From positions 1,860,001-1,924,000 of the forward strand of contig JAALGH010000011.1 in NCBI GenBank assembly GCA_011800155.1: 64,000 nucleotides of DNA. The letters are read 5' to 3'. Position numbers and translations under genes: made by a program. The stretch is from Flammulina velutipes. Its lineage: Eukaryota; Basidiomycota; Agaricomycetes; Agaricales; Physalacriaceae. The notes beneath the pieces are model-generated. The model made no database searches. It was not told the DNA's origin and was given only the letters and a program-made list of their open reading frames with translations. Of the stretch, positions 1-64,000 are shown piece by piece. The number at the start of each line of letters is the position of its first letter. Position 1 is the first letter of the stretch.

Positions 1-1174
1 GCAAAATAAAACGAAGAAGAAGAGAGCGACATGTCTGTCGACATTTCTGGACGATAATCTATGAGATGTGCATATACCAAGCGGCCTAGTGTCGCAAGCT
101 AGGCTGAATACTGTTATCCGTGTCAAAAAGCCGTGAGTTTATCTGTTCAACTGTTCAACGCGCCTGATTCGATATTGAAGCTGGACATCATTGTCTTTAG
201 TGACATAAGCTCGTCAAGTCAGAAGGTGTCCTTGAGATGGTGGTAATTATAGTCCGGAACGCCGGACCGGTACCATTTCTCAATTTTTGGCTACCGCGTC
301 TACGAGAGAAATGACCAGTCTTCTACTGAAGTATTACAGCATTTGAGATAGAGTGCCCGTCTAACCTTCGACATTTTCTCTAGGTTGCGCCACATGGGAA
401 ACTACATCATAGGTTGTTCAGAGAGATGGGGTAGACTATGTTACTCACGATCGACAACGAGCCTGGGAGCGGCTGTTCCCTGTAAGTACTCGATCGATTT
501 GACGGTGATGACTGGGGCAAGCTTCCTTTACCATGGATCAAATATGGGCAGAAAGCACAGGAAGGAGAAATCTGGTTTCAGCTGTGCGTGCTAGGACGAG
601 GATGCAAGCCCACAAACGCAAGAAGGACGTCAAGCACGTCCCTCCGATCTTCGACCATCTCTGCATCGGATACACCACACTTGTCCAAGAAAACTCTTCA
701 AAGTTTCTCCAACGGATCCAGCTCCTTGACCTCTTCATCCTAGGATCGTTCACTGACGCCACGATGAAAATTGCCGTGGCCAGGGCCCAGACATGATCGG
801 TTACACACATTTTTGCTGGTTCGTATGCGCTGTCGTAAGGCCAAAGACCATCCTACACCTGAGTACCTCTTCTGCCCTTTCGGCCGGTAGGATTGGCATT
901 TGGCTGTGTGGACGCCGGGGGTATGCACCCCGTCTATATACAGATTTCTACATGAAAGAGGATTTAGTTACAGGACGACATATGCCAAAAGTTGTGAGTT
1001 TCTCGTTGTTAGATGTCCAAGATTGTCCAGGATGAGTCAAGTCAGGACCCCGGCATATACGGTAAGAGGTCCGATACAAAAAACCTGTTTTAGAGCGATT
1101 TACAAGTCACAAAGTGCGGGCCGATACCGAAAAACATGACGCTGGCCCTAACTCTTGACTTGCACGTTCCCGTC
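1..1174. other. No supported gene; left-edge intergenic DNA
   Basis: Several short open frames occur on both strands, but none carries a recognisable motif, a convincing exon chain or biased composition. I see no repeat or RNA gene here. A gene relic too decayed to recognise cannot be excluded. Confidence 0.4.
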
Positions 1175-1718
1175 ATGTCATCCAAAGTGCGTGCATGTCT
1201 TGTTGAGTGTACCAGCGCTCACCGCCGATATCTAGACTGTCACCCCAACAGGTTCTCGAAAGAAGTCGAAATATCCCACTCCAACACCATTGGTCTGCTA
1301 CAAGAAACCGCCGCCACCCGGCTATCCATATTACATGGGTTATGGCTTCCACATCTCCCCCAAGTACCTCAGGTCTACTGAGTACTACATACCGCCTACA
1401 GACGAACAACTATCAAAACCCGGTCTTTCCGCGGACGACCAAGTGCTCCTCCAATTGAGATCGGATGGTGTGGCGTCTTTCGTGCTGGAACACACGGTCC
1501 ACGAAGTTTGGAGTGGCGCGACACTTCAATCCTACGATAGAGGGCCTTTTGTCCCGGCGCGTATTCTAGTCCTCAAGGACAATATGAACGCGTACCCTCC
1601 AATGCCTACAGAGGACGAGGTTGCCACTATCAGGGAGAAGCTCAATCTTCGTGATGCGCAGCTTGGGTGGTACCGTGTGCAACGCGGTACGTTGATCTGT
1701 TCCTATCCTTGTCTTTGA
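1175..1718 (+). CDS. Unrecognised small protein, possibly incomplete
   Basis: I do not recognise this gene. An open frame of about 150 codons from roughly position 1252 to the stop at 1718 encodes a Pro/Tyr-rich head (KKPPPPGYPYYMGYGF), followed by a segment rich in LEHTVHEVW-type hydrophobic and acidic alternation and a PPMPTEDEV turn. This looks like real coding sequence rather than a shadow frame. The frame has no ATG at its 5' end. An ATG at 1175 can be joined in phase across a short intron ending at the AACAG at 1247-1251, but its donor would be a poor GTCTTG. A donor-like GTACGT follows the codons for VQR near 1686, so the true protein may continue in a further exon. Start, end and function are all uncertain. 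Confidence 0.35.
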
Positions 1719-2355
1719 GGTATTCTGACGAGCGAGTATGCTTTAGACTGACACTCATTGCTCACGCATAACGTGACTACCATTTCCTGTAAGCTACAGT
1801 AATATATTCTTCTCCGAGTTGAAATGATTGCATATGGTCTGTGTATCTTTAACTTGAGGAAGGGAAGGACGTGCACCGATTGTTCGTGTGTGATTTTGTT
1901 TCTGTTGCGCCACAGATCAGTGTTTCACGGATGACATTGATAGTCGAAGACCGTGGCGGGTGTCTCTTTCTGTGAACACCAACACACACTCGTAGTACTG
2001 CACTTGGATTCTGGAAGACCCTTAATCGATGATCAATATTTGTTTCCGCGGGGCTTTTTTTCGTTAGAAATAGACCATGGGCGCAAATTTACGGGAGTTG
2101 TTTCCGAAGTGCTAAGCCTATCGAATAGTTCAATTCCTGACCACTAAGTCGCCCGTATTCTGAGAGAGCGTCGGATTCCTCTGATACTCGGGCCTGTTAT
2201 AAATTGTTTTAGAATGCGTTCACCGAATGACCCCCAAATTTCCCCGTACTCCTTATATCTCTCCAAAACCATTAGTGGCCCGCCACGGATGGTGGTTCAA
2301 ACACGATAAAAACATTTTGCAACTTTAAAATAAGTATGGATATTGTAATTACATT
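1719..2355. other. Intergenic, nothing recognised
   Basis: This is AT-rich intergenic DNA between the unknown ORF and the 3' end of the membrane-protein gene. I see no supported gene or structured element. Confidence 0.4.
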
Positions 2356-3263
2356 CTAAGACTCCGTGGTTTCCAATTTGTCTTCAACAGCTTCCCCCTT
2401 GCCAAGTCTACCCATCCACGTCATTCCAGCCCACACTTTTCCAAAGAGCCACACCAACCCAATAAGTCTGGCACACCATCTCACCCCAAGAGCCATTTTC
2501 ATCGCCCCATACACCAGGAACTGTAGCGTCATCATTGTTCCCACAAACCCCGATACCAACATGACCCCCTCCGGCCAGCTTTCCCATGCAACGAGCACGA
2601 GAAACACCATAAGCGCCGCGCCAGAAATCAACATACACACCACGGGCATGCGCGCGGAGATGGAGAAGAAGAAATAGGAATCGAACAGGTCGCGCGAACG
2701 GGTGGCGATCACTGGGATTGGCGCGAAGTTGTATCGCAGAATGAACCAAGCCGTGCAGACTATCCCGAGGCCGGAAGCGGATGAGGATGTGGCGATGAGA
2801 GAACGGGCTACCGGTGTTATGTCGAATAGGGCATCGTCGCTAATAGCGAATACTGCAGCATCCACTCTGCTGAGCATGAACAAAGGTAGACTGGTTGAGA
2901 CCATGAATGTACTCACGAAGCTAGTGCGATGAGACAGCCACCGACATAAGTCCATTCGCTGAGCTGGCGTCGGAAGATTGGCTCGTACTGGTCCTCCAGA
3001 ACCACACTCCGTAATTCGTCATACAACGTGAATGTCGAAACGAATCTCTGCATTGCGCCCATTTCGGCTGGATCGCGCTCCGAATACTGCGGAAGGACAG
3101 CAGGAGGGACTTGGTTCATCGGAGCGCAGTCCGTGTGTACCACGGTGTCGTCCAAGTCAAGAATGTATGGTTGGAGACGTTTTGAAAGCTCGTTTTCGTT
3201 AAGAGGCGGCATGATTATCTCGAATTTGTCTTTCTCTAGCTCTGGCGGAGGTGTTGAAGGCAT
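2356..3263 (-). CDS. Small multi-pass membrane protein, unknown function
   Basis: The first exon starts at ATG 3263 (MPSTPPPELEKDKFEI) and is a hydrophilic cytosolic-looking head. It contains a segment describing a compact acidic helix (YSERDPAEMGAMQRF) and ends in a first hydrophobic stretch (YVGGCLIALAS). An intron of about 45 bases (GTGAGT...CAG, around 2871-2914) joins it in frame to a second exon. That exon has three or four further hydrophobic helices, including SGLGIVCTAWFILRY, PVVCMLISGAALMVFLVLVAW and VMLVSGFVGTMMTLQFLV, and a charged tail to the stop at 2356. The fungal family is not one I can name. Two short in-frame-capable exons upstream, from an ATG at 3641 (MAQEPDQEEEQTEDF), may extend the N terminus. 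I could not settle their splice sites, so the span given is the minimal one. Confidence 0.6.
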
Positions 3264-3641
3264 CGTAGAGCTTGGGGCTATTTATAGCATTAGTGTCGAT
3301 AATGAGGGGAGGAGAAGGATGGACGCACATGAAGTCGAAGCCTCGTCGGACGCGAGAGCCTCCAGAACGACCGCTATAGAGGGAGGCCGTATTCGTATGG
3401 ATAACGTAGGCCATAGTCCTACCTTGCTTCCCTTGCCGTTGCGCTTCCCGTTGGATAGTGCGTTGAGTTTGATATCAACCGCTGGAGCCTGTCAACTCCA
3501 AGACAAGATATATGGAGCACAAGGAACGTACGTGCACTGCCAGCGGAATGGTGCTTCTTCCATAGCTCCAGGAAAGGGATGGAAGAATGTGCCACTAAAG
3601 TCTTCCGTTTGCTCTTCCTCTTGGTCTGGCTCTTGTGCCAT

Positions 3642-4571
3642 ACCCGGACTGCTAGCTTTGCGCGGGGCGTAGCATCGCGACTTGTGTGACTACGATAAGC
3701 CCTTTGAGAGAACGCTGGGAGAGATGAAGGTGTTCTCACATGTAGCATTGCTCCTTTTGATTTGGGTTCTGGCCGTCAGAACCAAGTGTAATTTCGTGGC
3801 AAGACGAGGCGTCGCAGTCCTCGGGACCCTCAGCTTCAAGCTGGAGAGTTATCACGGGTCTCCAGGCCTTTTCTGGTCGTAGATGCTGGAGACCGGTGCT
3901 CCTGAGCACTGTCGGAGACACAGTAAGCGGATGCCATTATATGTAGGGTGGAATAAGCACCTGAGAAACACCATGGACTGGATGAAGGTTAGCTTCGGGG
4001 AGCTGGAGAAGAAATTGGGGGGACTTGCTCTTCGTCGTTGTACTCCATCCGAGGCATCTAGTAGGCGGTGCACACCATGATGATGGATGTCCTTTAAGAG
4101 GCTCAGATTTGTATCACCTCGAATTTCGGACCGCATCAAGATGTCCCTGATAGACAGTGCAGAATGATGTGTAAAGATATAATTAATCCAAGGTTGGAAG
4201 ACTAATGCTGGGGTGGGTGTGTAGACGCTGTAAGTAAGCTAGAGAGAGAGAGAGAGCGTGTATTCCTAATGTGGCGTGTACATCGGTATTCCGGCCCGTC
4301 GAGATAGTTTCCCACGACTGCTCCTTGCCTTCTACCTTCATGGCTGCCGACGAAGACGACGACGAACGGCGATATTATCAACGGCTGCGACGGCGACGAG
4401 GACTCTCTTGATATCTGCGCCTCTTTCTCACAGCCAACCTGCGCTATCGCCCAACTAGTGGGACCCTGCCTCAGCTGTCATCTGTCAGAAAGGCGTGTAC
4501 CGCCATGGGCACCTTGCGTACCTCTTGACGTTCCGGAGGAGCCTGAAAGCAACACTTGACCTCTTTCCACC
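3642..4571. other. Intergenic; contains a short GA microsatellite
   Basis: I found no supported gene between the divergent membrane-protein and receptor genes. A run of about nine GA units lies near 4240-4257. The region probably contains the promoters of both neighbours. Confidence 0.45.
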
Positions 4572-6081
4572 ATGCCATTCGACTTTGGAGAGCGCCTCGG
4601 TCTTTTCCTCATCGTCGAGGCTGCTCTGTACGTCGACGCGTCGCATTCCGCTTATCTGCTAACCCGTTCCAGCTTATCCACTATAGCAGTAACCACTCTC
4701 CTGCTCTTCGTTGGGTATCGGCTCTACAAGAAGTACCAGTCGCGTCGTCTTGACAAGAAGCGGAAATTGGCTGCCATCCAGCAGGATGCGAGCAGCTCGT
4801 ACTACTTTATCAGCTTGATGGTCGGGGAGCTCATACAGGCGCTCGGTACGTGGCTATTCAAATGGTTTCGCGCTCTATTGAACTCAACTAGGTGGTGTGC
4901 TAAACATCCAATGGATTATCGACGCGGTGTGTTGCTCCGGCTATATGTGCCTACTCTCCCTTACTCTCCCTTCTAGACAGTGACCGGAGGATCATTGTGT
5001 ACGGCTCAAGGCGTCTTGAAGCAGGTCGGAGACGTCGCGGTGGCTTTGACGTGCGTATCACCATCTCACATCTCTCCTGCTGCTGACGCGTCCTTCGTAG
5101 ATCTCTTGTATGTTCCTATATCATACCAGCCTGTTCTCCATACTCACGCTCGTCTCAAGGCCATTGCCCTGCAAACGTTCACCGTACTAGTCCTTCGATG
5201 GCGAGAGCCGAAATGGACCTCATCCGTTGTCATTGCAGCGATATGGATCTTTGTCGCTCTCGCCGTAGGCGTTGGCTCTGCAACACACCCGTCCGATTAC
5301 TACAGTGATACCGGCTACTGTAAGCAGCATTCATTTTCTGAATACCATCTCTAACGCATGTCTTAGGGTGCTGGATCAACGAAAAGTACGAGACGGAGCG
5401 CATCACTCTAGAGTATCTCTGGCTTTGGATTGCCCTTGTCATGCTTGTCGTTATCTACGGAACTATCGCGCTCGTCATGCGCGGTGTCTTGGTCTTTGAT
5501 CACGGAATTCAGTTCCGTCTGCACAGGCGACAGGCCCGTGTGGCATTGGATATATCTCCTTCGGATGACGAGGATGACAGGACGTCAAAGGCGGTGGCGA
5601 ACCTCATGATGTTGTACGTCGGTATCATTCTTCTACAATTCCAACTGCTAATCTTTACGTTGACAGCTATCCTCTTGTACGTCGACCGCATTTGGGATAC
5701 TGTAGTTTTCTTATTGACTGACCTAGTCTACAGGTCTACGCCATTTGTGTGTTCCCCGTTTCACTGGTTAGATGGATGTCATTCAATGACGGGGTATATG
5801 TTCCGCCCGGGGCGACCATCTTCGCTAGTATCCTGTTTTCTCTATCTGGGCTGCTCAACGCGATCCTTTATAAGGAGACGCGATTGGAGATCAAGGCTTC
5901 TGATACGCCGCAAATGCCTGATATTCCATTAGGCATGGCTACGCCTCCATCCCCACGTAGTGGGCGTGGACGAATGCCAGATTTCGGGGATGAGGACGAG
6001 GTTGAAGAGCACCATCCGTATGCCCAGCAGCTGAGCGGGAGTTATGTTTCGTTGCATCGCAAGGACTATGAGGCTGTATAG
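4572..6081 (+). CDS. Seven-transmembrane GPCR-like protein (cAMP-receptor/Git3 type)
   Basis: Splicing about nine exons gives roughly 340 residues with seven hydrophobic helices. These are TM1 around STIAVTTLLLFVGY, TM2 around YYFISLMVGELIQALGG, TM3 after the CTAQGVLKQVGDVAVALTS motif, TM4 around VVIAAIWIFVALAVGVGS, TM5 LWLWIALVMLVVIYG, TM6 FYPLVYAICVFPVSLVRW and TM7 FASILFSLSGLLNAILY. The Cys and Gln in TM3, the WCWI motif in the extracellular loop before TM5 and the YPLVY of TM6 are features I associate with fungal cAMP-receptor-like/Git3-like receptors. A long charged intracellular loop (DISPSDDEDDRTSK) precedes TM6, and a roughly 70-residue hydrophilic tail follows TM7. Such receptors are expected in the plasma membrane, coupling to heterotrimeric G proteins; the ligand cannot be inferred. 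Assignment to the superfamily is fairly sure, the subfamily less so. Confidence 0.75.
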
Positions 6082-7086
6082 TATTTCAGGATGGTGCGTT
6101 AGCCTTTGTACAGATGCGCTTAGAGGCTGACGGAACCTTTTTTCTCAGGTCTTTTGTTTATCTATTTTGTGTTATGTTGTAACTTCTATCTGATCATGGT
6201 ATTGACCTTCTATGCAGTCTCGGGGGAGGATATCGCTGGCGACGACGTGTCTGTTACTCTCATAAACAGAGCCTCACTCTCAAAGCAATTCAAAGCAATT
6301 GGCTTACAAGACCTTGAGCGCTCCGGTCGGGCCGGGCGCGAGCGATTGACATTCGTCCATATTCCGCATCGCCGAAGTTTCTTGGAAGACGACTAATAAA
6401 ACTCTCACTGTGTATTGACAGGTGTGATCATCTCGAGTGCGCGCGCTTTAGCCTCATCTTCGTCGCGGCTCCCTCTGATCATGCTGGAATTTTGGCTTTC
6501 ATCATCGCAGCACCTATTTGCATCCTTCACTTTAGACATGATCACCTACGCCTTACTAACATATTCTGCATCCTTGCTGTCTGGTCTTTCTGCGTGCGGA
6601 GCTGTTGAGTTCGAAGGGACAGACTTACGCGATTGGAGGAACCCATCCTCTGAGGGCGATTCTGATGTAGCACTTAACAATGACCAGATTCTCAATATAG
6701 CGTACCATGTCCACGAGTTCTTGTTGGTCGTTGAAACGTTGTGCTCGTTGGACTGTTATATCGGGACAAGGGCTTGTTTATTGGCGATGTCCGCATGTTT
6801 TGTGATTCCCAAGGATGTTGAGATCAAGTGGAGGAATCACGTATGTCCCGTCCGGGGGGTATCTATAGTTCATAACATGGATGCATTACTTTCTTGAGGT
6901 TTCAATTACTTACACAATTTACAATCTAACTCGAGCCCGGCTTTCCCTACGGTCTTGTGACCCTGCTCTGCAACTGTTCACATATATACATGTTTCCTTT
7001 CTTTCCTTGGATTCTTTTGACGCAGTATGGTAATTCGCCGTACTACGTGTATCCCCTTCTTACCCCGACACCACAGACGAATCCTT
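6082..7086. other. Intergenic between receptor and first P450
   Basis: Open frames at 6154-6396 and 6415-6897 show no recognisable domain, and I do not support them as genes. A small tandem duplication of CAAAGCAATT occurs near 6280-6300. The region lies between the 3' end of the receptor gene and the 3' end of the P450 gene. Confidence 0.4.
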
Positions 7087-8991
7087 TCAGAAGGACCTCT
7101 CCCTCACAACCGCACGTAACCCTCTCCCAAGCCACGAAGGAGTCATGTACGCACGGAGCTCCATATCCTCCAAGCTGAATATACACAACATTGAGCATTT
7201 GCGGTAAATCCGTAGAAAGCGCGAACCCACCTCGTATCATAGATATTCATCTCAAACTTGCGCACCAAATGCGAGAACGTCAGATATAGCTCGCACCACG
7301 CCAAACTGAAGTGATCGTCAGTCCTGACAAGATAAGTCATGCAACTAGCTCACGCACTTCATCGCGACACAACTCCTGGGACCGCGAGAAAAGGCCACAA
7401 AGTGTTTGTCAAGGACAGTTGAGTTGGGCTGCATCCAGCGCTCCGGCGAGAATTCGTCGGGATCCGGGAAGACGTCCTGATTCCGGAGAATAAACTGTGC
7501 AGAGCAGGAAACGACACTCTTCGAAAGTTGTTAGACGGAACTCTGATGGCATGAGCAAAACTCACCCCAACGGGTACTTGAACACCATCTATTGTTATTG
7601 GAGATCCAACAACACGCGGTAGAGGTATCGGAACACCTGTGCTAAGTCTGAGAGACTCCTTGATGAAGCCAGTCTGGGAAAGTGTCAAGGTCGCTCCGTC
7701 AACGGTATTCGTCACTTACAAGGTAAGGCAGTTTCTCAGCTTGCTCGTATGAGAACGGAGAGTCCTTCTCTGGCCAGGCCATGATAAGCTCGTTTTCCAG
7801 TCTCTTTCGTATCGCTTCATTGTCTTGCTTGAGAAGGTGATATAATCCTGTAACGAGCGCATTGCTGGTCGTGTCCGTTCCAGCAGCCAAAAGAGATAGA
7901 GCCTAAGGGTGATATCATTAGCAGCTAGTGATTAGGTTCGTGCATAAATCTTACCTCGTCGACAAGAGATGCCTTGGAAGGCCACTTGCTACGATCCACT
8001 GATTCCGGAAGGAGGTGATGGTAAATTGTTTCCTGGTCTGCCTTCCGCACAGAATCAGGATCCATCAAGTGTTTGTCGACATTGGCTGAGACAGTGTCCA
8101 AGAAGTAGTGGTATCCAGCTGCATTGGCGTCCAGGAATCTAACCAGGGTGGCCGGGAGATGCTTTAAAGCGCGAAGGATAGGAAGATATCTTGAAGCTGT
8201 TGAGAGCTTGACTGCACCATGTAGACTCGCGGTAATGGGATGGTCGAATGCAGGAGCGGAGACACCATCCAAGGAATAGCCGAAAGAATAAGTAGTGATG
8301 ACGTCCATAGTCAGAGAGCGAAATGCCAATTTGAAGTTGATGGGTATATCTCGGTAAGTACGTAGATTTTCAAGGAAGAGGTCGATCTGGCAAAGAAGTT
8401 AAACCGGAGCAAGCACAGTGACTAGAGAAGCTCACGATATCTTGCACCCTTCGCTCAAACTTGACAATCGCACGCCTGGAGAAGAGAGGACCGAGAAGAT
8501 CTCTCCGCGTTTTATGATCTTTGACATTGATAAGTGTAAAAGATGCTTCATCGACGCCAAAACAAGAGTAAAAAGTAGGATCCTTGGTGAGTCCAGAGTA
8601 CGCTGGGTATATGGCAAAGTAGGCCTGTGGAGTGCTGAAGTGCAACTATGCGCAAAACTCAGAATGAGGGAAGACGACGAGGAAAGGGAAGACACACTTC
8701 GTTGGGGCGTATTCTGATGACCGGGCCTAGGGTTACAGTGAACAGAGTCTCTGGAGAGCAAGGGAGTGAGGACTAACCGTAAACCCGATGGAGGTCCTCG
8801 AGATGCTTAACGAGAAGCCCACCCTTCCATACCTCATAGTACGCGGCATAGAGCTCGGTTATCGCAGCCAAACGTGGTCCGGGGAAAGACTTGAGGGGAT
8901 GGAAGAGTACTCTTGAAGCGACGATATACAACACCCAAGCGAGTAAGATCCCAACAAGCAGCGCCACATTGCTAGGTATCAAGGCCATCAT
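7087..8991 (-). CDS. Cytochrome P450 (array copy 1)
   Basis: This is a heme-thiolate monooxygenase of about 500 residues, anchored in the ER by an N-terminal helix (LLVGILLAWVLYIVASRVLF) and expected to need an NADPH-P450 reductase. After the anchor comes the Pro-rich hinge SFPGPRLAAITELYAAYYE. Later exons give the I-helix oxygen-activation motif AGTDTTSNAL, the K-helix ExxR in KESLRLS, the PERW motif (FSPERWMQPN) and the heme-ligand loop FSRGPRSCVAM. The gene ends LEDMELRAYMTPSW...VVRERSF at TGA 7089-7087. The heme loop has Ala where the FxxGxRxCxG consensus and the other seven copies have Gly; this is usually tolerated. All exon junctions I traced keep frame, so the gene looks intact. The sequence style recalls the fungal P450s often annotated trichodiene oxygenase-like, but I cannot assign a CYP family or substrate. 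Confidence 0.9.
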
Positions 8992-9541
8992 GGTAGCTAT
9001 GGAATTTTTTTCGTTAGTGAGGCTTAATATATAGTATAAAGCGTTCTCACGTAGTCACACGACACGTCGTCTTCAATGCGTATTGACACCACGGTAGGCA
9101 TCTCGTCGAAGAAACTGCGGACAAACGACGATTTTGGGCGTGTCGGACGCTTGCTCGCAACATTGTACTCCAGGAGCTTCGAATAGATTCGTTGGTTTCT
9201 AGCATCGATTTAGTAATGTTCATCCGCCGACAAGCAATAATTTTACATACCTAACACCAGCTGCCGTGTAAAGTTGTGGCAAACAAATAGATTATTTGCG
9301 AGTTTCGTTAGAGAAACCCTGGCATATCGAGAATAATTTCTGGATAGTACTCTCCGACATTGCAACTGGGCGTCGGCCTACCTGGGCCAAGTTTTAATGG
9401 ATGATGATGACTGTTAATAGTGAAGCGGAGAGAAACGGGCCGAACAGCCGGTATACAAATAGTTACGCCACACACGTAATGTAGTTTTTCCGTTATGGTC
9501 CCATTCAAACTCAACTATGTTATGTTGTAAATACAATAATA
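8992..9541. other. Intergenic, P450 copy 1 promoter
   Basis: About 550 bases lie between the start of P450 copy 1 and the stop of copy 2. An AT-rich TATA-like tract (atatatagtataaag) lies about 35-45 bases upstream of the copy 1 ATG. Nothing else was recognised. Confidence 0.4.
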
Positions 9542-11476
9542 TCATTCTTTTCGCTCCTTCACGACTGCACGAAGCCCTTTACCTCGCCAGGCAGGCAAAA
9601 TATAGTCTCGAGTCTCCATATCGTACACACTTTGAACCTAAAATCAGCATATTCTTTTTACTACCCAAGCCTTCAGCTGGACTCACCTTGTGTCATATAA
9701 TTTCATATCAAACTTGCGCACCAGATGCGAAATCACAAGGTACATTTCGCACCATGCTAGACTGAGAGATTCGTAAGGTCACGCAAATGCGTGTTTACTA
9801 TATAACTTACTTCATACCAAGGCAGGTCCTAGGGCCGCGGGAAAATGTCACCAAGTGTTTCTCTAGCTCCGCTGTGTTCGACTGCATCCAACGTTCTGGT
9901 ATAAACTTGTCTGGCTGAGGGAAGATTTCCGGGTTCAAGAGAAGGAATTGAGCGGAAACGCCAACAACAGTCTTGGAATCGGCTAACTTTGTAAGCGATT
10001 CATGGACTCGGCATTTAAATCTCACCCCAGCTGGAACATAGGCACCACAGATTGTTGTCGGGGCCATAACCAAACGAGAAAGTGGTAACGGAATACCAAT
10101 GCCCAACCTCAGGGATTCCTTTACGACGCCTGTCTAGACAACGTTAGATCAGTAGACATGCCGAATGAACTGGAATGTGCGCCTCATACCAGATACGGCA
10201 ACTTTTCAGCTTGCTCGAACAAAAAAGGAGAATCTATCTCTGGCCACGACTTCTTCAGCTCATCTTCCAACTTCTTTAGGATGTCCTTGTTATCGTCCAA
10301 AAGCAGGTGAAATAACCCCCGATTGAGTGCATTGCTGGTCGTATCGGTGCCAGCGCTGATGAGTGACACAGTCTATAGATCAATCATACTGATGCTTTTT
10401 ACAGAAAAACGTCACCATGTAGTACCTCGTCAACCAAAGATGCCTTGGACGGCCATTGGCTAGGATCCACCGACTCGGGAAGTAGATGATGATATATTGT
10501 CTCTTGCTCCGCCTTTCGGAAAGAGTCAGGATCTACAAGATATATCTCGACGCTTTTGCGAATGGAGTTGGTGAGATTAGCGAAGCCAGCCATGCTCGGG
10601 TTTAACATGACAAAGACACTTGGAGGTAGCCATCGGATAGCACGAAGCCACGGCAGGTATCGTGATACGGCCATGAGCACGACAGCATTGTTCAAGCTCT
10701 TGGGGACAGCGTGGTCAAATTCAGGCGTCTCAATTCCGCCAAAGGTATGACCGCAAGAGTACATTGTGATGATGTCCATAGTCAGCGCACGAAAGCCAGG
10801 CTGGAATTTTACGGGCATGTCCCCATATTCCCGTAGACGTTGAATGAAGACATCAATCTAGCACTAAACATCAGACGTAGGTAATGAAGAAGGCGGAGCT
10901 CACAATATCTTGTACGCTACGCTCGAATTTCATGATTGCCCGCCTCGAGAAGAGAGGATTAATTAAGTCTCTTCTTTTCTTGACATCTTTGACGTCGATG
11001 AAACCTGACGTAGATTCGGAAACTCCGAAGCTGGCGTACATCTTGGGGTCCTTGAGAAATCCAGTAAGAGGAGGATATATCGAGAAGTACGCTTCTGCTG
11101 TATTAAAATGCAGCTACTAGGGAATGAGTAACTCCAGTGGAATATCAATCGAGCAGCATGCCTCGTTAGGCCGAATCCGCACGACAGGGCCTGTTGAGAA
11201 AGTTCAACAACATAGAGGACAACATCACAAGTAGAAACAAAACGGACCATAACTATCGTGAAGTTCTTTGAGATGACTGACAAGCTGTCCGTCCTCCCAT
11301 AATTCGTAGTATGCCGCATACAAGTCGGTCACGCTTGCGAGCCGAGGACCAGGGAATGACTTGAGAGGATGTAGAAGTAGCCTTGAAGCAACAGTGTATG
11401 CGAAGAAGATGAGGGTGAGGGCCAAAGCGCCGTTGACGGAAATATAGCAGCTGAAGTCGTCGAACGTGAAAGCCAT
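9542..11476 (-). CDS. Cytochrome P450 (array copy 2)
   Basis: This is a membrane-anchored P450 with the same exon plan as its neighbours. The ATG at 11476 opens MAFTFDDFSCYISVNG and a hydrophobic anchor (ALALTLIFFAYTVASRLLLH), followed by SFPGPRLASVTDLYAAYYE. The segment after the first introns reads PVVRIRPNE. It continues with a C-helix-region motif NPLFSRRAIMKFERSVQD, the I-helix SAGTDTTSNAL, ExxR in KESLRLG, FIPERWMQSN and the heme loop FSRGPRTCLGM. It ends METRDYILPAWRGKGLRAVVKERKE and TGA at 9544-9542. I found no frameshift. It is closest in wording to copies 4 and 8 (for example the GFRALTMDII and GGI segments), which suggests one sub-lineage of the expansion. Substrate is unknown. Confidence 0.9.
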
Positions 11477-12234
11477 CAGGACAGATGATACCGCGCCTCT
11501 CAGCCTTCAATATGATTTATGGTGCCGCGCAGCTCTCACGAATACTACTTGCTGATCTGCTGACTGTGTTGCGGGTGCAGTCTCTCAATGGGACGCGGGT
11601 CTACGCCACCTTATTCGGTATAGGATAGAGTTTGTAACGAAGATCGTACCTTTTACTACGTTCCTTGACATGCATGTCCAATTGAGCGCGTATGAATGAA
11701 TATAGTCGTGTCGTGCGTCGGTGGGAGCGATTGAATAGATAGAATGTCATTTGCTTCAGCTCTAGCGCCATCCGGGCTGGGCAGCTGGAGTGGAATATCC
11801 AGTCAAGGAGATAAGACAAACATGAAGGTCACGGATATCATGACAATGTAAATCTCTGGAATAGATTAATACTTGCAATGAATGGAGCAACACTGGACTT
11901 GCAATTGAGCGACCGTGGCGTGAACGTTAACCAGTCAGGTACGCATTCCAGAGCTCAAAGTTCAGACTCCAATGCTATGTATATCCCATAGAAATGGCAA
12001 GTTTTGAATCTACCATCAGCGATTTTGCCTAGTCAAGGAAGGAGAACAATGAAAAGATTATGAGTCGGGAAGATACCCGGACCGGCATACTTTGATGCGA
12101 CCACGTGACTCACTACGCCACTTCGAAGACCGTACTTACACAGGCGAAACAGGGTGCATATACTTAGCAGAAAATGACACTCATTGGCTTCATCAGAGAT
12201 CTTCTCCTTGAGAGAAATATTGTTTCAAGTAGGT
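11477..12234. other. Intergenic, P450 copy 2 promoter
   Basis: About 760 bases lie between the copy 2 start and the copy 3 stop. I see no gene, repeat or RNA. An open frame at 11601-11819 has no motif and is not supported. Confidence 0.4.
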
Positions 12235-14151
12235 CGTTCTTTCAGAACGACATGCATCCCCTTCCCACACCAAGAACGGAAAATGTACTCCCGCACTTCC
12301 ATATCCTCTGGACTAGCAGGATATTAGCCAGATAATGACAGAGTATTTTAAAAACACTTACCTCGTATCATACATACCCACTTTAAATTTCCGCAAAAAA
12401 TGCGAGAACGTCAGATACATTTCGCACCATGCTAAACTAAACCAGTATGAGCACGAGCTGAAAGGGCGCAAGGTTGCACTAGAAGCGGTGACTTACTTTA
12501 TACCGAGACAACTCCTGGGGCCTCGAGAGAAAATAACTAAATGTTTGTCCAGTTCCGCGACATTTGGCTGCAGCCAGCGCTCTGGTAGGAACGTTTCAGG
12601 TTGCGGATAGACGTCCGGATTCATAAGAACGAATGAGGTAGATACGGATACGACAGCCTATGAACCGTGTATGAGTATCGTTTAACGGCCATTTGAGTAC
12701 AAAGAAACATACCCCGGCGGGGACATGAACACCGTCGATGACTGTCGGTGTCTCGACGATACGTGAAAGAGGTACTGGTATACCGATGCTAATTCTGAGA
12801 GATTCCTTGATAACAGCTGTCTATAGCCTACATTAACATATGCAACGAAAGTCGGATGTTCACTTACAAGATAAGGCAACTTCTCCGCCTGCTCGTAGGA
12901 AAACGGAGAATCCTTCTCCGGCCATGCATTGATCAGTTCATCTTCTAGCCTTTTGAGCTTATCTTTGTTTTCCTCCAATAACAAGTAGTACAATCCGAAC
13001 GTGAGCGCATTGCCCGTCGTGTCCGTCCCAGCTGAAAATAGGACTTGCGCCTAACAGAGGTCATGAAATTTTAATGATAGATGGTACGATACAGTACGCA
13101 CCTCACCAATAAGAGAATTCTTTGAGGGCCATTGACTAGGATGAACAGACTCCGGAAGGAGCCTATGATAAATGGTCTCATGCTCTGCTTTTCGAAAAGC
13201 CTCCGGATCCGCCAAATGTGCGTCGACGTTTGTAGACAGCACATTCCGCATATAAACATATCCAGACAACCGTGCATCGAGTTTCGTAAAAAGACCGGGC
13301 GGCAATTTCTGGAGGAGGCGAAGAGCCGGAAAATATCTCGATGCAGCCATTGCCATTATAGCACCGTCCAAGCTTGCGGTAATGGGATGGTCGAATCCTG
13401 GAGCGGCAATGCCTCCGAAGGAATGTCCGTAAGAGTATGCTGTGATGACGTCCATTGTCAGCGAGCGGAAAGCGAAACGAATGTTGATGGGTTCGTCTCC
13501 GTACTCGCGTAGTCGTTCGAGGAAGAGCTCGATCTATTCACTACTTAGTTTGTCTGAAAATAGAACACGGTGAAGCTCACAGTATCCTGAATGTTTCGCT
13601 CGAACTTGATGATTGCCCGCCTCGAGAAGAGAGGGTTTAGAAGATCTCTTCGTATTTTGTGCTTCTCGGGATTGATAATCCCGACCGATGCCTCGCTGGC
13701 GTCAATAGTATCATAGAACGCAGGATCCTTGGTGAAACCGGAGTGCGATGCATAGATTTTGAAGAAGGCTTCTGCGCTGCTAAAATGTAGCTATGAAGCA
13801 TCAGCTGGTATTGTATTCATCGTTACAAAAATGGACCCACTTCATTGGGACGAATTCGCACAACAGGACCTATTCGAGATTAGCGACATGCTAAATTCAA
13901 CTTCATGAAGACCCACCATAGGCGCGATGAAGCTCTTTGATGTGTTGGACCATAAGACCATTTTTCCATATCTCGTAATAGAATGCATACATCTCAGTGA
14001 ATGCGGCCATACGTGGCCCAGGAAAGTTCTTCAGAGGATGAAATACCAATCTCGAAGCAACTGCGAAACACAGGTATGCAAGAGCAATAATCAGGATAGC
14101 CTGGGAGGTGGAGTAGGAGTAGCTGCCCATATTGTCGGGCTTGAATGGCAT
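12235..14151 (-). CDS. Cytochrome P450 (array copy 3)
   Basis: This is a complete P450. The ATG at 14151 begins a short polar head (MPFKPDNMGSYSYSTSQ) and the anchor helix ILIIALAYLCFAVASRLVFH, then NFPGPRMAAFTEMYAFYYE. Downstream exons encode NPLFSRRAIIKFERNIQD, a long exon beginning near the FRSLTMDVITAYSYGHSFGG motif, the I-helix AGTDTTGNAL, ExxR in KESLRIS, FLPERWLQPN and the heme loop FSRGPRSCLGI. The gene ends EDMEVREYIFRSWCGKGMHVVLKERPT and TGA at 12237-12235. The I-helix has Gly where most copies have Ser (TTGNAL against TTSNAL), a small difference that could affect the active-site roof. Intron positions match the rest of the array. It is most similar to copy 5. Confidence 0.9.
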
Positions 14152-14884
14152 GATAAGGAGGAGGGGGAGCCATTCGCCAATGTAGTGTAGCTGGATGTTT
14201 ATAAGTGGCCCGTTCTCACGAATTAAATAAAAGACTCGCCTTCATGTGCTTCTGAGATCAGATGACAGCGCCCGGCACATATTAATGAACCAACCCCGTA
14301 CGCACGCTTTGTGAAACGTCAGTCCTATACGGTCTCAATCAATCAGACGGACGCGAGCTAGTCATAAGGAGGGCCAATGTTGGGGAAGCGGGATACCGTG
14401 CGTGACCGTTCCAGCCACGCCGTTCGCCTTGGAAATCTGCGATACATAAAGACGTTCAGAAGACGCGCTGGACCATATATTGATAGAATCTGCCCAGTTA
14501 TTCAAGTTATTTGGGCGATATTTCACGCCCGATGAATGTCGTCGCTGTGTAGAAGAACAAGAATTCAAGAAAGATCACCCAACTCGGTCAAGTCCGGCCG
14601 TGACCAGATATCATGTGACCAGGATGGATAACCGCGCCACACGACGGCAATATTCGTACGAAATTATGCAACTGAGACTGAGGCCATGTAATTTTGAAGC
14701 GATAAATCTCTAATACAGAAAGAAGATCGTCCAAGAAGTATGTAATTGAATCAATTGAATACAGAAGCCATGATGCGACCGAAGTCAGAATCAAATCGGT
14801 TGCGCCACATTTCAGCGCAAAGGTAGAGTTAGGCGTCCCTCTACAAATGAGGAATACAATTTTCGTATATATGTTTACATTATT
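14152..14884. other. Intergenic, P450 copy 3 promoter
   Basis: About 730 bases separate copies 3 and 4. Short frames here have no motifs. I see nothing else of note. Confidence 0.4.
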
Positions 14885-16806
14885 TCATTCATTCCGCTCC
14901 TTCACGACTGCGTGTAGTCCTTTACCGCGCCACGATGGGATTATGTATTCACGGATGTCCATATCATGGACACTTTCTTCCAGTCAATCACTTGTTGCTG
15001 CGAAGATACAGGTAGACTTACGTTGTATCGTGCAACTTTACATCAAACTTGCGAATCAGATGCGAAATCACAAGGTACATTTCGCACCATGCTAGGCTGA
15101 ACGGTATCGTTAGATTACATACTGCCGCAAAGGACATTCGGAAACTCACTTCATACCGAGGCAGCTTCTGGGCCCTCGGGAGAAAACAACTAGGTGTTTG
15201 TCGAGCTCAACCGAATTAGATTGCATCCAACGTTCAGGCATGAATTTGTCCGGCTCAGGAAAGATCTCCGGATTCAACAGGATGAACTTCGAAGAGACGC
15301 TCACGACAGCCTGAAAACTGTTACTCGTGGTGGTAAAGGCGTTGGAAAGAGACTCACTCCGGCGGGAACATAGACATCGTCAATCATCGTCGGGGCTACA
15401 ACGAGGCGAGAAAGCGGAAGAGGGAGACCGATGCTCAATCTCAAGGACTCTTTGACCACGCCAGTCTAGAGAAGAGCACAGATGGTTAACGGCTTTTCGA
15501 GGCAAATGATACAGACATCACTCACGAGATACGGCAACTTCTCTGCTTGCTCAAAGGAGAAAGGCGAGTCTTTCTCTGGCCATGCCCTACTAAGCTCATC
15601 CTCCAGTCTTTTGCGCATCTGATCGTTCCCGTCACGGAGAAGATGAAAGAGTCCTATGTTTAGCGCATTACTCGTCGTATCCATTCCGGCACCGATCAAC
15701 GTTACTGCCTGTGGAAGCAAATCACATCAAAATCTGCGCACACAGAGAAAAACCTAAACACCCACTTCGTCAACCAATGACGCCTTCGTTGGCCATTGAC
15801 TGCGATCCTCTGACTCTGGCAGCAAGTGATGATAGATCGTCTCATGGTCCGCCTTATGGAAAGATTCTGGACTCGCCAGATACGCCTCAACGTTACGACG
15901 GGCGGAGCTCCTGAGGTACGCAAAGCCTGCCATACTTGGTTTCAACATCTTGAAGAGAACTGGAGGCAGCCATTGGACAGCATGAAGCCATGACATGTAT
16001 CGCGAAGCGGCCATGAGCACGACTGCACTGTTCAAGCTATTGGGGTAGGGGTGGTCGAATCCTGGCGCGTCGATACCGCCCAACGTGTAGCCATAAGAGT
16101 ACATCGTGATGATATCCATAGTCAGTGCGCGAAAGCCGCACTTGAAGTTTACGGGCTCGTCTGAGTATTCCCGGAGGCGTTGAACGAAGAGGTCGATCTT
16201 CTGAAGGTAAGGCGAGGTAGTGATAACAGAACCCTGGCTCACATTATCCTGTATGTTGCGCTCGAATTTCAAGATCCCCCGCCTCGAGAAGAGTGGATTG
16301 ATTAGATCCCTTCTTTTCTTGTGATCCTTGACATCAATGAATCCAAAGCTCGACTCGGATAGACCGATGCCGGAATAGAAGTTACGATCCTTGGTAAAGC
16401 CAGAGTGTGGCGGGTAGATCTCGAAGTATGCCTTGGGTGTGCTAAAATGAAGCTATTGAATCGAAATGAGTATGTGTGATGAGTCATAGATAGATTAGCG
16501 TACCTCGTTTGGTCGGATTCGTACGACAGGACCTACTTGGTTTCAGCAAAGCGGAATGGCGTTGAGACAAAACTGACCATAGATGAGATGGAGTTCCTTG
16601 AGATGAGTAGCGAACCGTCCATCCTTCCAAACTTCGTAGTACGCAGCGTAGAAGTCGGTGAGTGCTGCGAGACGAGGACCGGGGAATGCCTTGAGAGGAT
16701 GTGCGAACAGTCTCGAGACCACGGTATATACAAGCAAGATCAGAGCGGTAGCCAATGCTCCGCGTGCTAAAGCGTGAGGGGAAAACTGCTCGAGTATGGA
16801 TGACAT
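14885..16806 (-). CDS. Cytochrome P450 (array copy 4)
   Basis: This is a complete P450. The ATG at 16806 gives MSSILEQFSPHALARG, an anchor helix (ALATALILLVYTVVSRLFAH), then AFPGPRLAALTDFYAAYYE. Recognisable exons follow: KFERNIQDN, GFRALTMDIITMYSYGYTLGG, the I-helix IGAGMDTTSNAL, ExxR in KESLRLS, FMPERWMQSN and the heme loop FSRGPRSCLGM. The end is DMDIREYIIPSWRGKGLHAVVKERNE and TGA at 14887-14885. No disrupted exon was seen. Met replaces Thr in the AGMDTT I-helix, as in copy 7. The roughly 1-kb region upstream contains a cluster of CCAAT boxes described separately, which may control this gene. Confidence 0.9.
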
Positions 16807-17797
16807 GGGGGCAGATGGTGCCCTTCTCCAACTTCAGCGGGTTTTAAGTATGCACAAGCGCGGTGTTCTTGGTGCAAGTCCCCAATATGGCGATTTTCTC
16901 TGCGCGTAAAGTATGAGGCGGTCTGTGGGTCATGCCACACGTCAAAATCTGCTCCTTACTGGATACATTTGAGCGAAAACAGAAGTTACAACGAACGATA
17001 TTGCCTTACCTTTCACATGGATGGTCGTTCCTACTCCATCTTCAATCAAACGGAAGCAATGCGAATTGAATCGCAAGGTCCCTGTGGCTACAGAGCTCCT
17101 TCAGGCGCTAGTTCGGGTCCTGTGCATATCTGAGGCGAATTAAATGCGATTGGAGTCCACGAAATGAAAACACCCAACAATGCCGGGCTGGTTAGCGGTG
17201 AGCATGGAGATATTCTAAAGGACTCAACGTCATTTATGAGATTCGCCGTGATAAACTGCTGGCTCACCAAGAGAAGAGTGAGAAGTCTGCTACTCGGAGA
17301 CCTCGTTTTTCACCTGCCAAAATCGGTATTGTTGTGTTTATCTGCGTCATAGAGTCAGTACAATGGCCTCAGCACATGACCAACGGAGAGTCATTGACCA
17401 ATCCCCAGTGGCTTCGTAGAGAACCAATGAGATATCAGACAAGGGAACCAATGAGACGTCAAAAGTGGGAGCCAATGAGCGGCCAAAGAAGCGTGTACAC
17501 CACGGAAGGAACCTGCTGCTCTCCTACCTGTGATAGGCATCTCTGGCACGCAGAATACTCGACACGTGTCAGTAAAACGGCAGGCGTAGAATTTCGTCCT
17601 TGAACGCCACTCACACGTATCCCGTTACTCCCCAAGAGTGAGGTATGTACAAAGCGATGAGCCGAACGAGATATCAATGGCACGCTCTCTAGATTGAATC
17701 TCAATTGCGGTGGTTATAGTTGGATTCGGCTAATGGTCAGCCTTGCAGGTCAGTATTTGGTTGGAATCATATATTTTTTGACAGTTGAACAATTAGG
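16807..17797. other. Intergenic upstream of P450 copy 4
   Basis: Almost 1 kb lies between copies 4 and 5 without a supported gene. The only structure I see is the cluster of CCAAT motifs at 17397-17480. Confidence 0.45.
17397..17480. promoter_or_regulatory. Cluster of four CCAAT boxes, three in CCAATGAG direct repeats
   Basis: Four CCAAT pentamers lie within about 85 bases in the same orientation, near 17399, 17424, 17447 and 17471. The last three share the longer context (A/G)CCAATGAG and are spaced about 23-24 bases apart. CCAAT is the binding core of the fungal HAP/CBF complex. The array lies about 600 bases upstream of the minus-strand P450 copy 4 start, so a role in that promoter is an inference. 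Confidence 0.5.
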
Positions 17798-19729
17798 TCA
17801 AGCGAACCGCTCTTTCACCATGGCGCGAAGGCCTTTACCAGTCCAAGACGGCAACATATATGCCCGTATCTCCATGTCTTCCGATCTAATTTTCCATGTC
17901 AATAATTGGAACCGTGCATAGCCAAGATTCTTACCGAGTGTCATGAATCTTTAGCTCGAACTTGCGCAGTAGATGCGATAGCGTAAGGTACATCTCACAC
18001 CATGCCAGGCTAAAATCAGGTCAGGATCGCCTGGGAAGAAAACGACGCCAAACCTACTTCATCCCGAGGCAACTTCTAGGGCCTCGGGAAAAAACGACCA
18101 GGTGTTTGTCTAGCTCCGCGACATTTGATTGCAACCAGCGTTCGGGTATGAACTTCTCTGGCTGTGGGAAAATATCCGAATTCATTAAGACGAAATATGT
18201 CGAAGCGGATACAACGGCCTAAGGAATGTCATTCAAGGAATCAGATGCTGATGAAGGACGAAGCTCACTCCAGCTGGGACTTGTGTTCCGTCTATGATAG
18301 TGGGAACTTGGACAACTCGCGGAAGCGGCACCGGAACGCCAATACTTATCCTCATAGATTCCTTGATGACTGCAGTCTGCGAAATATAGTTAACGGTTGC
18401 ATGGTCGAAGCTGGAATCACATTATTTACCAGGTACGGGAGCTTCTCTGCTTGTTCGTACGAGAACGGGGAGTCTTTCTCTGGCCAAGCACTATACAGTT
18501 CATCTTCTAATTTCTTGAGGATCGGCGCATTATCCTCCACCAGTAAGTGATAGAGGCCGAAACTGAGGGCGTTACTAGTCGTGTCCGTTCCAGCAGTGAA
18601 TAGTACCTGGGCCTGCCAACGGAAAACATTTCAGATAATATCGGAATCCCGCAGCCATATGACTGCTTACCTCGCCCAGAAGGGAATCCTTCGATGGCCA
18701 GTGCCGCGGATTGACAGACTCTGGAAGGAGATGGTGATAGATTGTTTCGTGCTCTGCCTTACGCAAGGCTGCGGGATCAGCGAGATGTTGATCTATGTTG
18801 GTAGAAAGGGAATGACGCATGTACGCGTAGCCCGCTAGTCTGGCGTCGATTTTCTTGAAGAAATCGGGGGAAATATTTCTTTGGAGAGTCTGTAGGATGG
18901 GAAAGTATCTCGAAATGGCCATAGTCTTGATCGCACCATCTACGCTCGCGGTGATCGGATGGTCGAATCCTGGCGCGCCAACACCATCCCAAGAATAGCC
19001 ATACGAGTACATCGTGATGACATCCATAGTAAACGAGCGAAATGCAAGACGAAAATTGACGGGCTCGTCTCTGAATTCCCGCAAACGATCAATAAATTTG
19101 TCGACCTAAGACAACCATCATTTAGTATCAGCGGATGGGCCAACAACGAATTACTCACTGTGTCTTGGATATTGCGCTCAAACTTGATGATAGCGCGCCT
19201 CGAGAAGAGGGGATTGAGAAGATCTCGACGTTTTTTATGGTCGTCGACATTAACCAAACCAAACGAAGCCTCGTCAGCATCAAACGCAGCATAGAACAGC
19301 GGGTCCTTGGTGAAGCCCGAATGCGATGGATAAATCGCGAAGAACGCCCGGGGGCTGCTGAAGTGAAGCTACCATGATGTGTCAAGGTCTGTATCAGAGT
19401 AGATCCAGCTACATGAGCACACCTCGTTAGGACGAATCCTTACAACTGGACCTATCCTACTTCAGCGACACAAGCGGGCATTGTCAGGCCAATAACATAC
19501 CGTAGATACGATGAAGATCTTTGAGATGGTCAACAAACAATCCGTCCTTGACTATCTCGTAGTAGAAAACATATAACTCGGTGAGTGCCGCCAAACGTGG
19601 CCCAGGAAACGACGTAAGAGAATGCAAAAGCAGGCGCGAAGCAGCAATGTACAAGACAAAAGCGAAACCGAGAATCAAAATAGACTGAGTGGAGAGATAA
19701 TCAGTGAGCAGTTCGAATGAGAAGGTCAT
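17798..19729 (-). CDS. Cytochrome P450 (array copy 5)
   Basis: This is a complete P450. The ATG at 19729 gives MTFSFELLTDYLSTQS and the anchor ILILGFAFVLYIAASRLLLH, then SFPGPRLAALTELYVFYYE. Exons then encode NPLFSRRAIIKFERNIQDT, FRSFTMDVITMYSYGYSWDG, the I-helix TAGTDTTSNAL, ExxR in KESMRIS, FIPERWLQSN and the heme loop FSRGPRSCLGM. It ends EDMEIRAYMLPSWTGKGLRAMVKERFA and TGA at 17800-17798. Intron placement matches copy 3, its closest relative by eye. This is the last minus-strand copy of the left block. Its promoter faces the divergently transcribed PQ-loop gene. Confidence 0.9.
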
Positions 19730-20532
19730 CGTATGGAGGGTGCTATCAGTCTGTCAGAGCTTTACTTGTGTCTTCCTTATATTAGCACGTACCAGAATGA
19801 ACACTTGCAACTGTGCCCGGGCGTCGCCGATGTCATATGTGAGCGCTGCCAATCTCATTCAATGATGCTGTTCTTAGCGTCCGCGCAGCTCGTATCTTGG
19901 TGCGCGCGCGTTAAATTCGGCCCATCGATCCATTGGCACCGAGGAATACCGACTTCGTTTGGCCACATGAACATAGAGAAGTAAATGGGTCGAAGCATGT
20001 GCCGTGCGGTCGCTCGCCATCATGAGAGATTAAGTGTATGTCTATTGGAAGACAATATCAGGCATAGCTTGAGGTACTAAACGTTTATTGATGAATAGAC
20101 GTTCTTGCACGTTGCTCACCATATGTTAACATTTCCCGTTGAATATCTCATCGTCCATTCCTAAGCATTGAATATTGAATACTCAAGTACTCAAGGGCCA
20201 GCAGCCACCAGGGAGCTCAGCCACACATCGAGGTGAGAATCGAAGACGGAAAGGTTGTCAAGTTGTTGTCAAGGGCACGTCGAGTAACGGTCCGGCCCGG
20301 GCCAAGTCCGGTCAACCTAATTAATTATTACATACTTACCAACCCTTGCCTGCCTTCATCTGCGCCCGTCAGCACAGAGCAACATTTCTTGCTAGACCTA
20401 ATACGCTCTATCTGTCAAAGTTTTAACCTCTATGAACTTCAAATGAAAAATGTTCAGTCCGGCGGATTTTCCACGCCGCGTGACGTCGCTGTATAGCACA
20501 GTCAGTCACCTCTTGTCATCCTCCAGTCATCC
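19730..20532. other. Divergent promoter region, P450 copy 5 and PQ-loop gene
   Basis: About 800 bases lie between two divergent start codons. I see no gene. A GC-rich near-palindrome (ggtccggcccgggcc) occurs near 20290; no factor can be named. Confidence 0.4.
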
Positions 20533-21533
20533 ATGCCAATAAACTATGCAGCGGAGAATGCACTAGGAACATTAGGTATGTGTACCGTTCAATACGCGCC
20601 TATGCATAGGACTAATATGAACGTTTAGGCGCGGTTTGCTGGACTATTCAACTGGTGCCGCAAATCTGGAAGAGCTGGCGCCAAAAAAACACAGATGGAT
20701 TATCGCCATATCTAGTGTGGGTCCATTTGCATGTTTCATAATTTCCATGTTGACAGCGAACTATTCGCAGATTACTATGGGCATTTTCTGGCGTTTTCCT
20801 TGGGGTTTATTCCATTGTTCAAGGGCTTAACATTCCGTTGATAGTCCAACCACATATCTTCGCGACGCTCTCTCTGGTGTCATGGTCGCAGGTAGCTTCA
20901 CTCATCGTCTATGATATTCAGTTTTACCTTATTTTACAGTGCCAATTTTACAGTCAACAGTGGTCTGTCCGAAAACTGCTGGTTATCTGCATCTCCATCC
21001 TAGCGCTATCAGGTGGCTTCGACGCCGGTATGGTCTTTGCCATACGCCCCTCTTACAAGAAAGGCAATATGGTTGGTGCGCGGGTCTTTGGTATTTTGAC
21101 TTCAGTTTTCCTGGCTGCAGGGTTACTGCCACAGTACTATGAAATCTACAAGTTCAGAGAAGTCATAGGCATATCTATCCCATTTATGCTGATTGATTGC
21201 TTGGGTGGTATGTTTTTCACGCCTATAGGAACGACTATGGGATTCATCTACGTCTTTAGGCGTCTTTTCGTTGTTGTCTTTGTTATTTCGACCTGAATTT
21301 GATATTCTTGGTGGTGTGGCATACGGCCTTGTGGTGGTGAGCTTCCATTGACTGTTTATCTCCCGATACAGTGGCTCATAATTCAATAGGTGTTGGACGG
21401 TGTTGTGCTTATTGCAGCAATGGTTCTCAACCCGTTAGCGCGACGTCGCAGACATCGACTAGAGAGCACAGTTCACACTCCGGAGGAAGGCGGACCTCAG
21501 ACCATGGAAGTAGGGAACCAAAGAATAGCATAA
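20533..21533 (+). CDS. PQ-loop repeat membrane protein
   Basis: Several short exons from ATG 20533 (MPINYAAENALGTLG) assemble to about 260 residues. The first PQ-loop motif is clear in exon 2 (CWTIQLVPQIWKSW, then NTDGLSPYL). The second is in FLAAGLLPQYYEIYK, followed by REVIGISIPFMLID. After an intron beginning GTATGT near 21209, the next exon reads GVFSLLSLLFRPEFDI and then GGVAYGLVVV. A last exon gives LDGVVLIAAMVLNPLARRRR and the stop at 21531-21533. The family comprises seven-helix transporters such as lysosomal/vacuolar cystine and cationic amino-acid exporters and the fungal Stm1-like proteins. A vacuolar or secretory membrane position is expected. The exact solute is unknown. The region around 20740-20840 holds one or two further introns whose borders I did not settle. 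Confidence 0.75.
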
Positions 21534-21569
21534 ATTCATTGCGCTTCTGATGCATCATGCTCCTGCTCC

Positions 21570-22901
21570 CTAATCCCTAATCCCTTCTGCCAACTTGAAA
21601 AGTGACACCTTCCCCGGAGATTCCCACCCCAAGGGCCTCGCTTCTCTCTCCGCGTCGCCTTCGCGTATCCTCGCAGCATAGGCACTCAAACCACGCCATT
21701 CATCGCCTTCCAAAACTAGACCTCGATGCAATAGGTAGCCAACCACTGGCCAGAGCGCGCAATCCGCAATGGTAAACAGATCTCCAGCGACGTATGGATG
21801 TCCGCGGCTGAGGTATGCTTCCCAAAACGCGAGTTCCTTCTCTGTCCCTTCCAACGACTCGCGAACTTCCCTCTTGTACGTGGAGGAATCGTCTAAGAAG
21901 AGATATTCGAGGCCTTCGCACACGTTATGGAGATTTTCGCTTTCGTGGAACCGCTGGAGGCAGCTCGTGTATTCCGTCTTGTTCATGGCGCTGGGCGTAA
22001 GCGACGTTCCGCGATAAAAAGTCTCGAGGTACTGGAGGATGGCCAGAGACTCGATGACGATCGTTCCGTCCTTGTCTACCAACGTCGGAGTCTTACAACG
22101 AGGGTTTATCGCTGCGAACGCCGGAGCTCTCGTCTGCTTTGGAGTAGACATGACGTGGAGGCGACGAGGATTATACGCAATGTGCTTTGCCGCGAGTAGC
22201 AGCTGGACGCGCCATGAGGGTATAGAGCCGTTCACGAAGTAGAGTGTTGGGAGTGATGGATCGTTCAAGAGCGACTCGAGGTCTCCGTGATGGATAATAG
22301 AGGCGTAGTGTGTGGCCATGATTCCGAGACATTCGTCGATGACTTTGGGGGATGAGGCGGAGACAGCAGTCTTGATGACATTGACGTTGTATCCATGGAA
22401 GAAGGCGTCTGTTACGGAGGCGCGCACGCAGGTTTTGACGGTAACGCCCGCCATGAAGAGGGTGTCGACGCCTAGGTCAAGGAGGACTTGGTGAAGTGAT
22501 GTATCAGTGAATGCAGAAAAGTATGTCTTTCTGACGATGGGGTCCGTCGCACGGACAAGCCTTTTCACGGAAGGATGGAAGTCTGCACCCGTAGACCCTG
22601 GCTCGCAGATTCTTTTATGTCCATGATGTGAACCAGCCAAGCGGTCGGTGTTCAATGGAACATCCTCGTATTTCTCTCCTCCGGGACGCGTGATATGGCG
22701 CACAGGTAACGGGCTAGAAGCTTTTGTGTATTCTGAACGAATCCAGATGATAGGGAGCCTCCTACGTCTGAAGAACGTTACGCAAGTCTCTATGTTTGGT
22801 AGTAGCTTCGGTGTAATGGCGGTGAAGTTGGAAGACCCTAGGGCAAATTCGGGACGTAAGAAGTCATTCTGAAGGTCGACCAGGGCTAAGGCTGCCGGCA
22901 T
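21570..22901 (-). CDS. Isochorismatase-like hydrolase fused to a glutathione S-transferase
   Basis: A single uninterrupted frame of about 443 residues combines two enzymes. I chose the start at ATG 22901 (MPAALALVDLQNDFLRPE) because it places the family's LVDLQNDF at the N terminus. Residues 1-200 are a cysteine hydrolase of the isochorismatase family: the Asp of VDLQNDF, a Lys after DPIVRKTYFSAF, and the nucleophile Cys in GVTVKTCVRASVTDAF. Residues about 210-430 are a GST: a thioredoxin-like half (TLYFVNGSIPSWRVQLLLAAK, INPRCKTPTLVD, ESLAILQYLE) and an all-helical half with YVAGDLFTIADCALWPVV, the conserved Asp-containing capping motif. The fusion may couple amide/ester hydrolysis with glutathione conjugation. 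It lies beside tyrosinase and P450 genes. The absence of introns is unusual for this window. Confidence 0.88.
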   Translation of the reverse strand: MPAALALVDLQNDFLRPEFALGSSNFTAITPKLLPNIETCVTFFRRRRLPIIWIRSEYTKASSPLPVRHITRPGGEKYEDVPLNTDRLAGSHHGHKRICEPGSTGADFHPSVKRLVRATDPIVRKTYFSAFTDTSLHQVLLDLGVDTLFMAGVTVKTCVRASVTDAFFHGYNVNVIKTAVSASSPKVIDECLGIMATHYASIIHHGDLESLLNDPSLPTLYFVNGSIPSWRVQLLLAAKHIAYNPRRLHVMSTPKQTRAPAFAAINPRCKTPTLVDKDGTIVIESLAILQYLETFYRGTSLTPSAMNKTEYTSCLQRFHESENLHNVCEGLEYLFLDDSSTYKREVRESLEGTEKELAFWEAYLSRGHPYVAGDLFTIADCALWPVVGYLLHRGLVLEGDEWRGLSAYAARIREGDAEREARPLGWESPGKVSLFKLAEGIRD

Positions 22902-23065
22902 AGTGAATTTAGATCCTTGTTGGTGGCAGTCAGTCTTATGGGTCCTTGTTGACCTCAATGAGTCATAGTTTTGCCCTACTCCCACGCTCCGAGTCATAGC
23001 ACACACGTGCAAGCGTTACATTTCAGAATACAATTCGAAAGACGACGTAAAGGCCAGTGCCTACT

Positions 23066-25073
23066 CTATGTTACGAGTTGACCGGAACCAGGACAATCAG
23101 CTGTAATACCATGATGGTAACGGCATGCCCCTTGGGTGGGGAACGCCGTGCTCGGTTCCAGAGTTAGCAAATTATCAGAGACGACGACCTCCAATTCGAA
23201 GGACGAGTCGATAGCGACTGTTGACCCATCAACCTAAAGAAACCATAAGCACCGGGTTCTGTGAAAGAGCGGGGGGTACATAGGCTCACCTTCTGGACAC
23301 GCCACGACAAATTCTTCTTCAACCACGGTTCAACAACAAGAGGGTCAAAGGATTCCAACCCGGAGAGCCGTGCGATTGCACTGTTCAAGTGGACGAACCC
23401 TTCAATAACGAGATCTGCCTGACTCCTGCAGTTCTCGCATTGATCCGCCACGCTGTTGACGAAAGCATGATGTGAGCCTACGAACGACGAGCTGGAGTGC
23501 CAATTCTCCACATCTTCAGGGACGCTACCCAAGAAAATGAGGACATCGAAGCTCCCTCCGAGCACATACTTCTTGACCCGGACGCAGGCAGTCCAATCAT
23601 AGTATGACTCTGGAGTGGTAGCTTGGACAAGATTTTGACCACCACCTGCACCGTACAATTGGTTGACAACTCGCTCGATCGCATTTTTTACAGCATTCGG
23701 GTTGCCCATATCGACTCCGTTGAACTCTGGATAGGTGTATCCAAGCCTGCTTGTGATGGTCGTATTCAACGATGCCCAGTAACTGTCTTGAGAATCCCAG
23801 AAAGGTGTCAACGCTACAGTAATCGATAAATAAGTGAAGCGAACAGGTATAATAGCGACATACGGGTATTGGTGTTAACTTTGCTGTCCATGGGGATCGT
23901 AAAGGTCCCCTCTGATACCTTTCCTTCAGACACCCAGACTGTAGGATTGAGCGCTGACCATAGTGACAGCATGCGGTCGACATTGGCATGGTGCAGGAAA
24001 AAGATAGGATCGAAAGCTAACAGACATGGAGTCAACTCAACGGATAATGGCCATTATAGACTCACCAGAAATAGCGACTTCACTCATACTTCCTCCGCCT
24101 CCAACGAAACTAGGAAAGAATCAGCTTCTTCACGTTCTGTGATGAGAAACAGCGAATGCGTACTTGTGGATACCGTCATGAATCGCCTCTAACGAGTTAC
24201 TGTTGCTGCCGCTATCACCGACGGAATGGTTGCTAAAAGCTGGCCACGTATGAATATTAGCCAGCATGTGGTAGGTCTTCGTTGTGATTCCATCCTGCAT
24301 CGCGGCAAGTTTTTGCTTCATCTTCTCGATATTGCTCGTTCCGTCAGCTCTCGGATGCCTCCGGGTCGTGGGCCACCTAAATTTCTCTGGGAATGACTTG
24401 TCGATGGGATTGAATCGATATTCGAGTAACGGATTCGGTACGCTGGTGGTCCGACCATCCGGAGTGAGGATGGTGACACTTTTGAGAGATATGACCTCTG
24501 GTGGAGGGACGGAATTAACAGCCCAATCCCAATACGGTGCACGAAGTTTGGCAGCAGCAGCTCTCCAGCGTTCCTTGTCGGCGTACTTTTCAGCAATAGC
24601 GGTAGCGTGGGTCTGCAGGACTTGCTATATTGAACTAGTCAATAACGGTATCCGATGACACCTTAGTGCTACTAAGGACATACCTCGAAGAGCGCGAAGT
24701 AGGGCCTATGCCAGGTGGGGAAGAGGTTTGATCCATGGTGACAGTACCCACTCGTCTTTTCAGTGCTGGACTTCGAGCCAGTAGATCCATTCCATGGGAC
24801 GTATGGAAGGCCATGTATCCCACCAATACCGAAGAATGACAAGTCGTTGTCCTGTGGCACGGAATACATTATCCCGACTATGAGGGAATACTCAGTCAAG
24901 ACTGAACGGCGCGACAGAAAGTAGGGACGAAACATACGCGCTTGAATGTATAACGAGAACTGATCCTTGTCCTCGATGAGGTCGTTGATTTCAAGTCGGT
25001 TGGGAGCGTCTGCATTTTGCGTCTTGCCACCCTTGGCGCCAGTAATGATGAAGCGACTAGGAGCCTCGGACAT
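23066..25073 (-). CDS. Tyrosinase (polyphenol oxidase)
   Basis: This is a type-3 copper monophenol/o-diphenol oxidase, acting on phenols to give quinones and melanin precursors. The ATG at 25073 opens [16 protein letters not shown]. After an intron near 24940 the text runs [20 protein letters not shown], and then the CuA region with [16 protein letters not shown] middle exon contains APYWDWAV and the helix [13 protein letters not shown]. Two short introns later the CuB site reads [17 protein letters not shown]. The remainder gives [10 protein letters not shown] and, after an intron ending near 23229, a short exon [18 protein letters not shown], ending at TAG 23068-23066. That end ([17 protein letters not shown]...) resembles short mushroom tyrosinases lacking the long C-terminal propeptide. 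No signal peptide is seen, so it is probably cytosolic. The spliced gene appears complete. Confidence 0.9.
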
Positions 25074-25589
25074 GGTGGGTGATAGTTGACTGTTGGGATG
25101 GACGGAGTAGAAAGCACTACGTGGCTTATATACCTCAGTAGAGGAGAGGATATAAGACGGATTGTTTCATCGATCTGAACGGCGATGCCAGTCAAGGACG
25201 TGTCATCAGATTCACTAGCGCAAGGAGTTGGGGATGGGTGACCTAATTCCACTGGGCGCTGAACGCGGGATTTATATCATTGAAGACGTTAAGCTGCCAA
25301 CTAGTTAGTATTGAGTATGGAAACCTATCATTACAACGGTATCAGCTGAAGAATGAATAGGACATGGCTACAGTGACGCACAATAATGAATTGCATTCCA
25401 ATTGCGGTGGTGGTGGTTCAAGCATCTCGCAAACCAGTTTATGGCTGGGCTGGAAACACAACATTCTAGACAGCTGAGCAAGCCACCCACAAGGGCCTCT
25501 GCGTCTAAGAAGGCAGTAAATAAGACGCCCTCATTTCCGTGCTCAGCTCCGATGTTGAAAGCAGTGAATACAAACCAAGATTATTACCT
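25074..25589. other. Intergenic upstream of tyrosinase
   Basis: This contains the tyrosinase promoter. I see no gene or repeat. Confidence 0.4.
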
Positions 25590-26340
25590 AACTCTGTCTT
25601 GAGTTAGAATCTGCGCAGTAAATGCGTGAATGTATGTCTTACATTCGTGTTAGGATTCTTAGCTGGGGCGCCGGGCGCGCGAAGTTTCTCATTCATCAAC
25701 ACGGACACAGTTGTGATGCGAAGGCCTAAGTCCTAACGAAGGTCATCTAACGAATCATATGATGAAGGATGGAGCTCACCCGACCAAGCCCCAGAAGGCC
25801 CCAGACTGGCGCCCATACATGACAGCGGGGTGCCGGCACCCCAACGGTTAATGTAATAGTATCCTCAGAGATGTATGCCTATCATCTGCGAGATACGTTA
25901 GTGATCCCGTGGTCGAAGCATGAATGACATTGCCTACCTTGTACGACGGCTCTTTGCTTCGAGTTGTTCGCTATAGGAGAAGGGAGAGTCTTTTCTCCGG
26001 CCAAGGGCCTTGTGTATCTGCTAACGACACACCTCATGGGGGCTGTGGTGATTAACGAAATCTTGCAAGCATATGTAGGAATCGAAGATGGAGCACGATC
26101 GGGTGTCATTGAAGCCCAAGTGCGATGTACAACATGCAAAGAGGGCTGAGGGCACTAGAATGAAACTGCCACAATGTTCAATACGAAATGCTGGTACACA
26201 TCAGGTATGAGCGTACCTCGTTAGGATTCATCTTTATGGCCTTTGGGTCTATCCTTGCAAAGCGGCACAGGCGCGCAGTGTCAGGTCGACAATATATTAT
26301 AGACACGATGAGGCCCTTGTGATGTTCGAGGCGTATACCG
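25590..26340 (-). pseudogene. Decayed cytochrome P450 relic (ninth array copy)
   Basis: Read on the minus strand, islands of sequence line up in order with the intact P450 copies. LEHHKGLIVSI near 26300 corresponds to the HLKDLHRIYG end of exon 1. A segment ending KMNPNE before GTACGC near 26215 corresponds to RIRPNE and its donor site. KDSPFSYSEQLEAKSRR near 25960 corresponds to EKDSPFSYEQAEKLPYL. A stretch near 25610-25640 resembles the exon after the heme loop (EMYLTFSHLLRKF). Between these islands most of the gene is missing; I could not find the I-helix, ExxR or heme-ligand motifs, and stops occur in all frames. It is therefore non-functional. Its minus orientation suggests it belongs to the left, minus-strand block. 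Confidence 0.68.
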
Positions 26341-27247
26341 CACAACGCGCGACGTTCCGGCATGAGTATCAAGGCATTGGAGGCTTGACTCCAGGCATCA
26401 TCGTGTGGTTAACAGATATGAACATGTCTGGTCAAGCAGGATCAGTGACGATGGTGGTGAGGAATTTGATTTATTTGTGGGTCCTTGTAGACATCAAACG
26501 GCGAGTCACAAATGATCCACGCTTCCGTCGTCCCGGACCGGACGGAGCCGATCATAACCACTAGTGTGGCGCAGATTGCAATGGCTGTCTGTCCACGTCT
26601 AATGAGACACCTCCATCATTTTACAGATAAAGAATCTGAAAATGATTATGTCAGTTGCCCTATATCGTAGGCGCAGTAGCCAACGTGAATAAGCTGTCTC
26701 GAATGGCGACAGGATTGCATAAACGGGAGGCCAAATGGCTGAACACCCTAGCGCGTAATGCTGTTTCGTAGGAACTCGGTCTATGCAGAGCGTCCGTCGT
26801 CTCTCTAATTTTTCTTTCTTGATAGACATTTTGGCACGGGAATCATGGAGGCCTGGCGGCTGCTATCAGCCAGTTCGTTTGATCGCCTTTTAAAAATGTG
26901 GCTGACGATGTTGGAGTTGAAAAAACTCTCAAACCATGAAAACAATAAAGCGCGGTGCTCTCATTCCAAGAGCTACGACGGTTGGAAGGCAAAGGAATGA
27001 CATGGAAGAGTGAGGAGAGCGTGCGAAAAAGATGCCTGAAACGGACGCCGATATTGGGTTTACTGATATTTGTGCGACGTCCTCCTGCCTCTGGCATCCA
27101 TCTCCCTCTCTGCTGTATCAGTACTTTCCGTACGCTTTCAGTCCTATTTTCATCCCTCATTACTTAGATTTTTCACCCTTTAATCATTCATGTAAGCCCT
27201 CTTTTTCCCGGTTGAAAACGGCAAAAATTTGCTGACAATGCAACAGC
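26341..27247. other. Intergenic; G3BP-like gene leader
   Basis: I see no supported gene. Just before the next gene, GTAAGC at 27191 and CAACAG ending about 27246 could border a 5'-untranslated intron placed immediately upstream of the ATG. Confidence 0.4.
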
Positions 27248-28705
27248 ATGAACTCTGAAACGTCTGCCCACCGCACTGTCGTTCCTTCTGAAGTTGGATG
27301 GCAATTCGTGCCGCAATATTACACCTTTGTTAACAAGCAGCCTGATCGTTTGCACTGTTTCTACACAAAAAAGTCGACTTTTATTCACGGCACGGAGGGA
27401 GAGGATGGCAAGCCATGCCATGGCCAGCAGGTGCGTAATTTCCATCCATACGAGCCACTATTCTAACTGTGCACCAGGAAATTCACGCGAAAATAACGAG
27501 CCTCGGTTTTGAAGACTGCAAAGTCTTTATTCACTCTGTCGACGCGCAGTCATCCGCCAATGGGGGCATCATCATCCAGGTCATTGGTGAAATGTCGAAC
27601 CGCAACGACCCGTGGCGCAAGTTCGTGCAGACATTCTTTCTTGCTGAACAGCCCAACGGCTACTTTGTCCTCAACGATATCTTCCGGTTCCTCAAGGAAG
27701 AAGCGGTTGATAGCGACGAGGTCGAAGAAGCCGCTGCTCCCGAGCCAGAGCTGGATGTCCCTGCCGTCGTCGCCCCTCTTGAGCCACCGCGTGAGCCAAC
27801 ACCGCCCCCACCACCCGCTCCTGCCGTCGTCGAACCCTCTCCCGCTCCGGAAATTGAGGCTCCCGCGCCGGTAGCGGAGGAGCCCACAGTGACTGTAGCA
27901 GATGTTCCCGAGCCTCCTGCCCAAGTACCAACTCCCGAACCGGAACCCAAGACGAATGGCATCCATGCTGCTCCCGAACCCGCTCCCGCATCGTCCCCAG
28001 CACCAGCACCAGCACCCGTCCTCCAGCAGCCACCAGCACCCATCGAGCAAGCACCTCCAAAACCTGCTGCGCCAAAGACATGGGCAAACCTGGCTGCTGC
28101 CAATTCGAAGAAGTGGGGAGCCAACGTCGCACAGGAGTCAAGGGGTACCACCGAGGTTGTTCCTCCTTCCTCAACCCCTGCCAGTGGAACTCAAACACCT
28201 GCCGCGCCACCAGCAGCACCGGCACCGGCCAACGCTCGTGGACCTCATCCAAGCTTTGTCGCCGCTCAGGCGGTCACAACGCCGCACTGCTTTGTCAAAG
28301 TGAGTCATTTTCATTTGCGTTCTCTTCTTTGAGTTTCTGATCGTTCTTTAGGGTGTTACTGAGACTGTCACCGAGCACATTCTCCGCTCCCAACTTGTGC
28401 AGTTCGGACCCATCAAGGAGATTGACATCGTCCGCTCCAAAGCTTGCGCGTTCGTCGAGTACACAGCCGTTGATTCTGCAAAGCGCGCCATTATCAATTG
28501 TTTACCGGCATCGCAGGGTGGTGGTGGAGGGATGTGGGTTGAGACCGGCGGTGAAGTTGGGTCGGTTCGCATCACAGTGGAGACCAAGAAGGAGCGCGGT
28601 GAACGTCCACCCAGTCGCCCTCGGGGTGGCGCGCCTCAGGGCGAGGTGCGCGGTGGTAGCGTTCGTGGACGTGGTGGTGCTCGTGGACGGGGAGCAAAGC
28701 CTTGA
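27248..28705 (+). CDS. G3BP-like NTF2-domain / RRM RNA-binding protein
   Basis: This protein has an NTF2-like domain (about residues 10-135), a long acidic and Pro/Ala-rich linker, an RRM and an RGG tail. Exon 1 from ATG 27248 encodes GWQFVPQYYTFVNKQPDRLH and the FIHGTEG turn. After an intron (27430-27477) come GFEDCKVFIHSVDAQ, GGIIIQVIGEMSN and FVQTFFLAEQPNGYFVLNDIF, the hallmark NTF2 strands. The linker is dominated by PAPAPA-type repeats. A second intron (about 28301-28351) precedes the RRM, with a degenerate RNP-1 (SKACAFVEY) and RNP-2 in the GVTETVTEH region. The end is RGG-rich (GGSVRGRGGARGRGAKP). The architecture is that of G3BP/Nxt3-type proteins, which bind the ubiquitin protease Ubp3/USP10 and take part in stress-granule assembly. 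It is a housekeeping gene inside the P450 island. Confidence 0.92.
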
Positions 28706-28970
28706 TCGACAAAATCCAACAAAAATGTTATTTTCCATCTTTCATCTCAGTCACTATGTTGTGCTTTGTCCTGCAATTAGTTCTGACATATACTTATACA
28801 GACAGTCATATCTGCCCCATCCTTTTTTACTTCCTATGTAAATATGCCATCTCCATCGGAATCAGCTGGGGTGTGATATTATGTGTGCCAGTGCTCAACA
28901 GTCAACCTATGTAATACAGTGTACCAAGCTGAAGTTGAAGTGCGAATGAGTCTAGCTCACCTTATATGTA

Positions 28971-30652
28971 CTAGTCGCGACTCGTATCATGATTTCTGAC
29001 ATACTTGATGTATTCCCATTGTGGAGGGCCAGAACAGGTGATACCTGACGCGTCGTTGAGATTGTCTGGGATGCATTGGTAGCTGTCGAGGTCCTTCCCG
29101 TTGGGGTCAACGACAGATATATTCCCTAGAGAGACATTCTTGCAAGGCGTCGCGGCGCTGCATTGGAAGACACCAGACGTCTTGGCCACCCCGCGGACAT
29201 TCTGAAAGTGGATGTTCGATAGGGCAAGATGGGACGTATCACAGTCGTCCATATCACCGATGTATGATATACATTGGTCGATGGCAAACATGCTGCGGGT
29301 GTTGTGAAGTGTGGCGTTCTGGAGGACTGGAGACGTTGAGTATCCAGCTTCCAGGCAATTTTCCTCGACTCACGGATATTACGAACGTCTAAAGATATTT
29401 CGGTGAGAGTCATATTCAAGATGAACACAATTACTCACAGCCTTTCCCGCCTCCGCCCCCATTTGGAGGGTAGCCTTTCTGTTTACCAGTCCATGTCTTT
29501 ACGTATCTAATGCGTTGAATAAAAAGCTATCTGATGGCGCATATTGCAGTGCATCTTACATTGATTTTCTGTACACTGTCAGCAAGTGCTTATGATGCCA
29601 TGGCCATATGCGCTCACCCAGTATTGAAGTAATCCACATTTCTAACAGTAACATTCTCGATTCGCTCGTATCGGTCAGGAAATTGACCTATACTTCCCAA
29701 GGCGACACCGTGGCCATGATAGAAAGCTGAATCTTCTATGAGGATGTTCGTAGAATTCGCTTTGAGGGCGATACTATCACGACCGGAGTGAGCTTCGAGG
29801 GGAAAAGGGGAAGGTAGTTCATTTTCACCCGTCATCACCGTTATCGATCGTCCAGCGTCTGAAAGTGATGTTATCCGCGTACACGGTGTTGGCTCCATCA
29901 GTGTTTCCCGTAGTGTTCTATAAAAAGTGAGGTTTTGTTGGATACAGCGGTCGAAACAGATCCTTACATAGCTATTAGATGTGGCGTTGACATATATATC
30001 TTGCAGAGTAACATTTTGAGAGTTCATTATAGTCATCGTCCTGATTATGATCAATAAACGTAGATGCGCCACACAAGCTCAATCAAGACGTACCACATCT
30101 GAGGCTGTACGAAGCGCATTCCTTCAATACGAGAGTCCTTGGTATTCGTTATGGTAAGAGCATGCGGCCGCCCGATGAGATTCGACCTGTTTCCATTGAA
30201 GTCATACCATGCTTGACCATTGCCATCCAGAGTACCATGTCCATGGCCTTGAAAAGTGATAGAGTCCCCGCCAAGCAGCCAAGCCGTGGACTGGTTCTGG
30301 TAGCCAATTTCGTACGAATTCGATAACCAGTAACTGATATTAGGACCCCACTGCTGTCCAGTTCAAGCTAAGTGTTCCGGGATTTAAGAGGAGGCAAGCG
30401 TACGAGAAGCGTTCCTTGTACGTCAATGAAACAGTTCATGAGACCAGTAGTATTCATGACAGAATCGATATGATATGTCGCATTTAGAAAATTTACGCGT
30501 CCTCCATTTCCGCATCGACGGAATGCATCGAGGATGGAAGGGGTATCGTCTTCACCATTCAAATTAGGTTGGATGGTGCAGATATTAAGGAAGAATAGCC
30601 TCGAGTAGATGGAGGCAAGGAAGGATAGGAACGCTGCGCCTGCCCAGAACAT
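28971..30652 (-). CDS. GH28 pectin-degrading enzyme (exopolygalacturonase / rhamnogalacturonan-hydrolase type)
   Basis: I joined eight or nine exons. The ATG at 30652 gives a hydrophobic signal/anchor (MFWAGAAFLSFLASIYSRLF). Then come NGEDDTPSILDAFRRCGNGG, WLLGGDSITFQGHGHGTLDG and RIEGMRFVQPQMW. The catalytic region reads NTDGANTVYADNITFRRW, NGDDGIALKANSTNI and HGHGVALGSIGQF, the NTD, DD and GHG motifs of GH28. The usual R-I-K motif appears as SIYVKTWTG, with Tyr for Arg, followed by GYPPNGGGGGKG. This wording is typical of exo-acting or rhamnogalacturonan-directed GH28 enzymes rather than endopolygalacturonases. The C-terminal part has paired Cys segments (CDTSHLALSN, CSAATPCKNVSLG). The stop is at 28971. 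The enzyme is likely secreted and acts on plant pectin. A MITE lies 92 bp upstream of the start codon. Confidence 0.85.
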
Positions 30653-30735
30653 CGTTGGTCGCAAAGAGAAAGAGGCCGTGCGCCGTGCGGTCCGATGGCT
30701 CATCATCTGATTTCAGGTTCGCTAGCGCCACTTGG

Positions 30736-31163
30736 TCCTTGAATAGGGTAGCGGAAATTAGTCCCAAGACCTATTTTACTGTGATTTACATGGAGGTCCC
30801 GGTGAGGCCGTTGTAATTAAACGGTAAATGGTCACGTGGCTCTATTTTGGCCCATTTTGTGCGCCACTAAGCCCAAAATTTTACTGCTCATTCGCAACGA
30901 GCTTGAATTATATATGCCATAGATAGCAATGTCAGTGGTATTATTGAGCTCGAATTATGTGAGTGTGTGCTTGGACCACTGAAATAAGGCCGTGGCCTTG
31001 CAGGCCATATATTAAGGGGCGCGCCACACAGTGGCTGTTATTTACATGCAAAATTTTTGCGCCCAAGTCAGGTGATCTTTTACAAGTAAATTACACTGTA
31101 AATTACGGTAAAATGGGGTGTCTGTAAAGAACAACCCATTTTTTCCGCTACCCTATCCTTGAA
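30736..31163. mobile_element. hAT-like MITE with 8-bp target duplication
   Basis: The element occupies 30744-31155 (412 bp). Its ends are a perfect 14-bp inverted repeat, TAGGGTAGCGGAAA. The similarity resumes further in, with CTATTTTACTGTGATTTACA on the left against CCATTTTACCGTAATTTACA on the right after inversion. It is flanked by a perfect 8-bp direct repeat, TCCTTGAA, at 30736-30743 and 31156-31163. Eight-base duplications and TAGGG-type ends are the signature of hAT transposons. The interior has no coding frame, so it is non-autonomous and must have been moved by a hAT transposase elsewhere. The perfect target duplication suggests recent insertion. It sits in the GH28 upstream region. 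Confidence 0.88.
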
Positions 31164-31825
31164 GCCTGAAGGTGGTCGGTCCATGTCGGGGCGTTGTACC
31201 TGGCTAATGAATGCATTCAAGCAAGCAATACAAATGTGCCTTGTAGAACCGAAGATCGAAGATCGAAGAGAAGGTTATGGCTCAACTTGAATGATGCTTA
31301 GAAGTCCCTCACTTCCATACGTTATCAGCTTCGCTTTTAATGCTGAGTAGGTAGTCGGGCTGATGTCTAGTGCGTTTTAAAATGAATAGATGACATCGCA
31401 ACGTCAATTGCTAACAAAGTGGCGCAGACAGAGAACACAGTCACATGACCTCAGGGTTCCCGGTGTTTCCCGAGTTTTGCAGCTTTTGCTCCTTACCTTG
31501 CTCCTTCGTCCATGGGGAACGACTGCGTCGTTATCTTGCACCAAAGCGGCGAACGACGGACTGCATTCGAATTTACCTGTAACGATAGATCCGAGTCAGA
31601 CTTGCAAACGCTGCCGCTCGACGATCGGGTGCAATTATTAGAATGCTGACCCTTTCAACTCTATAGACTGGTAGTGGACGTAGAGTGGGTGTATCGCTTC
31701 TTCAAACGAGACCGACTCAACGCCACGATCGATCTAATTCGGATTTCAATCATTAAGGGTGCTCACCTACTTTTATTCATCCTTTATATACGGCACATTG
31801 AACGCTGGTTGTTATTCTGTCTGCG
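31164..31825. other. Intergenic upstream of P450 copy 7
   Basis: I see no supported gene. A short tandem duplication (gatcgaagatcgaag) lies near 31250-31268. A TATATA tract near 31785, about 40 bases before the P450 start codon, is a plausible TATA box. Confidence 0.45.
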
Positions 31826-33757
31826 ATGTCTTTCATCCCCGATAGCTTTGCGTCTTACCTTTCCATTCAGGCTCTCGTAGCTGCCGTCATTGCTTGGATT
31901 CTGTACATCGCTGTGTCGAGACTCTTTCTGCATCCTCTCAAATCTTTTCCTGGGCCCCGTCTGGCTGCTGTGACGGAGCTTTATGCGGCGTACTTCGAAG
32001 TGTGGAAAGACGGTCTCATAGTCAAACATATTGAGGACCTCCATCGTGTTTATGGTCAGTCCCTGGGATCATCATTGTTCGTGTTTCCATCGCTAAGTTG
32101 TCATAGGCCCCATTATCCGGATTCGCCCTAATGAGGTACAGTATTAGATTATGTCTCCTCAGTGTTCTCACTTACTGACATGACTTTAGCTCCACTTCAG
32201 TACACCGACCGCATACTTTGAGATCTATTCGTCACAGTCTAGCTTCACGAAGGATCCAGCGTTTTACTCCAGTATCGGTGCAGAAGAGTCGTCATTTGGA
32301 TATCTCGTTCCACGAGAACATAAAATCCGAATGGACCTGCTCAATCCACTTTTCTCGAGGCGAGCCATCATCAACTTTGAACGTACCATCCAGGATACGG
32401 TAAGCTTCATCAGTTGTGTAAATGTTCATTCATCTCACCTAGTAAACATTAGATCGAGCAGTTCATTGAGAGCCTGCGAGGATACCGAGACAAACCCGTC
32501 AATTTCCGACACGCCTTTCGTTGTTTAACGATGGACATCATCACAACGTACTGCTATGGCGTCTCCTACGGTGGCGTCACCTCGCCCAACTTTGTACACC
32601 CCATTCCTATGAGCCACGAGGGCTCCGTCATAGCCATGGCCGTTTCGAGATACGTTCCGTACATGCTACGAGCTCTTCAAATGCTGCCTCCTGATTTGTT
32701 CAAGAACGTTAATAAGACCATGGCCGGCTACGCTTATCTCTTGAACTCACTCCGCGTGACTGTTGACGAATATCTGGCAAACCCAGCGTTGTTACGCAAG
32801 GCAGACCATGAAACTATCTATCACCATCTGCTGCCGGAGTCGGTCGACCCCGCTCAATGGCCGTCAAAGCAGTCTCTCATCAACGAGGTATGTGTCTCCG
32901 CAATGTTCAGAAACACCGGTATTGATGTAAGCAAGCTCAGGCTCTGACTCTATTTGGGGCGGGAATGGATACGACAAGCCATGCGTTAAGCATCGGGATA
33001 TTCCACATTCTATTGGAGGAGAATGCAGCTGTCCGGAAGACGTTGGAAGACGAGCTCATAAAGGCATGGCCGGAGAAGGATTCGCCTTTTTCATACGGTC
33101 AAGCAGAGAAGCTGCCATATCTTGTTAGTGACACAATCTCTTTCATCTCAGCTTCCGTTCAGCCTCTCTTCAGTCCGGTGTCGTCAAGGAATCCCTCAGG
33201 TTGAGTATAGGTGTTCCACTACCTCTCCCCCGTTTAGTAGGATCCCCGACGACGATCGATGGTGCTTACATTCCCGCTGGAGTGAGTCTTGTCAATTCAT
33301 GAAATATTTTCATCAGCTCTTAGACGTCTAGACTGTCGTCGGGAGTTCCGCCAAGTTCATTCTGATGAACCCTACGATATTTCCGCAGCCTGAAAAGTTC
33401 ATACCGGAACGCTGGATCCAATCGAACTCAGCCGAACTCGACAGATATTTGGTCGTATTTTCTCGGGGCCCCAGAAGCTGTCTTGGTAAGAAGTAAGTTA
33501 TGTGTTATTGAATGAGGACTTCGAACTTATTGTTAATTTCTAGTCTTGCTTGGTGCGAGATGTATATTACGCTGTCGCATTTGTTGCGAAAGTTTGAGAT
33601 GAGGCTGTTCGATACCAGGTATGCCGATGTATAGTTTTATGCCCCATGCCGTTGGCTGACTGATACCAGCGCGGAGGATATGGAGGTACGGGAGTATATA
33701 CTACCTGTATGGCGTGGAAGAGGGCTCCACGTCTCGTTAGAAGAGAGGTCTGACTGA
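31826..33757 (+). CDS. Cytochrome P450 (array copy 7)
   Basis: This is the first plus-strand P450. The ATG at 31826 opens MSFIPDSFASYLSIQ and the anchor ALVAAVIAWILYIAVSRLFLH, then SFPGPRLAAVTELYAAYFE. After the PIIRIRPNE mini-exon come LHFSTPTAYFEIYSSQSSF, NPLFSRRAIINFERTIQDT, the FRCLTMDIITTYCYGVSYGG exon, the I-helix GAGMDTTSHAL, ExxR in KESLRLS, FIPERWIQSN and the heme loop FSRGPRSCLGK. The end is EDMEVREYILPVWRGRGLHVSLEERSD with TGA at 33755-33757. His replaces Asn after the I-helix TTS. All introns I traced are phase-consistent with the left block, so inversion or independent insertion separated the blocks after the exon structure was set. Confidence 0.9.
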
Positions 33758-34327
33758 TATTGAAAGACGAGGACTCTTTCGTTTTTGCTCTCCCCATTCA
33801 TCGTGATCCCTGTACAAGCTCTTTGTGAGGAGGCGGCGCCGCGAGACTTACCCTACGTGAGTGACGTTGAGAAACATCTTCGGGCCATTGGCTAAACAGT
33901 GCATAGCATGCCGAAGTGTCTGAACGAATCATGTTACTAGCCAATTATAGAATTTCCCTCAACGCATGAGTCTCAATGACAGTCTCTATCGAAGCATCTC
34001 GATTGCTGACGCCAGGCCAAGATATGTACGGACGCCGCATGATTCGAAGGTGAGTCATGCCATTATCAATCTGATTGTCTTCCCCTGCGTGAGAATTGAC
34101 TATATGTACTCAATAGACTGTGGAGTACAATATTTTGGCCGCGGGCAAAGTATCGTTCATCGTAAGCGCTATTCGCGTTAGTACGCACCTAACGATGTGG
34201 CAAGAACCTCCACCTCTCATGGTACTAACAGCCTAGGCCGTCCAATTGGAGATTAACCGGACTCGTGGGAACGTCACCTTGACATACTTAAGACTTCTTG
34301 CAGACTGAGGGCGCCTTATCTGTCCTG
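33758..34327. other. Intergenic between P450 copies 7 and 8
   Basis: About 570 bases with no recognised gene or element. It contains the copy 8 promoter. Confidence 0.4.
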
Positions 34328-36252
34328 ATGTTCCTCACATTGGAAGATGTCCTGTCTTATGCTTCCATTCGCAGCGCTTTGGTTGTCGCCTTCATCTCCC
34401 TCGCTTACGTCGTTGCTTTAAGGCCACTCTTGCATCCTCTCAGGTCGTTCCCTGGTCCTCGTCTCGCTAGGGCGACTGAGTTGTATGCAGCATATTATGA
34501 GCTATGGAGGGACGGGGATCTTGTCACACATCTCAAAGAGCTTCATAGCATCTACGGTTCGTTTTCTTGTGATGTTGTCCTATGTATTGCTAAACCTCTG
34601 GACTCTTGAACAGGCCCCGTTGTACGGATTCGACCCAATGAGGTCCGGTACTCGATCTATGCTCTGCTGGAGATGCTAACCATTTGACAGCTCCATTTCA
34701 ACACGCCTCAAGCATACTTCGCCATCTATCCCCCGCATTCTGGCTTCATCAAAGACCATAACTTTTCCGCTAGCATCGGGGTTTCTGAATCCACGGCAGG
34801 CTTCATTGATGTCAAGAAGCACAAACAGAGAAAAGACATGATAAATCCTCTTTTCTCGAGGCGTGGGATCCTGAAATTCGAGCGCAACATCCAGGATAAT
34901 GTAAGCTTCATTGTATCAATCATGAATCTAATCTAATCCGCGGTAGATTGATCACTTCATGCAACGCCTACGGGAATACGGCGACAAGCCCGTACACTTC
35001 AAGTGTGGCTTTCGCGCACTGACTATGGACATCATCGCTATGTACTGTTACGGCTATACCTTTGGCGGCATCGATGCGCCAGAGTTCGACCACCCGATTC
35101 CCAGTAGCTTGGACAAAGCCGTCACGCTCATGGCCGCTTCGCGATATATTCCTTTGCTACGTGCTGTGCAATGGCTTCCTCCGAAGCTTTTGGCGAGGTT
35201 GCAACCTGGCATGGCTAGCTTTTCGAGCTTCAGAGGCTCCATACGTGAAAGTGTTGAGACGTATCTCGCGAATCCCGACTCTTTCAGAAAGGCAGAGCAG
35301 GAGACAATCTATCATCATCTGCTTCCCGAGTCGGTCGACCCTAGTCAGTGGCCGTCGAAGGTATCCTTGGTTGACGAAGTGCGTGCTTATTTATCGAAAA
35401 TGGACGAGGTATTGTTAACACTGATTCATACATAGGCTGTGGTACTTCTTAGGGGAGGAACTGATACCACTAGTGGCGCATTGAACGTAGGTTTCTTCCA
35501 TCTCCTTCTGGACGAGAACAAGGACGTGCGGAAGAAACTTGAGGATGAACTGCACAATGCGTGGCCAGAGAAAGACTCGCCTTTCTCGTTCGAGCAAGCC
35601 GAGAAGCTGCCGTACCTTGTAAGTAAGATATGCTCTATTTGGTCTGTTGCTAAAGGTTCTTTAGACGGGCGTCGTAAAGGAATCTCTGAGGCTCAGCATC
35701 GGCGTCCCAGTGCCTCTTTCTCGTTTGGCTGTGACCCCGGCCGTGATTGGTGGTGTTTATGTTCCAGCTGGAGTGAGTTCTCCGCTTAATGAGCATCCCA
35801 TCTAGCTGACAGATTGAAAGACGATTGTATCTGTTTCCGCCAAGTTCCTCCTTTTGAATCCGGATACCTTTCCCGAGCCGGATAAGTTCATGCCTGAACG
35901 ATGGATGCAGCCCAACTCGTCCGAACTGGACAAACATTTGGTGATATTCTCCCGTGGGCCCCGTGCGTGCCTTGGTATGAAGTAAGTTCCAAGATTGTCC
36001 GGGGGATGCTTGATTGACTGTTCTGTCCAGTCTTGCATGGTGCGAAATGTACCTTGTGATCTCGCATTTAGTGCGTAAGTTTGACTTCAAGCTATATAAC
36101 ACAAGGTGAGTCATTTGAGTGCCTAAAGTAAAGACAACGAGTGCACCTAACTGGTTATCGAAAGTCTTGAGGATATGGAAACCCGGGATTTTGTAGTCCC
36201 ACGATGGAGTGGTAAAGGCCTTCATGCGATTGTGAAGGAGAGGAGTGAATGA
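34328..36252 (+). CDS. Cytochrome P450 (array copy 8)
   Basis: This is a complete P450. I use ATG 34328 (MFLTLEDVLSYASIRSAL), since the frame upstream has only a TTG. The anchor is VVAFISLAYVVALRPLLHPL, then SFPGPRLARATELYAAYYE. Later come LHFNTPQAYFAIYPPHSGF, NPLFSRRGILKFERNIQDN, GFRALTMDIIAMYCYGYTFGG, the I-helix RGGTDTTSGAL, ExxR in KESLRLS, FMPERWMQPN and the heme loop FSRGPRACLGM. It ends EDMETRDFVVPRWSGKGLHAIVKERSE with TGA at 36250-36252. The I-helix has Gly-Gly where others have Ala-Gly and Gly for Asn near its end, so the distal pocket may be roomier. By eye it is a sister of copies 2 and 4 on the other strand. Confidence 0.9.
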
Positions 36253-37186
36253 CGTTGAAATAAGAATTCCTATGTCTTTGTTCAAACCAATAGCGTATAA
36301 AGTGGCGCACAGCTGTATATCAATGTAGAAGAACGTACTTCGAATTTAAGACTCATTTGAATGTCAAAACGTGTGCAATAATATTCTCAAATCACGACGA
36401 AGTGCGTTACTGTGTTGTGCGCCTGGTCCTAGCAGTGATCCTGCGCCACCTGTGCAAATGGCGATCACGTGGCTTGTTTATAGCCGGGGCGGGAATTCCT
36501 AGGGTCATTATTTTGTTCACTTCTTTCTCGACTGTGACTTTACTTACAATACTTAACGCCATTCAAGCAGGCTCTGTGGACCGCCGTAATACGGGTGTGT
36601 TCAAATTCAGAGCATCTGAAGATTTATAGCCTCTAGTATTATACAGGCTGAGAGGTATAGATACGGTAAGCTCTCGGTTCGTTGATGTCACCCAAACCTA
36701 AATACCGAGCAGCATCAGCTTGGTATCGGATGCTCGATACCATATATATATTATCTTGCTCTTGGACCTTCTATGCCCATATTCTTGACAAGGGACGACT
36801 CGCCAACCCAAGATCATGGCATACTGTAAACTCACCGCGGACGTATCCCTCGATCTAGGGAGAGCACTGCTCTCGAGCTTGATCAACTGCTCATTTATCG
36901 GAAGCCTTCCAATAGACTGTGATATTTTACGTTTGGTGGAGCGCAACGGACGGCCGCTGCTTTCGTTCATACTCACGCTTCACCTAACCTAGGATTGAAT
37001 AAGAGGTACTAACAGCATGACCAGCAGTTAGCCAATCATCTGGTTCCTCAACGTAACCGCCCATCACGGCTTTTCACTCTAAAATCGGCTTCTTATCACT
37101 GCTACATAAATGCAATGGGTCAAGTCGCCTGTTGGCTGATACCTACCTATATAGCGATCTTTGTCGCTGTTCCGAGATAATACCCC
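36253..37186. other. Intergenic between P450 copies 8 and 9
   Basis: About 930 bases without a supported gene. Open frames at 36357-36629 (plus) and 36698-36976 (minus) show no motif. I see no terminal repeats. Confidence 0.4.
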
Positions 37187-39123
37187 ATGTTCTCCCAATC
37201 CTCTGTGGATGCGCTTGAGCGCTACGTCACTTTCCACGCATTTCTGGCTGTCTGTGCAACGTGGATTGTCTACATCGTCGCTCGCAGACTCTTTCTCCAC
37301 CCCCTCAAATCGTTTCCGGGGCCTCGTTTGGCCGCTATCACTGACCTCTATTCTGCTTACTACGAGATATGGATGGATGGTCGGATCGTGAGCCACCTCG
37401 AGGAGCTTCATCGCATCTATGGTCAGTCGATTCGACGGACATTTTCGTCCTTGCGATCGCTCAATACACAACATAGGGCCAGTCATACGCATTCGTCCGA
37501 ATGAGGTACTGTACTCTCCAGCTCATTTCCACGTTGCTTGTTTTAATTGGCGTCTAGCTACATTTCAGTACTCCAGCGGCTTACTTTGCGATTTATCCGC
37601 CATACTCCGGATTCACCAAGGAACCAAAATTCTACGGCAGTTTTGGTGCTGATGACTCGTCGTTCAGCTTCCTTAAGCCTCAGGATCACAAGGCAAGGAG
37701 GGATCTGTTGAATCCTCTTTTTTCCAGGCGGGCAATCATCAAGTTCGAGCACGTCATTCAAGATACGGTATAACATCCACGACTGAATAGTTGTATCTCA
37801 TCTGACCTGATGAGATTTCTAGGTGGAGCGTTTCATTGATCGCCTATGGGAGTATGACAATAAGCCTGTTAGCTTTCGCCTCGGGTTTCGAGCTGTGACT
37901 ATGGATGTCATCACGACATATTGCTTTGGGTGCTCTTTTGGTGGCGTTTCGGCACCCAGATTCGATCATCCTATCCTAGCCAGTCTCGATGCCTCCATTC
38001 CAGTCCTGGCTGTCTCGCGATACTTGCCGATGCTTCGTTCTATTCAAAATCTACCTCCTAATATTCTCGGAAAGCTGCATCCTAGCTTGGCCGGATATGC
38101 AAGCATGCAGAACTCCCTCCGAGTCAACATTGAGAAGTACCTGGCGAATCCTTCTACTTTACGCAAGGCTGAACATGAAACTATCTACCACCATCTACTT
38201 CCCGAGGGAGTCGAACCAAGTCGATGGCCTTCCAAGCGGTCACTTCTCGGCGAGGTACTATACAATCCTGAATTAGGACCATGGTGCTGATACTATTCCA
38301 ATCTAGTCCTTGACACTCTTTGGTGCAGGTACGGATACGACCAGCAATGCACTCAGCCTTGGATTGTACCAGCTTCTTCTTGAAGAGAATGCGCCAGCGT
38401 TGAAGAGACTGGAAGACGAGCTGAAGGAAGCCTGGCCAGAGAAGGAATCACCCTTTTCATACCAACAGGCCGAAAAACTCCCATATCTGGTTAGCTCGAC
38501 CATCTCCGGACTATTCATTCACTCCCTCTGATTATCATCTTCAGACAAGTGTCATCAAGGAATCGGTTAGGCTGAGTATAGGCGCTGGGGTACCTCTACC
38601 ACGCGTTGTTCAATTCCCCGTGGTGATAGATGGCTTCTTTGTTCCTGCCGGGGTGAGTTCCAATGTTCATTTGGAAGTTTTCTTGAGCATAACATCATCC
38701 AAGGCGGTTGTTGGCTGCTCGCCGAAGTTTATCAACATGAATCCGGACGTGTTCCCAGAGCCTAACAGGTTTATACCGGAGCGTTGGCTACAGTCGAACT
38801 CTGCCGAGCTCGACAAGCACATGGTCGCGTTCTCTCGAGGCCCTAGGAGTTGCATCGGCTTGACGTGAGTGCACATTCAAAGTGCGGCTCAGTCCCCAGT
38901 CTGACGATTCATTAGTTTGGCGTGGTGCGAGATGTATATTGTATTCTCACATTTGCTACGCAAGTTCGAGGTAAAGCTGCATGATACGAGGTACGTTGCC
39001 TCTCGATGGGAGTTCTTTCACTGACGATACACTAGCGCGGAGGATATGGATCTTCGTGAATATGCGCTAGCTTCCTGGCGTGGTAGGGGGTTGAGTGCCA
39101 CAATCAAAGAGCGCTCTCGTTGA
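37187..39123 (+). CDS. Cytochrome P450 (array copy 9)
   Basis: This is a complete P450. The ATG at 37187 gives MFSQSSVDALERYVTFHA and the anchor FLAVCATWIVYIVARRLFLH, then SFPGPRLAAITDLYSAYYE. It continues with PVIRIRPNE, a segment with TPAAYFAIYPPYSGF, NPLFSRRAIIKFEHVIQDT, GFRAVTMDVITTYCFGCSFGG, the I-helix GAGTDTTSNAL, ExxR in KESVRLS, FIPERWLQSN and the heme loop FSRGPRSCIGL. The end is EDMDLREYALASWRGRGLSATIKERSR with TGA at 39121-39123. It is the rightmost P450 and lies only about 160 bases from the 3' end of the convergent dynamin-family gene. Confidence 0.9.
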
Positions 39124-39281
39124 AGCACATTATCTGCTCTATCCATCGTGTTGAATAACGGAAAAGCTGGATCAATAGTTACATTCTCTACCTACCGCGT
39201 CCTTAGTAGTCTAGCGGTCTCAAGCGACAAGAACTGATGAGCAAAATTATCTATTTCCTGGTGTATTGATTGAGTAAACAC

Positions 39282-42218
39282 CTATTTCTTGGCTTTTCCC
39301 TTCGAAGAGGTACCTTCCGGCTTATGAACAAGTCCTTCCAAGGGTGAGGGGGTCCGCGGCGTCTCGAGATCAGGTGCGAAGACCTGTAGCTGCGCCCGAA
39401 TCTCCTTGAGTCTCTCCAGCCGTCCAGCTAGGTTCTTCCGTTTCCTGCCTACTGCCTTATCCTCCTTCAAGAGCTCCTTGGCGCGTTCCGTCTCTGCAAT
39501 GCTACTGAAGAGAGCTTTGGTCAAATTTTCGTGAAGATGGCCATGAATTTCCTGCTCGATCGCTCGGGGGATTGTATCGATGAGGCGCTGGATAGAGAAG
39601 TTTAGTTGAGGGCTTGAATGCTGGAAGAAAGGCAATTCACCTTGTAGGCTACTTGGAAGTACGCAAGAACCTTTGCCATTACGTCGAGCTCAACGTCCGG
39701 AATGGTGTTGTTGGATCTATGGTTTTTGAAATGGTTCAAGATGTTATCCCGTACTGAGGTGTATTCCGGGCTCAGAGTATATGGGACCTTGGGGTTCTCC
39801 CAACTGATAATCTTGTCGACGATGACCAGAACCTTGGACTTAATAGTTGACATTTCGGAGTTGATGACACGGCTGTAGACAAATATTCAAAGAATATACT
39901 TTGAAGAAAAGGAAATGCATACCGAACTTCGTGTTCCAACGCGCTGACATTTCTTTTGCCTGGACGGAATCCTGACGATGCGATGCCGATGATACTGTTG
40001 AGCGAGTTGTCGAACACATTCTCAAAGCAAGTCCTGACCAGTGGGGCCCATTTCCTTGTAAACTGTTCGATGAAATCCCGCGTCGCTTCAAGCGGCACTT
40101 CACCAGGTAGTTCCCAAGAAGTATTCCTGTATCAACGTCAATAACAGTGTGATGATTGGAGACAGTTTGAACTGACTCTTCGATGAGACGTTTGACGTCA
40201 ACTTGGGTGATAGTCATCTCGGATGAGTTCAGGTATGTTGCGACATCACCCTGGGCACCAGTGAGAGCACTGAGGTTTGGCATTCCGGCGATGGAGTCAA
40301 AGCGCGGGCAAGTCTTCAGGACCTCATTCCGGAGTTCGGTGTAGAAGCGTCGATTCGCCTGTACTACAGCCTTGTTCCCCTTTGAGCCATTCCCGAGGAC
40401 GAGATCATTGACAGAAAGGCCGAATTGCAGGATCAACATGTTGACCTCCTCCAACGCTCTGTTGAGATCGGGCTCTTCACCTAGATTGTCGAGTTCCTTC
40501 CGAGTCTGTGTGATGAGCTGGACGACTCGCTTCCTCATATCGGGAAGGCTGAGAAAGATGTTCATTCATATTCCGAAACTCGAAGTACATATAATGCTTA
40601 CCTTTCTTCAAAGAGCTTGACCAAAAGTGGGCTGACATACTTGACGAGGTTGTCGATACCAAATCGGTCGGCCTTGCGCATTGCTTTCCAATAAGTATCT
40701 CCCGTGAACAATTCTCTGCTCAAGACACTGATATCACGATTTTGCTTGCGTTCTTCATCGTTTCGAAGTCGAACACAGAAATACCCGTGCGTAAGCTGTT
40801 CGTCTTGCCCAAGGATAACTTTCTTGTAGTCCTCCCGGGAGCCGAAATCACCTTCCCGCAGCGCATCAGGCTTGGTCAATACACCTTTGAGAAAGGATCG
40901 TCTCAACACGGAACTAGCGAAGGACGAATTATGCTTACCGATGGTACGTTTTCCATCGGGGTCTGCCTTGCGGGCCATCTTGACGGCTTCTTGGCGGCGC
41001 ATGTCCTCTGAGAAGTATGAGTGAAATTCAAGTGTGAGCCACAGTAATCGTATATACCACTCATAGGAATGGCCACAAGTATGATGGTCTTGGGACGGTT
41101 GATCTTGGACTCAACCAGTTCAGTGACAGTCTTGATGTCTTCGTCCGAAGCGTTGCTGACAAGCCCTATAAAGGATAGTCAGGTTCACCAGTGCTAAAAT
41201 GAGGGATGTGATCTTACCAGGAAGGTCAACAAATGTTAGTTCAGTGACACCAGGTGCACTGATAGTCACGACGACGGTGTTCTTCGAGAAGGAGGAGACT
41301 ACATTTTTGTGCTGTTCATAGTACCACGTAAGCTGGTCGCTGGACATGTCCTTGAACTTCGCCACGTCTTTGGTGTACGAAACACTAAGAATCGCAAGTT
41401 GAGCGCGCCTCAGGTTGATTTCAACGTCCTGCTCTCGAACGAGTGTAACGAAGTCCTCGGTACGGCTGGTGTTGAGTGGTTGGCCGTTTGAGTCGTACTC
41501 GTAGCGAAGCATGATTTTGCAGGACCAAGGCAGGTCAATGTCTGGTTCTCGTACGAGGGTGAATTGCATTGCGCATCTATGTTGATTGAAGTAAACGTTG
41601 GTCATTAACTCGCATAAGAGAATAAATGCATCTTCTTACCGAGTGCAGGTCCCGCTATCGCGAGGGACTTTGATCTACCAAATATGTTAGTTGCGGTCAA
41701 ATGGAAAGTCCAGCCAGCGTACACACCTTTGAGACCGCTTCAACTAGAGAGCTCTTTCCAGCTAAGAACTAGTGAGCGAATGGTGAGCGTCAGAAAAAAA
41801 ACGCTTCCGCGTACCAGATTGACCGCCAATAACAACAATCTGAGGAATTTCGAGGAACTTGTCCGCTCTGTATGATATAAGTCAATAAACTTTCATTGTC
41901 ATGCATTTTGCATGCAGACACGTACCCCAAATCAACGAGACGATTATAAATGCTCATTATGTGACGACATTTCTGAGCATCCTCCGAGTTGTCAAGACCG
42001 AAATTGTCGATGCACTCAACGTCTGAGAGGTTGAAGTCGGTGTCCGGGATAGCGTTTAGGTGTTCGTTTGAGCTGGTGAGCTGCACATTACTCGGCTTGG
42101 ACGATATGCTAGCTCTTAGGGTCCATATCAGCGACAGAGAGGTCACAGAGGTGGAATTGCACTCACAAGAACGACATGGAGGGGAATGTTGGGAAGATAA
42201 TCCCCATTTCTTTTCCAT
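39282..42218 (-). CDS. Dynamin-family GTPase (Mx/DRP-like)
   Basis: This is a large GTPase of about 750 residues in roughly ten exons. The G domain shows the P loop GGQSAGKSS (split by an intron at the Gly), switch I around RDSGTCTRCAMQF, the G3 motif DLPG after VTELTFV, and G4 TKPD. A stalk/middle domain follows (SLPDMRKRVVQLITQTRKEL, GMPNLSALTGAQGDVA). A GTPase effector domain is seen at VELDVMAKVLAYFQVAYKRLIDTIPRAIEQEI, ending in a basic tail (SSKGKAKK). I see no PH domain and no Pro-rich tail. This fits mitochondrial/peroxisomal division or Mx-like dynamins, which self-assemble on membranes. The start is uncertain: ATG 42218 is the nearest, but its junction to the exon reading TSSNEHLNAIPDTDF does not keep frame cleanly. 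An unseen upstream exon is possible. Confidence 0.88.
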
Positions 42219-43379
42219 TATATGCGCTCAGTCATTAAGCTCTAGCACGGTTAATTAAGCTTAGATGGGCGCTTAGTAGAGTGCAACATTCCAGAGTAGG
42301 TTTCCGAAAAGCAACGCGAGATCGTCGCTGCAAACTAAGGAAGAGATTGATGTGATTGGTTTGGTGGTCCGCGCGAGACAAAATTGAATATCACTAGATA
42401 AATATACTTACGCTTACCCGTTCTGCTTATACCAAGGTGTCTATCCTTTCTGCCACGTGCACTATCACTATAGTTTATGCTTATCCCTTTTGCCACGTGC
42501 GCTATCCTTAGATGAATGTCTTTCGTGTCACTGTAAGTTATTTGTATACCACTAGGTACATACCAGTATCTACCATACCCTCGACTACTATATAGCGACT
42601 CTACGTGAGTGTTCCAAAATTAAGGAGAGGCAGAGGCAAACAAACTCCACACTACGGATTTGAACCCACAGCCAGATGATTTGACGCCTACCGTCAAACA
42701 CGTTTGAACATGAGCAACTTACATATTCCGTCACGTGCGGCATCCAATATCCACGCAACTGTGGCGTGTGGCGCTAAGATATCCAACAATGGCTCGTTGT
42801 GGAATGCGATTTGTCTGAATTAGCATTCACGCCCGACTTGTTTGCGTCGTCGATTGGGCATCAGTGACTGACATAAGTGTCAAATAACCTTAAAGCTATC
42901 TCATTCGTAACCACCACCCACTTGAATCGTTATAAACAAATCAAACAAGATGCCGCCGTATACCTTGGAAGGACTCGCGGGTCCTAAACGATCTGATTGT
43001 CGAGCTGGTAGGCGTTCAAGACGCTACCACCCTTACCCAGCCCGGGCGCGAAACACGGTAAATAAATCCTATGGAATTATTTTATCGTTCTCTGATCAAC
43101 AGCATGAAGTATTGTAAGAGGTCTATGGGGCCCTTCTTGAAAGCACGAAGGCGGCGCACTGAGGAAAGAAATACGCCGCGCGTGTTTGAGGACGAAGACA
43201 CAATGGTAGTTGAGGACGAAGACGCAATGGTAGTTGACGACTAGGGGAAAAGGTACGTCCCTTTGCCTATATCCGTTGTATTTGCTACATAGGCCCTTTA
43301 GTGTACAGACATTATTTGTAGAATGCAAGCAAACAACCCTTGCCGTTAGATTCGCATCGCCGCCTCGAACAGCCATCCC
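42219..43379. other. Intergenic with imperfect and tandem repeats
   Basis: I see no supported gene. Two near-identical stretches around 42443-42470 and 42484-42510 share TATCCyTTyTGCCACGTGCrCTATC and contain a CACGTG E-box. A 24-base unit (gttgaggacgaagacacaatg and its copy with one change) is tandemly duplicated at about 43177-43228. A degenerate tRNA-like stretch near 42655-42715 is discussed under rejected items. Confidence 0.5.
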
Positions 43380-44760
43380 AGAGCACAATCCTCTCTGTCC
43401 TCCAATAAACTTCAAATGCGCCTTCAGTATACCTGTAATACGGCCATCATGCTCTGGTATCCGTGCGAAGGACCGGAATACTTCGCCCAGTGTCACGTCC
43501 AGTGATTCTCTGAACCAGAGGTGCATTCCAAAGGCACGCTTCATTCTCGCCGGCCAGAATGTTGTCTGTTCGGCGTATGAACTTCTCGATGTGGGCGTCC
43601 AACTTCTCGATGTGGGCGTCCACTTTGTTGTTCATCCATATTTCAATCTGCACCTTGACATCGTCCCGGAAATCAAAGTCACCACCCCATTGGGAAACAA
43701 GAGTAGCGAGTTTCATACAGCCAGCGGTCCATAGCCGCTTCGCGCGCGCGATCAAACTGATTTCCGATGAAGAGTAGCCATATCCGTTCGGTGGGCGAGA
43801 GTCCAGGAGCGCGTAAACTTGCGTTGACTAAAGGTTGTCTGATGAGGCGGTAAACGAGCCCAAATGTGCAATCTTTCCACCAGGCCCCCAGCCAATGCGA
43901 AAGGTTCTTCCAAAGGCCAAGCCAGCATCCATCGACACATTGTCATACCCTTTGAAGGACGATGAGGCATTGGCAACACGGGCGTATTTCTTTGACGGTC
44001 GGTATGAGGGTGGTTCTATGTCATGTGCAAAAGACGCCCGCTAATACAAGGTTTGAATCGAGATCTAAAGAACAAAAAATGGAGTGAACGCGCCACACTC
44101 CCCCATCTGAGTCGCGACTATGTTTGCGATTTAAATTAGGGAGTAGAACACGTAGGGTACACTTTTCTTGGCTGTTCATCATCGCGCGAGCGTTGTCTGC
44201 CTCTTCTGGCATTCGAAAGAGCAATGTTTGCATCAATTGTAGTCTCTGGGTGTCCATTCGTGGTTGGAGGCTGGCATCCATGCTTGGGACATCGTAGTCG
44301 CCGTTGTCGTCCTCGACTAACGCAGTCTTACTTCGATGTGGCAGTAATTCGTCCTCTTGCATATCAGAGTCAATATGATTATCCGTGTATTCGAAAAACG
44401 TAACTCTATCATCAGGGACGACTAGGACACGAACTTGAACTGCACAAGTTACGAAAATTGGTGACAAAGGAGGCCAAATCGACGCACTTTCAAACTTGTT
44501 CTGTCGAGTCGCGGGCCGTCCCAATATCATATTGTATGCATTAAGGCTTCTGGGAGCGGCAACGATGAGGTCCCCTGGAGATTCCGAGGTGAGCTTTCTT
44601 CTCTGCATGGGTCATGGAAGCGAGAATAGTTGGATGAAGCTCCAGACAAAGAGGCATACGTACACACGTCGATGATACCTGGTAGGACGCCACATTCAAG
44701 CTCGAAGATACCACGTCCAATAGTGTACTGTGTGCAAGGCATTGGCGGACGAATTCAATC
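43380..44760 (-). pseudogene. Nup96/Nup145C-like nucleoporin relic
   Basis: Read on the minus strand, fragments in the order of the Nup96 part of Nup98-Nup96 appear, but in different frames. First is SLQPRMDTQRLQLMQTLLF (about 44190-44290). Then PSKKYARVANASSSFKGYD and DAGLAFGRTFRIGWGPGGK, the GRSFRVGWGPGG hallmark, ending at a stop at 43828. In another frame comes GLSPTERIWLLFIGNQFDRA, followed in a third by KLATLVSQWGGDFDFRDDV. Last is MKRAFGMHLWFRESLDVTLG, the WKRAFGLHLWY-type motif. Stops and frame changes separate these, and a 21-base tandem duplication (DAHIEKL repeated) lies at 43580-43621. One in-phase intron-like gap exists near 44040-44100. A functional full-length Nup145C is essential and presumably encoded elsewhere. 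This copy looks truncated and frameshifted. Confidence 0.58.
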
Positions 44761-45772
44761 GAACGTGTATAGAGAACATACCTATATCATCTGACTTGAT
44801 AAACAGTACACCATGCTCTATGATTGTCGGTTATGGAGTCCAATCATAACAGATGCTTGAAGTGTCGGTCAGTCGATTGTTGACTAGCGATACACCGATA
44901 CCTGCAAGTGCGATATTGAGAATATCAGCAGAAATACTGGCATTTTGACGCATTGTTTCTGCCTGTGCTAACCGTAAAGTCGGATAGATTGGTTCGAGGT
45001 GTCGAGAGGCGGGATGACGAATAATAACTCAGGGAAAAATTCGAACATTCCTGTAGTGATGTGTTTACTCACTAACCTTCACCTCAATACACATTCTATT
45101 GCTCTTGCGCTATCCTTGAGGCTTGCGCCATCACAGTACAATCTACGCAATGCGAGTTATTGTGTAAAGAAATCGGAAATGGATACGCACCACCCATAGA
45201 GAAATGAAGTGTTATGCTATCGCACCGAATGCACAATCGTCCAAGTCGGTATGCCGACTACCCATCCGTACAGGATGGAGTTGGACGATTTGCGTGAGGT
45301 TATTCAACTGTGTATCTATGAGGATGGTTGGATGGTGTTAGTTGAGTCTGAATGTAATGCTGAAGGGATCACATACTATGTGGGACTAGGGAATCCAGGA
45401 TTGTTTGTTCTGATAATCCGTTTGAATTAGGAGTCTTAGAAATGATACAGGAATAATAGGGGGTTTCTGTCACCTACCATCATCATCAACCATGAATCAG
45501 AACAGCGCCACCATCCACGCAGACTTCGAAGACTACCCGGACCGCCCTACGACTCTTTTTATCGGGAATGACCCAGTACGTCCATTTACCTCCGCTGCTT
45601 AGACGTTGCTAAATGGTCAACAAAGGGGTCAAACACAGTGCAAACACCACACCAGATAGAGAGCGGGGAAGAGATCATACACCAGGAAAAGACAGGGAGC
45701 GAGACACAAGCGGAGAGCAAGAAAGATTGAATTGTACAAGTTACAAAAAAGAAATACGTCCGTTGCGCTACG
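44761..45772. other. Intergenic; no supported gene
   Basis: Short frames occur (for example 44999-45199, 45209-45430) without motifs. An ATG at 45492 begins a plausible short exon (MNQNSATIHADFEDYPDR) followed by a GTACGT donor, but no continuation was found. This may be a truncated gene start. Confidence 0.4.
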
Positions 45773-48362
45773 TTAATGCGATTCTAGAAAAATGCTTGCC
45801 AACGACTCGCTCTTTTGGACACCCCGCGAAACCGCTCGTGTCTGCTTGAGAAGACTCTTCCAGTCGGTAGATTTCCTCAGTTTTGCTTTCCCATTCCTGC
45901 ACTCCGACAAACGGCGCTGGTAAAATCGTTCGCAATCCTTTGACCAGAAACCAATCTCCATGGCAGCGTGAGCAAACGTCGATGGCCTGGGCCACCACGA
46001 CATATGTGCTCTCTGCGGATCATCGTTATCTTGTTGCCCTATACAAATCGGTTGTCAGCTAGGAGCTACAAAGTAACTGCATATTCTCACCAGTTTCAAC
46101 GTAATACACGCCACAGATCAAGTCGATCTCGTCGGGTGTCAAGTCGTTGTCCCAGTAACCTATTGTTTGCGACGGTGCTTGAAAACATCTACCGTCTTTC
46201 TCGACATCGCAAGATGGGCCATATATAACGTCTTCCGGTCTCACGATTTCTCGTGCAATCCGGCCAATGATACCACCAGCTAGGATAGCTGCCCGACCTT
46301 TGGGACCACGTAGAAAATCATCGCGCAAGCTCTCGTATGCTTGGAAGTCAACGGCGTCTGGGGTGTAATTTTTGGGGCGGAAGCCAAGGCCATGCTTAAT
46401 ACTCGGTTGGGAATGCAACGATTTGGTACTGCCATGCCAGAACGTGTTGAAAGGTATTCCATGAGAGATGAGCTGAAGAGCAACATCTTCTAAACGAGGA
46501 CCCCATTGACAACGTATGATTTGAAGAACCGTAGCTGCACTGCTGACAGCCAGTTCAATATCTGTGTCGTAGCCTTTCAAGGTGTTGGCGAGCCTGAACA
46601 AGTAGAACTTAGTCCCATCGAGACTGAGACTGCGAATTCGGAAGTTCCAGAATGAAGTATTGTTGATATCTGATTCATAGTCCTGGAGATCATGACAACT
46701 CGAGGGAATTGACGATGTGGTGCTGGCAGAAAAGAGGAAACCAAAAAAGCGAGATAAACCTGTTTGTGTTGCGAGAGATATATCAGGCTCCGGATACAAT
46801 CCCGAGTCCAACCAACACCCATTTCCCAATAACTTCCTGACCATATCCCACGCGATTTCGTTGGTTGGAGAAGTGTCATTGGCTCCGTCAATGAATCCAT
46901 ACCGATCATACGCGATCTGGCTCATGGTGGTTGATAGCTCAAGAGGATAGTCGTGTTGGTCGTGTGAATGTTGTCGGGCTAGATCTGTGGCAGTAGAAAA
47001 ATTGCTGGTGATTGAGAGAGGATTATCTGGGAGCAAGGTGGTAGGAGGTCCTTCGTCTCTAACATCGCTGGAAATCTCTTCGTCGCTGAAGTCATTGTAC
47101 AAATCATCCAAATCATCAGGATCAAACTCTGTGCAGATGTCCCAACAGTTGCTCCACGAGTCGTAAATTTTCTGCTTGGTGCCATACGTGGCCCATATAT
47201 CCTCGTAAGTTCTTCGGCCGGCCATGCGACGTACTCGAATGCCATCCTCCTTCTCCCACTTCCAAATAACTGCGCCCCTCTTTCCAGGACACAGTCCGGA
47301 TTCCGCATGTTTCTCTTTCGCCTTTCGCACCTTCCTTTCCTCTGAAGTCTCGGCCTTCTCCCGTTTAGCGTTGTGAGCGTCTCGTCGCTGGAAGAAGTCG
47401 CTCCAAGTCTCTACTGGAGGCTGAGTGATTGTCGACATTGTTGTGGGGAGAACCATAGGTGGGTTGGATGTTGCTGGCTCAGAGTTTGATGTTGAGCCAG
47501 AAGCTGGCCGAGACATCTCTCGTAGATTGGCCACAGCTTTGAGTGAGGGAATCCATTGCAGTTGGGAATAACGAGCAGAGAGTGGGAGCTCCAGATTGTC
47601 AATGTCTCCCCAGGAAATGTATATAGGCATATTTCCGTGGGACACCAGGGAGATGAGGTCAAGGGGCCAGTCTTTTGCATCTATGATTCCACCAACACGC
47701 CGTAGGTGTGGATCCCCAACATCAGAGGCTTCCAGCTCTGCCAGCCATTCAGGATGAATACCGGTCAACTCCACCAGCTTCTCTCGCCATTCATACCAAT
47801 CAACCGCCTGCACCTTCACCTGCATGCACATGAATGCGAAAGACATGCAACCCATAAGAGGAAGAAAGGCATCGCGCGAACGGGCAGCCACTTCTTGCAT
47901 GGTACGTCGACTTCCCTTCTTAGTGGAGTATCCGTATCGAGTGGGCCATGCCCAAAGGCGGAAAGTTGAAGAGAGGGACGAAGGTGCAGCCAGCTCTAAC
48001 ATCTTTAGGACCACTAAACGCAGAGTGTGTTCCAGGGCCATCCATTCTTCCACGAGACCAGAACTGAGGCACCATCCATCTCGCCCAGCACGTTCCAGTG
48101 GAAATCGATTATTAGCGATGTTCAGTCTACCAAAAATAGGTCCGTGGAATGAATGATATAGAGGGACAAACAACAAGAATGGCATTGTAGGACGAATCCA
48201 ATTGAGATCCCGTAGGAAGGCTAGCTGGCCGATATGGTCCGGATTATCGTAATGTTCGACAGGGAGTTCGGAAGGGATATTGTCGCGGATGACAGAAAAC
48301 ACTTTGCCATCGGCCACCATGTGGGGACCTTCGAAGGACGTTATTGTTAGCGCTGGCCTCAA
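45773..48362 (-). CDS. Large conserved basidiomycete protein of unknown function
   Basis: The gene is a long exon of 767 codons plus a C-terminal exon, about 840 residues in all. I recognise the style of a multi-copy agaricomycete family that has no functional name. Hallmarks are the segment ISWGDIDNLELPLSARYSQL, a charged middle helix (ETSEERKVRKAKEKHAESG), KRGAVIWKWEKEDG and RRMAGRRTYEDIWATYG, and an acidic stretch DPDDLDDLYNDFSDEEISSD. An intron (GTGAGA...TATAG, about 46036-46087) splices in frame to a final exon with MSWWPRPSTFAHAAMEIGFW, DCERFYQRRLSE and the stop at 45773. The long exon opens with TTG. A possible start is a lone ATG at 48422 joined by an intron with a weak GTCCGT donor. 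I see no catalytic motif. It is transcribed divergently from the TET/JBP-like gene. Confidence 0.72.
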
Positions 48363-48422
48363 GTAGGATGACTACGATAATTAGCAACGATAAACCATGT
48401 CGAAGAGATTTGAACGGACCAT

Positions 48423-49441
48423 GACATGCAAAAGGCTGGAGAGATGAGATGGTCCCTCAACGATTTATAGAACAAATGTATTCAACCACTGTCGAGGGAT
48501 GCAGTACAAGGGTTTACTCCTCGTAGCAATCAAGTTTGAGCGTAGAGGACAATCGGGTAGTATGGGAGGACTAGGAATCTGCCACTGACAAGGGTTCACC
48601 TCTCGCAGTGGCTAATTCTAGACGACTGTAGGAAATGTAGGACGAAAGGGTAGGGTTGAGAACTAGGAATCTGCCACTGACAAGGGTTCACCTCTCGCAG
48701 TGGTTGATTCTAGATGAGTGCGTGTTACGGAGGACAGAAAACGTAATAGTGGCGGCGTGGGAAACTTTCCTGTTTGCACGAGATTGGCAACAACACGTGT
48801 TGTTGGCTTGCCTTTGCTCCCCGACCACTGCTCAGTGTGAATCACTGGGTAGAGGATTCGGGTAGTTGTACGGTTGGCCACTACTGTTGAATGTGAACGT
48901 TCTGCAGTATTACCGCCTCACGTCGAACTGTCCGATCGCGATATCTCGATCATATGCTTGGTTACAACGTGATGGTGTATCTTCGCCTCCTGTGTGGGCT
49001 GGTTGAGGAAAGAGACAGCGATGAAGAGAAATGTCTGGTCTTGCTCTGTTCTGTGAATAGTACGTTGCTTGGCACAGCCTGACAGCAAACTCTCACCTCC
49101 TGCGTAGCCTATCAGTTGGGGAAGACAAGACATAGATGATGAGAGCCCTGTTCAACGAGGTACGTGCGCCGCTATGTGGTCTGTAATTTTTAATTCACAC
49201 TTCATGACCAGATGCCAATATCGTACATTGCTGGCGAAAGGATCTCTAAGTACGCCTGGCTGTTTACCTGTTACCAATAATTATCCCCTTTTCAACTTCC
49301 ACATTACTTCGCTGCCACCACTGCACCTGATGATGTCACTGCTCAGCGATAAGACAGTGCAGAGTGTCTTATCCCAGTTCACTTGCATCATATTATGTCA
49401 GCGCTGCTTTGAGCATTTTTGCATGTTTCTGCTCTCCTGTC
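48423..49441. other. Bidirectional intergenic region with hairpin-bearing repeats
   Basis: About 1 kb separates the divergent unknown gene and TET/JBP-like gene. The proximal part carries the direct repeats described next. The rest shows no gene. Confidence 0.5.
48570..48717. repeat. Two 42-bp direct repeats, each with an internal inverted repeat
   Basis: An identical 42-base block occurs at 48570-48611 and 48662-48703, 92 bases apart, and imperfect similarity extends about 14 bases further. Each block contains CCACTG and CAGTGG arms around an 18-base loop (48582-48587 with 48606-48611 in the first), so each could form a small hairpin or a dyad binding site. A third, decayed version (gtacaagggtttactcctcg) lies near 48505. 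Position upstream of the minus-strand gene suggests a regulatory or transposase-binding role; that is inference. Confidence 0.75.
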
Positions 49442-51856
49442 ATGGCTCCCAAAAAGTCGCCTGCAACGCCTCCAGAATCTCCCATATTCACACCATTCCC
49501 TGGCGAGCGCTTTGAGCATGTCACTTTTCACGTCAAACGGGATCCAGTGGTACCTAAACTCGTTAAACTCAAGACATGGCCCGCGACTACCTATCTCTCT
49601 CGAGGGGATCGTTCAGAGAATATTCGTTTACACGACCGACATTTCTCCCGCGTACATGAAGCTTTTCAACAAGTATGCTGAAGAGCACTTGAATATTCAT
49701 GAGGGACCAGACAGCGAGATGCTTGACTCTGGTGCGTTGGTACCCCTTTAGACGATTTTCTTGACTTACCCCCTTTACTTCAGGCGAAATTCAATTCTGT
49801 GCTGGGGATGTTGTGTTTGCACGGGCTCTGAATGCTGCAGGTCCTATGGCAGATCGTCTGCAGCTTTTTCTAGTTCGAGCGTACGCATTGTGTTTAATTC
49901 CATCTGCATAACCTCACACTGTCATAGTGACCAGCAAATACCAGAAGATGTACTCAACAGTCTCCATGAACTACGCAAAGAGTGTCTTGGCCCCTTTGAC
50001 ACCCGGGATCCAGTCAACGGCATGACCAGGTTGGAGAACGATGCACGCTGGGCTTCTGTACGAGGTGGACGATGCGTCTCCATGGGACTCAATGTCCAAC
50101 GTCCCAAGAGCGTAGCGAACCCCGCAGCGTCAGGAAAGTCGAATGCGAACGACACAGTCGACTGGGGCTTGAAGATAAGAGGTGAAGTCAATACTGTGTG
50201 TTCTTTCTGTTCGCAATCGTATTCTTTGTCTAAATACCCAACTTCAGCAATTTACTGCCGTCGGAAACCAAATCCTAGAAGCCTTCGATCCTACCACCTA
50301 CGAAATACTGAAGAGGAACGCAGAGCTGAAGAATCTCCCGAGGGTTGGAGCAGATAATAATTGTGCATTCAGTGGCGTTCAGGTGAATTTGGCATCATCT
50401 GTCAGCTGGGAATCCCGTACGTATCATGTCTGACCTTTCAAAAATCAATGCTAATCAGCGTGCAGGGGAAGGCTTGAAAAAGCAAATGAAAGATTTCGGC
50501 GGGAAACATCGGGACAAGAACGATGCTGGGGGTGGCGTCACTCTTTTCTTTGTCTACGCTGACGTCCCTCGAGCTGAAGGATACGAAGGCGGAAGATTTC
50601 ACTTTCCCGAACTTGGTGGCTACGTTATCCTTGATGCGTTCCTAGTCATCGGATTCTCCGGACTGCGACATCACGGCGGGACCCCTCCCAGAGCCCCGAA
50701 GGGTGTGGAACCAGATCCGCGCCACACTCGCCTTGCTGTGGTCCTGTACCCTCCGAGAACTGTTGCCAATGGGTCTGCAGTGTATAGTCTGTTCGCTGGT
50801 GGAAGGGATGAAGTTATCCGGCATGTTCCAGAGTACGCAGACATTCAGTAAGTGCATGTACTGCTCCATCAGACTTGTATACTGATAGTTGATGAAGCGC
50901 GGAGAAGAACAAACTCCGTACCCACGTCATGACATTCGCAGAGGACGGCCCACACATCATGAGTCAAGGAAATCTCATGAATTTCATCGGACGTGGGGTC
51001 TTGCAAATGGTTACATCCCATCTGAGACAACTTCCTGATGAATGGGCAGTTGACATCGATCCCAACGAGTTCCTTCAATCCATTACCTTCCGACCAAAAG
51101 GCACTGCTCAGGCCGATGAGCGTCAAAGCCTTGAACCGTGGGCGTGGGCTCCGAGGGTTCGCAGTGAAGATTCTGCAAATATCGGTGCGTCTCTGTTTGT
51201 CTCATCTAGTGATTTTGAACTCAAGGTTTATGCCAGAGCCCGCACTTCGATCTGAACGTCAGTTGGCCCACGAGCAATGGGAAACCCACTGCACTGATGT
51301 TGCCCGCTACATTCCATATCTTGCGCAATCACTGCCAGCCCTTGAGCCTCTACCGAATGCCATAGTCCCTACTCCGAACCCCACGAGACTCCCGTCAAAA
51401 AGCAAAGGTTCGTATACTACGTCAATCAGTGAAGTCTTACTGACGACTAAACAGTAGGCCAAGGTAGTCAGCAATTGACAAAAAAAGGCTATCCCAAAGG
51501 CAATAAGCGCGTCTATGACCGGTCGAGTACGTTATGACCTTGAGCACTGTTTGACATTCGCTAATTCACTTTTAGCTGACGCTCGTATGACTTCCAAAGC
51601 AGTGGATAAGGCAACCAACGAAGGAATGCGTTACCTGGCGAAGAGGAAACGATCAACGATAGTCGAGGAGGACGATGACATGTCAGAGCACGAAGTTTCT
51701 GTTGTTCTGAACCATCGCAAGAAGCAAAAGGTGCGGTACGCGGGGGTCGACGGTGACGATAAAACTAAAGCTGGACGTAGGGTAACACGGAGTCAGTCGA
51801 ATACAATGTACGCTGGGCGGGTTACTCGTCGGAAGACGATTCGTGGGTCCCGTTGA
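49442..51856 (+). CDS. TET/JBP-type Fe(II)/2-oxoglutarate dioxygenase
   Basis: Splicing about nine exons from ATG 49442 (MAPKKSPATPPESPIFTPF) gives about 640 residues. The core begins with NCAFSGVQVNLASSVSWES. After an intron come the iron-binding HxD in FGGKHRDKNDAGGGV, the strand TLFFVYADVP, EGGRFHFPELGGYVIL, the distal His in GLRHHGGTPPRAP and the 2-oxoglutarate-binding Arg in RHTRLAVVLYPP. This order is that of TET/JBP double-stranded beta-helix dioxygenases, which oxidise 5-methylpyrimidines in DNA. The C-terminal part is basic and nuclear-looking (LAKRKRSTIVEEDDD, HRKKQKVRYAG, GRVTRRKTIRGSR). In basidiomycetes, TET/JBP genes are known to be expanded in association with KDZ transposons, and a KDZ transposase lies about 8 kb downstream. 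All active-site residues are present. Calling it another DSBH subfamily is the main alternative. Confidence 0.78.
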
Positions 51857-52003
51857 ATGAGATGTAAGCTATTTGCAACCCATTGTCTGGCCTGATGCTA
51901 CGAAACACTCAGAATCGGGACAGCGGACGAATTACTCGATGTGTACAACCAAAAAGCTGGGATATCCGTGACGCAGAATGGCCATGTCTACTTCAAAGAT
52001 AAC

Positions 52004-54059
52004 ATGGAGCTGCCTAGATCAGACGACGACACACTGGACATGAGTCACACTCTCCTTAGGTTGGCGAGTCCGTCATTAGATGAAGAGCATTCCGAGGATT
52101 ATCCGTTCGACGAAGACGAGGAGATGGAGGACACCGAATGTCTCCTCTCTACGAGTATGACAGGTAAGACTGGCATCTCTGCTCTGTATTTCTATTGAAT
52201 GCTCTCAGATATCCCATTCCTACGAGACCTTACATCCCACGCAGTGCGAAAGGCCCTCCTTCATTTCGCACAGGCTTGTCGTGCCATCGAGAACCTTCCC
52301 CATGGACACCAAAGTGGATCTTTCCTACAACGATTTGCTAGCCTCCATCAGGCGTTCAACAAGGATTCCACCAAACTGTCTACGCTGGAGGACATCTATC
52401 GAATGTGGCCACAAACGAACCTTCTTGTTCAAGATACAGATATCCAGGTTGCCACTCTAGTACTCCAACGACAACTCATCATGTGGACACGCTACTTAAT
52501 ACGCCACTGGATCCATCATCATATTGTCGACGGCACCTCCGTTTCCCCTTGGCTGAAGGTGATCATCGGAAAGATCTCGTCTTCTGTCAATGAATGGATG
52601 AGTGTTGAGAAATCTGTTATAGAGTTCACTTCCACCGATCTCCCGTTCATCGATCCCCCACGCGTATACAAATATCATCGCAATCTCCCAACTTCACGTG
52701 GTCGGAAACTTTCTCTCGAGCAAAAGCAGTCACGCATCATCAACGACACGCTGAAGGTAGTGGAGGCTTGGTTCGGGTTGCCCGAGGGAGACTTGGCTGA
52801 TGCCCAGCGTCAGTTTCTCGATATGCTCGCAGAGTCTGTGCCGGAGGCAACACTACGTGCACTCCTTCTGTTGCCCGTCATAGCAGCAGCCTACGACGAC
52901 CCTCTCAATGAACTTGCGTCAACTAGGAAGCAAGGCAAAAGGCGCATCAAACGAATGGACGATAGTGATTGGAAGGATCTCAAGAACGGATGGCAAACAC
53001 ACCCCTTTATTCACGACCTCTCAAATCCATCCAGTTTACCTTCGCGTCTACTATCCCGCCTTCAAGAGGTTTCCGACCAGTTCATTGCTGTCAATCAAGT
53101 TCCCGTAGCTCCTCGTCGCCCTTCTGCTGGTACGCAAATCAATGGGGCACCATACCAACCAGCCACTGCACTCTTGATGGACCCGGTCGTTGAGTTCTTG
53201 CGAGAGCTATTGCCGTGGATTGACGAGGCCGAGGACCGTGACCCAAGTCAGTTGTATTCGAAAGTCTCAGAGGACCCAGACAAACGGCTTCCATTCCGAG
53301 AGTGTGCACCCAGCAGGGCACATCTCTTCCAAACAGACATCTTCAAGGACCCATGTCCAACAGACATCCTACCTGTAGTTCGAAGTCTACTCATCCACCG
53401 AGGTATTACCTTCAACACGAAGAAGGTACATACCCATCCAGGTCTCTTCCGAACCCGGCAGGACTGGTTTGACTTTCGGGGAGAAGGAGGCGCAGATGAT
53501 GAAGCCTTGTACTGCAATAAGGGCGCTTACGGTCAGCCAAACGCTCGATCAACCGAGAACTTCGACATCTTTTGGCGTGCCGCAGTACCGATCTCCTATT
53601 TCTTGACGACTGAAGGATTTCCTCCGACATTCGAGGATACGATACGTTTCCTCCGAGATGAGAAGCGTAATGGCTTTTCTCTCCCTGCGCTAGGGCCCCT
53701 TGGCACGTTCCTTCTCGCCGAAGACCTGGTTTATTCCAAACTAGTGGAAATGCCTCGTGCTGAGAACTTTGCAGCCAATGTAGCAGATCTCAGCATGGGT
53801 GCCGCAGATGCGCTAGTCAAACTCAAGATCACCAAGGAGAAGGACACGAAGCAAAATATCGCTGTGGCGTTTCTTCATTTGTATCAGTGAGTTGCCGTGC
53901 TTCTTGCTTGATCGCAACTGATAGATGTGAACATATAGATATCTCGATTCAGTGTTCACTCAGGCTGAGAAAGATGTGATGATGTTCGACATTTTCATGG
54001 TGGAACATGCACTGTGCAAGATGAAACGATGCCAGCATTGGCACTCGTATTTCGATTAA
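52004..54059 (+). CDS. Unrecognised protein between TET/JBP-like and HECT-like genes
   Basis: I do not recognise this family. I start at ATG 52004 (MELPRSDDDTLDMSHTLL); the same frame is open upstream to about 51913, so an earlier exon is possible. A very acidic head (DYPFDEDEEMEDTECLL) is followed, after an intron ending 52208, by a long exon to 53888 and a short last exon (YLDSVFTQAEKDVMMFDIF, ending KRCQHWHSYFD). The long exon is mostly helical. Distinctive stretches are IMWTRYLIRHWIHHHIVDG, TRKQGKRRIKRMDDSDWKDL, GAPYQPATALLMDP, TDILPVVRSLLIHRGITF and NARSTENFDIFWRAAVP. Total length is about 660 residues. There is no signal peptide or membrane segment. It is colinear with the TET/JBP-like gene, only about 150 bases downstream, and may be part of the same mobile unit. 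Confidence 0.72.
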
Positions 54060-54420
54060 CGCTGTACTACAAGTATCCGGATATTACAAAAAACTATCGA
54101 GTTCGATTTAATTCCCGTGATTTCCCGTCCAACGAAGATCACATGTGACCGCCGGTGGTACGACCTGGTTACTCCCGCTCTGCCTTGATGCGTAGCCAGA
54201 CGTCAGAATGAGGATTATGCTACATTTCTCTGTCCGTCGACTTGACTAAAGGCCCGACTATTGGTCGGAAGGTGCGGGAGGCGCCACAACCGTGTATACT
54301 GGTGCAACATCCTACATGCAGAGATGCCAACGATAGTTCCCTCCGTTCCCCGATGACATCGACTGGGCTCAACTCTTCAAGGTATAAAGATGTCGTCTGG
54401 CAAGTATTGCCCACCAAGTC
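54060..54420. promoter_or_regulatory. Promoter region of the HECT-like gene with TATA box
   Basis: This 360-base gap has no gene. TATAAA at 54383-54388 lies 33 bases before the next ATG, a good TATA-box position if the leader is very short. Confidence 0.5.
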
Positions 54421-57400
54421 ATGTCTGATCAGCACTGCTCTGTGGTGCTTTGCCGATGCCAGGGGCCTGTCGGGGTGAGCAGATTCCAATGGTATTTTGT
54501 GGATTTTCTTAACGAGTTTTCTGCAGGTTCGTCAAGGCATTTGCGCCTGTACCCACCCGGAATCGCAGCATATTGGAGTCGGACTTCTCAATCGCTGGTG
54601 CCAGGACGGCCAAGAGTACCAAAATGTACGTAGGACTTCTTCGCTGTCATCTTTGAAACTCATAATCTTTGCAGAACCTGACGCCAGGCGACGCCACAGC
54701 AGTTTGTGCAAGGTGCCTGGCACCTTACTTTGCGCACCTCTATGCTGCGCCCAGCTCTGCAGCAGCCCCAGAGCCGTTTCCCATTCCACCGCAGCACACT
54801 ATGACACCTGCCAGTGTAGTGCCTCCCAACCAACTGGGATCTCAAAACTACGCCATTGCCAGGTATACTGCTGTCCCGCCAAACCCTAATGCACGTCGCG
54901 ACGGTGGGCAGAACCGCTGGCGGGCCTCCACCTCGAATACGCACCAGCCTGTGCAGCCAGTCCACACGCTCTCGACTCAGCCTGTGCAACCAGTCCCGAT
55001 GCTCCCGATGCTGAGCCCCAGCCAGATTCCTTCTGTTGGACAGTATCCGGACACCACTGTTCAAGCGGGTTCCAGGCGGGTGCTGGCCCGGATGGCTCGA
55101 ACCGATAAAACTTTCCAGATTATCATTTCCCCAACCAATCTTCTCGATTACCACCGCAAAGGTCTTCATGCGCCTGCCGTGGACAAAATTCCCATGTTCG
55201 TGGACCGTGCTAAACGACTCGGACTTTCTTTCCAGGTCATCGTCAGAGTCAATTTAACCGATTCGGTCTACAACACATTGAATGACCATATCCACACCTA
55301 TATGCAACAGCAAGGATTGGCGTTGACCCCCATCTCTTCGGAAACGCAAACACTCCTCGAATCTCGGCTCTGGACAGTGGCTCTTCCCAACCGTACTGCT
55401 CAAAACCACCGCTGGACCGCAAAGCTGGGCGAATGGATTCCTATCAAGAAGCTCAAAGTCAAAGAACTTCTGATCGGCGTGGCGAAGTATGCCCCACATG
55501 TCGCTCTGGATTCCTCTCTCAGTGTCAACGGAGAGAACGAGTTAATCTATCCGATTATAGTCGGTGAGTCTGGTCCTTGAGCAAAAGAGAAATTCTGACG
55601 TGTTTGTCAGTTCCCCGAGTTGGCATCATAGTAGGCCCGTTTGCTGGAGGCGGCCACCACTTTTGCCTCACGATGCGCCTCTGGAGTGGCATGGACGATG
55701 TCAACCTTGCCAACACTGGGAGCACGGTTTATTGCATCGGTGACTGTGTCGCTGAGGTGTGTGATACTATCCATTTTATTCGACTGCCCCACTTATTCTG
55801 ATCATTAGGATACGGTGCCAGCTTCGTCTTCCGAGGAAGTAGGTCTACCTATCCTCCAGACTTCGACCCCAAGACGTAGACCCCGGCCTGTCATGCATCT
55901 ACAGATACCCGATCCCGATGATATGTTTCCCCCTACCGAGCCCGGGACTCCGATTACTCCTTCATCCCCTTCTTCTCATCGTCGTCTTCCAGCTGTTGAG
56001 GGTGAACCTTCAGCAGGTGAGGGACTGGCACATGACGAGGCAGAGGCTGTGAACGCACTGCTGCTCCTGGACGACGAGCCTGATGACGAGGATGCGGATG
56101 ACGATGGAAGCCTCCCAACCGTGGTGCACCGAGCTCTCCTTGATCATTGGGAATCTTGGGTGTTGGCGGTTCATGGACGAGACCGCGTGAGACCAGCAGG
56201 GTCCCTGAGGGTGACTGCAAGAACATCGAGAGACGCTGCAGACGCTCTCTGGCAAACTTGTCATTCATTGGCACATGACTTGGAGGTTACGTATATGTTT
56301 CCTTATGCTCGGGTTGGACCTTTGAATATGACGGTGGACAATCTATCCTCCCCAGACTCATGGTTCAGAGTTGGTGAAGGCTACTCTGCTGAAGATGGAC
56401 ACCGTCTCTCTTATGGAAATGGTGTTCGTGCGGCGGTCATCGGCGAGGCTCTCAAACTCATGACAGCCAATACCAGGTATTGGATGAGCTTGGCCCCCGA
56501 CTTGTACACGCCCTGTCATCTGCAAGTCACGCCTTCTACCGCCGACCTTGCATACTATCACACGTGTGGGCTCTTGATTCAGCTGATTATTCGCTGGGAA
56601 GGAAACATTCTACCAATCTCCCCTTTCATCGTACTGTATCTCATGAAAGGTTCTCTCAGAGACGCCATCAATTACGAAGTTCTGGAATCACTTGACGAAG
56701 AACTTCTCAAACGCTTCGTCGATGCATGGCCTTCAAGGCTTGAACCGTTGGATGGCCCATTGATCTCTGGCTCTTTGCCTGCTATCACAGCAGCCTCTTG
56801 GCTCAACGTAGCCTCCGTACGTTCTTTCATTAATCTGCGAGAACCATTCTGACTCTTGATTTAGACTGAGGAGTTTCGGGGATATAGCACAGAACAGATA
56901 TCCGAAGTTGGTGAACACGTTCGCAATGCGCTCTTCTTGGGGGGCCTACCCAACAATGCATACAAGCAATGTGTTGGGTCTATCAAAGATGGGTTTGACT
57001 TGAAAATAGACGGGAAGATCTTGTCGATGGTAAGTCAATGTCTAATTTAGAAGTGTGGTTGATAATAACTGAACAAACTTATAGACATTGGACTGTGAAG
57101 TGGACCCGCAGAACATTGCACGGGTCTTCAGCTCAACCCGAGTTCTACGAGGCATGGTCCAGGGTCGACGCTTGTTGACCTTAGAAAGGTTCAGAGACAT
57201 TTGGGACCACGTTTCGAGACACAATGCAGATGTAGAGCCAGACGAGTGGGCAACTGAGGAGCGGTTCTTGAGAAGCTTGCGCCGTTGGCTGAGACAAGAC
57301 CAAAGTCGATTGCCTCGTACTTTAGCTTCAATAACTGGAAGTCCCTATCTTGACCCATTTTCTCAGATCACTGTAAGCTGAATTTTCTATTAATTCATTA

Positions 57401-57647
57401 TTCATTCACTCATTTGTATTTCAAGTTCAAATTCATGCGTCCAGAACGGAACCCCGCCTACCTTGACCCACCCGCTGATCTAGGCGGTATCCATATTCAT
57501 GCATGCAATAAGTTGATCGACATTATTGTGGATACACCAGGATGGAATGCCATTATGAACTCTCATTGGCGGGTAATCGACGAGAATTACTTTCCGGCTT
57601 TTGAGGCCAACTTCAATCAGGAGGTCGCGGGATTCCAGGGTGGCTGA
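54421..57647 (+). CDS. Zinc-ribbon protein with possible HECT-like C terminus
   Basis: Splicing about nine exons from ATG 54421 gives about 915 residues. The first three exons encode a Cys/His cluster (MSDQHCSVVLCRCQGPVG, CACTHPESQHIG, WCQDG, VCARCLAPYFAHL) that probably binds zinc. A Pro/Gln-rich linker follows, then a folded region (PTNLLDYHRKGLHAPAVDK, GPFAGGGHHFCLTMRLW), an acidic loop (LLLLDDEPDDEDADDDG) and a long helical region. The C terminus reads LASITGSPYLDPFSQITFKF, then GGIHIHACNKLIDI. This resembles in order the HECT E3 ligase end: FvTGs..lP, a beta strand, then HTCfN.L.LP with the catalytic Cys. The match is distant. If correct, it would be a ubiquitin ligase encoded next to a DNA-demethylation-type enzyme. 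Otherwise the function is unknown. It converges on the integrase gene with about 35 bases between stops. Confidence 0.72.
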
Positions 57648-57683
57648 TATGTAATCTGTATTCTTGTTCTTGCGTACAGCTCT

Positions 57684-59586
57684 CTAGTAAATTGTACCTA
57701 AAATGACATGAGCTCTACTCAGTGCCTTTCCCCAGACATCAACGCGTGACGCATCATCTGTAGCATGCCGATGGGGCAATCCCTCGAGATAAATGTCCAA
57801 CGCCTCTATTTCTTCAGCTGAAAACGGGCAACGTACATCCGGAACGTTGACATGAGCAAGTCGATGAGGGTGGTTTGCTTGCAACGGATTTTCATCTTCT
57901 TCCCGGGCGTTATGATCAGCATGATGTTGACGAAAGGTAGTGGTATCCAAGTCCTGCCAGTCAACACCGTAGCCTGCCAGTTCGTCGTCAGTCAATGATA
58001 CTGGATCTTCGGAGAGTACTGGAGCAAGGCGACCTCGAACGCCTTGAGTTACCATTCCATGCGTATACTTTTGAATAGGACTACGATGGGGCTCAGTTCG
58101 ACTACTGATAACATGGTGGTTCCATGCAACTGCCCAACGTGCTGCATCTGTGTTGATGTCTTCCAAGAAGACGAAATGCAGAAGCCAGATATGAGCGTCG
58201 AGTTCAGCGTTGAATTGACCTGCAACTTCAAGACGTCGGAACAGATCCTTCCATTTGCGTCCAAAGCCTACAGACACATAATCATTAGCTATGGAGTTGC
58301 TATTACATAGTATCATCGAAACCTTTCGTTACATCCAACCACAATCTCTCTATGCGTATGTTATATACAGATCTATGAACAGTTAATCTTCAAGTCTAGG
58401 ATTCATACTATTCGCACATACCGTCCAAAAATGTAGGAACCTCTGCCTTCGCCTTGAACCAACTCCATTTCTCTTGCAACATAGAGATTTTCGGTGCCAT
58501 GGTCTCCTCGAAGTCGGCTTGGATAGCCATACTCTGCAACAATATCGTGAAACAGATCGAGCACCGTTGCTGCTCGGTTGTTGTTGCTGGCTCGTATGCC
58601 CACGACGAGCCGTGAAAACCCATCGACAAATCCATGGAAGACTATTTTCCACCGGATGAGACCTGGACGAAGGATATTAGTGACATGCGTTGAATAGGGA
58701 GGGATAGGTCATCTCACCGTGCTGGCCATCATGATGCCATAGGCTATTTGGTCCAGGGACTGAATAGATCTGTCGTGTAATACGACGAGGGGCGAAGGTT
58801 CGAGTCGAAGGTCCAAGAACCCTTGCATATGCATCAAGAATACGTTGGCGGGGAACGCGCTCTCCAAGAGACATCAAATATCCATCTATCATCCTCCGAC
58901 CAAAGGAGGGAAACTGGTGATATGCCTGGAGGATATGTTGATCCAGCTCAGTATCGGTGAGCGCAGAGAGATCAGAGGATCTTCCGGGATAGTAGGTAAT
59001 GATGGGAGTACCATCGACTAGAGTGCTGCGCTCGGAGACAGCAGGGCCTGGCATTGAGATCCCATACTCGATTCGACGACGACGAATGGTTCGTGCATCA
59101 CAGTTAAAACGTAATGCGATTTCTGGATTAGTCGTCCTATCTTGAGCCAAAATCGTAAGCTGCTCCTGCGGAATATGAAGAGCAGGGCGTCCTGGCCGAC
59201 CGGTCCGAATGTACTGCCTCTCGTAGCTACCAGCAGACGTACTGGCTGGATCAGCGGAGAGGGATAATGCTTCGTCCAAGTTGGTGATCATGTCGGTGAC
59301 ACTGGTACACATAGTATGATAGGTTGCCTGGTTAATCGCTTGAGACGTCTACATGAATTCTCCTTAGTAGCTGGAGGTCTTTGATGCACTAAATGAAATT
59401 ACTCACGTATGCATGTTCAACGTGGGGTCTGAAGTCTTCACAGGCACGTCGTTGCTGAAGAATCAGACGAGAGTCGCCAACTTGTCTACTGACGACCTCA
59501 TGCACTTGGCGACATAGATCCTGGTATGCAACACAGACATTATCTGCAATAATCGGCAGTGATTCGAGCGGCGCGTTCGAACTCAT
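57684..59586 (-). CDS. DDE integrase-core protein with helix-turn-helix head
   Basis: Exon 1 from ATG 59586 (MSSNAPLESLPIIADNVCVA) is joined by an intron (about 59347-59407) to the main exon. That exon contains a basic GRPGRPALHIP motif and a helix-turn-helix (NPEIALRFNCDARTIRRRRI). The catalytic core is an RNase-H-like integrase fold: the first Asp in LWHHDGQHG, then after an intron GFVDGFSRLVVGIRASNNN, the second Asp in RLRGDHGTENLYV. After two short introns comes the Glu in GRSVYNIRIERLWLDV. The rest (HIWLLHFVFLEDINTDAA, WNHHVISSR) is the family's C-terminal part, ending at 57684. All three acidic residues are present and the exons keep frame, so activity is possible. This fungal rve-like family often occurs as isolated single genes. 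Its relation to the neighbouring KDZ element is unknown. Confidence 0.85.
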
Positions 59587-59938
59587 GAGTATTGGAGTTG
59601 AAATGAACTCGAATTGCCGGCTTTATATCACTTGCTGAAAACCCAACCATTGCAGGCGGGTATATGGCGCCAGTGTGGTTATAGCCACAGACCCATTTTA
59701 CTGGCTGTGTGGTTATTACCACTTAGAAATGGCCTGTACCCCTTGATATAACCACTCAGACCCAATGTCCATATATATCCAGTATTAACCAGAAGGACTA
59801 CATAAGCCAAGGCTAAGGTGCTGGTTATACACTGCAAAGAGTTCATTTAATTGCATAAGTCCAATATAATACATGCCTATCTACATATGTCCGTATATGG
59901 GTAGGGAGTCAAGAAATGATAGAGCGCATACAACCGAA
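59587..59938. promoter_or_regulatory. Integrase upstream region with clustered TGGTTAT motifs
   Basis: Within 160 bases the heptamer TGGTTAT or its complement occurs four times (59676, 59710, 59748 inverted, 59822), with one variant, TTAACCA, at 59785. Two of the sites are dyads: TGTGGTTATAGCCACA and GTGGTTATTACCAC. The cluster lies just upstream of the integrase start and just downstream of the KDZ stop. It could be integrase-binding subterminal repeats or a promoter array; no terminal inverted repeat was identified. Confidence 0.55.
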
Positions 59939-62900
59939 CTATGCCTCCGCCTCATCGTCTGCATCCTGCCCGCCATCTGCATCCTGCCCACCATCCGCCG
60001 TAGGTTCGTCCCGCGCCTCGCCATCTTCCTGCACAGGAGTCGTTTCCTCTTCCGAATCCGAGAGATCGATGGTACACAAATCACTGCGATCCGGTATCCT
60101 CATCTTGCGCAAGCGGGGTGCAGTCAACCAGAGCCGCTCGAAGCGACGGGCTAGATTCCGTCGAACTGCCGCCTGCCGCTTTGCCAACGCAGCTATGCCT
60201 TCTTGCCCTGCCGTGTCAAGATCCTCTCGCTCCACCGAATATTCCGTCTCCCACTTGCACGCGTCGTGTTCCAAAGATTTCAACGTGAACCCCCGCTCAT
60301 CCATGATCATGGTGATCTCCTCCCGGTACCGCATCACTCTCGCTCGACTCTTCAACCACTCGACCCGTAATTGGCTGTCAACATCATCTTGGGACATACC
60401 GTCTGTCGAGCCCCGGACCATCCATATCCACGAAATCTCGTACGATCCGCTACCCAGCTGGTGTACGTCCGGCCCAGTGTTGCCTAGCTTCCGTTTTTTT
60501 GCCTTGGGGATATCAATATCGAATATTTCGCTATCGAGCGCGCGAACATCCGACTCATTCAGGACTCGAAGGTCTGCCTGCCAGTCACCTGGGCCCACCA
60601 GCACCAATAGCGCCTCCCTCGCAGCACGGTACTTTGTCACTGCCAGCTTGCTCTTCGCATCCAGGCGTTCCAAGACATGCGATGTTCGTGTCGTTGCTGC
60701 AACACCCCGGAGATTCCTGTATCGGAATGCCTTGATCGAGCGTTTCGTACGCTGCATCGTGCGGATGACCTCCAGTGTGTCGTAACACTGAGCTTTCCGC
60801 AGCTCTCCTTCCTTTTCGGCTAGGTCCTTGTAGCAGCCGTCGCCGCGAAGTCCAATCTCTAGCGCCGACGGAAGAAAGACCGGCTCGCCTTCAATGTCGC
60901 CTAGACGGCTCCCGGAAAGTTTGGCCAACAGAGGGGTGACGCAGGGCATATAGATCGCTTGAAGCTGGCGAAACTGAGAGATATGGCGTTGACATATGAT
61001 ACGCTTATCCTGGATGTCCTTGACGATACTGGGAGATTCGGATTCACTGCAGTTTGACAACTGTATGATGCGTCGTCTATAGAACGGTTCAGTTAAGCCC
61101 AAGACGAAGTGTAAGTAACAGTACGCACTGCATATCTTCTATGAGTAGCCCTAGCATCAAACAAGCCGTCGCACTCGTTTCGTGAATACGTGGTGTGGTG
61201 AGCGCGCTGAGACGTTCTGTCTCCTCCAGTGCCATCTTCACCTGATTGACACTCTTATCTACATTCAAGTTGTCAGTACATCTGGGATCCTAAAACAAAC
61301 AAACAATACTTACACGTGACGGGATTGTAGTAAGGGCTCTTCAAAGTTGGCGCTTTCTCCCATGCCTCCACCTCCAGCAGCCACTTCTTGGTATGATTCG
61401 GCGGCACCAATGATGTGAACTCTTCGTGCGCCTGCGCTTGCTGAGCGTGCATGGCTTGGGCCTTCGCCAGACGGCCATGAAGATGAGCTCCTGTGCAAGC
61501 ATCAACATATGCGTCGGTGATTGAATTAACAACTTACCTAGTCCAACAAGTTTGTGCCAGTTGTGGGCGCCAAACCGTCGATCCAACATATCGTGCCTAG
61601 CACCGGGCAACATCTCCTTTGTCGACGACGCTATATGATTCAACTGGGACCAAGTTCGTTCAATTCCCTCGCCATCTGTCCGTCCAACGCCGAGACAGAT
61701 GTTCATGCAATACAGACATTGACAATGAAAACAGTGGCCTTTGCAGTGGCACTTGGGAATGCCACCACTCACGACCACGCGCGCTGGAACTTGCAAATGG
61801 GCCGGCATCTTCTTCATCCTGTCTTCGAATTTGATGTGGTACTGACACCAAATGTCGTAGGAAATAAAGAGCTCACGCAGCTCGTCCTTGTCCCCGCTGA
61901 CAGCTGAGAGCGCGATATAATCCATGTTGCAATAGCTAAACATTTCATCATTAGCTTACAGTACATTGTCGGACTCGACCGTGACTTACCGCTCACCACG
62001 TTGTAAGTCTCCGACCCCGAGAGGTCGTATCATTTCATGGCGTGCGCACACTGCCATACCAACACCAGTCGCCTGGAGCCCCGTGGCATTCTTTGTCTCA
62101 GCGTGCGAGAGGGTCTTGAAACCACTGCACGAACTGACCTAGCGATAGGTGAGTACCCTGAGATTGCGAATGGACCAATGAACTTACATCAGTCTGGTGA
62201 TCGTATCGTGCGAGATGAGCGAAGTATTCGGCGTTCGAGACGAAATACGCCTTCCCCGTGTGAAGTCCAGGATCAACGGAAGACGGTCGACGTAGATTTT
62301 TCAGACGAAAGTTGGCATCCAATGCGATCATTAGTCGGAATCGAAATCTAGTGTGATATTATTAATGCAAGCATATACGATATCATCAGGATGCTTACTG
62401 CTCTGTACTTGGCAAAGACTGCCAATTATCTGGAAGATTAACACCAGGGTGCGGGCATGCTGGGCATTGGATTGCCAAAGCCCCAGGCGCGGTCGTGGCA
62501 ATCCCGTCTTGAAAACTACCACGCCCAGCACGCTTGACAAGTTTGATGTGGGCAAATTGTCGATTCATGCGGAATAGGGCCTTAGAACGATCCTACGAGT
62601 CACCACCGTTAGCGCTATGGATGCAACGGGTGTAACGAGAGCGAACCTTTGGAACAGAGATTCCAGTATTGTCGGTTATCCTCTCTAGCGCGTTGTAGAA
62701 CTCATGGTTGGAAAGGCGGCCTGTCGCTGAAAGCATCTCGAAAAGTTCCAGAACCCGGAACGTCGCGCCCGTCTTTGGAAAACTCGTTGTGGATGGCATA
62801 ACCTCCGCCCGAAGGAGTTGGATGCGGCTAGGCTGTTGTCGCTCACAGCCACAAAAGTCCACGTTGACGAGGTGAATCCCTGTCTCGTGTATCATCGTGA

Positions 62901-63646
62901 ATGTCCGGGGTGCAGAGATGGGTCGAACACAGGCATGACCACCGTGTGGTCCTAGTTGAATTCGGAGTCCTAGATCACGTAGAGAAACACGCTTGTAGAA
63001 ACCATCTTCCCATTTCTAAGGAATCAAATTAATTTGGAATGCGAAGCTGTCGGCAAAGAAAACACACCTTAACTCTATGGAAAGGAAGTCGACGATGGCT
63101 TCTCAGGATGCACTCGTCACACTCCATAAAGACGCCGAAACAGTCCTCGCATGTGTACTGGGCGTGTCCTGGAACCCCGATCACCTCCCGCTCTTCAAAA
63201 TTAGCGAGGCAGCATTCGCAGGAGGGCTTCATATGGTCCCCTCTGCCTTCCAGCCTCACAAACTCATCCAGGAACTCCTGTGGTCGAGCGTCCGTGATCC
63301 ACGATAGTAGTGCTTGGTCCTGATAACCGTCAATGAATACAACCCCAATATCAAGCCTAAAAATACTCACTGAAGCCTTGTAACGACGAGGTTTCTGCGG
63401 TAGCGCTTGGGCAGAAACAGTCTCAGGGCGAAGCTCAGAGGGTATCGCGTTTGCATAGGCTCTAGAAGATGCGGCATTGACACGAGCTACTCCGTCCGGG
63501 ATGGATGTTTTATTTCGTTTGCGGTCCTTTGAGAGCCCCGACGTTCTTGCCTCCAGGAAAGTGTAGTCGTCGTCTGAAGAGTCCGCTCGTGCAGGTCGAC
63601 GTTTTTTCTTGAGGCCAGGGACAAGTGGTGCTCGTTTACCAGGCAT
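59939..63646 (-). CDS. KDZ-superfamily transposase with CxC2 cysteine cluster
   Basis: This is a full-length transposase of about 1,020 residues in about ten exons. The start at ATG 63646 (MPGKRAPLVPGLKKKRRPAR) gives a basic, Ser-rich head. A Cys cluster follows (CECCLANFEEREVIG, YTCEDCFGVFMECDECIL), as in the CxC2 domain found with KDZ transposases, then HRVKKWEDGFYKRVSLRDLG. The second zinc segment is IQCPACPHPGVNLPDNW. The RNase-H-like core shows the first Asp in LMIALDANFRLKN, the second in LFISYDIWCQYHI, a CHCKGHCFHCQCLYCMN-type insert and the Glu in TDGEGIERTWSQLNH. A long coiled-coil C-terminal part follows (RHISQFRQLQAIYMP, VLERLDAKSKLAVTKYRAAR). The acidic tail ends in an 18-base tandem repeat coding GGQDAD. 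Every exon I traced is in frame and all catalytic acids are present. The element could be active, but I found no terminal repeats. Confidence 0.9.
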
Positions 63647-63840
63647 GATGATGAGAGGAAGAGGCGGATTCCTGTCAACGGACCGTGATGTTGACCACGT
63701 GACCTGCACGCACGCGCGCGTACAGACTTCGTGTTGAAAAATTGATTGAATTTTAGGACTACAGATATATCATGGTACAATGGCAGAGATAAAAGAATAC
63801 AAATGATATACAACAAGAAAATACAGCGGTGTATATACTT
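63647..63840. other. KDZ upstream region
   Basis: A short region contains the transposase leader and a run of alternating purine-pyrimidine (cacgcacgcgcgcgtac) near 63708-63724. No terminal inverted repeat was recognised. Confidence 0.35.
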
Positions 63841-64000
63841 TTACTTCGTCAAGTCAACATCCTCCCCGCACAAGAATGCATGCGCGTCCAAGCGATCCCA
63901 GCATGGATTCAATTCGCATTCTTTTCCTGCCTCAACCTCTCTGTCGTATGTAGCCAGAGCCTTGGATCTGGGAGAAGTGTTGAGTAGGTAATATAGGACA
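63841..64000 (-). CDS. 3' end of a gene running off the window edge
   Basis: An open frame enters from the right edge and stops at TAA 63843-63841 after 52 codons. It encodes YYLLNTSPRSKALATYDREV and, near the end, CELNPCWDRLDAHAF, with a biased, protein-like composition. No domain can be named from this fragment. It may mark the right flank outside the mobile region. Confidence 0.42.
   Translation of the reverse strand, partial: VLYYLLNTSPRSKALATYDREVEAGKECELNPCWDRLDAHAFLCGEDVDLTK

Follow-up and report, generated by a model that had tools for sequence, protein, structure and literature searches.

TET-positive IS3EU transposons are known from rust fungi and Tuber indicum, and in all of those covered by the sections of Kojima 2025 used here (PMC12730594) the TET gene lies between the genes for the transposase and an alpha-kinase. 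Published rules for the superfamily, in the extracts at hand, specify 6-bp target duplications, TA..TA or TAYGG..CCRTA ends and terminal inverted repeats (TIRs) of over 30 bp; for IS481EU, the extracts give duplications of about 4, 15 or 25 bp. Styx of Zymoseptoria, related to IS3EU, is a multi-gene element that has four coding sequences, a 36-bp TIR and 6-bp duplications, according to the parts of its description used here (PMC10853768). The Agaricomycotina section of Kojima 2025 (PMC12730594), in the portion that we drew on, names Kyakuja, Zisupton, EnSpm, Plavaka and Helitron2 and does not list IS3EU. Kyakuja elements, by the rules excerpted from the same paper (Kojima 2025, PMC12730594), have CA..TG ends, no TIR and 7-bp duplications.

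Here we describe a locus in a mushroom-type genome that very probably consists of two nested DNA transposons, an outer IS3EU-type element and an inner Kyakuja (KDZ) element. The window, the whole stretch of 64,000 nucleotides that was analysed, is C12:1860001-1924000 (C12 and similar handles denote contigs), and the genome searched comprises 38.1 Mb in 23 contigs. The initial annotation had read six adjacent genes as one mobile KDZ unit spanning 45773-63646. All six are present at the positions given for them; five sit in an outer transposon of about 20 kb with its own ends, and the KDZ gene lies elsewhere, in a nested Kyakuja element. The span itself matches no element boundary, because the outer left end is at 42360 and the Kyakuja element starts at 59644, and both elements extend beyond the right edge of the window. 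Gene models were made with a codon-and-splice Viterbi model built for this analysis, working from the DNA letters without RNA.

Four copies of the outer element were found in the genome: the window copy on C12, copies on C3 and C5, and a divergent copy on C4. Protein searches of the same genome placed the five-gene block on C3 and, in reverse, on C5. Relative to the window, the 770-aa core of one of the genes of no known family is 98% identical in C3 and 100% in C5, the 563-aa region 100% and 99%, and the ‘HECT-like’ exon 100% and 74%. The proposal that six genes move together therefore stands for five of them (TET-like, ‘HECT-like’, integrase and the two without a known family), which recur near-identically on three contigs, and falls for the KDZ gene. 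On C4 (374-385 kb), four parts keep the order and orientation that they have in the window (TET-like gene, 563-aa region, ‘HECT-like’ gene, integrase gene), with proteins 30-71% identical to their window counterparts; the 770-aa gene was not found in this element. By coordinates, the copies measure 20.5 kb (C5), 17.6 kb (C4) and about 21.8 kb (C12, excluding the Kyakuja insert), and the overall size range is about 17.6-22 kb. C13 holds a short relative of 2.6 kb.

The left TIR of the outer element, TTTGGTGGTCCGCGCGAGACAAAATT, lies at 42360-42385 on the plus strand, and the same left junction occurs in C3, C5 and the C13 relative. In DNA comparisons, the left ends on C12, C3, C5 and C13 all start TTTGGTGGTCCGCGCG, and the flanks are unrelated. 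At the right, C3, C5 and C13 terminate in GGACCTTCATA; reverse-complemented, this reads TATGAAGGTCC, and the two ends thereby make an imperfect inverted repeat of about 26 bp; the right-end counterpart of the left TIR, as its reverse complement, is TATGAAGGTCCCCGCCGGACAAAATT, seen in the same three elements. Further in, a sub-terminal stretch at 42992-43095 forms an inverted repeat with a stretch near the right end (C12:1935227-1935331), the two being 74% alike. The C4 copy has an inverted repeat of 92 bp at 79%, compared with the window TIR of about 26 bp plus weaker sub-terminal repeats, and at one end it matches the right TIR of the window family in 26 of 26 bases. Scanning the whole genome for the TIR core (up to three mismatches) gave ten sites, three on C4, two each on C3, C5 and C13, and one on C12. 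Nine of these are element ends and the tenth, C4:391631, is some 110 bp inward of one; the backward control of the scan gave no sites.

Exact 6-bp target duplications flank three of the four elements with both ends: ATTGCA in C3, TACAGG in C5 and GATATA in C4, where it stands on either side of the copy at 374186-391765. The exception is the C13 relative, which is flanked by an 8-bp duplication, CAGAAAGT. The C12 copy is without the last bases of the right end, the shared sequence stopping at C12:1935931, and consequently a 6-bp duplication of the window copy's own cannot be shown.

As far as sequence can tell, the ends, the duplication length and the rva_4 integrase of the outer element probably fit the IS3EU superfamily as the published rules describe it. 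The termini are TA at both ends of C4 and at the right ends of C3, C5 and C13, and TT at the left ends of C12, C3, C5 and C13. This TT, together with the 8-bp duplication in C13, would favour a separate integrase-type superfamily, near GingerRoot/IS481EU or undescribed, over IS3EU. We consider that unlikely, given the TA..TA ends and 6-bp duplication of the C4 copy and the different duplication lengths given for IS481EU in the extracts cited above.

Far less probable still is a segmental duplication of host genes, with no transposon at all, as the source of the repeated block. Identity between copies reaches 99.9% across kilobases and the block includes a Nup96-like piece, both of which would suit such an origin, yet the copies share sharp ends, TIRs and, in C3, C5 and C4, exact target duplications, and the divergent C4 copy carries an identical TIR. 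The flanks also speak against it. Of 20 short probes compared with the C12 stretch, 13 came from beyond the left ends of C3 and C5 and 2 from beyond their right ends, two from a C3 insertion, one from C5-specific sequence and two from inside the C3 element. None of the 15 outside probes matched the C12 stretch, nor did the two C3-insertion probes or the C5-specific one; the two probes from inside the C3 element did.

The second transposon interrupts the first. Homology between the C12 and C3 copies stops at window position 59643 and restarts at C12:1931430. The intervening Kyakuja element, 5'-CAACCATTG...CCTGGCCTG-3' (11,779 bp, minus strand), runs from 59644 to the window edge at 64000 and on to C12:1931422, begins with CA and ends with TG. 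A 7-bp target duplication, GAAAACC, flanks it at 59637-59643 (plus strand) and C12:1931423-1931429, and the C3 copy has a single GAAAACC in uninterrupted sequence at the homologous site. The Kyakuja element thus arrived later, inside the C12 copy of the IS3EU-type element. Its KDZ transposase gene, modelled with 1,350 codons including the stop, occupies 59939-64000 on the minus strand and continues to 64649; Pfam matches to KDZ (4.5e-34) and CxC2 (4.4e-37) bear out the label that it had been given. The KDZ transposase, the CA..TG ends and the 7-bp duplication were all found, and the inner element shares KDZ plus CxC2, CA..TG and the duplication length with Kyakuja KDZ transposons as characterized in the excerpts used. 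By eye, no inverted repeat was seen beyond CA..TG in this copy, and no TET gene was recognized among the scanned models of its 11.8 kb. Iyer et al. 2014 is said to be a further source on Kyakuja KDZ transposons.

The search for ends that had been proposed as a check accordingly yielded TIRs and, for the Kyakuja element, an uninterrupted site, with duplications of 6 bp (outer) and 7 bp (Kyakuja) in place of the 8 bp anticipated. The least credible reading is the original one, a single composite KDZ element moving all six genes by its KDZ transposase, which could draw on the adjacency of the six genes in the window and on the established presence of TET genes within KDZ transposons (PMC12730594, in the parts drawn on) but is refuted at this locus by the uninterrupted C3 site and the nested duplications: the KDZ stretch is a separate element with a 7-bp duplication of its own, different ends and 6-bp duplications bound the five-gene block, no one pair of ends encloses all six genes, and no KDZ match lies inside the C3, C5 or C4 copies among the matches listed (of 166; 150 of 159 candidates scored). 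Separating two mobile elements where adjacency suggested one is a warning for claims based on KDZ/TET gene neighbourhoods.

With the outer element treated as an IS3EU-type transposon, its own transposase is the rva_4 integrase-type DDE protein (Pfam rva_4/rve) encoded in four exons at 57684-59291 on the minus strand, with a D..D(34)E arrangement by our own count, the D, D and E motifs standing in frame; 59392-59622 probably holds one more 5' exon. The earlier integrase label held, with rva_4 core matches of 1.6e-12 for one window exon and 1.3e-57 for the C4 homologue, and we counted rva_4 matches at 17 loci of the genome. For the integrase, comparing C12 with C5 gives a dN/dS of 0.09 (dS 0.237, 481 codons). 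The gene looks to be under purifying selection on this comparison and appears maintained; the comparison with C4, being saturated at synonymous sites, was left out. Searching a set of 5.8 billion proteins with the integrase returned 377 relatives. The transposase relatives named among the best 120 of the 377 (Trametes, Termitomyces, Pleurotus, Marasmius, Mycena and others) we take to be Agaricomycetes, and the host would by the same token presumably be one too. A 26-row tree, in which 24 rows were picked from the 120 listed of 377 relatives, pairs the window transposase with that of C4 as sisters (support 100/100).

The gene at 49656-52154 (plus strand, 11 modelled exons) would encode a TET/JBP-like 2OG-Fe(II) dioxygenase with a C-terminal chromodomain, as judged from the gene model, Pfam and comparison with C4. 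The TET/JBP label survives in part: the motif residues are kept with C4, and the Tet_JBP profile match on one window exon (E 0.0057, 16.3 bits) is below the Pfam cut-off of 34.9 bits. H218, D220, H273 and R279 are invariant between the window and C4 proteins, whose TET regions are 64% identical in amino acids; by motif, we assume the first three to be the Fe(II) ligands and R279 the downstream R. The spliced 662-aa TET-like protein had no Tet_JBP match in Pfam at E ≤ 0.5, no PDB match was found for the TET assignment, and the window locus was absent from a PF12851 scan of the genome at E ≤ 0.001. TET membership, as the motifs and the sub-threshold Pfam score suggest it, is thus the weaker assignment. 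The chromodomain, which the initial annotation did not include, matches Pfam Chromo (4.7e-10 and 6.4e-6), and its best PDB relatives are CDYL chromodomains. One of the three positions that presumably form its aromatic cage is altered in the window protein and likewise in the C4 protein, which weakens the guidance step that the chromodomain could provide.

The window TET-like protein has the pattern H-x-D, in place of the H-x-E of PE-type TETs in the extracts used. It shares this feature with the AG-type TETs of KDZ transposons and with CcTET, for which the sections of Kojima 2025 drawn on (PMC12730594) give H-x-D...H. The same PF12851 scan gave three other genome matches, all below the Pfam cut-off, at distances from KDZ matches of 10-13 kb (C1:2940553, C8:958790) and 39 kb (C6:2819659). 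In alignments to the window TET, C4 scored 1.4e-76 and C3:32935 2.5e-25, whereas the KDZ-side C8:958790 protein, which we would guess to be an AG-type TET, reached only E 4.1, with 33% identity over 39 residues around the motif, H-x-D facing H-x-D. Judged by these alignments, the window TET is not close to the kind beside KDZ genes in the same genome.

Downstream, at 52209-54059 on the plus strand, lies a 563-aa region with a short last exon, 51% identical in amino acids to its C4 counterpart. In the Viterbi model, a single protein of 1,263 aa takes in the TET-like region, the chromodomain and the 563-aa region, and in the 1,367-aa C4 model the chromodomain and the 563-aa region share one continuous exon. 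The 563-aa region is therefore probably the C-terminal part of the TET-chromodomain protein. As an alternative, the 563-aa ORF has an ATG at 52199 at which it could start separately. Seven of the eight 563-aa loci, all but C4:3640565, also have a TET-like match on the same strand, and seven of the eight TET-like loci, all but C5:194780, are paired with a 563-aa match in the same way. Structure prediction of the 563-aa region from its single sequence gave a mean pLDDT of 35.7. Against the 5.8-billion-protein set, the fused TET protein had no match at E ≤ 0.001 among the 7,986 scored candidates, those sharing most words.

The gene between TET and transposase, at 54456-57647 (plus strand, modelled 940 aa), had been called HECT-like, and it occurs at four loci of the genome, each in an outer-element copy. 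Gene model and copy comparison place a GIH[IV]H[AT]C motif (His-x-Cys) near the C terminus in C12, C3, C5 and C4, which in our view resembles the HTC of HECT proteins, the motif order presumably being HECT-like too. Profile tests did not uphold the label. The protein had no Pfam match (E ≤ 10) and none in a PDB profile search, and PF00632 run on the whole genome (E ≤ 10) gave 15 matches at five host loci and none at the four ‘HECT-like’ loci. On a home-made HECT profile built from five sequences out of PDB alignments, the scores were -0.9 bits for the window protein and -4.3 bits for that of C4; from 300 shuffles each, 98 (window) and 112 (C4) were reported, and 2 and 43, respectively, scored at least as high as the real protein. 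With hhalign, the probability was 0.6%. Single-sequence structure prediction for the ‘HECT-like’ exon gave a mean pLDDT of 36.6. The region had no match in the 5.8-billion-protein set at E ≤ 0.001 among 7,989 scored candidates (those sharing most words). Because the integrase query found 377 relatives there, the set does contain fungal proteins, although this null and that for the fused TET protein are still no proof of absence. Since all profile tests fail, we reject ‘HECT ligase’ as an established label and treat the product as a conserved accessory protein whose HECT fold is unproven. Between C12 and C5 its C terminus has a dN/dS of 0.20 (dS 0.621, 219 codons), so that the gene looks to be under purifying selection and appears maintained.

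Compared with the TET-IS3EU elements of rusts and Tuber indicum, in the sections used here, the outer element has in common IS3EU-type ends, 6-bp duplications and TET/JBP cargo. It differs in that no alpha-kinase match was found in the models scanned with Pfam, in the chromodomain on its TET-like protein, in the ‘HECT-like’ gene between TET and transposase, and in its mushroom-type host. Styx, in the parts of its description drawn on, is likewise a fungal, multi-gene, IS3EU-related element with TIRs and 6-bp duplications; unlike the outer element, it has an ascomycete host and two coding sequences, out of the four, that are specific to Zymoseptoria. The text of the Styx paper (PMC10853768) contains no mention of HECT or ubiquitin. 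In the open-licence literature searched, no paper turned up on an IS3EU element that carries a HECT-like gene or a TET fused to a chromodomain. As TET-bearing IS3EU elements are already known, we rate the chromodomain-TET version with its different cargo as a new variant in a mushroom-type genome. It extends the range of TET-bearing IS3EU elements to such a genome, and the joining of a chromodomain to the dioxygenase is a cargo not described in that literature.

We propose that the rva_4 DD34E transposase acts at the TIRs of about 26 bp and inserts the element with a 6-bp duplication, by the chemistry of its family; movement would be cut-and-paste, as for an integrase-type transposase. The cargo would comprise the TET/JBP-like dioxygenase with its chromodomain (and probably the 563-aa region), the ‘HECT-like’ protein and, in three copies, the 770-aa protein. 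The chromodomain could take the dioxygenase to silenced chromatin, where it may oxidize 5-methylcytosine on element copies so that they stay expressed, and the ‘HECT-like’ protein might serve as a second accessory factor. The 11.8-kb Kyakuja element, absent from the C3 copy, would then have inserted into the C12 copy of the outer element. A fuller anti-silencing module is conceivable, and we put it forward tentatively: a chromodomain-guided 5-methylcytosine dioxygenase, a 563-aa partner and a highly diverged E3-ligase-like protein that would remove a host silencing factor, kept in two lineages whose transposases are about 30% different, with the transposase and the E3-like protein seemingly under purifying selection. 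If true, such targeting of a dioxygenase through a chromatin reader would let the idea of fungal transposons opposing silencing by methylation be tested directly.

Two further genes lie towards the left end of the outer element. As the initial annotation had it for two genes, neither the 563-aa region nor the protein at 45773-48320 (minus strand; C12, C3 and C5; modelled 832 codons including the stop) belongs to a known family in Pfam scans, the single-exon 770-aa core of the latter having no match at E ≤ 10. A modelled ORF at 43447-44742 on the minus strand, common to the three big copies and a relative of C4:2179923-2181107, includes a Nup96-like segment (Pfam Nup96 2.8e-10 and 2e-9), and DNA matches of this stretch are 82-89%.

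The copy of the outer, IS3EU-type transposon that lies in the window (42360–59643) is a mosaic in its relatedness to the large copies on contigs C5 and C3 of the same genome. Its left end is nearest to C5 (99.9% identity, versus 97.8% to C3), whereas its right part is nearest to C3 (99.7%, versus 88% to C5). From sequence comparison, this pattern suggests recombination between copies of the outer element. A 744-bp piece of the window copy, located beyond the window at C12:1934033–1934776, is skipped by the C3 match and is 98% identical to C6:2102052–2102795; the gene model holding it matches Pfam's M20 peptidase dimerisation domain at 2.8e-9. The C3 copy carries a 2.7-kb insertion close to its left end (C3:518091–520780).

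All three large copies share a Nup96-like segment (window 43447–44742). Because C4:2179923–2181107 matches parts of this segment at 82–89%, it may have been captured from a host nucleoporin gene. A much shorter relative, the 2.6-kb element at C13:1749711–1752298, carries the two ends of the family, shows an 8-bp duplication and is probably a non-autonomous derivative.

A TET-like gene and a region of the 563-aa type lie on one strand at three further loci (C3:32406–36817, C3:133023–135969 and C9:1943752–1949652); within about 60 kb of these, no rva_4 match was found, and no KDZ gene was among the matches listed. At C4:3640565–3643814, genes of the 563-aa and 770-aa types adjoin each other, with no TET detected beside them.

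The inner Kyakuja element contains additional gene models beyond the window (C12:1924993–1930358); a Pfam scan of its 219-aa and 647-aa models gave no match over the cut-off. To the left of the outer element, window 7252–42207 holds eight gene models that, by motif, we take to be cytochrome P450-like, interspersed with other enzyme-like models. Roughly 150 bp separate the left end of the outer transposon from the start of a model judged by eye to be dynamin-like.
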